From: a virus
Strand: one strand, 5' to 3'
Virus record (IMG/VR): IMGVR_UViG_3300020186_000033
Span: 1-45,738 of that record
Length of the DNA: 45,738 bases
Shown here: positions 1 through 45,738 of the stretch, piece after piece
How the letters are laid out: every line of letters starts with the position of its first letter
Numbering within the stretch: position 1 is the stretch's first letter
Program-made: the position numbers and the translations under genes
The notes under the pieces: model-generated
Databases searched by the model: none
What the model saw: the letters and a program-made list of their open reading frames with translations, nothing else
What the model was told of the DNA's origin: nothing

Positions 1-90
1 GCGGAGCGCATCCGCCGGCGTGTCCGCTTTGATTACTGACGTCGCTATGGCGTCGACGCGCCACGAGGCATTCACTCGGAAAAATGGCAT
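1..90 (-). CDS. Partial small ORF cut by the left edge
   Basis: An ATG at 90-88 follows a strong ribosome binding site (GAGGAGG, 7-9 bases upstream on the minus strand). Thirty codons are open to the edge, beginning MPFFRVNASW. The frame reaches position 1 on a codon boundary, and position 45738 is in the same frame of the ORF that ends at 45523, so joining the ends gives one 101-residue protein. The visible part, a short basic beta-type N-terminus followed by Ala/Asp-rich sequence, resembles no family I can name. The start is well supported; the function is unknown. Confidence 0.65.
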   Translation of the reverse strand, partial: MPFFRVNASWRVDAIATSVIKADTPADALR

Positions 91-103
91 GGTTCTTTCC
101 TCC

Positions 104-502
104 TCACTTGGCGCGCGGCGGTGACTGTGCCACGCCCTGAGCCACGGCGTCCGCGTAAACGCGGAACTGCTGGACGGTCTCGCGATGCGCGGCGACAAAC
201 GCAGCCGCGCCGACCTCTGCTAGGGCGAGCGTATCCAGCCCATGCGCATGCACCTTGACGTCATCCTCGCGCGGTTCCGCCGGCAACTTGTCGCCGAGGC
301 GCGCTGCATGCCGGACGGCGACGCGATATTGCCGCCACACTTCCTGGTGCATGGCCGCGCGCACCGCGGGCAGTTCGGGGTATGTTCCCCCGTAGTACAC
401 GGTGCCGCTTTCTGAATGGATTTGATACGCGACGCTCTTAACCTCGCGAGTGGCACGGGCGCGCAGCATTTCGTAATGTGTTGCAATTTCACGGGTGGTC
501 AT
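104..502 (-). CDS. Hypothetical early protein, 132 aa
   Basis: The ORF is open further upstream to 580, but the ATG at 502 is preceded by GTGGAGAGCC, a good ribosome binding site, and by the repeated leader element at 519-590, so this start is preferred. The protein begins MTTREIATHYEML and is Ala- and Arg-rich and probably mostly helical, with no membrane segment. It lies 13 bases upstream of the next leftward ORF. I recognise no family. Confidence 0.7.
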   Translation of the reverse strand: MTTREIATHYEMLRARATREVKSVAYQIHSESGTVYYGGTYPELPAVRAAMHQEVWRQYRVAVRHAARLGDKLPAEPREDDVKVHAHGLDTLALAEVGAAAFVAAHRETVQQFRVYADAVAQGVAQSPPRAK

Positions 503-518
503 GATGGCTCTCCACGGG

Positions 519-590
519 TTATCGGATCGCTCTAGGCGTTCCTTGCTACCGCCCCATGCCGGTGGCGCGGTAGCCGGCAACGTCTAACGC
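519..590 (-). repeat. Early-gene leader element, copy B, with hairpin
   Basis: On the minus strand this spacer holds GTTGCCGGCTACCGC, a variable loop, GCGGTAGCAAGGAAC, then GCCTAGAGCGATCCGATAAC, directly ahead of the ribosome binding site of the gene at 104-502. The two arms pair as a near-perfect hairpin. Copy A at 861-930 repeats both the hairpin and the tail; shorter relatives lie at 44098-44128 and 44345-44370. It could be a promoter, an RNA operator or the trace of a duplicated leader. Confidence 0.7.
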
Positions 591-844
591 TATACGGCGT
601 AGCCGCGTAGACGCGTCAGTGCGCGGGTATGCCAGTCCTCGAAGGCCGCGGTTGCCTCGCGTTTGGTTTTGTACCGGATCGGCGAACCTGCCACCCCACG
701 GTAATCCGACCACACCCAGCGGTGCCCGATCCGATCGATGGGGTAACCGCCACTCCCCCACATCATGACGTGGCGCAGTAGGGCGTGTTCGTCTTCGCTG
801 ATCGGGGTCATGTCGATTTTCCTCTCGACTGCATACTTGGTCAT
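590..844 (-). CDS. Hypothetical early protein, 84 aa
   Basis: It starts at an ATG with CTGGAGAAACTCAA upstream. It begins MTKYA, the same five residues as the clamp-like protein encoded just upstream (938-1609), and both early leaders are repeated, which suggests start regions copied between neighbours. The protein is rich in Trp, Arg and Tyr (WVWSDYRG), soluble and small. No family is recognised. Confidence 0.7.
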   Translation of the reverse strand: MTKYAVERKIDMTPISEDEHALLRHVMMWGSGGYPIDRIGHRWVWSDYRGVAGSPIRYKTKREATAAFEDWHTRALTRLRGYAV

Positions 845-860
845 TTGAGTTTCTCCAGTG

Positions 861-930
861 TTATCGGAATCGCTCTCGGCGTTCCCTGCTACCGCGCCCG
901 CGCTGGAGCGGTAGCCGGCAACGTCTAACG
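861..930 (-). repeat. Early-gene leader element, copy A, with hairpin
   Basis: The minus strand reads GACGTTGCCGGCTACCGC, a loop, GCGCGGTAGCAGGGAACG, then CCGAGAGCGATTCCGATAAC, followed by the ribosome binding site of the gene at 590-844. Arms and tail match copy B at 519-590 almost base for base while the loop differs, so the hairpin appears to be conserved as a structure. Confidence 0.7.
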
Positions 931-937
931 CGCTGGG

Positions 938-1609
938 TCAGCTGGCGCGCGCCCACGCCGGCAGGGCAGGCAAGGGCTTGCTGGCACCGGCCGCCGCGCC
1001 CGCAGGGGCGGCATAATTCATGGGCATGAGGATACCGAACGCGTCGTCTCGCCCAAGATCGACGAATGCCGCCGCGCGCTCATCGCTTGTCGGTACGACG
1101 CGCAGCGCGTCGTTACGGGCGGCGCCGCCGAATCTGGTGAGGTACCGCGCGCTGTACGTCGGCGCGCATGCCAGCGCTTGCTCGGGCATGGCCGGCACGA
1201 CCACCCGCCAGTGTACAAATTCTTCATCAAGTAGCTCGGTGCGCAGCGTGAACATGACGGTCGCGCCGGGCGCAAGCGCGTCAGCTGCCGTCGCAGCATG
1301 CACCACGTCGATTGTGACAGCGCGGCTCGTGGGGTCGGGCTGATCGATAACGACGTACTTGGGCCACCCACGCTTTTCCGCCTTGCACGCGGCGAACAGC
1401 GCCCTGCTTGCCGGGATAATCACGTCACGCGGCGGCGCAACGCGGTCAGCCGCGTAGGGCTGTGCCGCTAGCAGCGTATGCCCATCGGTCGCGACGATCG
1501 TCCCGCCCGCGTCGTACAGAACACCGGTGAGACGTAGGCGCGTGGCGTCGTCGGACGCGAAAGGAAATGCGTCGCGGTAGTACTGTGCGCCGAATGCATA
1601 CTTGGTCAT
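938..1609 (-). CDS. Sliding-clamp-like (DnaN-like) protein, 223 aa
   Basis: Residues 31-49 (LYDAGGTIVATDGHTLLAA) match the DnaN core strand that ends in TDGHR/T-L, and residues 191-197 (FGILMPM) match the C-terminal MPM signature of bacterial beta clamps. The length, 223 aa, suits a two-domain clamp such as T4 gp45 (228 aa, trimeric) rather than the three-domain DnaN of about 366 aa. The ATG at 1609 follows ACGGAGAGAAAA. The likely role is tethering a DNA polymerase or nuclease to DNA; no phage polymerase is visible in the window, so it may serve a host enzyme or compete with the host clamp. Family call is moderate, oligomer call is inference. Confidence 0.6.
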   Translation of the reverse strand: MTKYAFGAQYYRDAFPFASDDATRLRLTGVLYDAGGTIVATDGHTLLAAQPYAADRVAPPRDVIIPASRALFAACKAEKRGWPKYVVIDQPDPTSRAVTIDVVHAATAADALAPGATVMFTLRTELLDEEFVHWRVVVPAMPEQALACAPTYSARYLTRFGGAARNDALRVVPTSDERAAAFVDLGRDDAFGILMPMNYAAPAGAAAGASKPLPALPAWARAS

Positions 1610-1711
1610 TTTTCTCTCCGTGTCAGGGTGTTCGCAAAAATGAGCATGAACTATAGAGCCGGCTTTGCGAAGTGCTTTTGTTGCAGGTCTGCAATGCGAA
1701 ATCAGGAATCC

Positions 1712-1795
1712 CTAAAGATACAGATAGGCCAGCCTGGCCAGGATGAGCGCAGCGAACGCTCCCCAAAACATGACGCGCACCAGGTAGACGATCAC
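1712..1795 (-). CDS. Single-span membrane microprotein, 27 aa
   Basis: A GTG at 1795 overlaps the TGA of the upstream gene (GTGA), the coupling style seen across this genome. The product is almost wholly hydrophobic (core VMFWGAFAALILARLAYLYL) and would span the inner membrane once. No separate ribosome binding site is visible, so translation would depend on the vWA-like gene upstream. It contains one copy of the octamer TTGGGGAG. Function unknown. Confidence 0.5.
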   Translation of the reverse strand: MIVYLVRVMFWGAFAALILARLAYLYL

Positions 1796-2622
1796 GTTGT
1801 CACCCCGGGGTAATCGGCCGCGATAATGTCGCGAATTGCTACGGCCGAGGATTCGGGCGTTGCAAATGCCCGTGATCCGCTTGGCACGCTGGGGACGTAC
1901 ACCTGTCCGACGTCGGGCGTCGCCCGTGCCACGTGGCCGTAGGCACCATTTGTCGTGCACCGGTGCGCGTGCTCGCCTGTTTCCTGCATTGCGAAATGAG
2001 CGCGTCTCATATAGTCCGGGCACGCGAGGGCGAACGAAAGCCTATCAATGTCGAATTTATCGCCAGCGCGCTTCACCTCGACTCGATATTTCATGGTCAT
2101 TGCCATGTGATCGCAAGCATATACCGTTGTGATTTCGGTCGAGAACCCGGCCGTTTCCAGCGCGTCGCACCACGCCAACACGGCCGCGCCGCGATTGATC
2201 AGGTATGACGTTGGAATTGTAAATCCCGCAGTAATGTTGAGCAGGATGCGAATTGATGGGCGGACTCGCTGGAGTATGGGCGCGCGTCGGACCATTGATC
2301 GTGGCTCTCCAGCGCAGGCGAGCGGTACATGTGGCCGCTCCCCTCCCACGTCATAGCGATCGATTGCCCGGCGTGCAGTGCCCACAACGGCGCGCGCCGT
2401 GACAAGCGATCGCTGGATTTTTTCCAGCCCTTCCGGCCAACCGCGCTTAGCGGCGCTGACCATGTCGACCCACGACGCGAGGCTGCGGAATCCGGTTTTC
2501 GCTGAATCGTGCGAAGAATTTAGCGCTTTGGCGTGTCGCTGCGGATCGTCGACGAATTCGATGAACTCGCTCCAGGTCATATTTACGTCAGGCGATTTGG
2601 AGTGAAACGGCTCGCGGTTCAT
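1792..2622 (-). CDS. Degenerate vWA/CobT-like protein (DUF7192-like), 276 aa
   Basis: The N-terminal part carries MTWSEFIEFVDDP and RSLASWVDMVSAAKRGWPEG, which I associate with the phage family DUF7192. The C-terminal half resembles a von Willebrand A fold: a strand IRILLNITAG where a MIDAS motif DxSxS would sit, then RGAAVLAWCDALETAGF, like the helix after the MIDAS in CobT. The Asp and Ser metal ligands are missing, so metal binding is doubtful. The start ATG at 2622 has CCGGAGCGCAATC upstream and overlaps the stop of the AAA+ gene (ATGA). A coupled AAA+/vWA pair is the classic MoxR or CobS/CobT arrangement. The vWA reading is inference. Confidence 0.55.
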   Translation of the reverse strand: MNREPFHSKSPDVNMTWSEFIEFVDDPQRHAKALNSSHDSAKTGFRSLASWVDMVSAAKRGWPEGLEKIQRSLVTARAVVGTARRAIDRYDVGGERPHVPLACAGEPRSMVRRAPILQRVRPSIRILLNITAGFTIPTSYLINRGAAVLAWCDALETAGFSTEITTVYACDHMAMTMKYRVEVKRAGDKFDIDRLSFALACPDYMRRAHFAMQETGEHAHRCTTNGAYGHVARATPDVGQVYVPSVPSGSRAFATPESSAVAIRDIIAADYPGVTT

Positions 2623-3893
2623 GATTGCGCTCCGGCGGCGGCCTTGATTTTGGCGACACTCGCGGGATCAAGCCCTCGCCAGATCGTCATTTGCTCAACC
2701 TCGTTTTGCGCGAATTTCGCGCGAAGCAATTTTGCGCCGTCAATTGACGCTCTGGGAGACACGATCAGGTCGATTTTTAGCGTGGCGGCGGAGCGGCGGA
2801 TCCTCTGAACGTATGCGACCCACGCGCCGGAATCCTCGCCTGCTAGCGTGCTCTCGAGGTCCTCGTCGTATTGCCAATCGATGAATTTGAATCGGTCTAC
2901 GACTGATCCATCTTGTGACGTGGCGGCTACATAGATTCGGTCAGCGCCGCGCATCGTGGTGTTGCCGCCGGCCACGATCACGCAATCTGGGTGTTTTGGG
3001 ACCGTGCAATCGGCGAAATCTAGAGCGCCTGTGCTCAGGCCGTTGTTGAGAGCGACGCCCGCCGACGGATCGCTGCGGTCGAATTCGTCGAAAAGAAACA
3101 ACCCGCCAAACTCCCAGGATTCGCGGAGTTGTGTTCTGACCATGCGCCCATGCGCGTCGCGGAACCCGAGAAGGTCATACTTGCTGTCGATTTTGCCCGT
3201 ACTGCCAAACGGAAGCTTGAGCGCGAGGGCCGCGTTTTTGGCGGCTGTCGATTTGCCAGAGCCGGAGGGCCCGTGCAGGTAGACGTGCATTCGCAAGCCG
3301 GTGAGCCGGAGCAGTGTTTGGAACTGCCTGTGATGGCTTCCTGGGATTGTCTCCGGGTCAGCACCCGGCAGCACGATTTCGACGCGTGTCACGTTCGCGG
3401 CGTCGCGCGCTATCTCTCTGATGCGCGCTTCGTCCAGCGTCGGCCGGTTGGCTAGAGCGCGATCGATTTCGCCTCGGGCAATCTCCGCGATGATCGCGTC
3501 CAGGCTACCAGTTGCCTTCGGCGCTGGCGTAGGCTCTGGCGTAGGTTCCGGCTGTCGGACTGGCGGCGGGATATAGGGATCAGGCATGGCTGGTTCCTTC
3601 TGTTGTGGGATTGGGGTTGGCTGTTCGTGGCCAGGCCAGGTGTCCGAAGAGTAGACGTCAACGCATTTTTGGCCGTTGAATGCCTCTATCAGGGCTCTGA
3701 ATCCCCAAGCGTTTTTGACGTCGTTGCGCGGGAATCCGCTCGCGATCAGGTAGTATTTTACCGCTGTCCTGACTGGGATATCTCCGCCAGGCAGGCAGTC
3801 GAGGCTGATCGCGGTCAGCGTGCCAGGCAGGATGCGCGCCATGGAACAAAGTTGGCGTGGCGACGCATTGCTGGGAACAACTAGACGAGGCAC
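2619..3893 (-). CDS. MoxR/CobS-like AAA+ ATPase, 424 aa
   Basis: The chosen start is the GTG at 3893, preceded by AGGAGGACTGACC and abutting the stop of the pentapeptide gene; an ATG at 3587 (AGAAGGAACCAGCC) would give a shorter 322 aa form. Residues 1-80 form a small folded region, 104-128 a Pro-rich linker, and about 140-424 the AAA+ module: Walker A GPSGSGKST (208-216), Walker B LFLFDE (265-270), and a likely sensor or arginine-finger stretch DRFKFIDW. It should couple ATP hydrolysis to remodelling of a partner, most likely the vWA-like protein encoded directly downstream. CobS-like ATPases are known from other phages, but their target is not settled. Confidence 0.7.
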   Translation of the reverse strand: MPRLVVPSNASPRQLCSMARILPGTLTAISLDCLPGGDIPVRTAVKYYLIASGFPRNDVKNAWGFRALIEAFNGQKCVDVYSSDTWPGHEQPTPIPQQKEPAMPDPYIPPPVRQPEPTPEPTPAPKATGSLDAIIAEIARGEIDRALANRPTLDEARIREIARDAANVTRVEIVLPGADPETIPGSHHRQFQTLLRLTGLRMHVYLHGPSGSGKSTAAKNAALALKLPFGSTGKIDSKYDLLGFRDAHGRMVRTQLRESWEFGGLFLFDEFDRSDPSAGVALNNGLSTGALDFADCTVPKHPDCVIVAGGNTTMRGADRIYVAATSQDGSVVDRFKFIDWQYDEDLESTLAGEDSGAWVAYVQRIRRSAATLKIDLIVSPRASIDGAKLLRAKFAQNEVEQMTIWRGLDPASVAKIKAAAGAQS

Positions 3894-3895
3894 GG

Positions 3896-4435
3896 TCAGT
3901 CCTCCTGTTGCGCCCGTTGACGGAACAGGGAACCCGCGCGGACCGCCCCGGCGAAGGAAGCACCGACTGGGACCGCCCCGGCGAAGGAAGCACCGACGAA
4001 GGTCGCCCCGGAGAGATTCGCGCCGTCTAGGTTGGCGTAGTGCATACACGCGCGGGTCAGATTAGCGCCGGCAAGGTTTGCTCCGGCGAGTTTTGAGCAG
4101 GCGAGATTCGCGCGCTCGAGATTCGCCCCGGAGAGATTCGCGCCCGTCAGATCGGCGTTGGAGAGATCCGCCCCGGAGAGATTCGCGCCGGAGAGATCAG
4201 CGTCGACTAGAACGGCGTCAGAGAGATCCGCGCCAACTAGCCAGGAACCGCTTAGGTATGCTTCCGTCAGATCAGCGTGAGCCAGCGACGCGCCCGTTAA
4301 ATCAGCGTCGGACAGCACAGCATAGGCCAAGTAAGGGCCACGCGTGCGCGCTTCGGTCCTGGTAGGGTCAACAGTGGCAGTTTGCTGCCACCTGCCGTTG
4401 TGGCGGTTGAAAATCTTGACAGATGTTTGGGTCAT
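3896..4435 (-). CDS. Pentapeptide-repeat protein, 179 aa
   Basis: After about 35 non-repetitive residues comes a long run of A(D/N)LxG pentapeptides (for example ADLSGANLSGADL), which folds as a right-handed quadrilateral beta helix. Near the C-terminus two copies of a ten-residue unit (VGASFAGAVP/R) reflect a 30 bp tandem repeat at 3941-4000. Large pentapeptide proteins such as MfpA and Qnr mimic DNA and bind gyrase; whether this one does is not visible. The ATG at 4435 follows AGGAAAGCCCCAA and is the first leftward gene after the divergent control region. A second, smaller pentapeptide protein is at 43802-44080. Confidence 0.85.
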   Translation of the reverse strand: MTQTSVKIFNRHNGRWQQTATVDPTRTEARTRGPYLAYAVLSDADLTGASLAHADLTEAYLSGSWLVGADLSDAVLVDADLSGANLSGADLSNADLTGANLSGANLERANLACSKLAGANLAGANLTRACMHYANLDGANLSGATFVGASFAGAVPVGASFAGAVRAGSLFRQRAQQED

Positions 4436-4517
4436 TTGGGGCTTTCCTCATGTTAGCGGCCGCGCCGTGTCAGCGGCCGATGGGGAGAAGATCATGGGGA
4501 GCGGTCGATGAGCAGCG

Positions 4518-4574
4518 ATAATTCCGCATGCCCTCATGTAATTTCCGCATGTAATTTCCGACGACGGAATTAAC
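4518..4574. promoter_or_regulatory. Operator-like TAATTTCCG repeat cluster
   Basis: GTAATTTCCG occurs at 4538-4547 and 4551-4560, ATAATTCCG at 4518-4526, and the reverse complement CGGAATTAAC at 4565-4574. A further reverse copy, CGGAAATTAC, lies at 4923-4932. Two direct copies and one inverted copy within 57 bp, about 100 bp ahead of the leftward gene, look like binding sites for a regulator. No repressor gene is recognised in the window. Confidence 0.45.
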
Positions 4575-4789
4575 GGTCGGCCCATGGGGAGTCCCGTCAA
4601 GTCGCGGTTGCTCCCCATCCTGCTGCCCGGGCGAGCTCGCGGTAGTAGCGATTGATCACTTTTCGGTCGCTGAACGGTCGGTGTCGAAGGAAAAAGCCCT
4701 GAAACACCTGGACTCAACGTCATCTACTATAGAGTAGTTACCTACACACCCCGTGAGCTTGAGCGGTTGCTGGCGTTGCCGGCGGGTCG

Positions 4790-4871
4790 CAACCGTCAAC
4801 CGTCAATGGACACCAACCGTCAACCGTCAACCGGCAACCGGCAACCGTCAACCGTCCGTCAACCGTCCGTC
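4790..4871. repeat. CAACCGT heptamer array
   Basis: CAACCGT or CAACCGG is repeated nine times: two at 4790-4803, five head to tail at 4814-4848, then two 11-base forms CAACCGTCCGT at 4849-4870. All copies point the same way and there is no spacer, so this is an iteron-like tandem array, not CRISPR. Its position upstream of terS suits a packaging (pac) or origin site. Confidence 0.85.
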
Positions 4872-5196
4872 AACCAGAAGACACGTCATCATCCACCCAT
4901 CACGCACCCCGTAATTACCAATCGGAAATTACCAGCCTCAAGGAGAAGCCTTGGGGAACAGCTTTGGGGAGAGCCTTGGGGAGAGCCTTGGGGAGCAGCT
5001 TTGTGGGCCGTCAACAACTCGAGCACCGGTGCCCTGTCATGCCGAGTCCAGCCACCAGGTATGCGCTCCGTACACATGCGCCGAATTGAGCCTGGCGGCC
5101 GTGAATTTTTTGACCCCCGGCATGTCCGTTTTTTCTCGAGCGAGCGCGGCGGCTTTGGCCATCCCCCCGCGTGCCTCTTTCCAAACCAGGAAAAAA

Positions 5197-6009
5197 ATGC
5201 GAAATACGAGCATGCGCGGCAGACCCCCAAAGGGTGCTATCCCTGTTGACTGGTCCAACATCCGGATTCTTTGGGAAGCCGGCTCCTCGATTGGGGAAAT
5301 ATCGGCGCGGCATCCTATTACCTCGCGCGCGATTCTTTATCGTGCGGAGAAGGGGGGATGGGATCGGGTGGCGCGGACGCAGGCGCTCGTGGAGAGGCAT
5401 CAGGCACCCGGGAAGTTCTTCAAGGTCCCGGAGGGCACTCCTCCTCGGCGGCCGGAATCTGAGCGCACTTGGCAGGAAAAGAGCACCCCGCAGGCTTGGG
5501 TGGAGGCGTTGGATAGGGTGACGCGGCCGGAGTGGGGAGACATGTTTCCGAAGGTGGAGCTGGCGAATGTGCTGAACAATCTGACGAAGTGCATGCCGCT
5601 GGGATTGGCGTGCGATCTGGCGGGGATCACGGAGCGGGCGAGTCAGGCGTATCGGCAGCGGGAGCCGAGGCTGGACCAGATGTTCTTGCAGGCCAGGGCG
5701 ATGGCGGCCGAGTCGATGATCGACAAGATCAGCGCCGACAAGGATTGGAAGTCGGCGGCGTGGTTGCTCGAGCGCGGGATTGCGCGGGCGGAGTTCAAGC
5801 CGGACGAGGTGACGGGCAAGGAGAAGCTGGTGATCGAGATCAATGTTTCACGCGACCAGGCGATTGCCTCGAGCGCCGGGGTGATCGATCTGACGCCGGA
5901 CGCGGGGGTGGAGTACGTCGGCGGAAAATGGATCAGCGCGAACGCGGCCGCAGGCAGCGAAGCGGTCCTGCTTCCCAAGGCCGAGGATCTCCCCAAGGGT
6001 TTGACGTAA
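5197..6009 (+). CDS. terS: Terminase small subunit, 270 aa
   Basis: The start ATG at 5197 follows CCAGGAAAAAA; the frame is open upstream to 4951 but that part has no ribosome binding site and reads as non-coding. Residues about 18-58 (VDWSNIRILWEAGSSIGEI, then SRAILYRAEKGGWDR) form a helix-turn-helix, and residues 120-195 a helical region with the WLLER-type pattern of small terminases. It should recognise the packaging site and load the large subunit. It ends TAATG, overlapping the start of terL. Confidence 0.8.
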   Translation: MRNTSMRGRPPKGAIPVDWSNIRILWEAGSSIGEISARHPITSRAILYRAEKGGWDRVARTQALVERHQAPGKFFKVPEGTPPRRPESERTWQEKSTPQAWVEALDRVTRPEWGDMFPKVELANVLNNLTKCMPLGLACDLAGITERASQAYRQREPRLDQMFLQARAMAAESMIDKISADKDWKSAAWLLERGIARAEFKPDEVTGKEKLVIEINVSRDQAIASSAGVIDLTPDAGVEYVGGKWISANAAAGSEAVLLPKAEDLPKGLT

Positions 6010-7496
6010 TGGCGACGTGGAAGCTCGATTACACGCCGTCCGAGAAACAGCGGGTTTTCCATGCCGTCAAGACGAGGCAAATCCTCTATGGCGGGGCGGC
6101 CGGCGGTGGGAAATCGCATGCGCTGCGCATGGACGGCATCCTCACTTGCCTGCAAAATCCGGGATGCCAGGGATATCTGTTCCGGCGAACCTACCCGGAG
6201 CTCAAGGACAACCACCTGATCCCCATCCAGCAAATGCAGATCCCGCCCGAGGTCGCGGCCTGGCGGGAGACCGATCGCAAGCTTCTGTTCCACAACGGCA
6301 GCTTCATGCAGTTTTGCTTCGCCGAAGACCTCAACGACATCTTCAAATACCAGGGCAGCGAAATGCACTGGCTCGGGATCGACGAGGGCGCCCTGTTCCT
6401 CGAGGACCAGCTCAAATTCCTGCGCACACGAGTCCGCTTGGGTGGGTTCGCGCCGGCTCAGGCCGATGTTCTCCCGAGGATCGCGATCGGCAGCAATCCC
6501 GGAGGCCCCGGACATAATTTCCTCCGGCGGGTGTTCATAGATCAGGCGCCCCCGATGCACGTCTTCCATGATCAGACCACCAAGACCAAGCTCAATCCCG
6601 GCTGGACAAGCGTCTATATCCCGGCCCGCATGGACGACAACCCGCATTTGGACACCCAGTCCTATGAAGGCTCGTTCACGGCGCTGTCCCTCGAGCGCGC
6701 CAGGGCCCTGCGCGACGGAGATTGGGATGTGATCTCCGGCGCCGCGTTCTCGATGCTGGACAGGACCAAGCACATGCTCCGGCCGTTCCGGCCCCCGCGG
6801 CACTGGACCCACGTCATGGCGATGGATTGGGGAACCGCAAAGCCGTTCTCGGTCGGCTGGTATGCGGTGAGCGAGGGTGCGCTCCTCAAGGAGTCGGGGC
6901 GCTGGCCTGAGGTCTATCTCGCCCCCGGGGCCATCGTGCGGTTTGCGGAATGGTATGGCTGGAATGGGGAGGCCGACGCCGGCTGCCGCATGAGCGCCGC
7001 GCAAGTCGCCAAGGGCATCCTGGACCTGGAAGCGGAAATGGAGTTGCCGCCGATCGATGTGCGGGTTTCAGATCCGCAAATGTGGGCAAGCCAGGACGGG
7101 CCCTCTCCCCAACAGAATATGCGCGTCGCCACGCAAGGGCGCATCGTGCTTCGCCAGGGACGTCGCGATCGCAAGGCGAATTATACCACGATGGTCTCGC
7201 GCCTGGTCGGCGAGCAGGACCGCTCTGCTTGGCGTCCGGGCTTCTACGTGACCGAGAACTGCCGGCATTTCTGGCGCACGGTGCCGAGCCTGATCCTCGA
7301 CGATGTCGAGCCCGACAAGGGCCCCGCGACTCGGCATCAGGAGGACCATTGTTACGACGAAGTTGCCTTTGCCCTGGGAACATGGAGTAAGGTGACGACA
7401 CAGGCGGATCGTGAACTCGAGGAGGTTCTCGAAATGGGTAGGGAAATGACAGGAGGCCTGTCGAGCGATCCCTACTCGGTGAGACGCAGACGATAG
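6009..7496 (+). CDS. terL: Terminase large subunit, 495 aa
   Basis: The ATG at 6009 overlaps the terS stop. The ATPase domain has Walker A GAAGGGKS (29-36) and Walker B WLGIDEG (121-127); the nuclease domain has the acidic residues D273 (MAMDWGT), D356 (SDPQMW) and the ED/D cluster at 445-450. Length and motif order are normal for a headful- or cos-type large terminase. It is the DNA translocation motor at the portal and cuts the concatemer. Unusually, the portal gene does not follow; 8 kb of accessory genes intervene. Confidence 0.92.
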   Translation: MATWKLDYTPSEKQRVFHAVKTRQILYGGAAGGGKSHALRMDGILTCLQNPGCQGYLFRRTYPELKDNHLIPIQQMQIPPEVAAWRETDRKLLFHNGSFMQFCFAEDLNDIFKYQGSEMHWLGIDEGALFLEDQLKFLRTRVRLGGFAPAQADVLPRIAIGSNPGGPGHNFLRRVFIDQAPPMHVFHDQTTKTKLNPGWTSVYIPARMDDNPHLDTQSYEGSFTALSLERARALRDGDWDVISGAAFSMLDRTKHMLRPFRPPRHWTHVMAMDWGTAKPFSVGWYAVSEGALLKESGRWPEVYLAPGAIVRFAEWYGWNGEADAGCRMSAAQVAKGILDLEAEMELPPIDVRVSDPQMWASQDGPSPQQNMRVATQGRIVLRQGRRDRKANYTTMVSRLVGEQDRSAWRPGFYVTENCRHFWRTVPSLILDDVEPDKGPATRHQEDHCYDEVAFALGTWSKVTTQADRELEEVLEMGREMTGGLSSDPYSVRRRR

Positions 7497-7528
7497 GGGG
7501 GAATCAGCATGAATCACGCCAGGGAGCC

Positions 7529-8317
7529 ATGACCCTGATCTTCTGGTATCCGGATAGCGCGCCCCATGACCTTGGGGAGAATCTCGCGCGTGCGTTCGGC
7601 GACGCCAAGCCGCTCTCAGAACTCGCCAAGGGGGCTTTGGGTGATGTCAATCTCTGCTACGGCATCCTGCGCGGCGGGGAGGAGTTGCATCGCCTGTGCC
7701 GGCTCATGAACAAGGATTTCATCCACGTCGATCACGGGTTTTGGGGGCGCACAGGCAACCTCAACTCCGTCAAGGAGGGGTATTTTCGGTTTTCGCTGAA
7801 CTCGCAGGTCCAGCGGCAAGTCCGCGCCCCGACTCCGAAGGACTTCGTTCGCGCCGAACTCCTGGTGGCGAGAGGGTTGTTCAATTTGCAAGCCAGGCGG
7901 GGATGGCGAGAAACAGACACCATACTTTACCAGCCTCCCAGTTCCTACATGGCGGCCTATTACGGCTTGCCGGGGGATTTCGACGCCAAGCAGATCGCGA
8001 AGCTCAATGCGGACTTTCCCAATGCCCCCGTCCGCCAAATCCTGAAGGGCGAGAGAGGCGTCGGCTCCGAGGTCGGGATGTTCGTCAGCTTCAACTCGGC
8101 CGCCGGGCTTCATGCCCTGGAGCTCGGGCTCGAGGTGCGCAATACCTGGGTGGATTCCCTGTGGTCCAACGGGATGGCGGCTCTCCCCGATGAAGATTGG
8201 AAACACTCCCGCTCAGTCCTATTCTGCTATCTCGCCGGCAGAACATTCGATTTCATCGAACTGCGCACCGGCCTGGCCTATGAGCACATGCTCGACAATC
8301 AAACCATCCCGAGGTGA
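7529..8317 (+). CDS. Putative glycosyltransferase-like protein, 262 aa
   Basis: First gene of the accessory block. It begins TLIFWYPDSAP and has a central FIHVDHGFWGRTGNL stretch followed by YFRFSLNSQVQ, a pattern I associate with poorly characterised phage proteins of GT-B style (a DhGYfgR then yR-N-q arrangement). No catalytic residues can be assigned with certainty. No membrane segment is present. The ATG at 7529 follows CCAGGGAGCC. Its place before a series of sugar-modifying genes supports a glycan role, but this call rests partly on context. Confidence 0.4.
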   Translation: MTLIFWYPDSAPHDLGENLARAFGDAKPLSELAKGALGDVNLCYGILRGGEELHRLCRLMNKDFIHVDHGFWGRTGNLNSVKEGYFRFSLNSQVQRQVRAPTPKDFVRAELLVARGLFNLQARRGWRETDTILYQPPSSYMAAYYGLPGDFDAKQIAKLNADFPNAPVRQILKGERGVGSEVGMFVSFNSAAGLHALELGLEVRNTWVDSLWSNGMAALPDEDWKHSRSVLFCYLAGRTFDFIELRTGLAYEHMLDNQTIPR

Positions 8318-8320
8318 AAA

Positions 8321-8425
8321 ATGGACAAGATCAGAGGCCTGCTCTCCCGCATCCCCACGCTCGCCTATGTCGCCATCGTAGGCGCCTTCCTCGGCATGGT
8401 GGTCATTCGATTACTTGTCCGCTGA
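8321..8425 (+). CDS. Single-span membrane microprotein, 34 aa
   Basis: ATG at 8321 after CGAGGTGAAAA. The product has a short basic N-terminus (MDKIRGLLSR) and one transmembrane helix (AYVAIVGAFLGMVVIRLL), with arginines at both ends. It lies 3 bases after the upstream stop. It could be a small holin-like or membrane anchor protein; nothing in the sequence decides. Confidence 0.55.
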   Translation: MDKIRGLLSRIPTLAYVAIVGAFLGMVVIRLLVR

Positions 8426-8471
8426 ATGAAACGCATGGTCAAAATCATAACCAAGAAAATAAGTAGGTCTC

Positions 8472-8810
8472 ATGATCAAGGCGAAATCGGCTAAGGCCAA
8501 GGGCCGCAAGCTCGAGCAATGGGTCACGGCCGAATTGCAAAACATCGGTCTCGCCGCTCGCCGCCAGCCGGGCTCAGGCGCGTTCGAGGCCTTCCCTCAT
8601 GATGTCAGCATGACCCTGCCGGATGGTTCACACGCCATCGTCGAATGCAAACAGAGGAAAAAGGACGCATGGGCTACAGGCGAGCGCTGGCTCGGACGCG
8701 CCGACATGCTGGTCGTGAGGGTCGACCCACCGCCGGGAAAGCCTATAATCGAGCCGCGCGTGTACATGCGCTTCGGCGTTCTCAAGCGACTCATTGGCCA
8801 GAAAGGATAA
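8472..8810 (+). CDS. PDDEXK-type endonuclease (resolvase-like), 112 aa
   Basis: It begins with a basic stretch (KAKSAKAKGRKLEQW), then RQPGSGAFEAFPHDVSM and AIVECKQRK, which together give the G-S-G, D and ExK signature of PDDEXK nucleases such as Hjc-like Holliday junction resolvases and VRR-NUC domains. The likely role is resolving branched DNA before packaging or trimming DNA. Position right after the terminase region fits packaging. ATG at 8472 after AAGTAGGTCTC. Confidence 0.65.
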   Translation: MIKAKSAKAKGRKLEQWVTAELQNIGLAARRQPGSGAFEAFPHDVSMTLPDGSHAIVECKQRKKDAWATGERWLGRADMLVVRVDPPPGKPIIEPRVYMRFGVLKRLIGQKG

Positions 8811-8814
8811 TCCC

Positions 8815-9195
8815 GTGGACATTTTCGACCCGCTCGTCAACGATCCAACCCCCGGCTTGCGCATCCACAACCCGGGCAACGTCAAGCACCCCAAGAAGGG
8901 CATCCTGCGCGGCGGCTCCTCAAGGCAGCCCCACCGCAACCTGCACTGCTTCACGGACTCGGTGTACGGCATCCGCGCGCTGGCTAACCGAGAGATCCAA
9001 GGCGCGGTCCCTGGCGTCACCACGCTCGGCGACCTGTTCCCCACCCCTGTGATCAACCTCGCCGGCCTCGATCGCACGACGGTCTTCGTCCGGGAAACCC
9101 ATCTTGAGAAACTGGTTGCGGCCTCCATCGAGCGCCGCTGCGGATGGCAGCCCTATACCCAGGAGACCATCGCCACCGGCTGTCGAATGGCCTGA
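8815..9195 (+). CDS. Structural protein P5-like lysin/transglycosylase-type protein, 126 aa
   Basis: Start GTG at 8815 after AAAGGATAATCCC, 4 bases past the nuclease stop; a TTG at 8794 is an alternative. LRIHNPGNVK, then CFTDSVYGIRALANRE, then late IERRCGWQPYTQETIATGC follow the R-NNPGN, F-s-YGiRA and I-E-G-Y-I-G pattern of PRD1 P5-like and related phage murein-degrading proteins. It is shorter than most, and a usual Trp-Gly segment between the first two motifs is replaced. It may be the endolysin, since none is seen beside the holin at 37265. Activity is uncertain. Confidence 0.5.
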   Translation: MDIFDPLVNDPTPGLRIHNPGNVKHPKKGILRGGSSRQPHRNLHCFTDSVYGIRALANREIQGAVPGVTTLGDLFPTPVINLAGLDRTTVFVRETHLEKLVAASIERRCGWQPYTQETIATGCRMA

Positions 9196-9224
9196 TCACA
9201 ATTCTGCATCCGGTGAGGTGTTTC

Positions 9225-9932
9225 ATGAAAATATCGATCGCAGTGCCTCAGAGTGCGATATCGAACATCAAGACAAAGGCAATGCGCATCGCGGTGGTGA
9301 TACCGTCCCGGGGACGCCCCAATCAGCTTGGCCGCGCCATCGATAGCATCGGTGACGCGGCCCAGGTTTATGTCGGACTCGAGGGAGGAGATCCCCAGCC
9401 CCATCCCGTGGCGCCCGTCCTGCTGTTCCCCGACGACACCCCCACAACGTTCAAGTGGAACGCGCTGGCGGACTACGCGCTCTCGCACGGCGCCGACATC
9501 GTGATCCTCGGCGCCGATGACATCCTGTTCGAGACGCGAGGCTGGGACGAAATGCTGCGTGAGCGCTTCGTGCGCTTTTCGGATCGCATCCTGGCGGTCG
9601 GATTCAACGACGGACGCTCGCACGGCGCGGTGCCGCATTATGCGGTGAGCAAGGAATGGATCGCGGCCCTGGGCTATTTCTGCCCGCCGATCTTCCATCA
9701 CTGGTGCGTCGACACATGGACCGAGTCGGTAGGTCATCGCATCGGCCGCTTCCAGTACGCCCACGACATCATGGTGCGCCACGATACCGTCAAGCTCACC
9801 GGTGTGATCGACGAGACGCACGCGCGCATCCGCCGCGGTGTCTGGCACGAGCGGGACAAGTCGCTGTTTGGGATGTCCGAACACTATCGCGAGGCCGACG
9901 CTGCGATCCTGCGCCGGTTGACCCGAGCATGA
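9225..9932 (+). CDS. GT-A glycosyltransferase-like protein, 235 aa
   Basis: The ATG at 9225 has CGGTGAGGTGTTTC upstream; an ATG at 9282 gives the form that begins RIAVVIPSRGRP, the usual start of family 2-type enzymes. The first strand with SRGRP, then IVILGADDILFETRGWD (nucleotide-sugar and metal site with paired Asp), and a late Asp/His-rich region match a GT-A fold. It should transfer a sugar from a nucleotide donor in the cytoplasm. It overlaps the epimerase gene by ATGA, so the two are made together. Confidence 0.65.
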   Translation: MKISIAVPQSAISNIKTKAMRIAVVIPSRGRPNQLGRAIDSIGDAAQVYVGLEGGDPQPHPVAPVLLFPDDTPTTFKWNALADYALSHGADIVILGADDILFETRGWDEMLRERFVRFSDRILAVGFNDGRSHGAVPHYAVSKEWIAALGYFCPPIFHHWCVDTWTESVGHRIGRFQYAHDIMVRHDTVKLTGVIDETHARIRRGVWHERDKSLFGMSEHYREADAAILRRLTRA

Positions 9933-10930
9933 GAGTTCTCATCACCGGCATCGCCGGCTTCCTCGGCAGCCACCTCGCCGACGCCCTGATCGCGGCAGGG
10001 CACACGGTCTCCGGCATCGACGATCTGAGCGGCGGGGCCATGCGCAACGTGCCGGGGAAAGCGGGCATGACAAAGGCCGATTGTTGCAATCATGATCTGA
10101 TGCACAGCGTGTTTGACATCATGCGTCCCGAGATCGTTTACCACCTCGCCTGCCATCCCCACGAGGGCCTCAGCGTGTTCTCGCCGGCCTTGGTCGCCGG
10201 CAGCGTCTTCCAGGGCAGCGTCGCCGTGTTTTCCGCAGCCGCCCAGCACAAGGTCAAGCGCGTGATCTTCGCAAGCTCCATGGCGCGCTATGGGGAGCAG
10301 TGGGGAGCGCCTTATGACGAAGACATGACCCCGGCTCCGCTTGACCCCTATGGCGTCGCGAAGCTTGCCGCCGAGGACACTCTGCGGATTCTCGCGCGCG
10401 CGCACAGCTTCGAGCACGTCATCGCCGTGCCGCACAACATCATCGGCGTGCGCCAGAAATACACGGACCCCTACCGTAACGTCGCGAGCATCATGCTCAA
10501 TCGCATCCTCTCCGGGAAAGAGGTGATCATCTACGGCGACGGCAATCAGGTCAGGCGGTTCTCCCCTATCGAGGATTGCATCGGCTCATTGGTCAGGATG
10601 CTCGACTGGAACGTCGACGGGGAGATCATCAATATCGGCCCCGATGGCGACGGCATCGCGATCAACGAGCTCGCGCGGCTGTGTCACGCGGCGGCGCATC
10701 TTGCATGGCGCAAGCCGACCTATTATCCGGCGAGACCACTCGAAATGAAGATCGCGACTTGCAGCTCGAACAAGGCGCGCCTGATGCTGAGCTTCTCCCC
10801 AAAAGGCAATCTCGAGAAATGCCTGAGAGACATGGCGAACAGCATCATCGCGTCGCCGTTCGACTATTCGCTTCCCCTCGAAATCATCAACGACAAAACC
10901 CCGGAGACGTGGCGTGAACGAAAGATTTGA
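9929..10930 (+). CDS. NAD-dependent sugar epimerase/dehydratase (extended SDR), 333 aa
   Basis: Glycine motif GIAGFLG (7-13), acidic residues D31-D32 after the second strand (preference for NAD over NADP), Ser pair at 116-117 and catalytic Y141-x3-K145 (YGVAK) give a full active site of the GalE/UDP-glucose 4-epimerase family. Length is typical. The reaction is on a nucleotide sugar (epimerisation or 4,6-dehydration), the product unknown. It overlaps its neighbours on both sides: ATGA upstream, 17 bases downstream. Confidence 0.85.
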   Translation: MRVLITGIAGFLGSHLADALIAAGHTVSGIDDLSGGAMRNVPGKAGMTKADCCNHDLMHSVFDIMRPEIVYHLACHPHEGLSVFSPALVAGSVFQGSVAVFSAAAQHKVKRVIFASSMARYGEQWGAPYDEDMTPAPLDPYGVAKLAAEDTLRILARAHSFEHVIAVPHNIIGVRQKYTDPYRNVASIMLNRILSGKEVIIYGDGNQVRRFSPIEDCIGSLVRMLDWNVDGEIINIGPDGDGIAINELARLCHAAAHLAWRKPTYYPARPLEMKIATCSSNKARLMLSFSPKGNLEKCLRDMANSIIASPFDYSLPLEIINDKTPETWRERKI

Positions 10931-11501
10931 ACAGCTTTGGGAAGCCTCCTGCAAGAGACTGCCGACCGTCGTGCAGGAGAAACGCGAATTGTTCGCGCTG
11001 TTCTCTCTCATGAGAGAAATCGGCTGCGAGAGCTATCTCGAGATCGGCACGTCCAACGGCGGCAGCCTGTGGGTCCTGGCCGCCGCGGTCGACGGCACGC
11101 TCACCGTCGTCGATATCTGCGAGGCCAAGAGCAAGGCGCTGTTCGATGAAGCGGTGGCCCACACCCAGGCCCATGCGATCTGCGGCGACAGCACCGATCC
11201 CGCGACCGTGGAGAGGGCGCGCGGCGAATACGATGTCGTCATGATCGATGGCGGGCACAGCTACGAAGTTGTCTCGGCCGACATGAAGAACTACGGCCCC
11301 ATGGCCAGGAAGATGATCGTGTTGCACGACATCAACCATCGCGATGTCCAGAAGCTTTGGGGAGAGATCGCGGCGTCGATCCCATTGCGCTGCCTGATGA
11401 TCAGCACCCCGCAATCCACCATGGGGTTCGGCGTGATCTTCAAGGAACCATCGGGCTGGCTCGCCAATGGCGAGCACAAGCAAACCCTGGTGACGCGGTG
11501 A
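10914..11501 (+). CDS. Class I SAM methyltransferase (CmcI/Methyltransf_24 type), 195 aa
   Basis: Start GTG at 10914 after CCGGAGACGTGGC. YLEIGTSNGGS (41-51) is the SAM-binding loop, VVDIC (65-69) the acidic ribose-binding strand, and VVMIDGGHSYE (108-118) the motif IV region typical of CmcI-like and rhamnosyl O-methyltransferases. It would methylate a small molecule or sugar hydroxyl. Coupled to the following methyltransferase gene by GTGA. Confidence 0.75.
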   Translation: MNERFEQLWEASCKRLPTVVQEKRELFALFSLMREIGCESYLEIGTSNGGSLWVLAAAVDGTLTVVDICEAKSKALFDEAVAHTQAHAICGDSTDPATVERARGEYDVVMIDGGHSYEVVSADMKNYGPMARKMIVLHDINHRDVQKLWGEIAASIPLRCLMISTPQSTMGFGVIFKEPSGWLANGEHKQTLVTR

Positions 11502-12175
11502 CCCAGCACACACTGGCCTGCATGGCCGCCACGGCCCTGCTACGCAAACAGCCGGCAGAGAGCATGTGGGACATCGGCAACCAGCGTTTCACCGCCACCG
11601 GCTGGCGGGCCATCAAGAGCACCGGCGACTTCTATCGCTCCTTCGGCTGCAACTATCGGGCGATAGATGTTAACTCGAACATGGAGGCCGACATCGCGGA
11701 CCTCAATCATCCGCTCGAGGGTCCAAGATTCCCCCCGCGCGATCTGGTGGTCAACAACGGCACCAGCGAACACATCTTCAACCAGGCGCAGTTGTTCAGG
11801 ACCATCCACGAGCTCTCGAAAAACTGCATGCTGCACATCCTGCCCTTCACGCCGTGGATCAATCATGGCTTCTTCAACTACAACCCGATCCTGTTCCGCG
11901 ATCTCGCGGCGGCGAATCACTACGCGTTCGAGTTCTTCTGGATCGGTGGCCGCGATGGTCGCTACGTGGAGATAGCGCCCGGCTCCCTCCACGCGTTTGA
12001 TGGCAAGCAGGCCGCGTCGCTATTGAAGGAGGTACGCAATCAGATCGGCGAACAGGAGGCGTTCCTGGTCGTTGCGCTGCGCAAGACCGAGGACACGCCG
12101 TTTCGCGCGCCCATTCAGGGGCGCTATCTGGCGGACATCGAGTCCACGGGGATGCGCATCGCCTATGAAACTTGA
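11498..12175 (+). CDS. Second SAM methyltransferase-like protein, 225 aa
   Basis: Start GTG at 11498 overlapping the previous stop. MWDIGNQRF near residue 23 and YRAIDVNS near 53 take the places of SAM motifs I and II; NNGTSEHIFNQ (86-96) and the later LPFTPWINHGFFNYNP are characteristic of methyltransferase-like proteins from polysaccharide clusters. The glycine loop is less canonical than that of its neighbour. A sugar methylation role follows from context. Confidence 0.6.
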   Translation: MTQHTLACMAATALLRKQPAESMWDIGNQRFTATGWRAIKSTGDFYRSFGCNYRAIDVNSNMEADIADLNHPLEGPRFPPRDLVVNNGTSEHIFNQAQLFRTIHELSKNCMLHILPFTPWINHGFFNYNPILFRDLAAANHYAFEFFWIGGRDGRYVEIAPGSLHAFDGKQAASLLKEVRNQIGEQEAFLVVALRKTEDTPFRAPIQGRYLADIESTGMRIAYET

Positions 12176-12881
12176 AATCGTCGCCCTATCCACCTCGCCG
12201 TTTCCGTTCGCGATCCTGCGCCACGAGATCGGCATCCCGCGCCCTGATTGGCGCGACATCGCCGGCGACGAGACCCGTCCCAATGTGCGCGTGGACATGA
12301 GCGTCAACACCATCCTCACGACCTTCCGCGCCCCGGCATGGAAGGTCTTGGCCGCGGCCTGCACCTCGCAGAGTTACTGGTCCGATTTCTATCTCCGAAG
12401 CTTCCGTGACGCGATCCTCGCCAGCTATCCCGACATCGAGAGCCGAGTGGGGAAGCCCATCGACGAGTGGACCGCCGGCCGGCGCTACATGAGCAGCGGG
12501 GCCGACGTGCTTCTCGATTTCCAAATCGGCATCAATACTCCGGCAACCATGCCTGGGAAGGTCAGCATCCCCCATATCGACAACCCGCGCGAGCTGATCG
12601 CCATGCTGCTCTACCAGAAGGACCCGGGCGACGAGCAGGGCGGTGATCTGCGGATTCTGTCCGCCGAGAACCCGAAATTCGTACGGACCACCGATCTCGC
12701 GCCGGACATTCCCTATCGCCATATCCTCACCGTGCCCTATGGCGTCGACACCGGCATCGCGTTCCTGCAAACCCCGCATTCCCTGCACGACGTCACGCCG
12801 CGCCTGCCCGGCCCCTTCCCGCGGCTGCTTATCAACCTGATCGTCGAAATGAAATTCCCCCTGTTCGAGGTCCCAAGATGA
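12165..12881 (+). CDS. 2-oxoglutarate/Fe(II)-dependent oxygenase, 238 aa
   Basis: ATG at 12165 overlaps the methyltransferase by 11 bases. The iron triad is complete: H137-x-D139 (IPHIDN) and H208 (SLHDVTPR), with R213 or R220 available to bind 2-oxoglutarate; the core is flanked by strands MLLYQKD and LLINLIVE. This is a prolyl-hydroxylase-like cupin of usual length. It would hydroxylate or oxidise a substrate at the expense of 2-oxoglutarate, in this block probably a sugar or an amino acid of the modified virion or cell surface. A TET/JBP-style DNA base oxidase is a less likely alternative. Confidence 0.7.
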   Translation: MKLEIVALSTSPFPFAILRHEIGIPRPDWRDIAGDETRPNVRVDMSVNTILTTFRAPAWKVLAAACTSQSYWSDFYLRSFRDAILASYPDIESRVGKPIDEWTAGRRYMSSGADVLLDFQIGINTPATMPGKVSIPHIDNPRELIAMLLYQKDPGDEQGGDLRILSAENPKFVRTTDLAPDIPYRHILTVPYGVDTGIAFLQTPHSLHDVTPRLPGPFPRLLINLIVEMKFPLFEVPR

Positions 12882-13618
12882 GCGACGTCATGGAAATCTT
12901 CATCGGCTACGACGAGCGCGAGCGCGACGCCTACGATGTCTGTGCGTTCTCCTTGCAGCGCAAATCCTCGATCCCGCTTCACATCCAACCCCTAAAGCAC
13001 AAGGATCTGCGTGCGCGAGGATTGTTCGATCGACCTTGGATCATCGACACCGTGAACGGCAGGTTCCGCGATCTGCGCGACGGCCGCCCCTTCGCCACCG
13101 AGTTCGCGTTCACCCGGTTCCTCGTCCCGCTGTTGATGAACTTCAAAGGCTGGGCGGTGTTCATGGATTGCGACATCCTGGCGCTCGCCGACATCGGGCA
13201 AATGAAACTCGAGTTCAACACCGCCAGGGCGGTCATGGTCGTGAAGCAGAACCATATCCCGCAGAACGAAACCAAGATGGACGATCAGCCGCAGATCGCG
13301 TATCCGCGCAAGAACTGGTCATCGGTCATCGCGTTCAACTGCGGCCACGCCTCGAACAGGGCGTTGACGGCAAATCTGATCAACCATTCCCCGGGGCGCG
13401 ACCTGCATCAATTCTCGTGGCTCGATGACAACGAGATCGGTGAATTGTCGCCGGGCTGGAACTTCCTCGTTGGGCACACAAAGCACGCCATCAAGCCGAA
13501 GCTCATGCACTATACGGACGGCGGGCCGTGGTTTGAGCACATGAAGAACGTCCCGTTTTCGGGGCTGTGGAACAACGAATACGATCACATGATGAAGGTC
13601 AGAGGCGCCTATGAATGA
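12878..13618 (+). CDS. GT8-like glycosyltransferase, 246 aa
   Basis: ATGA overlap with the oxygenase. EIFIGYDERERDAYDVC at the start, FTRFLVPLL near 78-86 and VFMDCDILALADI (94-106) give the DxD metal site (D97, D99) of family 8-type retaining glycosyltransferases; HYTDGGPWFE near the end is the usual late His/Gly motif. It should be cytoplasmic and use a UDP-sugar. It overlaps the next gene by 8 bases. Confidence 0.75.
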   Translation: MSDVMEIFIGYDERERDAYDVCAFSLQRKSSIPLHIQPLKHKDLRARGLFDRPWIIDTVNGRFRDLRDGRPFATEFAFTRFLVPLLMNFKGWAVFMDCDILALADIGQMKLEFNTARAVMVVKQNHIPQNETKMDDQPQIAYPRKNWSSVIAFNCGHASNRALTANLINHSPGRDLHQFSWLDDNEIGELSPGWNFLVGHTKHAIKPKLMHYTDGGPWFEHMKNVPFSGLWNNEYDHMMKVRGAYE

Positions 13619-15629
13619 TTCCATGAATTGGGGAGCCGCTCTCGGAATCCCCAACAAGACCAGAAATGTCATGGTCGTGACCTCGTGGTCCCCGGCGGGC
13701 GCCGCGCTCTATGGCGACGACTGGTCCGCCTCCGCCGCGCGGTTCTGGCCGCCGAGCATGCGGCCGGTCGTCATCACCGATGCGGAACTCGAAAAAGATC
13801 CCGAGTTCGTCGCGTTCATGGCTCGCCACGCGCACCGGAGGATGAATCCTCATGACCATGATTATGATTTTCGTATGGATCTGGTTCGTTTCGCTCACAA
13901 GGTCTTCGCGCTGAAGGTCGCGATCGATTCGGTAGATACGGACTGGCTGATCTGGCTCGATGGCGACGTCACCACGCGCGACCGTATCACGGAGGAGTTT
14001 CTCGACTCGATCCTGTTGGAGGATCATGACGGCGTCCTGCTTTCCCGCTCCGGCACCGCGTCGGCTCCGGAATGCGGCTTCATGGCGTTCAATCTCAGGC
14101 GTGGCGGCATCGAGTTCCTGCAAGGCTTCATCAAGCTCTACACGAGCGACGCGGTGCTCCAAATGGCCGAGCACCACGACAGCCATGTTTTCATGGCGGC
14201 GGTGCTCGCGCACATGGAGGCCAAGGGCTCGAAATGGCTCGATCTGGCGCCCAGGGGCGGCGGCAAGCACGGCCTCGACGCGTTCGAGGTGAGCCCGCTG
14301 CATTCGTTCTTCACGCATCGCAAAGGTAACCGGAAGTTCACCGAGCTGCCGCCGTGCTCGAATGAGCGCATCCTGGGCATGCTGGCGGCCGGCAGGGGGG
14401 TGACCCGCATCCAGGCGAAGCCCTGTCTGTGGCCCAGGACAGCCCCGGAGGCCGGGTCCGTCGTCATCATCGAATGCGGCATGCACGGCATCGATAACAT
14501 CAGACAGACCGTTCTCAAATACGCGAACACGCTGCAAATCTATGACGGCTACTACACCGCCGATGCCCATGGGTCTCACATCGACGACACGCTTCATGGC
14601 GTCAACTCGGTGGTCAATGACCTCATCGTGTTCGACTCGATCGAAACGGCGGTCAAGGGATTCATCCATATCGCGGTTCCCGCGGGTTTCCCCAACATCC
14701 CCGTATCGATTCCGATCTTCACCCACCGCATGCTGGCGCCGATCAACAAGAGCGATGTCACCAAGCTTTCCAAGGATGCCTACAAGACGAATTTTCTGCT
14801 GCAAACGCAGAACTGCGTCAGCAACGAGGAGATCCACGCGAACATCACGGCCAACATGCTGCTGATGTCGAAATGGATCACCAACACCTATCCCCACCGC
14901 AACCGCGCCATCGTGGTCTCCGGCGGACCCAGCATTCACTTCCCCGAGACCATGGCGGAGATCCGCAGAGAGATCGCGGCCGGCGCCTATGTGCTGTGCG
15001 TCAAGCACGCGCATCAACACCTGATCGCCAGCGGCATCATCCCCTGGGGATGCGTGCTGCTCGATCCTCGCGAGCACGAGGGCACCTCAACTCATGGCCA
15101 TTCCCGTCGTGACCTCATCCCCAAGGCTCATCCCGGCGTGCGCTATTTCGTGGCGTCGATGGTCCACCCCAGCGTCACGAAGAAGCTGCTGGACAGCGGC
15201 GGCAAAATCATCGGCTGGCATGCCGCCGTAGGCGCGGACGAGAAGAAAATCCTGCCCCCGGAGCACGCCGCGATGCTGATGGGAGGCGGCACCTCGTCGG
15301 CGGGGAGGACCGTTTTGCTCGCCTGGCAATTCCTCGGCTTCGGGTCGATCGGGTTGTACGGCTTCGATTCCTGCCACCTCGATCACAGCAGTGTCGATCG
15401 CAACGCCCGCCACCAGGACGGGACGCCGAAATATGTGATGATGGATATGGCGGTTCAGGGCGCCCACAAGGAGTTCCTGACTGACCGGGATATTCTCTCC
15501 CAGGCGCAGGACTTCACCCGCTTCATGAAGGAAGCGCCATGGATTCCCTGGGACTCGCATGGCGAGGGCATGGTGGCCTTCCTGTGGGAGAACACCAAGG
15601 GCAAACTCCCCAAGATCGACTCATACTAG
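13611..15629 (+). CDS. Fusion of an N-terminal GT-like domain and a C-terminal MptE/Maf-like (DUF115) domain, 672 aa
   Basis: Residues 15-230 look like a GT-A domain with IWLDGDV (114-120) as metal site. Residues about 430-640 carry AIVVSGGPSIHF, then VLCVKHAHQHLI and LLDPREH, matching the MptE-like/DUF115 domain of motility accessory factors that attach pseudaminic or legionaminic acid-type sugars to flagellin. The middle segment is unassigned. Last gene of the block; no near gene follows (72 bp gap), so the block ends here. Attachment of a nonulosonic acid to protein is suggested by the Maf relation, but no synthase for such a sugar is present. Confidence 0.65.
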   Translation: MNDSMNWGAALGIPNKTRNVMVVTSWSPAGAALYGDDWSASAARFWPPSMRPVVITDAELEKDPEFVAFMARHAHRRMNPHDHDYDFRMDLVRFAHKVFALKVAIDSVDTDWLIWLDGDVTTRDRITEEFLDSILLEDHDGVLLSRSGTASAPECGFMAFNLRRGGIEFLQGFIKLYTSDAVLQMAEHHDSHVFMAAVLAHMEAKGSKWLDLAPRGGGKHGLDAFEVSPLHSFFTHRKGNRKFTELPPCSNERILGMLAAGRGVTRIQAKPCLWPRTAPEAGSVVIIECGMHGIDNIRQTVLKYANTLQIYDGYYTADAHGSHIDDTLHGVNSVVNDLIVFDSIETAVKGFIHIAVPAGFPNIPVSIPIFTHRMLAPINKSDVTKLSKDAYKTNFLLQTQNCVSNEEIHANITANMLLMSKWITNTYPHRNRAIVVSGGPSIHFPETMAEIRREIAAGAYVLCVKHAHQHLIASGIIPWGCVLLDPREHEGTSTHGHSRRDLIPKAHPGVRYFVASMVHPSVTKKLLDSGGKIIGWHAAVGADEKKILPPEHAAMLMGGGTSSAGRTVLLAWQFLGFGSIGLYGFDSCHLDHSSVDRNARHQDGTPKYVMMDMAVQGAHKEFLTDRDILSQAQDFTRFMKEAPWIPWDSHGEGMVAFLWENTKGKLPKIDSY

Positions 15630-15701
15630 CCGGGCGGTTCACGCGGGGCCCGGAAGGCTGTAGGCTCCGGCAGGGACTCAACTCAGGATTCGGAGTGAAG
15701 A

Positions 15702-17873
15702 ATGGTTGATTCCAGTAACTTTCGCGGCGACTCCTCAAAGATCAAGAAGCCCCGCAAGGCGCCGAAACAACTGAGCGGCATGCTCGTCAACATCGCCGAC
15801 TCCCTCCCCGAGGCCGATCTGGCGGCGATCGCGGAAATCTGCGTCGAGGATTTCGAGGCCGACCGCTCGAGCCGCGCCGAGTGGGACTCGATGCACGCCG
15901 ATTGGGTGGCGGTCTACAATCAGTGCGACGCCCCGATCAATCCGCCTTGGCAGAACTCGTCGGACGAGTCGATCGGGCTCCTGACCGAAAGCTGCAACTC
16001 ATTCCAGGCCCGCGCCTATAAGGCGTTCTTCCCCAGCCGCAACCCGATCACGGCGCTCGCGGTCGGCAAGCAGAGCCCCACGATGAGCGAGCGGGCCAAG
16101 CGCGTCGGGAAATATCTGCAATGGAGCCTGTTCACGCGCGACCAGACCTACAAGGAGGAGAAGTCGGCGATGCTCCTCCGGGTCGCCATCCACGGCTCGG
16201 ATTTCTCCAAGACCTATTTCGACCCGGTCATGAACAAGATCGTGGTCCGCCCGGTGCGCGCGCAGGACCTCTATGTGCCCTACAGCGCCGGCCCGGTGAA
16301 CATCGAGGACGTGCCGAGAAAGACCGAGCTGATCCACCTTGGTCTCAACGAGGGCCGCTGGCGGGCGAAGGCGGGATACTTCTCCGTCGTGCCGGTCCCG
16401 ATGGCGCAGGGCATCAATGCCCAACCTCAGCAACAGCAGGCCGACAGCGACGGCGGCGTCAAGCCGGGCTCGCTCTCGGACTCCGAGGACTACAGCGAGA
16501 TCGTCGAGCAGCATCGCGATCTCGACCTGGACGGCGACGGCATCGCCGCGCCCTACAAGGTGTGGGTCGACGTGACCGCGCGCGTCACGCTGCGCATCGA
16601 GGTCCGCTACGACGTCGATGATCTGGGCCGCCCCACGAATGGCAAACTGCCGATAGAGGAATACACGCATTATCGATTCCTGGTGAACCCGGACGGCTTC
16701 TACGGCTACGGCCTGGGCTTCCTGATCGGCAAGACCAACATCGCCATGAACAAGATGTTGCGTCAGTACATCGACGCCACGACGCTCGCCATCCACGGCA
16801 ACATGAGCGGTTTCATCAGCGACGAGCTCAACGTCTCCAAGGGGCCGGTGAAGCTCGAGCTGGGATCGTTCAAGACCGTCTCGGCCTCGGCGGAGCAGAT
16901 CCAAAAAGGCATCAAGACAATGGACTTCAAGCCTCCCAGCGATGGCTTGATGAAGGCGATGGGGCAGCTTGAAAACCGCGCCCAGCGCATCGGCGCCGCG
17001 ACGGACGCGCTCTCCGGGGACATCCAGAAGGTCATGCAACCGACCACGATCATGACCATGGTGGAGCAGGGCTTGATGCTGTTCACCTCGGTCCAGGAGT
17101 TCCTTCTCAACTCGTGGAGCAAGGAGCTCAACAAGGTCTACCGGCTCAACAGCCTGTATTTCCGGGGCGAGGAATGGTTCGTCGCGATCTCGCCGGCCGG
17201 CGCCGAGGAGGCCTTCGTCAAGGAGGAGGATTTCCGCGACGACATGATGATCATGCCGGTGGCCGACCCGCGCATGTCCAGCCAGCAGACCCGCATCCAG
17301 CGCGCCCAATTCCTCTATGACTTCGCGCTGAAAAACCCGCTGATCGCATCGCGGCCCGAAGTTCTCCTCAAGGTCACGCGCCGGCTGCTCGAGGAGATGG
17401 ATTTCGACTCGATCGACGAGCTCCTCCCCAAGGACGTCAAGGAGCTTCCCCCGTCGCAGCCCGACCCCAAGGTGCAGGCGATCCAGGCCAAGGCGCAGGC
17501 GGAACAGGCGAAGATGGCCGGCCAGCAGCAGAACGAGCAGCAGAAGATCGGCCTGCTCGCCCAGAAGACCAAGGTGGAGAGCGACGCCATCGTGCAGAAA
17601 TCCCAGGTCGATGCCCAGGTCGCCATGACGAAAATGGGCATCAACGAGGAAATGGCCCGGCAAAACGCCGGCCTCAAGAGCGCGAAGATGTCGAGCGACA
17701 TCGAGATGTCCCGCGCCAAGACCGCACACGAGCGGGACGCGCGGACCTCGGAACTCGCCGGCAACCACGCCTTGAGCAAGGCGGAGTCGCGCGCCGCGAT
17801 CAGGCTGGACCGTGAGAAGGCCCGCGCCGATGTCTTCACCAAGGCCATGAGCGGCGGAGCGCCGAAGAAATGA
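15702..17873 (+). CDS. Portal protein, P22-gp1-like, 723 aa
   Basis: ATG at 15702 after CGGAGTGAAG. The length is almost that of P22 gp1 (725 aa). The central wing and stem region shows the podovirus portal pattern (YTHYRFLVNPDGFYGYG, then IGAATDALSGD). The last ~150 residues are a charged, Gln/Lys/Ala-rich coiled coil (from about 580), suited to a long helical barrel inside the head. It forms the dodecameric ring through which DNA enters and leaves. The preceding 72 bp hold a weak hairpin (CCGGGC/GCCCGG) only. Confidence 0.88.
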   Translation: MVDSSNFRGDSSKIKKPRKAPKQLSGMLVNIADSLPEADLAAIAEICVEDFEADRSSRAEWDSMHADWVAVYNQCDAPINPPWQNSSDESIGLLTESCNSFQARAYKAFFPSRNPITALAVGKQSPTMSERAKRVGKYLQWSLFTRDQTYKEEKSAMLLRVAIHGSDFSKTYFDPVMNKIVVRPVRAQDLYVPYSAGPVNIEDVPRKTELIHLGLNEGRWRAKAGYFSVVPVPMAQGINAQPQQQQADSDGGVKPGSLSDSEDYSEIVEQHRDLDLDGDGIAAPYKVWVDVTARVTLRIEVRYDVDDLGRPTNGKLPIEEYTHYRFLVNPDGFYGYGLGFLIGKTNIAMNKMLRQYIDATTLAIHGNMSGFISDELNVSKGPVKLELGSFKTVSASAEQIQKGIKTMDFKPPSDGLMKAMGQLENRAQRIGAATDALSGDIQKVMQPTTIMTMVEQGLMLFTSVQEFLLNSWSKELNKVYRLNSLYFRGEEWFVAISPAGAEEAFVKEEDFRDDMMIMPVADPRMSSQQTRIQRAQFLYDFALKNPLIASRPEVLLKVTRRLLEEMDFDSIDELLPKDVKELPPSQPDPKVQAIQAKAQAEQAKMAGQQQNEQQKIGLLAQKTKVESDAIVQKSQVDAQVAMTKMGINEEMARQNAGLKSAKMSSDIEMSRAKTAHERDARTSELAGNHALSKAESRAAIRLDREKARADVFTKAMSGGAPKK

Positions 17874-18070
17874 CGCCCCTGTGGAAGGATATGGACGCCG
17901 ACGAGATCGAAATTTGGCGACGTCATCCGGCCACAAAATGGCTGCTCAAGACCGTCGCGGATGCCGAGACGGTGGGGGCCTATCGCGCGGCGACGGACAT
18001 GCTTAGTCTTGGGCGCGCCCAGGGCATGGAAGCCGCGTTCGTGCTGATCCGCCGCCACATCGAGAAGTGA
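17870..18070 (+). CDS. Hypothetical small protein, 66 aa
   Basis: Overlaps the portal stop by ATGA. Predicted mostly helical, acidic start (MTPLWKDMDADEIEIW) and basic end (IRRHIEK); no membrane segment or known motif. Its fixed place between portal and the repeat-bearing gene makes a virion assembly role possible. Confidence 0.7.
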   Translation: MTPLWKDMDADEIEIWRRHPATKWLLKTVADAETVGAYRAATDMLSLGRAQGMEAAFVLIRRHIEK

Positions 18071-19203
18071 CCTTCATGAAGCGTCGCCGCCGCAGTCGTC
18101 CCCAACAATTCGAAGCCGCGTTGGGCCGCATGATTCCGCGTGACCAAGAGAGCGAAGGCCTCGCTGCCGAGGGACGCTTTGGGGATACAGAACTGGCGCA
18201 TGTCTCCCCGCGCGAGGCGGCCATTCTCAAGGCGCTCGGCGGCTCCGGCACCCGTAATCCGCGCTCCGGCTTGCGTGAGTATTTCGGCGCTGATGACGGT
18301 GCCCACAGCGGTGGTGATTTCTCCAGTGAGACCGGGGGTATCGGCATGGGGAGAGATGACGCGAGCGCCGTCAGCGGCGGTGATTTCTCCAGTGAGCCCG
18401 GGATCGGACAATCCCCCGTGGGGACTCCTACGCCAGGCGAAGGCGATTTCTCCAGTGAGCCGGGACTCGGAACTTCTCCGGGGCTCGGCAGGGGGCCAAC
18501 TTCTCCGGTGGAAGACGGCTTCGGCGCGCAGCTCGCCGGCATGCTCGGACTCCCCACCAGCTTCTCTGGCCTGGCGGGCAAATTCGACCCGCGCACCCAG
18601 GAAGGCATGTTCAACGCGCTGACGGGGCAGGTCCCGGGCCTCGGCATGGCGAGCCGGGGCATGCTCGAGGGCACCCGGGCGCTCGGCGGCGCGATCAACT
18701 CCGGGCTCCAGTCGATGGGGATCTACGGCTCCGCTCCGGCGGAAGCGATGGATTTCGGCAATGCCGCCCGCTTCGGCGGCGACCAGTTCGCGGGTATCGA
18801 CATGGGGAGAGAGGACGCGGGCTATGACCGAGATCGCGTCGGCCGCGCGATCGGAGCGACGCCGGTCTCCAACCCCGGTCCCAAATACGGCCGCAGCGAT
18901 GCCGGCGGCGTGCCGGAGGAAATCTCGTCCTTCCTCGGACCCGGCATGAGCGACCTCCAGTCCCGCGCGCTGATCTCGACCTACGGCACGCAAGGGGTGA
19001 ACTCCGGGTTTCGATCCGACCCGGTGAAACGGTACTATGCTCGCCTCCTCAACAATGGGATCATTGATGACGACGGGAAGCCCCAGGCGCAGCCCTATAC
19101 ACTGCCGATCGAGCATCAGTATTGGCAGAGCGTCCTAGGCAAGCCCGCTTCCGACCCATCGAAGTTCGATGACATCTACGGCTCGATTTCACGCTACCTT
19201 TGA
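18067..19203 (+). CDS. Hypothetical structural-type protein with GDFSSE repeats, 378 aa
   Basis: GTG at 18067 overlaps the previous stop (GTGA); the ATG at 18076 is an alternative. Residues 83-88, 105-110 and 126-131 repeat GDFSSE, encoded by an 18 bp direct repeat, in a Gly/Pro-rich low-complexity stretch. The C-terminal half is Gly- and Ala-rich and ends in a more ordered segment (LPIEHQYWQSVLG). Composition resembles the ejection proteins downstream, but I recognise no family. Confidence 0.65.
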   Translation: MTFMKRRRRSRPQQFEAALGRMIPRDQESEGLAAEGRFGDTELAHVSPREAAILKALGGSGTRNPRSGLREYFGADDGAHSGGDFSSETGGIGMGRDDASAVSGGDFSSEPGIGQSPVGTPTPGEGDFSSEPGLGTSPGLGRGPTSPVEDGFGAQLAGMLGLPTSFSGLAGKFDPRTQEGMFNALTGQVPGLGMASRGMLEGTRALGGAINSGLQSMGIYGSAPAEAMDFGNAARFGGDQFAGIDMGREDAGYDRDRVGRAIGATPVSNPGPKYGRSDAGGVPEEISSFLGPGMSDLQSRALISTYGTQGVNSGFRSDPVKRYYARLLNNGIIDDDGKPQAQPYTLPIEHQYWQSVLGKPASDPSKFDDIYGSISRYL

Positions 19204-19212
19204 GAGGTTCAC

Positions 19213-19440
19213 ATGCGCATTCTCCTGGCTCTGCTTCTCCTGTCTTCGCCTGCCTTCGCGGCTGCCACAGCTCCCTCGCCCCCGGACCCGCCGACTCCGC
19301 ACACCGCAGACAGCGTGGGCGCCACGGCGACCGTCGCGTCGGCCCGCGCCCCCGGCGGCTACAACAACTATTGCCAGACCTGGCGCGACACGCGAGCCAA
19401 GGATCGCGCGCTGTTTCGCGCGTGTCTGGCGAACGAGTGA
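19213..19440 (+). CDS. Small exported protein, 75 aa
   Basis: ATG at 19213 after GAGAGGTTCAC. A signal peptide is clear (MRILLALLLLSSPAFA, cleavage before ATA), followed by a Pro/Thr linker and a short domain with two cysteines (NNYCQTWRD, FRACLANE) that could form a disulfide in the periplasm. Why a phage makes it between head genes is not evident; superinfection exclusion or lysis help are possible. Confidence 0.6.
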   Translation: MRILLALLLLSSPAFAAATAPSPPDPPTPHTADSVGATATVASARAPGGYNNYCQTWRDTRAKDRALFRACLANE

Positions 19441-19444
19441 CGCC

Positions 19445-19624
19445 ATGAACGCCCTCGTGAACGCCGCCCCCATGGCTGTCCGCCGCACGTTCAATGTCGA
19501 AAACCTGATCAAGTATGACCTTGGCAACGGCGCGTTTCTCTACACCAACACCAGCGCCCTGGTCGTGCGCATAATGTGGGATAGCGGAGACGGCATCATC
19601 CGCAGCGTCAACTTGGTCACTTAG
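19445..19624 (+). CDS. Hypothetical small protein, 59 aa
   Basis: ATG at 19445 after ACGAGTGACGCC, 4 bases past the upstream stop. Beta-rich sequence (TFNVENLIKYDLGNG, ALVVRIMWDSGDG) without motif or membrane segment. The coding pattern and tight spacing support a real gene. Confidence 0.55.
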   Translation: MNALVNAAPMAVRRTFNVENLIKYDLGNGAFLYTNTSALVVRIMWDSGDGIIRSVNLVT

Positions 19625-19669
19625 CGAGATCCGTCCGAGCGCCTCACTCGGATGGCCAGGAGGAGCAGA

Positions 19670-19948
19670 ATGCGTTTGATCCCCCTCGTCGCGTTCTGCT
19701 CCTCCGTTCTCTTCTTGACGGCTGCGTCTGCCCAGCAAATCCCGTGTGGCCCATACATGGATCTCCTACGTTGGCTCGAGGAGAAATACGGCGAGAAGCC
19801 GATCGCCACGGCGATGACCAATGGCGGCGCGAGACTTGAAATCGTGGTTTCCTCCTCCGGCTCCTGGTCGATCCTCTCCATTCGATCCGATGGCCTCGCG
19901 TGTCTTGTCGCCAACGGCTCCCGCTGGACGGCCCCTCCGGGGGCCTGA
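19670..19948 (+). CDS. Small exported protein, 92 aa
   Basis: The ATG at 19670 is preferred to that at 19652 because CAGGAGGAGCAGA lies directly before it and the product then starts with a clean signal peptide (MRLIPLVAFCSSVL, cleavage after ASA). The mature part has two cysteines (QIPCGPY, GLACLVANG) around a YGEKP segment, a pattern common in small secreted phage and proteobacterial proteins of unknown function. A short GC hairpin (GGCCCC/GGGGCC) overlaps its 3' end. Confidence 0.6.
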   Translation: MRLIPLVAFCSSVLFLTAASAQQIPCGPYMDLLRWLEEKYGEKPIATAMTNGGARLEIVVSSSGSWSILSIRSDGLACLVANGSRWTAPPGA

Positions 19949-20017
19949 CCCTCCCCCCTTCCGCCGCTTCTGAAAACCAATAGGCTTCCCTTAGGGAATC
20001 ACTCCCCAGAGGAAGTC

Positions 20018-20341
20018 ATGGCGAAGAGGCTCACTCCGCTTTTTGCGCGGATCACAGTGCAGGTTGACACCGCACAGCAGACCATCACCCAAAAGTACGC
20101 GGCCTTGCGGAAAGTTGGGTTTTCAGTTCCAGCGATCGTCGAACAGAAGCAGATCCCGGATGAGGGGACCATCGTCGGCGTCGGCGCGGACTGCGCCATC
20201 GTCAAGCTCGGCGACCGGGTGCTGTTCGGCAAATGGGCAGCGAAGGAGATCGGTTTTGCGCCTGGCCACTTCGTTATGATGGAGGAGGACGTCATCGGCC
20301 TGATCACCGGCTCTGACGATGCCGCCGAAAAGGTGGCGTGA
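20018..20341 (+). CDS. GroES-like co-chaperonin, 107 aa
   Basis: EGTIVGVG, LGDRVLFGKWAAKEI and MMEEDVIGLI reproduce the GroES/Cpn10 beta-barrel signature, and the length is that of GroES. The segment KVGFSVPAIVE lies where the mobile loop that binds GroEL would be. As with T4 gp31, it probably replaces host GroES to fold the capsid protein, and its place just before the scaffold and capsid genes fits. ATG at 20018 after CCAGAGGAAGTC. It overlaps the scaffold start by one base. Confidence 0.75.
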   Translation: MAKRLTPLFARITVQVDTAQQTITQKYAALRKVGFSVPAIVEQKQIPDEGTIVGVGADCAIVKLGDRVLFGKWAAKEIGFAPGHFVMMEEDVIGLITGSDDAAEKVA

Positions 20342-21270
20342 TGGCTACCGAGAGAATGACGAATCGCGTCGAGATCGATGACGACGATGTTCCCCCGGCC
20401 CCAGCGCCCATCGCGACCAAAGAGCCGTCTAAGGAGCCCGTCAAGACCAAGGAGCCTGATGGCGCCGACTTCGTCGAGATCGAAGACCCGCAAATCCTCG
20501 CCAGGTTCAAGCGTCTGTACCGCCACACCAAGGAGGCCAATGAGCGCTCCGAAAAGGTGGAACGGCAGCTCGGGATGCTCGGGGACCAGAACCGGAGGCT
20601 CGCCGAGGCGATCGGCAAACTGACATCGGCACACCAGGACAAGACGACCCGGGACGAGTTGGCCGCCTTGCGAGAGGAAGCCAATACGGCGCTCGCAACC
20701 GGCGACACCAAGGCGTTCACCGAGGTCAACGAGCGCCTCAACGAGATCAAGATCGAGGCCAAGAAGGCCGATGCGGAGGCCAAGGTCGAGCCGGTGCCGG
20801 AGTCCCTGGTCACGGACACGGAGTTGCGAATCCTCGCCCGCTGGCAGCATGAACTCGACGATGACGACAAGCCGGTGCGGCCATGGGCGCATCGGGATCA
20901 TGCCGAGTTCGCGGCCACCCAGGAGTTGATCCGCAAGATTTCAGCGCGCCAGGACATGGAGGGCGCGACGGTGCGCGAGATTCTCGCCGAGGTCGACAAG
21001 CGCATGAAGCGCATCGCCAAGGAGGATGCCTCCGACGACGGAGACGAGACTCCCGTGCGTCGCGCGTTCTCCTCTCCCCAAGGCAGGCCATCGCCGCGCG
21101 CGGCCGGACCCCAGGCTCTCACCGCCCAGGAGAAGGAGATCGCCGAGCGGATGTTCACCGGTGTCGGGCGCTATTCGGTCTCGAAAACTGCCAAGGACGC
21201 GCATGCGGAATACCTGAAGCAGAAGACTGCCCTCGGTGTCGCGGGTAGGGGCATTGCGGTGGAGGACTGA
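20341..21270 (+). CDS. Scaffolding protein, 309 aa
   Basis: Position between the portal and capsid genes and composition (very acidic N-terminus, long charged coiled coil from about 50 to 160, Lys/Arg-rich C-terminus) are typical of internal scaffolds of podoviruses. The ATG at 20341 follows AAAAGGTGGCGTG; a GTG directly before it is possible. It would shape the procapsid and leave before packaging. Sequence alone gives no enzymatic motif. Confidence 0.65.
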   Translation: MATERMTNRVEIDDDDVPPAPAPIATKEPSKEPVKTKEPDGADFVEIEDPQILARFKRLYRHTKEANERSEKVERQLGMLGDQNRRLAEAIGKLTSAHQDKTTRDELAALREEANTALATGDTKAFTEVNERLNEIKIEAKKADAEAKVEPVPESLVTDTELRILARWQHELDDDDKPVRPWAHRDHAEFAATQELIRKISARQDMEGATVREILAEVDKRMKRIAKEDASDDGDETPVRRAFSSPQGRPSPRAAGPQALTAQEKEIAERMFTGVGRYSVSKTAKDAHAEYLKQKTALGVAGRGIAVED

Positions 21271-21271
21271 A

Positions 21272-21709
21272 ATGATAGCATCGGATTTGGACGCCGGAGA
21301 GCAGCCGACCGAGAAGAAGGCGAAGAAAGTCGCAAAGGGCACCCGGAGTTGGAAGCCCGCCGCACCCCTCGCCATCAAGAGCAGAGATCCGAATTATCGG
21401 ATCAAGTGGGTCCACACGGACGCCGCGAACGTGCTCCGCAAGAAGGCAGAGGGATGGGCGATGGCGGATACTGGCGATGCCAGACACGCTCGCCCCGGCT
21501 CTGTCGAGAGTGGCGCTGGAGACGGCGGCTCGATCACGGAATTTAGGGACATGGTGCTCATGAAGATGCCGGAGAGCATGGCGCGTGAGCGGGATGCCTA
21601 TTACCAGAACCGCGCCAACGAGCAGCTCATGGGCGTCAAGGATCGGGACAAGAAGAAGATTCGGGCCGCCACCGGAGTCCTGGTGGATGGCGAAATCACC
21701 ATTGAATAA
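21272..21709 (+). CDS. Conserved head-region protein, 145 aa
   Basis: ATG at 21272 after GGAGGACTGAA. Lys-rich N-terminus, then DPNYRIKWVHTD and a C-terminal helical part (EFRDMVLMKMPESMARERD). Similar short proteins lie between scaffold and capsid genes in related phages, but the role is unknown. It has no membrane segment. Confidence 0.6.
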   Translation: MIASDLDAGEQPTEKKAKKVAKGTRSWKPAAPLAIKSRDPNYRIKWVHTDAANVLRKKAEGWAMADTGDARHARPGSVESGAGDGGSITEFRDMVLMKMPESMARERDAYYQNRANEQLMGVKDRDKKKIRAATGVLVDGEITIE

Positions 21710-21721
21710 GGGAGCGCTCCA

Positions 21722-22309
21722 ATGACGGACGCACCATTCGGCTTCCAAGCCATTCGCAATCTTCACGGAGGTCAGCCCCGCGCCCGCGTCTATCGCGTCA
21801 CGGCGACCGGCAACCAGACTGGAATCGCGGTCGGCGATCCCGTCGAACTCAACGGCGCCGGCCTCGGCATCGCCAGGCTCAGCGCGGGGTCGATCGCCAC
21901 CCGTCGATGCCTTGGAGTTATCTCCGATCTTTACAACGACTCCGGGCGACCCCTTACCTTCACGCAGCCGACAAACGGGCCATTCCTGCCCGCAGCGGTG
22001 GCGGGATGGGCGACGGTCTACGACAGCCAGGCTACTACATTTATGGTCCAGTGCGACGCTTCGGCGGCTGAGACGATGGTGGGCAAGTACGTCTCCCTCA
22101 CCGGCAACGCCATCAACACGGCGGCCGGAACATCCCAGATGATGGTCAAGGTGGCTTCCGCCGACACCAGCATCAAGGCGTTCCAGGTCATCGGTATCTC
22201 CCCGACTGAGCGTCAGGGTCTCGGCTCGTATGCCCTGGCCTCGGCGTGGGGCAACGCGGGTATCGATGTCGAAGTGCGCATTGCGCTTCACGCCTTTACC
22301 AGCTCGTAA
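21722..22309 (+). CDS. Head decoration or stabilisation protein, 195 aa
   Basis: Begins APFGFQAIRNLHGG and RARVYRVTATGN, with GIAVGDPVELNG: the pattern of the minor head protein encoded directly before the capsid protein in many podoviruses. All-beta composition, no signal peptide. ATG at 21722 after GGGAGCGCTCCA. It probably sits on the capsid surface. Confidence 0.65.
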   Translation: MTDAPFGFQAIRNLHGGQPRARVYRVTATGNQTGIAVGDPVELNGAGLGIARLSAGSIATRRCLGVISDLYNDSGRPLTFTQPTNGPFLPAAVAGWATVYDSQATTFMVQCDASAAETMVGKYVSLTGNAINTAAGTSQMMVKVASADTSIKAFQVIGISPTERQGLGSYALASAWGNAGIDVEVRIALHAFTSS

Positions 22310-22324
22310 GGGAGGAATTTCCCC

Positions 22325-23215
22325 ATGACCACAGGACAAGGCAACCTCCCGGAACTCCTCTGGCCCGGCATCAGCACGATCTGGGCGAACACCTATAAGC
22401 GCTATCCTCCGTTGTGGAAGCGCTTGATGATCCTGCGCAAGGCCACCAAGGCCTTCGAAAAAGAGCAGGGCGTCACCGGCTTCGGCGCTGCCGGCGAGAA
22501 GGACCACGCGGACTCGGTCGCGTTTGTGGACATCCTTCAGGGCTTTCAGCGCGAATACATCATGTTGACCTACGCGCTCGGCACGACCATCACGCGAGAG
22601 CTGATGGAAGACGAGCAGTACAACGTGATCAACAACGTCCCGGCCATGCTCGCGGAGTCGATGCGGCAGGCCGAGGAAATCGTCTCCGCTGCGGTGTTCA
22701 ACCTCGGCTTCTCGACGATGCTCACGGCCGACGGAATCGCGTTCTTCGCGTCAAACCACCCGAATGTTCGCGGTGGAACGCAGCGCAACATCCCGTCGGT
22801 CGCGGCCGACCTCACACAGGCCAGCCTCGAGCAGGCTTATATCGACATCATGGACTGGCAGGACGACTCGCTTCTCAAGATCAACTTGATGCCTGAGAAG
22901 CTCGCGGTCGCGCCCACCAATCGCTTCATTGCCGAGAAGATCCTCGGCACGAAGTTCGCTGTCGGTTCCGCCGACAACGACATAAACCCGATGGCTGGAG
23001 CAGTGGAACTGATCGTCAACCCGTTCTTCACGGACCCTGACGCCTGGTTCCTCCTGACCAACGCCAAGGCGGGCGCGACGTTCTACCGTCGTCGCAATGC
23101 CGAGATCACGCGCGACAACGAGTTCGACACCGAGATCTTGAAGACCAAGACCACGGGTCGGTTCGGCGTCGGCGTGACTGATTGGAGATATTCTTATGCG
23201 TCGGCCGGAGCCTGA
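22325..23215 (+). CDS. Major capsid protein, Mu gpT-like (HK97 fold), 296 aa
   Basis: ATG at 22325 after GGGAGGAATTTCCCC, the strongest ribosome binding site in the late arm. Residues 138-147 (IAFFASNHPN) contain the NHPN signature of the Mu gpT/HK97-type capsid family; the following domain has the expected strand and acidic pattern and ends VGVTDWRYSYASAG. No prohead protease is visible nearby, consistent with the dedicated scaffold gene. Hairpins directly follow. Confidence 0.85.
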   Translation: MTTGQGNLPELLWPGISTIWANTYKRYPPLWKRLMILRKATKAFEKEQGVTGFGAAGEKDHADSVAFVDILQGFQREYIMLTYALGTTITRELMEDEQYNVINNVPAMLAESMRQAEEIVSAAVFNLGFSTMLTADGIAFFASNHPNVRGGTQRNIPSVAADLTQASLEQAYIDIMDWQDDSLLKINLMPEKLAVAPTNRFIAEKILGTKFAVGSADNDINPMAGAVELIVNPFFTDPDAWFLLTNAKAGATFYRRRNAEITRDNEFDTEILKTKTTGRFGVGVTDWRYSYASAGA

Positions 23216-23220
23216 CCCCA

Positions 23221-23243
23221 CTTTGTTATGGGTTATAACAAAG
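23221..23243 (+). terminator. Perfect hairpin directly after the capsid gene
   Basis: CTTTGTTAT and ATAACAAAG pair perfectly (9 bp) around the loop GGGTT, six bases after the capsid stop. There is no T run, so it may act as an mRNA-stabilising end rather than as a full terminator. Confidence 0.55.
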
Positions 23244-23258
23244 CGGCGATAGCGGTAA

Positions 23259-23286
23259 GAGGGGCTCCCATCAAACGGAGCCCCTC
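23259..23286 (+). terminator. Strong GC hairpin behind the capsid gene
   Basis: GAGGGGCTCC and GGAGCCCCTC form a perfect 10 bp stem with an 8-base loop CATCAAAC, the usual form of a late-phage terminator downstream of the capsid gene. The tail ATGCTTTG has only a short T run, so termination may be partial. Confidence 0.65.
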
Positions 23287-23534
23287 ATGCTTTGCAAAGT
23301 CGAAAACTGCACGGCATCACCATGTCGCCATGCACGATCGCCAGAAGGGCCTTTGCGCGAGGCCCCGAGGAGACGATCATTCGCGGCAAAAAGATCGCCC
23401 TTGTTGTCGACCATTGCCATGAGACCGGGAAGGTTCGGGGCCTTCTCTGCCGTCCTTGGGGAGTAGGGGCCTTGCGGCACAGCGAGGCGCTGCTAGCCTC
23501 AGCCATCGCATTCCTAGGTCCGGATAGGGACTGA
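23287..23534 (+). pseudogene. Decayed recombination endonuclease VII-like (HNH/His-Me) gene
   Basis: Three reading frames each hold a piece of an endonuclease VII-like protein: LCKVENCTASPC from 23287, MHDRQKGLCAR around 23331-23363, and IALVVDHCHETGKVRGLLCR from about 23394 to 23450. The DHCHETGKVRGLLC motif is diagnostic; in intact relatives it is followed by a CN pair whose Asn is catalytic, but here the sequence reads PWGVGAL. Frameshifts plus loss of the Cys and Asn imply an inactive remnant of a mobile or resolving nuclease. Two sequencing indels would be an alternative to the frameshifts, not to the CN loss. Confidence 0.6.
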
Positions 23535-23536
23535 AT

Positions 23537-23597
23537 GGCTGGGAAGGCTCCGCGATGCAGTTCGCAACGCGGTTGAAGGTCCCAGCCCCACTCTTTT
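23537..23597 (+). other. Nested hairpin with T-rich tail
   Basis: The outer stem GGCTGGGA/TCCCAGCC (23537-23544 with 23580-23587) encloses an inner hairpin CCGCG-A-TGC/GCA-A-CGCGG (23550-23572, loop AGTTC). It is followed by CCACTCTTTT, like an intrinsic terminator, and lies 13 bases ahead of the next gene's ribosome binding site. It may be a terminator, an attenuator or an RNA element left with the endonuclease remnant. Confidence 0.6.
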
Positions 23598-23609
23598 GAA
23601 GGAACTCCA

Positions 23610-25058
23610 ATGCCCGTCCCATACAAGACGCAATTCCAAGGCCCGATCATGTCGGGCATCGATACCGGAGTCCCCACCACGCGTACGGTCGCGGGCTTGC
23701 GCTTCACGACGCTGACCACGGTTCAGAGCGCCCCGGTCACGGGCCTGCTATGCGCCACTCTCCCAGGCGACGCGGTGTTGCAGGAAATCAACATCATGTC
23801 CCGCACCGCTCTCGCCGGTGAGGCCATTTGCAGGTTCGCGACGACGGCGGACGGCACCAATAACCTCGGCCAGGTTACGGTTTCCGCGCGAGGGAAATAT
23901 GCGGTCGCGATGACAACCGCGATGGTGGCGCTGCCGTTGGGGAGGACCTCCCCAAGCGCAGGCACCACGAATGTCTTTTTCTCGACCGGGGCAACCTCCG
24001 GTTCGCTGGCACCCCTGGGTCCGGGCGCCGTCATCGAGGTCATCTATACGCGTCTTGATCTTTCCCGCGACCCGACCCAGGGCAACTTCGGCTACAAGGA
24101 GCAGGCCACGCATTTCATCGGCCCGATTGCGTCCGGCATCGATCGCGGCACCGGGATTCTGTCGAGCACCATCGGCTACGCGCATCAGACTCAGCGCGCC
24201 ATCCCCACGGCCGCGCCCGTGACCGCGCAACAGGTCGCGACCATCCCGATCGGCGGCCACATCACCAGCATTTCGATCGCGATCTCTGCTGCCCTCGGAG
24301 CGGAGGCGCTGGTCCGCTTCAGCACGCTCAACGACGGCGGCGACAATCTCGGCTCGGTCACGGTGTCCGGGACGGGGCGTTACTCCGCGCTGCTCGCGAC
24401 GGCGATGCACACCCTCCCGTTTGCGCGCAACAACACCGGCTCGGCCGCCGCGGTCTACATGAGCATCCTCACGACCTCCGGCACGATCACGGCGCTGTCG
24501 ACCACCATGGCGGTCGAGACCAATTACACGCACTACGATGACCGCGCGGGCTTCCTTGGGCCGGTCGGGCAGAAGGCGACCACATTCAGGAATGCGCTCG
24601 GTAGCGGGATCAGGCGCGGGACATCCGAACCGCCCAAGGCGGCGGGTTGGGCGCGCTTCTCGCAAATGACCACGGTCTCCCCGAACACCGGCGGCGTCGT
24701 TTCGTCTCAGTTGATCGGCGTTCTGCCGGTGGGCGCGGCACTATTCGATATCGTTCTTTGCCTGCGCACGTCAATGCCCGGCGAAATGCGATCTCGCGCC
24801 GGCACCCCCAAGACCGGGCTGCCGGATTTCGCGTCCGATAATCTCGGGACGGCGTCGTGCTCGGCGGCCGGCCGGTATTCGCTCATCACCACCACAGCCA
24901 ACTTCACCATTCCCGGCGGCGTCGTGCAGGGCTCGGATCTGCCGGTCTACGTCTCGCAGCACTCGCTGTCGGGTTCGATCTCGATCATGTCCACGCAATC
25001 GGTCTACGAGCTTGTCTATGCCCGCATGGACCCTGCAATCTGGACAGGGAAGGAGTAA
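23610..25058 (+). CDS. Triplicated beta-domain structural protein, 482 aa
   Basis: ATG at 23610 after TTGAAGGAACTCCA. The protein consists of three related units of about 150 residues, starting near 9, 167 and 322, each with a GP-x-SGI(D/R)-G entry, a T-T-V/T-Q-x2-P-V-type strand, a DNLG(S/Q)VTVS-G-Y turn and an exit strand ending in an E-x-Y-x-Y/L segment. An all-beta repeat protein directly behind the capsid gene suggests a head fibre or decoration protein; a tail spike base is possible. No enzymatic motif is visible. Confidence 0.65.
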   Translation: MPVPYKTQFQGPIMSGIDTGVPTTRTVAGLRFTTLTTVQSAPVTGLLCATLPGDAVLQEINIMSRTALAGEAICRFATTADGTNNLGQVTVSARGKYAVAMTTAMVALPLGRTSPSAGTTNVFFSTGATSGSLAPLGPGAVIEVIYTRLDLSRDPTQGNFGYKEQATHFIGPIASGIDRGTGILSSTIGYAHQTQRAIPTAAPVTAQQVATIPIGGHITSISIAISAALGAEALVRFSTLNDGGDNLGSVTVSGTGRYSALLATAMHTLPFARNNTGSAAAVYMSILTTSGTITALSTTMAVETNYTHYDDRAGFLGPVGQKATTFRNALGSGIRRGTSEPPKAAGWARFSQMTTVSPNTGGVVSSQLIGVLPVGAALFDIVLCLRTSMPGEMRSRAGTPKTGLPDFASDNLGTASCSAAGRYSLITTTANFTIPGGVVQGSDLPVYVSQHSLSGSISIMSTQSVYELVYARMDPAIWTGKE

Positions 25059-25063
25059 CGGCG

Positions 25064-25408
25064 ATGCGCACCAAGCTCTTCGAGCATCAGGGCGCCGCCG
25101 GCGTCGGCACCGCATCGGCGACCTTCTATTGGCCGATCGACACCCACCTCTACCCAAACTTCTCGGTCGCGTTCAACAAGACGGCCGGCGCCGGGCAGGC
25201 CACGGCGGTATCGGCGTCCTTCACGCAATACCCGGTGCTCTCGCGCAACGTGGCGTGCGCGACATGGACCAAGATTACCTCGGGCGCGATCAGTACCTTC
25301 AATGTGAACGTGCAGGACGCCGTGTCGTGCTTCCGCTTCACGGTCCACACCTCGGGCGCCGGGACGTTTGCGTTCGCCGCCAATCAGGCCGGGTCGGAAT
25401 ACCGGTGA
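25064..25408 (+). CDS. Small beta-rich structural protein, 114 aa
   Basis: ATG at 25064 after GGAAGGAGTAACGGCG. Residues FYWPIDTHLYPNFSVAF and CFRFTVHTSGAGTFAFAANQ indicate an all-beta domain ending in a Gly/Ser/Thr-rich strand. Its style resembles the unit of the preceding gene, so it may be an accessory decoration protein. Family unknown. Confidence 0.65.
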   Translation: MRTKLFEHQGAAGVGTASATFYWPIDTHLYPNFSVAFNKTAGAGQATAVSASFTQYPVLSRNVACATWTKITSGAISTFNVNVQDAVSCFRFTVHTSGAGTFAFAANQAGSEYR

Positions 25409-25414
25409 TATCAG

Positions 25415-25792
25415 GTGGCCCGGTGGACAGAACGCAATCGCTGGCGGAAAGGACGCTGGCTCGTCCAGGATGACGAGTCCGGGTTCGTCCATTACTCCGA
25501 TCAGGTGGTCCGACGTTGGGACGGGCTCTATGTGCGCAAGGATCAGAACGAGCCGATCGATCCGCAGTGGTTCATCACTGCCAAATCCGATCCCTCTCCT
25601 GTTCCGTTCGTGCGCCCGGAGACGCCTGCCGCCAAGTCATGCGTCACTGGCTCCCCCTACGATGCGGCCGGCAACCTCCGCCCGATCTTCCCCGGGTACG
25701 CCCTTTTCGTCGGCGCCAGCATCGGCACCATGGAAATCGCGTGCTCCTTCGTCGTCTTCCCTGACGGCGGCCCCTTCCCACCAAGCGGGTGA
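25415..25792 (+). CDS. Conserved phage protein of unknown function, 125 aa
   Basis: Start GTG at 25415 with CCGGTGATATCA before it. The N-terminal block WRKGRWLVQDDESGFVHYSD, then RWDGLYVRKDQNEP and PSPVPFVRPE, recurs as a recognisable unit in phage structural regions, but its role is not known to me. The C-terminal part (GYALFVGASIGTMEIACSF) is hydrophobic but too polar for a confident membrane helix. Confidence 0.6.
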   Translation: MARWTERNRWRKGRWLVQDDESGFVHYSDQVVRRWDGLYVRKDQNEPIDPQWFITAKSDPSPVPFVRPETPAAKSCVTGSPYDAAGNLRPIFPGYALFVGASIGTMEIACSFVVFPDGGPFPPSG

Positions 25793-25795
25793 TTC

Positions 25796-26488
25796 ATGGC
25801 CTCACAAGACAAAGCCACCCTCAAGAGCGCGTTCGAGACCGGAGACGGCCCGACCGGCACCGACTTCGCAAACCTGATCGACTCGCAGCTCAACCTCGCG
25901 GAGACGACGGCGCAGACGATCTCCGGCGCGGTCACGTTCGCCGGCGGCGTGACGTTCTCGGCGGTCTCGGCGGCAACGGTGGGCGGCGCCACGGGCACGT
26001 TCTCCATCCTCAACGCGACGGCGGCCACGATCGTCACCCTCACGGCGACCAACTTGTTTGGCCTCGCGCGCGCGGAATGCTTCGCCGTCTCGAATGGGGT
26101 CGTCGCGGTCACCGCGCTCAACAGCTATGTCCAGGCCCAGGTCGGCACCTCGTCCGACGTCGCGCTCTCGCAGTTCACGCATAACGGTTCCGGCCGGCTG
26201 ACCTATACCGGGCTCACGAACAAGGTCATTCAGGTGGAGGTCGATTTCACGATCACGCCGGTCACGGTCACGCAGACCGTCGAGGTCAGGCTCGGCAAGA
26301 ATGGAGCATCGCTCGCTAAGAGCGGAATCCAGCTTCGCATGAGCACCAACTCGGCGGAGTTCGCGGGCCATATAGGGGCGATGGTGATGATGACGGCCAA
26401 TTCGTACATTGAGCCCATGATCTCCCCAACGCTCAATATCTCGAACGTTACCTTCACCAAGATGACCATGCGGGCGCGGGAGGTCTGA
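25796..26488 (+). CDS. Tail or head fibre-type protein, 230 aa
   Basis: ATG at 25796 after GCGGGTGATTC. The N-terminal ~30 residues (DKATLKSAFETGDGPTGTDFANLIDS) resemble the N-terminus of the tail-collar protein at 36038 (TKAALKALWIAKFQPTSANFADMFDS), a known virion-attachment module. A Thr/Ala-rich segment leads to a jelly-roll-like C-terminal domain (VDFTITPVTVTQTVEVRLG). Probably a fibre bound to the virion. Confidence 0.6.
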   Translation: MASQDKATLKSAFETGDGPTGTDFANLIDSQLNLAETTAQTISGAVTFAGGVTFSAVSAATVGGATGTFSILNATAATIVTLTATNLFGLARAECFAVSNGVVAVTALNSYVQAQVGTSSDVALSQFTHNGSGRLTYTGLTNKVIQVEVDFTITPVTVTQTVEVRLGKNGASLAKSGIQLRMSTNSAEFAGHIGAMVMMTANSYIEPMISPTLNISNVTFTKMTMRAREV

Positions 26489-27205
26489 ATGCCGCTCTCC
26501 CCCTACATGACGGTTCTCGAAGTCGTAAACGAAGTGTTGGACTCGATGAAAGTCCGGCGTGTCACCGTGACGACGGCCAACCTGCTCACTAAGACGATGA
26601 TCAACCAGCTCAACAGCGTGATCGAGGATCTCCTCGACATGGGGACGTGGAACGAGCTCACCGCATCGGCGGCCTTCACGCTGGTTTCCGGCGAGGCCGT
26701 CTATTCCGTGGCGACCACCGCGAACGTGACCGCCAAGTGGTATATGCACTCGATCCAGGAGGTTTCCCTTTCGGGACGCGTGGCGCCGCTGGAGCCGATC
26801 GCCGACAAGGCCGAGTTTCGGATGCTGAGTCGCAATGGCTCATTTGGCACGCCGTCGCGCTACTGCATCGAGGGCATCGACAGCCTCAATAACCCGCGCG
26901 TCGGCATCTTCCCGCGCCCGAGCTCGAGGACGGCCGGGACGATCGCGCACGTCAAATTCCAGGCGCTCCCGCCACGGCTCGAGGCCAGCACCGACGACGG
27001 CGTGGTCGTGCCGTTCCCCGGCCGCGTGCTGGTCGCCGGCCTGCTCGCCGCGACCATCCTGGACGAAGCCGGCGGCGCCCCAACCGAGCAATACAAAATG
27101 CAAATGGGCCGCTACATGAAGCTGGCCAACTCGTCGTTGGGGAGGCAGTCGGCCAAGACCGGGGAGTTCACCCGGTTCCAGCCCGGCATGACGAGCCGTA
27201 GCTGA
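26489..27205 (+). CDS. Head-tail adaptor / neck protein (gp4-like), 238 aa
   Basis: ATG at 26489 directly follows the previous stop and has GGGAGGTCTGA before it. An N-terminal helical bundle (MTVLEVVNEVLDSM and INQLNSVIEDLLDMG) followed by an alternating beta domain and a C-terminal helix is the layout of podovirus adaptor proteins that seal the portal and carry the tail hub. Its place before the gp10-like gene agrees. Confidence 0.6.
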   Translation: MPLSPYMTVLEVVNEVLDSMKVRRVTVTTANLLTKTMINQLNSVIEDLLDMGTWNELTASAAFTLVSGEAVYSVATTANVTAKWYMHSIQEVSLSGRVAPLEPIADKAEFRMLSRNGSFGTPSRYCIEGIDSLNNPRVGIFPRPSSRTAGTIAHVKFQALPPRLEASTDDGVVVPFPGRVLVAGLLAATILDEAGGAPTEQYKMQMGRYMKLANSSLGRQSAKTGEFTRFQPGMTSRS

Positions 27206-27259
27206 TATGGGCGAGCTACAGATCCTTGCCACATCAGACAAACACCGGAGCATTTAGCA

Positions 27260-29341
27260 ATGTGTTCGGAGCGCATTTATGAAGTGGCCAAGCGCGGGCT
27301 CGCAACCAACTTCACCGAGACGGAGATCCCGCTCGACTACGCGACGCGGTTTCGGAACAGGTTTATTAACGCCGCCGGCGGCGCCGAGAAGCGCCAGGGA
27401 ACCGCTGCGCTCACGGCGCGGCTCCCCGACGCCGGCATTGTCACCGGCATTCATGAATACGTGGAGAAGGATGGCGTTGCGACGCTGTTCGCATCCTCCG
27501 ATGGCAAGGTCTACCGCAACGATGGCGCGTCCTGGACGCTGATCTACACATTCACGACCGCCGCGCCCGTGCGCGCCGTGCAGTTCTCCGAAAAGCTGAC
27601 GTTCTGGAATGGGCATGATCGCCAAGTCTACATCAACGCCGCGAGCGCCGTTCCCAAAACGCTGAAGGCGTTGATGGAGCAGGGCTACACCACGGCCGGC
27701 ACATCCGCCCAGGCGCTCACGGATGCGGACATCACGAATTGGGCGAGCCAGACCTTCGCGACGATCGGCGACGTGGTGTTCAACGTCAAACACAACACCT
27801 ATGGCATCATCACCGCCGTCACGTCCGTCCGCGTCACCCATACGCCGATGTCCGCGCTCGCGCTGGGCTTCGGCAACACCGTGTCTCCGGTTTCCGGGGT
27901 CGGCATCGGCGGGGAGCCGACGACCGGCGAAACCTACGAAATGTACGACTCGATCGAGCTCAACATCGTCGATGACGGCGGCATCCCCGACAACGTGGCC
28001 ACGATCGTTTCGACGACCACGGGCGCGGCCAACACCTACATCGCGGTCTCCGCCGATCGCGTCCCCAACTGGCTCAACACCGAGGCCCGCGTCGGCGACA
28101 TCGTGCAGAACACCACCAAGAATTGTGGGATGTTCATCACCTCAATCCTCTCCTCGGGGATCTTCGTGCAGCCGCGCGTGGCGACGACATCGGCGGGCGA
28201 TTCCCTGATCTTCCTCAAGAGCGCCATGCCGATCGCGGACTGGATTCATGTCCATTACGGCCGGGCATGGATGATCGACTCGCGCAATCCCCGCAGCATC
28301 ATCGCCTCCGGCGCCAACGACATCCAGGACTTCACCGTCGATTCGACATCCCTCGATAGCGTGACCGTGGCGATCGGGGCGCAGCAGCCGGGCGCCGATC
28401 CGGCGAAATCGCTGGCGACGTTCCAGACCTATCTGATCGTCGGCACCGAGAAAAACGTCTTCGCGTTCTCCGGCGTCACGCCGAGCGCGTTGACCCCCGC
28501 CGGCCTGTTCCCGCAGGGGATCGTGTCGCCCGATGCGTTCGTCAACACCGGCAACGATCTCGCGTTCGTGTCCCCGGACGGGCTTCTCAGCATGAGCCTG
28601 CTCGTGAACACCTCGAACTTGCAGCGCAGCAATCTGTCGGAGCAGCTCAAGAACACGCTGCGCACGATCATCAAGGAAGTGGCGAGCTCGACCCTCGACA
28701 ACCGGTTGATCCAGGTCGTCAACTATCAACGGCGGAGCTGGATTCTCGTCAAGATCTCGTCCGTAATCTACGTCTACAACTACGCGAACTTCGTACTCGA
28801 GGACGGGCGTGTCGCGGCGGGGGCGAGCTGGTCCGACTTCGACGGCGGCATCGGCGCCTATCGCTCGATGTTCGTGCGCCACAATGCCGATATCGTGTTC
28901 GGGGGCAGCAACGGGAAGATCCTGACATTCGACCAAGGGATCTACTCCGACGACGGCGAGCCCTACGAGACCGAATACCAGCCGGGCTGGCTGACGCTCG
29001 AGGAGCCCAAGAAAAGCACCCGCGTCAAGACCGGCAGCTACATCCTCCCCAACTACGAGGTCGGTGGGAAAACGGTCTACACGATCGAAGCGGTCGGCGA
29101 TTTCGAGCAGCTCTCGGTGGACTCCGTGACCGTCACGGCGGCCGACGACATCGGTGGCCGCCCCATTGGGACATTCATCATCGGAACCGATACCATCGGC
29201 AAGGGCCGGACTGTCGGCCAGAAGACTCCCCTGCGGTGGCGGGGCCAGAATTTTCGGGTGTCATTCCGCACCAAGGACGCGGTTGGTCCAGACGTTCTCG
29301 CCGGATTCACGATCTACGGCCAAGTACACGGGAGAAGCTGA
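27260..29341 (+). CDS. P22 gp10-like tail hub / DNA stabilisation protein, 693 aa
   Basis: Residues 20-130 (IPLDYATRFRNRFINAAGGAE, KRQG, then blade-like repeats with WTLIYTF) and the later WIHVHYGRAWMIDSRNP, FQTYLIVGTEKNVFAF and ISPDG-type turns are the beta-propeller features of P22 gp10-like hub proteins that plug the tail and bind fibres or spikes. The length is much greater than P22 gp10 (472 aa), with extra insertions. The start ATG at 27260 has CCGGAGCATTTAGCA upstream. Confidence 0.7.
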   Translation: MCSERIYEVAKRGLATNFTETEIPLDYATRFRNRFINAAGGAEKRQGTAALTARLPDAGIVTGIHEYVEKDGVATLFASSDGKVYRNDGASWTLIYTFTTAAPVRAVQFSEKLTFWNGHDRQVYINAASAVPKTLKALMEQGYTTAGTSAQALTDADITNWASQTFATIGDVVFNVKHNTYGIITAVTSVRVTHTPMSALALGFGNTVSPVSGVGIGGEPTTGETYEMYDSIELNIVDDGGIPDNVATIVSTTTGAANTYIAVSADRVPNWLNTEARVGDIVQNTTKNCGMFITSILSSGIFVQPRVATTSAGDSLIFLKSAMPIADWIHVHYGRAWMIDSRNPRSIIASGANDIQDFTVDSTSLDSVTVAIGAQQPGADPAKSLATFQTYLIVGTEKNVFAFSGVTPSALTPAGLFPQGIVSPDAFVNTGNDLAFVSPDGLLSMSLLVNTSNLQRSNLSEQLKNTLRTIIKEVASSTLDNRLIQVVNYQRRSWILVKISSVIYVYNYANFVLEDGRVAAGASWSDFDGGIGAYRSMFVRHNADIVFGGSNGKILTFDQGIYSDDGEPYETEYQPGWLTLEEPKKSTRVKTGSYILPNYEVGGKTVYTIEAVGDFEQLSVDSVTVTAADDIGGRPIGTFIIGTDTIGKGRTVGQKTPLRWRGQNFRVSFRTKDAVGPDVLAGFTIYGQVHGRS

Positions 29342-29342
29342 C

Positions 29343-30011
29343 ATGGGCATGTTCGATTTCGCGGGCGACCTTCTCGGGATCGGGCAAGCCGTGTCCGGGA
29401 TCGCCGGGATGTTCGGGCGCCGGAAGGAAAATCAGGGCGAGGAGGCCTCCAGCGAGGCGCTTACCCGATCGATGGCCCTGTCCGCGGCGCTGTCCGACCC
29501 CAACAACGCGCAACGCATGGGCATCGCCAACACCAAGCTGCAACAGCAGCGCGACGCCCGGCTGCGGGGCATCCAGGATTTCATCCAGGCCGAGACACGC
29601 GCCGCGCGCCGCAATCCGAACGGGCCGACGTTCATCGCCCGCAATCCCCGCCGCGACGAGGCGGTGGCCCGCGCGTTCATGACCGCCGGGCAAAACGAGT
29701 GGGCCGACGCCGACGACGCGGCGAAGGCGGATCTCGCCACTGCGCTCTCCGGCCAGCTTCAATCCGGCGGATTCGCGCAGCGCCAGATCCCGTTCCAGTG
29801 GGAAGGCCAGCAGCGCCGCGACAGTGTGCTCCCCGGGGTGTTCGGCGCCGGCCGCGATCTCGCCGGAGCCTTGGGGAGGAGTTGGGGAGGCATGTCGTCC
29901 CCGGTCTCGGCGGACATCAACAATTATCGTGGCGGTTACGGTGGCGATTACGGCCCGCGCGGGGGTGACGCCTGGGGCGACGGCGGGCAGAGCATGCTGG
30001 AGTGGCGGTGA
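29343..30011 (+). CDS. Ejection / internal virion protein, 222 aa
   Basis: ATG at 29343, 1 base after the hub stop. A Gly-rich hydrophobic start (MGMFDFAGDLLGIGQAVSGI) precedes a charged helical region; the C-terminus is Gly/Tyr-rich (YRGGYGGDYGPRGG). The position after the hub is that of the ejected head proteins of P22-like phages (gp7, gp20, gp16). No enzymatic motif. Confidence 0.6.
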   Translation: MGMFDFAGDLLGIGQAVSGIAGMFGRRKENQGEEASSEALTRSMALSAALSDPNNAQRMGIANTKLQQQRDARLRGIQDFIQAETRAARRNPNGPTFIARNPRRDEAVARAFMTAGQNEWADADDAAKADLATALSGQLQSGGFAQRQIPFQWEGQQRRDSVLPGVFGAGRDLAGALGRSWGGMSSPVSADINNYRGGYGGDYGPRGGDAWGDGGQSMLEWR

Positions 30012-31540
30012 TGGACGACATCATCGACGAGGGCGACGAGACCCTCGACGGCGAGGGCGGGGCCAATCCCGTAACCCCGACGCTGCCGGTAGATCGCTCC
30101 GGCGGGCTCGACATTGCGACCCTTTTGCAGGGCATGAACACGGGCGCCCAGGGCCGCGCGACCCCGAGCTATGCCGGCGAAATGGCGAACTCGCGTAACC
30201 GGATTTCGAGGATTCTCGAGCGCAGCCTGCGCAACATGGAGAGCGACAAGGGCTATGGCCGCATCGGCGCGGCGCTCAGCCAGGATATTTCCAGCGGTGG
30301 GAAAGTGCCCTACGCGGTGGCGTCCGAGCAGCTCAAGGGCCGTGAAGTCGGGCAAGCCGTCAACTTGAGCAATGCCATCACCGGCCTGTCCAAGATGGGT
30401 GGGGGCGGCGACATGCGCCAAATGGCGAACATGCTCCAGCGCCGTACCGAGCAGGCCTCGCGTCAGGGCAACCATAAGGCGCAGCGCATCGAGGCCATGG
30501 TGAAGGCCGCGAGCAACGGCTTCGATGATTCCGCGATGGCGCAAGCGAGCATGTATGCCTTCCTCGCCAAGAAACAGAAAGACAACCCCAATCTCGACGT
30601 GAACGAGCTGCCGTCTCTGATGTCGGAAGCGATCATGGACGCGCGTCGCCAGGGCTTGGGGAGAAGGGTCGCCGGGCGCGGCCGGGGCGCGGGCGGTAGC
30701 ACCCTGGCCGGCGGTTCCGAACTCCCCATGGGAGACGACGGGACTCCTGATTACGAGCAACGGATCGCCAAGCCCAAGACCGCATGGGACCGCGCCTACA
30801 ACTCCCAGACGCCCGAGAGCCGCAAGCTGATGCACGACACGCAGACCGCCAAGCTCACCGGCAAGGGCAAGGGCGGCGGGCTGACCGTCACGACCAATCC
30901 CGATGGCACGACCACGGTGGAGGTTGGCACCGGGAACGCCACCACGGACGCCAAAAACATCGACAAGTTCGAGCAATCCGACATCGAAGCGCGCTCCGTC
31001 GTCCGCACGATGGACAGGATCCGCGGCGACCTCGACAAATACGGCGCGAATACCGTGGGCTGGCTTGGCCAGGCGGGTGGATTCCTGTCCGATATCCGAG
31101 CCCAGGTCACGGCACTTCTCAAGGACACGGACGAAACCGGCGCCCCGCGCGCATCGGCCGCCCTGCGCAACAAGTTCGGGGACATCGAGGCCTGGGATGC
31201 GCTGCTGCCGACGTTTGTCAAAACGGGCCCCAATGCGCAGGTCATGCAGGCCAGATTCATCACGCTGGCCTATGCGCTAGCGTCGGCGCGCGAGCCGGGT
31301 GGACGCTTGACCGAGCAGGATGTCGCACGCGCGATGAAAAGCCTGGGCGCGACCGGCGGCAACCCGGTGTCGATCAGGATGGTGCTCGACGACTCGGAAG
31401 CCGAAATGACCGAGCGCATGCGCGATCGTCAGGTCCGATCCACCAAATATTCGAAATCCGCGCCATGGAACCCGCGCTCCGCTCGGCCCAACGCTCAGAA
31501 GGTTGAGCCCAAGGATGACCCGCTCGGAATCTTCCAGTGA
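30011..31540 (+). CDS. Ejection / internal virion protein, 509 aa
   Basis: ATG at 30011 overlaps the previous stop; GTG codons at 30002 and 30008 are alternatives. Mostly helical and charged (LERSLRNMESDKGYGR, DALLPTFVKTGPNAQV) with a flexible Gly/Lys region near 280-310. The C-terminus DPLGIFQ and its coupling by GTGA to the next gene support a shared role in the DNA ejection complex. Confidence 0.6.
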   Translation: MDDIIDEGDETLDGEGGANPVTPTLPVDRSGGLDIATLLQGMNTGAQGRATPSYAGEMANSRNRISRILERSLRNMESDKGYGRIGAALSQDISSGGKVPYAVASEQLKGREVGQAVNLSNAITGLSKMGGGGDMRQMANMLQRRTEQASRQGNHKAQRIEAMVKAASNGFDDSAMAQASMYAFLAKKQKDNPNLDVNELPSLMSEAIMDARRQGLGRRVAGRGRGAGGSTLAGGSELPMGDDGTPDYEQRIAKPKTAWDRAYNSQTPESRKLMHDTQTAKLTGKGKGGGLTVTTNPDGTTTVEVGTGNATTDAKNIDKFEQSDIEARSVVRTMDRIRGDLDKYGANTVGWLGQAGGFLSDIRAQVTALLKDTDETGAPRASAALRNKFGDIEAWDALLPTFVKTGPNAQVMQARFITLAYALASAREPGGRLTEQDVARAMKSLGATGGNPVSIRMVLDDSEAEMTERMRDRQVRSTKYSKSAPWNPRSARPNAQKVEPKDDPLGIFQ

Positions 31541-34434
31541 GCGAGGTCCTGGCCAGGTATCGGGAGCAGTTCCCGGCGTATCAGAACGTCGATGACGCGA
31601 CGCTCGCCACCGGCATGTTCACGAAGTTCTACGCCGACAAGATGTCGCGCGAGGAGTTCGACGCCAAGATCGGACTGAAGGCGTCGAGCGTCCGAGACCC
31701 CCGCATTGGGCGGCCCCCGCCGGCCATCGAGCTGATCGGCGATGAGCGCATGCTCGAAGGCACTGGCTTGCCGCCCGGGACCTCCATAATCAATGCCCCT
31801 CCCCAAGATCCCGGAGTGCTGGCCGAAAGCGGCCGCTCGGGGCAGCGCATCGTCACGCGCGGCGGACGTCAGTACATGACCCCCGACAGGGCCATGGTGG
31901 ATGTGGTCCAGCCGCCGGACCCCAATCTCGGCGGCATCGGCGGGGATGTCTATTCTGCGCCCGACCAGGGGCAAATCGAGGCCGACCAGCTTAGCGCCGA
32001 GGGCGCGGTGAAGGGCGAAGCGCCGTCGCAGATCAGGTCGAACGCCGGGTATGCGCCCGACCCCGAGCGCGGCTATCAGCGGGCATTCGGCCCGAATGTC
32101 GACGTCCGGAATATCGAGAGCGCCGGGCCCCTCAAGGGCGAGACGGTGTTTCGCCGCAACAACCCGACGCCAGGCGAAGATCCTCCCGCATGGATGACGG
32201 TTCGCAACAAGGGCGGCGGGGTATCCATGGGCGATCTGCGCTCGCTGGAGGGCGAGGCGCTTCCCATCGCGGGGTCAATGGGCGGTGGCGTGCTCGGCGG
32301 CATGGTCACCGGCCTCAATACGGCCGGCGCACTCGGCGGCACGTTCGCGGGCTCTTTTGTGGGCGAAATGCTTCGCCTCAACGAGGGCAAAAATCGCGGC
32401 ATGCTCCCGAAGGATTTCACCGCCATGGATTACATATGGTTGGCGGCCAAGCGGGGCGGGGCGGAGTCCTTGGGCGCGGCGGGTGGGATGGCTGCCTATC
32501 GCCTCTACAAAGCGTTCCGTGGCCGTGGAATGCCGGACCTCAACATGACTCCCGAGCAATTCAAGGAGGCCTTCGCGAAGCGGGCGGCGGGTCTCGACTC
32601 CGAAGCCCAACCGCTGTTGAAGGTGGGCGATGTCGTCGGCGAAACCCCGGCTGGAGCGGAAGTCGCGGCGCTCGAGCAGAAGATTTCCTCTGCGCCGGGC
32701 GACGCGGGAAGGCTGTTCCGCGAGCGGGCGCAGGCCAAAGAAGTCTATGGGGAAAGCGAGCTCAGGGGGCTGACCCGCGGCGACGGCCGCCCTGTGCTGG
32801 GCGACCAGGCGATGGGCGGGGCTGTGCGCGCCGCAGCGCCGGACACCTCCAAGCGGCTCGCCGGACTCGGCCCGACTCTGCACCCCGATCTTCCGCAGGC
32901 CGGCGAGGCCGTGCGTGGAGGGCTCAAGCGCGCGCAAGACGCCGCCGAGGCCCAGGCGCAGGTGATCTACGCCGAGGTGGATTCCAAGCTCGCCGGAAAG
33001 ACGGTCATCCCCCTTCACACCGACATCGCGGCGCAGGCCTATCGCGATGTGCTCAAGGGCGACGTCTTCAAAGACCTCACCGAGGAAGACGCCAAGCTCA
33101 TCAAGGGTTGGTTCGGCGAGGCCTATGAAAAGATCCCCGGCGGCGACAAGGGCGACATGCGGCTTCGTCCGCTGACCTATGACCAGCTCGATCGCGGCCT
33201 CAAGTCCCTGCGCCGCGCGATCGGGAAATCCTACCGCGGCGAGTGGAACGGCGATCTCGAAATGCTCTCCAAGCTCGAAACAAACCTGGTTGACGACCGC
33301 GCCAGGTTGATCGCCAAGCTGCCGGACGGGCCCCAAGTCGCGGCCAAGCTCGACCAGGCCGAGGGGCTCTGGAAGGATCTCAAGGGGCAATTCCGGCGCA
33401 CCAAGATCAACGATTGGCTCAAGCTCAACGCCAGCGGCGGCAAGGCCGTTGGGGACGAGGCGGCCGGCTCGCGGATCTTCTCGGACCCCGAAACCGCGCG
33501 CGTGGTCGGAAGCATTCTGAAGGGCCCCGAGCACGAGAAGGAGCGCGAGGCCGTTCGCGCCATGATGCGCTGGGAAATCTCGCGCACCGCCAAGGGCGGG
33601 GGCGGCGATGTCGCGGCCGATGCGCTCAAGCGCGCGGTGAGCGACAACGAGCCGACGCTGCGGAACTTCTTCAGCCCCGAAGAAATCCGTTCGATGCTAT
33701 CGCCGGCCGCCCTGATGAAAACCCGCAAGGCGATGGGCCTCAAGCCCGGCATGGATGAATCGAAGTGGTTCGATGGCTTTTTCAAGGACGCCAATCCGCG
33801 CAACGCCCAGACCACCATGGATCGCCTTCGCCGCGCCTCCCCCGAGACCGCCAAGGACGTGCAGGCGATGGCGCGGCAGCGCATTTATCAGTCGCTCTCC
33901 GTGGAGGGCGAGCAGGCGACCGGCCGCGCCGTCGACCCGAAGAAGTTCGAGAAGTTCCTCGACGAGCCCGGCCGCGCGGATTGGCTCGCCCATGTCCTGG
34001 ACCCGGGATTCGGCACGCGGCTGAGGAAGCTTGCGGAGGCCATGCAGACGCTCAACCCGCCGTCTCAGAAGATCACCGGCGCTGGGGAAATGGCCCCCAC
34101 GGTGGTCGGCCAACTGAAGACCGGCAGCCGGATCTTCCTGGGCGCTCTGACGCGGGAATCCCGCATCTACAACTACGCGGTCAACAATCTGAGTGAGCAC
34201 ATGCGGGAGAAGACGGCCCGGGCTCTATTGGACCCCGATGAGTTCGCCCGGCTCCTGACCGCGGCGAAGCGCACGAATGCCGGCCGGGCGACAGGCGTCG
34301 TCCTGGGGCAGTATTTGCTCCGGCAAGACCGCACTGAAGTCCCCGAGACCCCGTCGTCCTGGGGCAAGACGACTCGCGGCGCGATCGGCAGTATGTTCGG
34401 CATGCAAGACATCCCCAACGGAGGACGCCAATGA
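31537..34434 (+). CDS. Large internal virion (ejection) protein, 965 aa
   Basis: GTG at 31537 overlapping the previous stop. The largest ORF of the window. It begins with a short helical module (REQFPAYQNVDDATLATGMF, KMSREEFDAKIG) seen at the front of phage ejection proteins, has a Gly/Ala-rich membrane-active stretch at about 241-278, and is otherwise helical and charged, ending SMFGMQDIPNGG. It most likely leaves the head with the DNA and forms part of the trans-envelope conduit. No clear lytic domain was seen. Confidence 0.65.
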   Translation: MSEVLARYREQFPAYQNVDDATLATGMFTKFYADKMSREEFDAKIGLKASSVRDPRIGRPPPAIELIGDERMLEGTGLPPGTSIINAPPQDPGVLAESGRSGQRIVTRGGRQYMTPDRAMVDVVQPPDPNLGGIGGDVYSAPDQGQIEADQLSAEGAVKGEAPSQIRSNAGYAPDPERGYQRAFGPNVDVRNIESAGPLKGETVFRRNNPTPGEDPPAWMTVRNKGGGVSMGDLRSLEGEALPIAGSMGGGVLGGMVTGLNTAGALGGTFAGSFVGEMLRLNEGKNRGMLPKDFTAMDYIWLAAKRGGAESLGAAGGMAAYRLYKAFRGRGMPDLNMTPEQFKEAFAKRAAGLDSEAQPLLKVGDVVGETPAGAEVAALEQKISSAPGDAGRLFRERAQAKEVYGESELRGLTRGDGRPVLGDQAMGGAVRAAAPDTSKRLAGLGPTLHPDLPQAGEAVRGGLKRAQDAAEAQAQVIYAEVDSKLAGKTVIPLHTDIAAQAYRDVLKGDVFKDLTEEDAKLIKGWFGEAYEKIPGGDKGDMRLRPLTYDQLDRGLKSLRRAIGKSYRGEWNGDLEMLSKLETNLVDDRARLIAKLPDGPQVAAKLDQAEGLWKDLKGQFRRTKINDWLKLNASGGKAVGDEAAGSRIFSDPETARVVGSILKGPEHEKEREAVRAMMRWEISRTAKGGGGDVAADALKRAVSDNEPTLRNFFSPEEIRSMLSPAALMKTRKAMGLKPGMDESKWFDGFFKDANPRNAQTTMDRLRRASPETAKDVQAMARQRIYQSLSVEGEQATGRAVDPKKFEKFLDEPGRADWLAHVLDPGFGTRLRKLAEAMQTLNPPSQKITGAGEMAPTVVGQLKTGSRIFLGALTRESRIYNYAVNNLSEHMREKTARALLDPDEFARLLTAAKRTNAGRATGVVLGQYLLRQDRTEVPETPSSWGKTTRGAIGSMFGMQDIPNGGRQ

Positions 34435-34535
34435 AGAAACCGAAGCCCAAGCCCCAGGTGACGCCCCTCAAGGGGTTTGCCCTGTCCCTCGCCCTCAAGA
34501 CGAAGCCGAAGCCCTCCAAGGGAGGCCGCAAATGA
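34431..34535 (+). CDS. Basic microprotein, 34 aa
   Basis: ATG at 34431 after CGGAGGACGCCA, overlapping the previous stop (ATGA), and coupled to the next gene in the same way. The product is Lys/Pro-rich (MKKPKPKPQVTPLKG, TKPKPSKGGRK). Both flanking couplings support that it is translated. Such a peptide could bind DNA or act as a linker peptide in the virion. Confidence 0.55.
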   Translation: MKKPKPKPQVTPLKGFALSLALKTKPKPSKGGRK

Positions 34536-34711
34536 AGATGAATTACGACGACGGCCCTGCCAGCGCCGACATCATCGTCAAGATCCCGAAGGGCGACACG
34601 CCGAGCGTGAAGTTCGATTTCCAGGATCATCAGCCGATCCCGCGCGTGAAGATCCCGGCGCAGCCGTTCAATCCCGCCAAGCGCAACAAGCAGTACACGC
34701 CGAAGAAGTGA
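34532..34711 (+). CDS. Hypothetical small protein, 59 aa
   Basis: ATG at 34532 after GGGAGGCCGCAA, overlapping the stop before it. Begins MKMNYDDGPASADIIVKIPKG and ends in a basic tail (AKRNKQYTPKK). No motif recognised; coupling supports translation with the ejection gene set. Confidence 0.6.
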   Translation: MKMNYDDGPASADIIVKIPKGDTPSVKFDFQDHQPIPRVKIPAQPFNPAKRNKQYTPKK

Positions 34712-34712
34712 C

Positions 34713-36041
34713 ATGGCGTCGCCGCCAACCGATGGCCGCCCGTTCGAGGGCTCGGATTTCGAGCCGTCGCCGAAGGGGCTGGAATACTACATGGGGCCGC
34801 ACGCCTACCGGGCGATGCGTGGGCTCGGAGACATGGCTGCTTGGGCTCTTGAAAACGTGGTCCCCGGCACCTCGGATGCGGCCTCACTGAGGGACTCGAT
34901 CCAAAGCTCTCGCGGCATCGGTCCGGCTCTCGCTGGAGGGCGCTGGGGAGATGCGGGGCTCAGGACCGGCGAGACCATGGCGAACGCGCTGGGCGTGCTC
35001 CCAGGGCTCCCTGCGCTGGGTGGCATCATCGCTGGTCGCAAGGCGCTCTCGGGCGTCGATCCCGCCTCCTTCGCCCGCGCCGAGGAGATGTTGGGGAACT
35101 CCCTGGCCGACCCCGCCGGCAGGATCCCAGCCAGCGTGCGCGAGCAAATTTTCAAGGAGACCGGCGCCTATCGCGGGCCGGAAGGCGCCTGGCGCAAGGA
35201 GATCGTCGACGATCCCGCGAAGGTCAGGCTGCGCGAGCCGCCCGAGGGATCCCCGGGGCCGATCGGGATCTCCCGACTCCTTGAGCACCCGGAGCTCTAC
35301 GCCGCCTATCCGCAGCTGAAGCATGCTGAGGTCAAGTCAATCCCCGGCAGAGGCGGCGCGTGGGAAGAGCGCGCCAACACCATGCATCTCGGCAGCGATC
35401 TCGACCCCAAGAGCCGCCTGTCTGTGATGCTCCACGAGATCCAGCATGGCGTGCAGGGCTACGAGAACTTCTCGCGCGGCGGCAATCCCGCAACGATGGC
35501 CCGCGTCCCCGGCGGCATGCGGCACGTCGACATGAGCTCAAACGAAATCCCCACCTTCGAGCAGTTCAAGCGGATCCTGTCGGGCGCGGCCAAGCGCGGC
35601 GCCGGCGACGATGCGGCGATTCGCCTGAAATACGAGGAATATGTCGATCAGATGCGCCGTGCCGGGCATGGCGGGCGAGACCTGAAGGCGGAGCCCTATA
35701 CCCGCGGCGAGCTTCTTGAGGGCTACTTCCGGCTCTATGGGGAGGCCGAGGCTCGCCTGGCGGAGACCGATTTCGCCACGCGCCTCAGCGGCAAGCTGCC
35801 GATGGGCGCGCCCTACAACAGATTCGATCGCCCGGAGCATCTCCTGACGGCTTGGGGAGGGGGATCGGGATCTCACTCCTCCGCAAGCCTCGCCAGATCC
35901 CTCCCCAAGGCTCCCCAACGCAAGGATTGGGAGAAGATCGCTCTCGATCGCCTACTCAGGGACATCCGTGACCCGCGCGGACTCGATCACATTGCGCTGA
36001 ACTCCCCCGCGAAACCCTCACTCACGAGACCTTCGCCATGA
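34713..36041 (+). CDS. HExxH metallopeptidase-like large protein (LPD-type), 442 aa
   Basis: HEIQH at 241-245 within SRLSVMLHEIQHGVQGYENF is a zinc-metallopeptidase HExxH motif followed by a Gly-Gly-Asn turn; the arrangement resembles the large polyvalent protein domain LPD23 found in phages and mobile elements. A Gly-rich helical N-terminus (GMxxLPGLPALGGIIAG-type, about 90-110) and a helical C-terminus flank it. The third zinc ligand cannot be fixed by eye. It lies between ejection and fibre genes, so it may be an ejected effector protease. Confidence 0.55.
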   Translation: MASPPTDGRPFEGSDFEPSPKGLEYYMGPHAYRAMRGLGDMAAWALENVVPGTSDAASLRDSIQSSRGIGPALAGGRWGDAGLRTGETMANALGVLPGLPALGGIIAGRKALSGVDPASFARAEEMLGNSLADPAGRIPASVREQIFKETGAYRGPEGAWRKEIVDDPAKVRLREPPEGSPGPIGISRLLEHPELYAAYPQLKHAEVKSIPGRGGAWEERANTMHLGSDLDPKSRLSVMLHEIQHGVQGYENFSRGGNPATMARVPGGMRHVDMSSNEIPTFEQFKRILSGAAKRGAGDDAAIRLKYEEYVDQMRRAGHGGRDLKAEPYTRGELLEGYFRLYGEAEARLAETDFATRLSGKLPMGAPYNRFDRPEHLLTAWGGGSGSHSSASLARSLPKAPQRKDWEKIALDRLLRDIRDPRGLDHIALNSPAKPSLTRPSP

Positions 36042-36940
36042 CAGCCCTGACCAAAGCCGCCCTCAAGGCCTTGTGGATCGCCAAGTTCCAACCGACCTCG
36101 GCGAACTTCGCGGACATGTTCGACTCGTGGACGAATTACTCCGCAAGCCTCTCGGCGCTCGGAACCGCATGGGATGCCGGCGGGACCGGCCTGGTCGAGT
36201 CCACCGGCGCCGGCGCCGTGAGGTTTGCCCAGGTCGCCACCTTCGCGAAGGTCTTCCTGTCCGGGGCATCCACCACGGCGGCGGCGGTCTCAAAGCTCGG
36301 GGCGGGGACGTTCGGCGCCGTCATGTTCACGGCGGCCACAACGGCCGTGGCGACTGCCGCGCTGGGCGCCGGCGCGGTGGGGCTCCAGATTTTCGCGGCC
36401 GCGACCACGGCTCAGGTCGAGTCCCTGATCCCGTCGGCGGTCAGCACTCCTGCCGGCGTGATTTCGATGTTTGCCGGCTCGGCGGCGCCCTCGGGCTATC
36501 TGCTGTGCGACGGCACCGCGAGCGGCAACCGCACCACCCATGCCGCGCTGTTCGCCGTCATCGGCACGCTCTACGGGGCGGGCGACGCATCCACGACCTT
36601 CAATGTTCCGGATCTTCGTGGCCGCGTTGGCGTCGGTCTCGACGATATGGGCGGCGCGGCTGCCAGCCGGGTGACGAATGCGGTGTCCGGCATCGTGGGC
36701 ACGACGCTCGGGGCCGCGGGCGGGTCCCAGAGTCACACCTTGCTCACTACGGAAATCCCGGCGCACGCTCATGCGGTCTACAACTGGGTCACCGGCGGCG
36801 GCCTCGCCTTGGTAGGCGCCGCACGAGAACCCGATCGGACCGCCGCGTCGTTAACCGAAGATAGCGCAAACACCGGCGGCGGCGGGGCGCACAGGAATAT
36901 GCAGCCCAGCATGATGCTCAATTATATCATCAAGACATGA
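36038..36940 (+). CDS. Tail-collar domain fibre protein, 300 aa
   Basis: ATGA overlap with the previous gene. After an attachment-like N-terminus and an Ala/Gly-rich middle comes a phage tail collar domain (about 142-220: AGSAAPSGYLLCDGTA, LYGAGDASTTFNVPDLRGR) and the usual end HRNMQPSMMLNYIIKT. The C-terminal H and NMQP motifs are those of collar fibres that bind the host. This is the likeliest receptor-binding fibre; compact, as the middle shaft is short. Confidence 0.8.
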   Translation: MTALTKAALKALWIAKFQPTSANFADMFDSWTNYSASLSALGTAWDAGGTGLVESTGAGAVRFAQVATFAKVFLSGASTTAAAVSKLGAGTFGAVMFTAATTAVATAALGAGAVGLQIFAAATTAQVESLIPSAVSTPAGVISMFAGSAAPSGYLLCDGTASGNRTTHAALFAVIGTLYGAGDASTTFNVPDLRGRVGVGLDDMGGAAASRVTNAVSGIVGTTLGAAGGSQSHTLLTTEIPAHAHAVYNWVTGGGLALVGAAREPDRTAASLTEDSANTGGGGAHRNMQPSMMLNYIIKT

Positions 36941-36999
36941 CAGGGACCGGGGACTAGATCCCGGGTGTGAGACTCATGAGCAAAACGGAGCTTGTTACT

Positions 37000-37263
37000 A
37001 TGAACAACACGCAAGACGGTCGCCCCCACGAGATCCGGGGCTACGATCCCGAGGCGCGCGACTTCGCCAGCAAGACCGACACCCGGCTGTCCAGTCATGA
37101 GCTCATCTGCGCCGAGCGCTACACCGCGCTGAACATCGGCCACGCCAATCTCGGGGGCAAGATCAACAGAATCGAATACATGCTGTATTTTCTGATCGGA
37201 CTGCTCCTCGTCGGGGACGGCACGGTCCTCGAATTGATCAAGCGATTTGCCAACGTGAAATAA
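37000..37263 (+). CDS. Small membrane protein beside the holin, 87 aa
   Basis: ATG at 37000 after ACGGAGCTTGTTACT; the in-frame ATG at 36976 is a possible longer start. A hydrophilic N-terminal part with helical stretch RYTALNIGHANLGGKINR leads into one membrane span (IEYMLYFLIGLLLVG) with a short tail. The layout resembles XhlA-like lysis-associated proteins. It ends 1 base before the holin start. Confidence 0.55.
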   Translation: MNNTQDGRPHEIRGYDPEARDFASKTDTRLSSHELICAERYTALNIGHANLGGKINRIEYMLYFLIGLLLVGDGTVLELIKRFANVK

Positions 37264-37264
37264 C

Positions 37265-37657
37265 ATGCTCGCCCTTCTCCTCCCCGTCATCGGCCCGCTG
37301 CTCGACACCATCCTCAAGCGCGTGCTGCCCGATCCCGAAGCCCGGCAGAAGGCCATCATCGAGCTCTACGCCGCGCTGCAAACCAGCGACCTCGCGCAGA
37401 TCGAGGTCAACAAGGCGGAGGCCGCATCGAGCTCGGTGTTCGTCGCCGGCTGGCGGCCGATGATCGGCTGGGTGTGCGCGATCGCGCTTCTGTATCAATA
37501 TCTGCTGACGCCGATTGCGGTTTGGTTCGGCTTCATAATCGGGCATCCGATTCCCCAGCCGCCAAACCTAGACGGCAATCTGTACGAACTCATGTTTGGG
37601 ATGCTCGGCATGAGTGCCTTGCGCAGCTTCGACAAGCTCAAGGGGACGGCGCGGTAG
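37265..37657 (+). CDS. Three-helix holin (GTA_holin_3TM-like), 130 aa
   Basis: Pattern VNKAEAASSSVFVAGWRPMIGW and two hydrophobic segments (CAIALLYQYLLTPIAVWFGF and LFGM-type near the end), plus a hydrophobic start LALLLPVIGPLLD, match the three-span holin family known from gene transfer agents and rhizobial phages. It would permeabilise the inner membrane to start lysis. No endolysin gene adjoins; the P5-like gene at 8815 is a candidate partner. Last gene of the rightward arm, overlapping the convergent gene by 20 bases. Confidence 0.75.
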   Translation: MLALLLPVIGPLLDTILKRVLPDPEARQKAIIELYAALQTSDLAQIEVNKAEAASSSVFVAGWRPMIGWVCAIALLYQYLLTPIAVWFGFIIGHPIPQPPNLDGNLYELMFGMLGMSALRSFDKLKGTAR

Positions 37658-37847
37658 TCTCCCCAGCGCTTTCGTAAAACCTGGAAAGCATGGCGGCGAT
37701 TTCCCGGGGGGTCTCCTTCACGTCTTGGCGCTCATCCTCCCCATCCGTGCAGACAATCGCTCCGCGGTCCACGCCTGGGCCCACCAAAACAATGTGATCG
37801 ATCATGATGAAAAACCGGGAGCCGTCTAGGGTGGTGAGCCAGATCAT
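37638..37847 (-). CDS. FlbD-like small protein, 69 aa
   Basis: ATG at 37847 after AAAGGGAGTCCCA, coupled (ATGA) to the gene before it. IWLTTLDGSRFFIMIDHIVLVG with a later VKETPREIAAMLSR resembles the FlbD-like small phage family (a short beta barrel with a C-terminal helix). Function unknown. Its end overlaps the holin end on the other strand; no terminator is seen there. Confidence 0.6.
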   Translation of the reverse strand: MIWLTTLDGSRFFIMIDHIVLVGPGVDRGAIVCTDGEDERQDVKETPREIAAMLSRFYESAGETTAPSP

Positions 37848-38134
37848 TGGGACTCCCTTTCGGGAAACTGCATCATGAAGCGGTCTTCCAGGCTTTTGGC
37901 CGCGATGGCCATGAATATGATTTCCAGCCATGACCGTGCGACGGCATGGTCTCCTGGGTGACGCCCCTCGCTCGACAGGAGGAACAGATCGCCGCAGATG
38001 ATCGCTTTCAGGGAAGTCTCCGGCAGGGATCTCAGATACGCCGACAGGGCCGCGCGAGCCCGTGGCCTGAGTTTCCCCGAGCCGGCAGCCTCGATGGCGA
38101 TCCGCTCGGCGATCTCCTTGGGGACGAGGCTCAT
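37844..38134 (-). CDS. Hypothetical protein, 96 aa
   Basis: ATG at 38134 overlaps the stop of the preceding microprotein, which argues for this start although the frame is open to 38266. Helical, with PKEIAERIAIEAAGSG and LRSLPETSLKAIICGDLF; no motif. Without its own ribosome binding site it should depend on re-initiation. Confidence 0.6.
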   Translation of the reverse strand: MSLVPKEIAERIAIEAAGSGKLRPRARAALSAYLRSLPETSLKAIICGDLFLLSSEGRHPGDHAVARSWLEIIFMAIAAKSLEDRFMMQFPERESQ

Positions 38135-38274
38135 CGGAAGCACTCGGAACGCACGCCGAAGCCGAGCGCCGAGTATGCCGACGCCAGTTCCCAGCATTCC
38201 CGGCAACTGAACACCCGGAACTCCGGAAAACTCGCGGTGCCGTTCAACATCAACATCAAGATGCATATACGCAT
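38131..38274 (-). CDS. Cys-containing microprotein, 47 aa
   Basis: ATG at 38274 after CATGGAGGCACGT, a strong ribosome binding site; the stop overlaps the next start (ATGA). The product begins MRICILMLMLNGTA and has a Cys pair FSCRECWE plus a late Cys (RSECFR), possibly metal-binding. Both signals make translation likely although it is very short. Confidence 0.6.
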   Translation of the reverse strand: MRICILMLMLNGTASFPEFRVFSCRECWELASAYSALGFGVRSECFR

Positions 38275-38296
38275 ACGTGCCTCCATGACGCCATTT

Positions 38297-38515
38297 CTAG
38301 TCTCCCATGAAATCGACTGTCGCCTGCACGGTCCGGAGTATTCCGGGATTTTCGGTCATCATGCCGATCAACTCGAGTTGAAGCCGCGCGAAACGCAGCT
38401 TGGCCTCGAGCTCGCCGATCCGTCTCTCCTCTGGCGATCGCATGTCGCGCTTGGGGAGATCGCCCGCGACCTTCCAGTCGTCCGGCATGGTGGGGAAGTC
38501 ATTGGGGTCGGTCAT
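38297..38515 (-). CDS. Hypothetical protein, 72 aa
   Basis: ATG at 38515 overlaps the previous stop. Pro/Asp-rich start (DPNDFPTMPDDWK) and a helical, possibly coiled-coil middle (ERRIGELEAKLRFARLQLEL). No known family. Confidence 0.6.
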   Translation of the reverse strand: MTDPNDFPTMPDDWKVAGDLPKRDMRSPEERRIGELEAKLRFARLQLELIGMMTENPGILRTVQATVDFMGD

Positions 38516-38691
38516 CGTGTCAGCTCAATGCGCTCGCAATGGGCGCGCAGAAACGCGTGGTAGGTCTTCGGATTGGGCCGCTCGCGCTCGGTGATGCGCT
38601 GGCCGTTGGCGACGCAATCCTGCATGGCGGTGAAGGTTGCCAGCGGGAAGTGTCCGAGCCCCGTGATGATGATCAGGATGTAGGCGGTCAT
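38512..38691 (-). CDS. Hypothetical small protein, 59 aa
   Basis: ATG at 38691 after GAGAGAGGGAAGAT and overlapping the previous stop; its own stop overlaps the next start, so it is coupled on both sides. Hydrophobic N-terminus (TAYILIIITGLGHFPLATF) and a polar, basic C-terminus (ERERPNPKTYHAFL). Could be membrane-associated at its start. Confidence 0.6.
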   Translation of the reverse strand: MTAYILIIITGLGHFPLATFTAMQDCVANGQRITERERPNPKTYHAFLRAHCERIELTR

Positions 38692-39011
38692 ATCTTCCCT
38701 CTCTCATTAGCCCCGAGAGTCCGCCACACCTCAATCACGGACTCGCGCCATGTCTTCTCATGCCGGTGGGTCTCGGCGAGCATCGTGGCTTTGCGCTTCT
38801 CCCCAAGTGCGGCGACGTAGGCGTCCGATGCGTAGGCCTCGGCTTCCTTGTCCCCAACGCGCGGGAGATCGCTTCGCAGGTACTCTGCGGCGTAGACGGT
38901 TTTGATGTAGTCGGAAAAATACTCTGCGTCGGCTCGCGCTGCGGCGAGCTTGGGTCCGAGCTTCTCGAGTCCGTCGAGGTGGTCCTCGACTTGGGAATCA
39001 CTGATGCGCAT
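38688..39011 (-). CDS. Hypothetical helical protein, 107 aa
   Basis: ATG at 39011 after ATGAGGATATGTT. Acidic and helical (ISDSQVEDHLDGLEKLGPKL, ARADAEYFSDYIKTVYAAEY); looks like a soluble helical-bundle protein. It lies in the recombination operon downstream of the annealing protein. No family recognised. Confidence 0.65.
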   Translation of the reverse strand: MRISDSQVEDHLDGLEKLGPKLAAARADAEYFSDYIKTVYAAEYLRSDLPRVGDKEAEAYASDAYVAALGEKRKATMLAETHRHEKTWRESVIEVWRTLGANERGKI

Positions 39012-39075
39012 AACATATCCTCATCGAATGGAGACGGGAATTCCGTCCGCCATGCCCCTGTGTAGATCCATTCTC

Positions 39076-39444
39076 TCATGCGACAGCCGCAACTGCTGTT
39101 ATAAGCGCGCCGAGATATGGGACGAAGCCATTGAAAAAAAATGGAATCTCGTCATCCATGTTCTTGTCGCGGGCGGGTCTGTCCTCGTCGCGTGCGCGTC
39201 GCGACGGCCTATCGTCGTCGTGGTCCCGGCGCGGCGGCGGCCGGTCATCGCTGTCGCGGTCCTTGGGTTCGACTAGCAGGATGCTCATCTTGCCCTGGTC
39301 GTTTCGCTGCATGGGGATGTAGTCGAGGAACAGCGACCACCCGCCTCCCGACCTCGACGGGAATGCCACGCCCACCTTGGTCCAGTAGGTCTTGTCGGTC
39401 TTCTCGTTCTTGATTCCGCAAATCGCGTCCAGACGATCAGCCAT
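39076..39444 (-). CDS. Possible SSB-like protein with internal DDEIPF motif, 122 aa
   Basis: Residues 1-60 form a small beta domain (TYWTKVGVAFPSRSGGGW, SLFLDYIP) and 62-95 a very charged Asp/Arg linker; 96-102 read MDDEIPF, the signature with which bacterial SSB C-termini recruit partners. In SSB that motif is the last thing in the protein; here 20 hydrophobic residues follow, starting inside a run of eight T bases (A8 on the plus strand at 39134-39141). A length error or slippage at that run could end or change the tail. It sits directly before the annealing-protein gene in transcription order downstream. SSB call is inference. Confidence 0.45.
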   Translation of the reverse strand: MADRLDAICGIKNEKTDKTYWTKVGVAFPSRSGGGWSLFLDYIPMQRNDQGKMSILLVEPKDRDSDDRPPPRRDHDDDRPSRRARDEDRPARDKNMDDEIPFFFNGFVPYLGALITAVAAVA

Positions 39445-39445
39445 G

Positions 39446-40147
39446 TCAGCCTCCCTTGAATTGCGTTGCGCGATCGTCCTTGGCCTTCATTAGCTGGGCA
39501 TAGCCCTCCTCGGAAGCCGCCTTGATCGCCATGAGCATGTCTTTGTTCGTCAGCAGGAGCTCGGCAAGCTCAAGCGCATCCCTCGCGTCGACGATCCCGG
39601 CCTTGATCCGTTTGAAGGCGTCTCGCGTTCCCTCTTTGGCATCCTTCGGCGCCTCGGCCTTGGGGAGCGGGGCCTTGCCGCGCGAAGCCGTCTCGCGGTC
39701 TCGGCCCTCGGTGCCGTCGTCGTCCTCCTCGGCGGCAATGTTGAGCATCGCGCACAACGCGTAGCGCCGGGCGTAGGTGATCACGCTGCCAGTTTCCTGG
39801 ATCTTCGGTGGCCGGCCGCGCTCGTCGGGCTGCGGCATGACCACGGGCATGAAATTGACGATACTGCCGCCGTCTGCATGCAGCAGGCGAGTCGTCAGCC
39901 CCATCGCGCCTTGGTCGTCGCGCTCCAACGCCTGCACGACGGCGATGCCGTTGCCGGACAGCGCCTTGCGCGCGGTCTCGATCACGTTGTCGAGCGTGGC
40001 GTAGTCGAAATCATAGTTCCCTTTGTCGGAGCGCACCTTGACGGTGCGGTTCTTGTCGGGGTTGCGCATTTGCCCCTGCGCCTTGGCGAGCGCCGCATAG
40101 AGCGCGGCCTGCTGGTTTTCGATGGTGTCGGGTGTGGGGTCGCTCAT
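39446..40147 (-). CDS. erf: ERF-family single-strand annealing protein, 233 aa
   Basis: YDFDYATLDNVIETARKAL, then GIAVVQALE, GLTTRLLHADGGSI and GSVITYARRYALCAMLNIAAEEDDDG are the core of the ERF recombinase superfamily. The C-terminal third is charged and helical. It anneals single strands exposed by the YqaJ exonuclease whose gene lies 3 bases upstream, forming a lambda Red-type pair. ATG at 40147 after AAGGAGTGAACC. Confidence 0.9.
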   Translation of the reverse strand: MSDPTPDTIENQQAALYAALAKAQGQMRNPDKNRTVKVRSDKGNYDFDYATLDNVIETARKALSGNGIAVVQALERDDQGAMGLTTRLLHADGGSIVNFMPVVMPQPDERGRPPKIQETGSVITYARRYALCAMLNIAAEEDDDGTEGRDRETASRGKAPLPKAEAPKDAKEGTRDAFKRIKAGIVDARDALELAELLLTNKDMLMAIKAASEEGYAQLMKAKDDRATQFKGG

Positions 40148-40150
40148 GGT

Positions 40151-40969
40151 TCACTCCTTGATGGCGGTGATGCGCAATGCGTTGCGCTTGTCCCGGGCGA
40201 CGCGGAGCCCATGCCCAGTCGCGATCTTGACATCGGCCGCGATCAGCTTGCGCAGGGCGTCGCCCGCAGCGTCATAGGCCTTGGCTCCGGCCTTGTTCCC
40301 GATCCAGTCTGCGGCGGCGGCGGCCCATGCGTTGTTGCCTTCGAAGTCGACGACTCGGTGAGCTTCCGGCATTTCGTGCTTCTCGGGCGTGTCGCTCGGC
40401 GGCATCTTGAGCGTGACGCACTCCCAGAACTCGGTTTCGGCCGTGATTAGCGTCGCGGCGAACGACTCGTTGAAATCGATCTGCTGATAATCCCAGTCGT
40501 TGCCCAGGATCGCCGAGAGATAGGCGCGGCGATGGCCGGTAACGATCATGTTGTGATGCAACTGAGGCTGATAGTTCGCCACGGCTTCGCGCAGTCCGGA
40601 CATCGCCGAGGTGTGCTTGCATTCGAGCACCGCGCTCGTGCCGTCCGGCAGCGACACCTCACCATCCAGGTTGCACGCCATTTTCAAGCCGGGGAGGCTT
40701 TTGGTGCGGAAGTCTCCGCGCGCGATGACCGGGAATCCGGTGATCTTCTCGAACCAGGCGGCGTTGAACGCTTCGGTGACGATTCCCAACTGCACGCGGA
40801 ACACGTCATCAAGTGAGTCCGGCGGGGATATCCCCGTCTTGATCTCCCACAACTTGCGGATCTTCTGCCGGTCGCCCGACATGAGGATGTTCGCGTCCGA
40901 GCCCCCGATCGAGCCTCGGCGCTTCTCGTGCCACGCTGCTGATTTCGGTTCCGGGATGATTGGCTGCAT
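40151..40969 (-). CDS. YqaJ-family (lambda exonuclease-like) nuclease, 272 aa
   Basis: WHEKRRGSIGGSDANIL at the start, LGIVTEAFNAAWFE, NLDGEVSLPDGTSAVLECKHT and LHHNMIVTGHRRAYL supply the conserved Arg, Gly-Gly-Ser, E, D and E-x-K of PDDEXK exonucleases of the YqaJ type. It should degrade 5' strands of double-stranded DNA to make tails for the ERF partner. Its first 161 bases overlap the end of the preceding gene in another frame, which is long for this genome. Confidence 0.88.
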   Translation of the reverse strand: MQPIIPEPKSAAWHEKRRGSIGGSDANILMSGDRQKIRKLWEIKTGISPPDSLDDVFRVQLGIVTEAFNAAWFEKITGFPVIARGDFRTKSLPGLKMACNLDGEVSLPDGTSAVLECKHTSAMSGLREAVANYQPQLHHNMIVTGHRRAYLSAILGNDWDYQQIDFNESFAATLITAETEFWECVTLKMPPSDTPEKHEMPEAHRVVDFEGNNAWAAAAADWIGNKAGAKAYDAAGDALRKLIAADVKIATGHGLRVARDKRNALRITAIKE

Positions 40970-41609
40970 TTGGGCCTTCCTCTTTTTCGGTTCTGATTAT
41001 CGGTGCTGGTTGCAGCGGCGACCATTGCTTGTTTCGCAAGCCAGCCATGTGTCGGCCGCGAGACTCGACGCGCTCCTTGGCGGATAGCCAGTCTTCCTTG
41101 GTGGGCTTGATGCTCTCCGGCGCCGGCTCCCCACCGGCGGCCTCGGCGAGCGCGAACTTCCAAGCGCGCCTCCATACATCCACCTCGATGCAACCCCAGA
41201 GCTCCCTCGGCGGGCAGTTGAGACGATCGGCGGCCTCCTCGAGTAGAGACCAGCTCTCCCAGCGCGTTCGCTCCATGATCTTCTTGCGGATGTCCGTGGC
41301 CAGGATGGTTTCCTGGATGACCCGGAGCGCGCGATCATCGCGAAGCTTTGGGGAGCCTAAATCGCTTTGGGGAGGCGCGCCCGGCGCGTCGGTCCAGCGC
41401 TGTTGCGAGAGCCAGGTGCTCGGATGCGCGATGAATGTCTGCTCGCTGCCGCTCTTCTCGGCGGCGTAGCGTCGAGCTCCCACGATGATCGCCTCCGGGT
41501 CGAGCTTCATCTTGATGACGCAGCGCACCCAGAGCTTCCTTGCGGCGATCTTGGCTATCTTGCGCGGGTAGATCTCCCAGAACTCCTCAAATTTATCGAG
41601 CTTGTTCAT
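40809..41609 (-). CDS. Replisome-organiser-like protein, 266 aa
   Basis: The start at 41609 (after CGGAAAAGCCAA) opens with LDKFEEFWEIYPRKIAKIAARKLW and continues to FIAHPSTWLSQQRW, the block common to phage replication proteins of DnaD or lambda O/helicase-loader type. The rest is helical and charged. The last ~55 residues lie in the frame overlapping the exonuclease start and look like chance sequence (REAPRLDRGLGREHPHVG), so the functional protein may end near residue 210 or an indel may hide an earlier stop. It probably loads a helicase at the origin. Confidence 0.6.
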   Translation of the reverse strand: MNKLDKFEEFWEIYPRKIAKIAARKLWVRCVIKMKLDPEAIIVGARRYAAEKSGSEQTFIAHPSTWLSQQRWTDAPGAPPQSDLGSPKLRDDRALRVIQETILATDIRKKIMERTRWESWSLLEEAADRLNCPPRELWGCIEVDVWRRAWKFALAEAAGGEPAPESIKPTKEDWLSAKERVESRGRHMAGLRNKQWSPLQPAPIIRTEKEEGPNAANHPGTEISSVAREAPRLDRGLGREHPHVGRPAEDPQVVGDQDGDIPAGLT

Positions 41610-41836
41610 TTGGCTTTTCCGCGCGGCAGGCGTGGCAGGTGGACATCGAGCCTGTAGCGTCCGCCGGCAATGGCCGAGACCGTCACCGCCAGCGCCCGCA
41701 CGGCGAATTGCCGGCTTGTGTAGGTCTCGCTGGTGAAAACCTTCTTGCCGTTGCCGCCCAGGATGCTGGCGTAGAACTGGCGGTTCTTGGAGCGCCGAAC
41801 GGCGAGCGTCCAAAGGGACTTCTTCCTTGTTTTCAT
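41606..41836 (-). CDS. DUF1508/YegP-like small protein, 76 aa
   Basis: ATG at 41836 after CTAGGAGACTCCGC. FYASILGGNGKKVFTSETYTSR with a following helix is the YegP-type unit, here a single copy with basic ends (MKTRKKSLWTLAVRRSK, LPRGKAK). Role unknown; the charge suggests nucleic acid contact. Its stop overlaps the next start. Confidence 0.65.
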   Translation of the reverse strand: MKTRKKSLWTLAVRRSKNRQFYASILGGNGKKVFTSETYTSRQFAVRALAVTVSAIAGGRYRLDVHLPRLPRGKAK

Positions 41837-41846
41837 GCGGAGTCTC

Positions 41847-41924
41847 CTAGAGATCGAGAACGTGAACAATGATAGCCCCGATAACGAGGATCAGGAGAAA
41901 AGCCGCGATGAGAATCATAATCAT
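41847..41924 (-). CDS. Membrane microprotein, 25 aa
   Basis: ATG at 41924 overlaps the stop of the gene before it (ATGA). The product is one hydrophobic span (IMILIAAFLLILVIGAIIV) with a short polar end. Coupling and composition support it; the ribosome binding site is weak. Function unknown. Confidence 0.45.
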   Translation of the reverse strand: MIMILIAAFLLILVIGAIIVHVLDL

Positions 41925-42154
41925 TTGATCCGCCAGACCCGCACTCCGCCATCAGCCGGCCTCACTGATCTGTAGGCTTCTTCCTTTTTTTTGCGATTCC
42001 TCCACGCGCTCGAAACCTTAGACTGGGCCCGAATGGCCTCGGCGCCCGGCGCGGCTGGGATGAAAAAACTATCGCCCACTTTCATCCCTTCGAATGGATA
42101 TTTGACCCAAGCCCTGTAGGCAAAAGGCATGCCGCGATCAATCGGGAACGTCAT
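41921..42154 (-). CDS. DUF7303-like small protein, 77 aa
   Basis: The ATG at 42154 has CGGAGCAAACCAGC before it and is preferred to starts at 42181 and 42190. YPFEGMKVGDSFFIP near the start and ADGGVRVWRIK at the end match the small phage family in which M-x-VGDSF and RVWR are constant (DUF7303-like). The rest is basic and helical (AWRNRKKKEEAYRSV). First gene of this leftward set, so its promoter should lie in the non-coding region upstream. Confidence 0.6.
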   Translation of the reverse strand: MTFPIDRGMPFAYRAWVKYPFEGMKVGDSFFIPAAPGAEAIRAQSKVSSAWRNRKKKEEAYRSVRPADGGVRVWRIK

Positions 42155-42242
42155 GCTGGTTTGCTCCGATTCGGGTTTCATCGCGAGCAATCTAAGTCAT
42201 GCTCATTTAGGTGTCGACTGATATTCGTGCATGGCTGCTATG

Positions 42243-42273
42243 CCCTTTCTGTTCCCTTTCTGTTCCTTTCTGT
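42243..42273. repeat. Iteron-like CCCTTTCTGTT direct repeats
   Basis: CCCTTTCTGTT occurs twice head to tail, followed by a shortened third copy CCTTTCTGTG. The run is pyrimidine-rich and lies about 90 bp upstream of the replication/recombination gene set, suitable for an origin iteron or an operator. Confidence 0.75.
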
Positions 42274-42793
42274 GAAAAGGACATATTCCGGGCTTCCGCT
42301 ATCTCCCCGTGGTGACTGGGGAGAGCCCCTTGGCGGTTTTGGGGCACCGACCGTTTCTCTCTAATCCTCCTCGATCCCCTGACTCACTCACGTGAGTCTA
42401 TCGCGGGGCCTTTGCGGTGGCGGTCGCCCCCCTCCCTAGAGGGGCTCACGGTTCAAATGTCGAGGATTCTATCGGTTCGCCTTGGCGGCTTGCGACAATC
42501 TGCGGAAGCGTCCACGTAATTGTAATTGCACCCCAGTGCACGTGGCAAAAAGACAGCAGAGAGAAACGCGCCCCGTTGGTATCGCTACGGAGCTAGAGCC
42601 TTTGGCCGTTGTCGGCCGCATCAGAAGCAAGCTTCGCCTGGCGTCTACTGCGTCCCGCGTAGTGCGATTCAGTTTCGTGGCCAAGAAAGATGCTCCTCAG
42701 AAAATTCGTCCGGCTGCGAAACATCTTGTGCGGCGGAGGGGTTTGGGGGCATTTTATGCCCGTGAACCTCTTGCCCAAGACAGGATGTTCCGC

Positions 42794-42854
42794 GAAACAG
42801 TCGGTGCTAACCGCTGTTTCAGGAGTCCCCGGGGGAGAAATCCCTCGGGAACTC
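42794..42854 (-). terminator. Tandem hairpins after the DnaA-like operon
   Basis: Read leftward, GAGTTCCCGAGGGA-TTTC-TCCCCCGGGGACTC (32 bases) forms 13 of 14 pairs, one of them G-T, and GAAACAGCGGT-TAGC-ACCG-A-CTGTTTC (27 bases) follows two bases later, starting 30 bp past the stop of the gene at 42884. Strength suits a terminator but no T run follows. They are equally symmetrical on the other strand. Confidence 0.55.
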
Positions 42855-42883
42855 ATCTAGAAAATCACCATGCTCTTGAAATG

Positions 42884-43063
42884 TCAACGGCGGATATCCG
42901 CTGGCTTGATCCTTGCCAGCTTCCCGCCTGGGCGCAGCGGCCCCGCCACCCGTTTCGTGATCTTCGGCGGCGGCGGTGCTGGCTTCGGCGGATTTGGCTT
43001 CTCCCCAAAGTCGCCAAGCGCGGGGGCCGAGAAAATGGGAAGCGGCGTCCAATGCTTTGTCAT
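42884..43063 (-). CDS. Pro-rich small protein, 59 aa
   Basis: ATG at 43063 overlaps the stop of the DnaA-like gene (ATGA). The product begins MTKHWTPLPIFSAPALGDF, has a Pro/Lys middle (KPNPPKPAPPPPKITKR) and a basic end (RIKPADIRR), as expected of a DNA- or protein-binding peptide. It has no own ribosome binding site; coupling is the main support. It contains one copy of the octamer TTGGGGAG. Confidence 0.55.
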   Translation of the reverse strand: MTKHWTPLPIFSAPALGDFGEKPNPPKPAPPPPKITKRVAGPLRPGGKLARIKPADIRR

Positions 43064-43827
43064 CGCGGGCTAATGATGTCGGTCGGGTTGGCGAAAAATT
43101 GCTTCATCTGATCGCGCATCTCCACGAAGTCGGCGAACAGGCGCGGCGTCTCCCGCACCCGCTTGATGCCCGACAGGACCGTCGTGTGATCGCGCGTGAA
43201 GTGCTGGGCGATCTGCATCACGGTGAGCATGGGCACGAGATCGTGAATCAGCGCATAGGCCAGCATCCGTGACTCGGCCACCCTGGGGCCCGAGCGCTTC
43301 GCCGCGTACATGACCGCAAGCGTGATCCGGCCGCGCATATGGCACACCGCCAGCGTGATCCAGGCCATGGGTTTCCTGGACGGGTCGAGGAGCATCGCGC
43401 CCCGGCCGAATTTCGTGGTCAAAGCATCCTCTTCGCGAATCCTCCCTAAAATGCCCTCGAGCGCCTTTAGGGCCCGGGCATTATGTCTTTCGTGATAGGT
43501 GAAAAACTCCGGGGTGATCGAAATCTTGCCGGCGCGACGCCATCCCGCGACAATCCGGCGCAGAGCCTTGATGTCTCGGGAGCCCCACCCATTGCCCGCC
43601 AGGAGCTCGTAGGCGTCGAATATGCGCGTCAGCCTTGTCCGCTCCCCATAACGGTACTCTTGCGCGCCCAGCCTCATAAAAACCGGCATGCCGGCGGCCA
43701 TGGCGCGAGTCTCGCGAATGTGGCCGACAAGATAATGCGCTGGAGGCGCTTCCGGCGCGCGGTGTCCGGTCCTGAGCGACTCCGCCATTTGGGCGATAGA
43801 CCTATACCCGGCCACCACGCGGTGCAC
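43060..43827 (-). CDS. DnaA domain-IV-like replication protein, 255 aa
   Basis: Residues about 185-225 (VAESRMLAYALIHDLVPML, then IAQHFTRDHTTVLSGIKRV) are the DNA-binding domain of DnaA, including the DHTTV signature (213-217). There is no Walker A or B, so the AAA+ part of DnaA is absent; instead residues 60-150 look like winged-helix or helical sequence (AYELLAGNGWGSRDIKAL). Start GTG at 43827 (GGAAAGGCGGG before it) overlaps the pentapeptide gene by 26 bases; ATG at 43788 is an alternative. It could recognise a DnaA-box-like origin or steer host DnaA. Confidence 0.6.
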   Translation of the reverse strand: MHRVVAGYRSIAQMAESLRTGHRAPEAPPAHYLVGHIRETRAMAAGMPVFMRLGAQEYRYGERTRLTRIFDAYELLAGNGWGSRDIKALRRIVAGWRRAGKISITPEFFTYHERHNARALKALEGILGRIREEDALTTKFGRGAMLLDPSRKPMAWITLAVCHMRGRITLAVMYAAKRSGPRVAESRMLAYALIHDLVPMLTVMQIAQHFTRDHTTVLSGIKRVRETPRLFADFVEMRDQMKQFFANPTDIISPR

Positions 43828-44080
43828 CCCGCCTTTCCGCGCGGAGGCGCTGAGGTAGGCCCGTGGGGAGAATGGTGCCCCGGAGGTCGGCCCCGGTGAA
43901 GTCGGCCCCGGCGAGGTGGGCCTGGCGGAGGTTGGCCCCGTTGAGGCTGACCCCGTTGAGGCACGCCCATCTGACGGCAAGGCCCAGCTTCACCGCCAAC
44001 GGCGCGTCTTCGGCGCACGGTATCTCCGCGCGAAACTGCAAATTGTTGCTCCAACGGGTTCTGACGTCGAATTTAATCAT
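43802..44080 (-). CDS. Small pentapeptide-repeat protein, 92 aa
   Basis: ATG at 44080 after TGAGGAGTGTCTACA. After a beta-type start (MIKFDVRTRWSNNLQFRAE) come about seven A(N/D)L/F-x-x repeats (LNGVSLNGANLRQAHLAG) and an Arg/Gly-rich tail. Only one or two coils of the beta helix would form, so it is much shorter than the relative at 3896-4435 and than MfpA. The tail overlaps the start of the DnaA-like gene. Confidence 0.75.
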   Translation of the reverse strand: MIKFDVRTRWSNNLQFRAEIPCAEDAPLAVKLGLAVRWACLNGVSLNGANLRQAHLAGADFTGADLRGTILPTGLPQRLRAERRGAPRGGRV

Positions 44081-44092
44081 TGTAGACACTCC

Positions 44093-44323
44093 TCAGGTTA
44101 TCGGATCGCCGTCGGCGTTCCCTGCTGCCGCCGCCTCGGCGTCCATGATCTGATCCGCGCGCGCACGTGTGAGCCAGTGCACATCGTAAGCCGGGCTATA
44201 GGTGGCGGATATCCACACCTTGTGACACGCCGTCATCCAACCGGCGTCCGTCCTGAATCGACCGATATGGCCGATCATACGGGCGGGCACGTCATCGCTG
44301 GTTTTAAAGCCGATCTTGGTCAT
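44093..44323 (-). CDS. Hypothetical early protein, 76 aa
   Basis: ATG at 44323 after AGAGGAGCGACCAG. It begins MTKIGFKTSDD, again MTK-type like other early genes, and has Trp/His-rich HKVWISATYSPAYDVHWL. Its last residues (GNADGDPIT) are encoded by leader element copy C, so the element doubles as coding sequence here. No family recognised. Confidence 0.65.
   Translation of the reverse strand: MTKIGFKTSDDVPARMIGHIGRFRTDAGWMTACHKVWISATYSPAYDVHWLTRARADQIMDAEAAAAGNADGDPIT
44098..44128 (-). repeat. Early-gene leader element, copy C (tail part)
   Basis: On the minus strand AGGGAACGCCGACGGCGATC followed by CGATAAC matches the tail of copies A and B, ahead of the pentapeptide gene at 43802. It overlaps the 3' end of the gene at 44093. 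The hairpin part is reduced to GGCGGCAGC. Confidence 0.6.
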
Positions 44324-44344
44324 CTGGTCGCTCCTCTTGGTCAG

Positions 44345-44370
44345 CAGACTCGCCGTCGGCGTTCCCTACG
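44345..44370 (-). repeat. Early-gene leader element, copy D (core)
   Basis: TAGGGAACGCCGACGGCGAG on the minus strand lies upstream of the ribosome binding site of the gene at 44093-44323. It agrees with copy C over 16 bases (GGGAACGCCGACGGCG+A) and then diverges. Confidence 0.6.
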
Positions 44371-44393
44371 GATCTTCCTGGCGATTGGGTCTA

Positions 44394-44627
44394 TTAGTCG
44401 TACGCTCCCTTTAGCTTAGGGCCCACTGTGGCGTCGTAGACCGCACCGTAGATCGCATCGTAGAGTTCCTGCAAAGCCTCCGCAGTCGCGTGGTCGCCGT
44501 AGTAAGCGACGTCCTCGTCGTGACCCTTCCAGCCCAGCGCATCAGCGATCAGCGTCGCCGTTGGAAGGTCGATCTCGATCTTCACGACCGCAGTCGAAGG
44601 GATCTGCACCTTGGTGCCTTGGATCAT
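44394..44627 (-). CDS. Hypothetical early protein, 77 aa
   Basis: ATG at 44627 after AAAGGAGACACAACAC. Beta-type start (IQGTKVQIPSTAVVKIEIDL) and acidic helical C-terminus (ATAEALQELYDAIYGAVYD). Very acidic overall, as in small host-takeover or DNA-mimic proteins, but nothing specific can be assigned. Confidence 0.65.
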   Translation of the reverse strand: MIQGTKVQIPSTAVVKIEIDLPTATLIADALGWKGHDEDVAYYGDHATAEALQELYDAIYGAVYDATVGPKLKGAYD

Positions 44628-44647
44628 GTGTTGTGTCTCCTTTGTGG

Positions 44648-45277
44648 TTATGGCTGACGTTGTCCCAAATTTGAGATGTTTTGAGCCATGCTGAACAGGC
44701 GCGCCGAAACATCAGCCCAGTATGCGTGACCTTCAGCGGTCGCGCCCCACGCGAACAGCTTATTCAGAGCGTGGGCCATCTCTCTGATGTTCACCGAGTC
44801 CGGACCGAATTTAGATTCTTCGAATTTGTCGTTCGTTCGATCCCTCGGCGAGTTGAGCGTGTCGAGCTTGGGGACTGCTGTTGTGGACGCGCTGGGGTCG
44901 GCCTTGGTCAAGACCCATCCCGCCGCCTCAATCGCAGCGAGTTCCTGGCGCGTGTTCGAGCGTAGGAATTCGCGATCGGCGTGGGTCCCTGAGTGCCACA
45001 ATCGGGGGACTATCGTTTGAGCCAGTGTTTCCACCAGCCTGTCACGTTCATTCATATCTAGTTCTCCTCTTCCGTCTTCTTGGAGTTCGCCGCCGTATTT
45101 GACGGCCATCTGCCGAGCGAACTGTAGAGCCGCCTCGTATCCGGCATGGGTCTGAGAGTACTGGCGCGGCGCGAAATTATCGAGACTAGCGTACACGCGC
45201 ACCAGGGTTCCAGAGCTATCCAAGTAGACCAGAGTACGGGGCGGGAGTTCATGGGGTTCATGGGGTTCATTGGTCAT
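44648..45277 (-). CDS. Hypothetical early protein, 209 aa, possibly two fused units
   Basis: The ORF runs from 45277. Residues 14-70 form one unit (LVYLDSSGTLVRVYASLDN, YSQTHAGYEAALQFARQMAV). At residue 75 an ATG (45055) is preceded by AGAGGAGAACTAGAT and starts a second unit, MNERDRLVETLAQTIVPRLW then TRQELAAIEAAGWVL, that resembles a stand-alone phage protein. No stop separates them, so this is either a fusion or a gene with internal re-initiation. The start region has a 9 bp repeat ATGAACCCC. Confidence 0.6.
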   Translation of the reverse strand: MTNEPHEPHELPPRTLVYLDSSGTLVRVYASLDNFAPRQYSQTHAGYEAALQFARQMAVKYGGELQEDGRGELDMNERDRLVETLAQTIVPRLWHSGTHADREFLRSNTRQELAAIEAAGWVLTKADPSASTTAVPKLDTLNSPRDRTNDKFEESKFGPDSVNIREMAHALNKLFAWGATAEGHAYWADVSARLFSMAQNISNLGQRQP

Positions 45278-45283
45278 ATCGGT

Positions 45284-45523
45284 TCAGCTATCCACGATGA
45301 AATCATTTGATAGGTACGTGGCGACCACGCATTTTCCTTTCCTCGATGCGACCACGACTATGGCGTCCCGTTTGCCGCTCTCCCCATGGCGGCGTGCAAA
45401 GGCACGCGCGTAATGGTCAGCCGGTTGGATGGTGTCGAATGTCGCGATCGTCGGGTACGTTCTCCATTTGTATTGTGGGTCTAGCATTTTCTGAAAGACC
45501 CGATACGCCCATTTATGCGACAT
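45284..45523 (-). CDS. Hypothetical early protein, 79 aa
   Basis: ATG at 45523 after CTAGGAGAGTTTTG, sharing bases with the stop of the gene before it (TGATG). Basic and aromatic (MSHKWAYRVFQKMLDP, YKWRTYPTIATFDTI), small and soluble. No family recognised. Confidence 0.65.
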   Translation of the reverse strand: MSHKWAYRVFQKMLDPQYKWRTYPTIATFDTIQPADHYARAFARRHGESGKRDAIVVVASRKGKCVVATYLSNDFIVDS

Positions 45524-45738
45524 CAAAACTCTCCTAGGTGGATCTTGCGCAGCCTCGCGACGTAGGCCAACAGCCTTCTGAAAACTTCGGGCTCCAGCGC
45601 GACAACCAAGTTGTCGTGGTGGTTCACAGCGAGCCAGATCTGGGAACCGTCAAAACTCACATAAACCCCATCCCCAATGTGCTCGGGCTCGGGGTAGGTG
45701 TGGGGATTTGGCTCAACCGTCTCGCTCATCGGATCCTC
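45523..45738 (-). CDS. Small early protein open to the right edge
   Basis: The frame is open from 45738; an ATG at 45729 follows GAGGATCCG, which could serve as its own ribosome binding site (68 aa). The part VYVSFDGSQIWLAVNHHDN and VALEPEVFRRLLAYVARLRK is a unit seen in small phage proteins of unknown role. Read across the ends it would be the C-terminus of the ORF at 1-90, giving 101 aa. Which start is used cannot be told from the window alone. Confidence 0.6.
   Translation of the reverse strand, partial: EDPMSETVEPNPHTYPEPEHIGDGVYVSFDGSQIWLAVNHHDNLVVALEPEVFRRLLAYVARLRKIHLGEF

Follow-up and report, generated by a model that had tools for sequence, protein, structure and literature searches.

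The interval between the terminase gene (terL) and the portal gene of this uncultured phage holds a glycosylation island that is built in two layers: comparison of sequences and predicted structures establishes its gene families, its gene order, the conservation of a core (g1, g2, g9 and g10) across the lineage, the exchange of the decorating genes that lie within that core, and the association of three glycosyltransferases, i.e. g1, g9 and the N-terminal part of g10 (g10-N), across viruses. The best single reading of the island, to which we give about an even chance, is that its enzymes build a glycan on the virion proteins of the phage during assembly and then decorate it; we prefer it because the genes are positioned with the packaging and head genes, because g10 carries a Maf-like domain, and because there is precedent for virion glycosylation by phages.

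Gene content of the terL–portal interval

The window, i.e. the whole stretch of DNA that has been analysed, is a 45,738-base IMG/VR virus record, approximately of the size of its longest close relatives (45.7–46.7 kb); a DNA-level search against 50,697 phage records has returned no match to it. The original prediction had labelled the phage P22-like, a label that is unsupported because the portal is nearest to SU10_portal, the capsid protein matches Phage_capsid_4 and Mu-like gpT, and the terminase matches Terminase_3; the portals of the nearest cultured phages are only 25–30% identical to that of the window. The earlier gene calls between positions 7529 and 15629 have proved largely right: ten ORFs (g1–g10), all located on the same strand, fill the interval, and they are listed here with the two genes that border it.

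6009..7496, + strand: terL, left border (Terminase_3, E=8e-4)
7529..8317, + strand: g1, GT-B glycosyltransferase, core gene (AlphaFold model, Foldseek)
8472..8810, + strand: g2, Holliday-resolvase/PDDEXK-like nuclease, core gene (PHROG_244, E=5e-7)
8794..9195, + strand: g3, short endolysin-like ORF with a TTG start, private (PHROG_873, E=3e-4)
9225..9932, + strand: g4, GT-A glycosyltransferase, private (PHROG_14945, E=1e-20)
9929..10930, + strand: g5, GalE-like NAD-dependent sugar epimerase, private (PF01370, E=7e-47)
10914..11501, + strand: g6, SAM methyltransferase of the Methyltransf_24/CmcI type, private (PF13578, E=6e-13; PF04989, E=8e-6)
11498..12175, + strand: g7, probable SAM methyltransferase, private (motif reading only)
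12165..12881, + strand: g8, probable 2OG-Fe(II) oxygenase, private (PF13640, E=0.036; HxD...H...R motif)
12878..13618, + strand: g9, GT8-like glycosyltransferase, core gene (PHROG_28018, E=2e-57)
13611..15629, + strand: g10, GT6-like GT-A domain (about 16–250) and Maf/MptE domain (about 400–660), core gene (PF01973, Foldseek)
15702..17873, + strand: portal, right border (SU10_portal, E=4e-7)

With g8 started at its ATG (12165), the junctions from g4 to g10 overlap by 4, 17, 4, 11, 4 and 8 nt; the ATGA or GTGA overlaps that had been said to prevail are found at three of these six junctions, but not at the others. A scan for the promoter and the terminator of a transcription unit has stayed at chance level. 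As for the content of the supposed sugar cassette, the glycosyltransferases, the epimerase and a methyltransferase are borne out, while g2 (67–73% identical in the relatives) and g3 are not sugar genes according to their PHROG matches, the endolysin likeness of g3 being weak. That the set could build and attach a modified sugar is well supported by the family assignments, and the profile searches and structure predictions that had been proposed for each protein have given families to most of them, with the exception of g7, which has none, and g8, which falls below the cut-off.

The glycosyltransferases

All four glycosyltransferases that had been counted are recovered: g1 (GT-B), g4 (GT-A), g9 (GT8-like) and g10 (GT-A). 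Sequence-family searches with g1 have found no match, and its assignment comes from the AlphaFold model (262 aa, pLDDT 84.5): the top 21 Foldseek matches in the PDB are all KpsC, KrkA or WbbB (E 4e-7 to 9e-5, probability 1.00), at TM-scores of only about 0.4–0.5. By its best match (E=4e-7, probability 1.00), the predicted structure of g1 is of the GT-B fold and of the KpsC/WbbB retaining beta-Kdo transferase type. Residue D68, the aspartate of an HxD motif, is invariant across the lineage and is retained by nearly all of the distant homologues; distant homologues also match Capsule_synth/DUF6716 weakly.

In g9, a DxD motif (DCD) and a C-terminal HxTxGGPW motif, both of GT8 type, are kept across the relatives; g9 itself has no match to the Pfam GT8 family, and its homologues match this family weakly, below the cut-off (E=2e-4 for the homologue in the distant contig L079). 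The predicted fusion of a GT-A domain with an MptE domain in g10 is confirmed, since g10 matches PF01973 at E=3e-10 (40.8 bits, above the cut-off of 34.6) and since, in Foldseek comparisons of a model of modest quality (pLDDT 65.5), the N-terminal part aligns with GT-A enzymes of the GT6 type, and the C-terminal part with MptE (8sd5) and Maf (5mu5). In L079, the halves of g10 occur as two separate genes, of which the one for the MptE half also encodes a Methyltransf_24 domain. Searches of the PDB by sequence with the profiles of g1, g9 and g10 have returned nothing meaningful.

A conserved core among the relatives

As close relatives, we have taken the 28 viral contigs whose terL is at least 70% identical to that of the window in a scan with terL alone, one of them being a near-copy of this phage. 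Genes g1, g2 and g9 are located at the same terL–portal place in all 28 contigs, and g10 in 27, the remaining contig ending before g10. In the contigs other than the near-copies, terL is followed, often after a small winged-helix-like gene, by g1, g2, at least one small gene, a methyltransferase that precedes g9 and that we refer to as MT23, g9, often an FkbM methyltransferase, g10 and the portal gene, in this order. The original prediction had suggested looking for the same gene order in other phages, and the arrangement is kept not only in the close contigs but also in the distant contigs L098, L177 and L079, the last being a phage contig that is binned in a Myxococcales genome (terL 46% and portal 41% identical); only in phages that are more distant still (portal about 29%), e.g. 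QDWS535 and ct2os315, do terL and the portal gene lie side by side.

These comparisons do not bear out the 8 kb insertion into this one phage that had been proposed, g1, g2, g9 and g10 being common to the close relatives; insertion into a P22-like terL–portal junction has been rejected for these four genes, which are shared genes of the lineage. The slot, as judged from the compared contigs, is ancestral, with g1, g2, g9 and g10 as the lineage core and only g3–g8 as private genes. Separately, L039, L060 and L043 carry genes that resemble DpdA/YhhQ in or near the slot, while L061, L046 and L056 carry a Mom-like one.

The private block

Among g4–g8, the predicted NAD-sugar epimerase is g5, by its Pfam match (E=7e-47) as well as by its match to UDP-glucose 4-epimerase in the PDB (E=4e-43). 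Of the two SAM methyltransferases that had been proposed, g6 is firm (PF13578, E=6e-13), while g7 has matched no family and is read as a methyltransferase from its motifs. The oxygenase is similarly divided: the HxD...H iron-binding triad is present in the translation of g8, but its match to 2OG-FeII_Oxy_3 (PF13640) is below the cut-off (15.4 bits against 27, E=0.036), and the PDB and NCBIfam hold no match to it.

The window is devoid of an MT23 or FkbM homologue, and g3–g8 therefore occupy the place of the relatives' methyltransferases; g6 or g7 as a diverged MT23 has been rejected, as hhalign gives no signal. Could g3–g8 be passing cargo without a settled role, the core alone being functional? 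We consider this improbable. In its favour, g3–g8 are found only in the window and in two contigs that are 99.9% identical to it, being absent from every other relative; scans of viral contigs with g7 and g8 have returned the same phage population only; and selection on g3–g8 is not measurable because the sole other copies are 99.9% identical. On the other side, all the frames are intact and overlapping; the block stands at the methyltransferase position of the relatives; L131 and L140 also have g4 and g5 as a pair, in this order, near their g9 modules, with g5 at 49–51% identity; and the GC3 of g4–g8 is that of the rest of the genome, so that composition gives no hint of a very recent arrival.

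The three-transferase module in other phages

At least 598 stretches of viral contigs carry a member of the g9 family. Of the distant g9 loci, 62 are left after dereplication; their fetched flanks contain a g1 relative at 60 loci, a g10-N relative at 46 and FkbM at 28, whereas none of 13 loci picked by a distant terL has a relative of g1, g10-N or FkbM. A second sample of 57 dereplicated loci has been chosen by MT23, an unrelated methyltransferase: 16 of these loci have g9 and 41 do not, and g1 is present in 13 of the former and in one of the latter (Fisher p=3e-9), the corresponding counts for g10-N being 14 and none (Fisher p=2e-11). The association is strong here as well, but the p-values overstate the independence of the loci because these share descent to some degree. 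The core module of g1, g9 and g10-N is thus widespread in phages and apparently unnamed. The papers that we have searched on MptE/DUF115 in phages and on terminase–portal cassettes do not describe the arrangement of the window.

The setting of the module varies. In Pelagibacter phage Mosig, FkbM methyltransferases, g10-N, g9 and g1 are consecutive among nucleotide-metabolism genes; in Caulobacter phage CcrColossus, g1, g9 and MT23 directly follow the tail genes; in ctDrO704, MT23 and g9 are located among head and stabilisation genes; and in cyanophage S-SCSM2R, g9 is followed by two unrelated hypothetical genes and then by kdsB and kdsA, which would fit a CMP-Kdo-type donor in such clusters. 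The two genes between g9 and kdsB have been rejected as g1 candidates, as they are devoid of the g1 motifs.

Candidate acceptors of the glycan

For the virion as the acceptor count the position of the module after the tail genes in CcrColossus and that of MT23 and g9 among head genes in ctDrO704; against it counts Mosig, where the module is not next to virion genes. The Ser/Thr content of the virion proteins has singled out no acceptor. KpsC-family enzymes have surface glycolipids and polysaccharides as their substrates, which also counts against a virion acceptor.

The main rival is that the surface of the host cell is altered during infection, be it the lipopolysaccharide, the capsule or a glycoprotein of the surface such as flagellin, for example so that other phages are excluded or that the progeny do not bind to debris; we regard it as somewhat unlikely. 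It is helped by the Kdo-transferase likeness of g1, which resembles builders of surface polysaccharides, and by the position of the Mosig module away from the virion genes; kdsB and kdsA near g9 in S-SCSM2R point the same way, as do the Maf relatives that glycosylate flagellin (PMC4065374). However, the lineage-wide conservation of the terL–portal place suggests that the island is expressed together with the virion genes and hence late, too late perhaps for exclusion, and the slot holds no membrane or export gene.

Glycosylation of the phage DNA against restriction is a third option. Virus-encoded glycosyltransferases do hypermodify DNA, according to Pyle 2024 as cited in PMC12619734, and some relatives have DNA-modification genes of the DpdA/YhhQ-like or Mom-like type in or near the slot; yet the ORFs of the window that have been scanned, among them only part of the small ones, hold no match to a base hydroxymethylase, TET/JBP or a C5-methyltransferase, and the relatives of the Maf, FkbM and Kdo-transferase enzymes point to protein or glycan acceptors. 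A DNA acceptor is highly unlikely because no base-hydroxylating gene is present among the scanned ORFs.

To return to the virion-protein glycan, a protein acceptor is plausible from the Maf domain and the late-gene position. We infer that the enzymes are active, that a CMP-activated sugar (e.g. Kdo) is one of the donors, that the island is co-transcribed with the late genes, that a virion protein is the acceptor, and that the steps follow a certain order: g1, g9, g10-N and the Maf/MptE domain of g10 would put together a short glycan on a structural protein while this is still in the cytoplasm; g5 would supply and g4 would add an extra sugar; g6, and perhaps g7, would methylate the sugar and g8 would hydroxylate it, replacing the MT23 and FkbM methyltransferases of the relatives. 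The substrate of Maf is cytoplasmic flagellin (PMC4065374); by analogy glycosylation would precede assembly, as it does with flagellin before the filament is formed.

The broader proposal, that g1, g9 and g10-N form a widespread phage system that glycosylates structural proteins, in which a KpsC-type transferase uses a CMP-activated sugar (Kdo or similar), joined in this lineage by a Maf-type transferase, and in which swappable decorating genes give a phage-specific surface glycan, is one that we hold as doubtful. Were the acceptor the virion, glycosylation of phage particles would be a common trait far outside the actinobacteriophages, and the pairing of a constant core with changing decorating genes would resemble diversification of the phage surface. 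The gene set g1, g9 and g10-N, with MT23 or FkbM, offers a handle on many phage glycosyltransferase clusters that are annotated as hypothetical, and some of these are located in cultured phages, such as Mosig and CcrColossus.

Comparison with known systems

As a phage glycosylation cluster, the island is of an ordinary kind; unusual are the conserved three-transferase core, for which we have found no published name, the GT-A/Maf fusion, and the decorating block that replaces methyltransferases. Its g1 is like the KpsC, KrkA and WbbB beta-Kdo transferases in predicted fold and in its invariant Asp motif, D68 being the candidate counterpart of KpsC D160 and Kdo the putative donor, but it differs from them in being shorter (262 aa), at about 12% identity and a TM-score of about 0.5. 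The C-terminal domain of g10 is like the Maf flagellin glycosyltransferases and MptE (PF01973; 5mu5, 8sd5) in sequence and fold; unlike in those, it is fused to a GT-A domain, phage-borne, and located between terL and the portal gene. The clusters of Mosig and CcrColossus hold homologues of g1, g9, g10-N, FkbM and MT23 in various combinations, but outside a terL–portal interval, with other decorating genes and with no MptE domain detected. Capsid and tail-tube proteins are glycosylated by phage-encoded enzymes, according to Freeman 2023 as reported in PMC12363180 and PMC12619734; as described in these two sources, the mycobacteriophages Che8, Corndog and Myrna share with the window phage-encoded glycosyltransferases, there with the glycan on capsid and tail-tube proteins, whereas the putative system of the window has a Maf domain, a KpsC-like enzyme and a putative oxygenase.

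Related slots in other phages

The interval between the terL and portal genes is arranged as in the window in a distant phage on contig QZKR01000020.1, from a Myxococcales MAG (L079), where the counterpart of g10, the fusion of a GT6-like domain with a Maf/MptE domain, consists of two genes, i.e. a separate glycosyltransferase gene and a Methyltransf_24-MptE fusion.

L079 6087-12159: slot
L079 8042-8986: additional radical SAM/SPASM gene in the slot

In other relatives, a YhhQ-like transporter gene adjoins a queuine tRNA-ribosyltransferase (DpdA-like) gene, either within the slot or upstream of terL; the pair, of which the window has neither gene, possibly serves 7-deazaguanine DNA modification. 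A Mom-like gene in the slot of three relatives may likewise be a DNA modification gene.

L039 5589-6817; also L060, and L043 near 1426-1932: YhhQ-like and DpdA-like genes
L061 12804-13280, as well as L046 and L056: Mom-like gene, matching the Mom family weakly (E=0.0013)

Window genes outside the slot

2619-4049: AAA gene, overlapped by the next ORF
3896-4435 (-): pentapeptide-repeat ORF (Pfam, E=9e-38)
37265-37657 (+): GTA-type holin (GTA_holin_3TM, E=2e-20)
39446-40969 (-): ERF protein (single-strand annealing), paired with a YqaJ exonuclease
43060-43980 (-): ORF with DnaA C-terminal domain (E=1e-7)

Kdo genes in a cyanophage

In Synechococcus phage S-SCSM2R, kdsB and kdsA are located three genes away from a relative of g9, the GT8-like glycosyltransferase; two 2OG-Fe(II) oxygenase genes lie farther along.

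L242 9001-12526: this locus in S-SCSM2R

Judged by its gene content, S-SCSM2R is predicted to have a CMP-Kdo pathway of its own, encoded beside the glycosyltransferase module.
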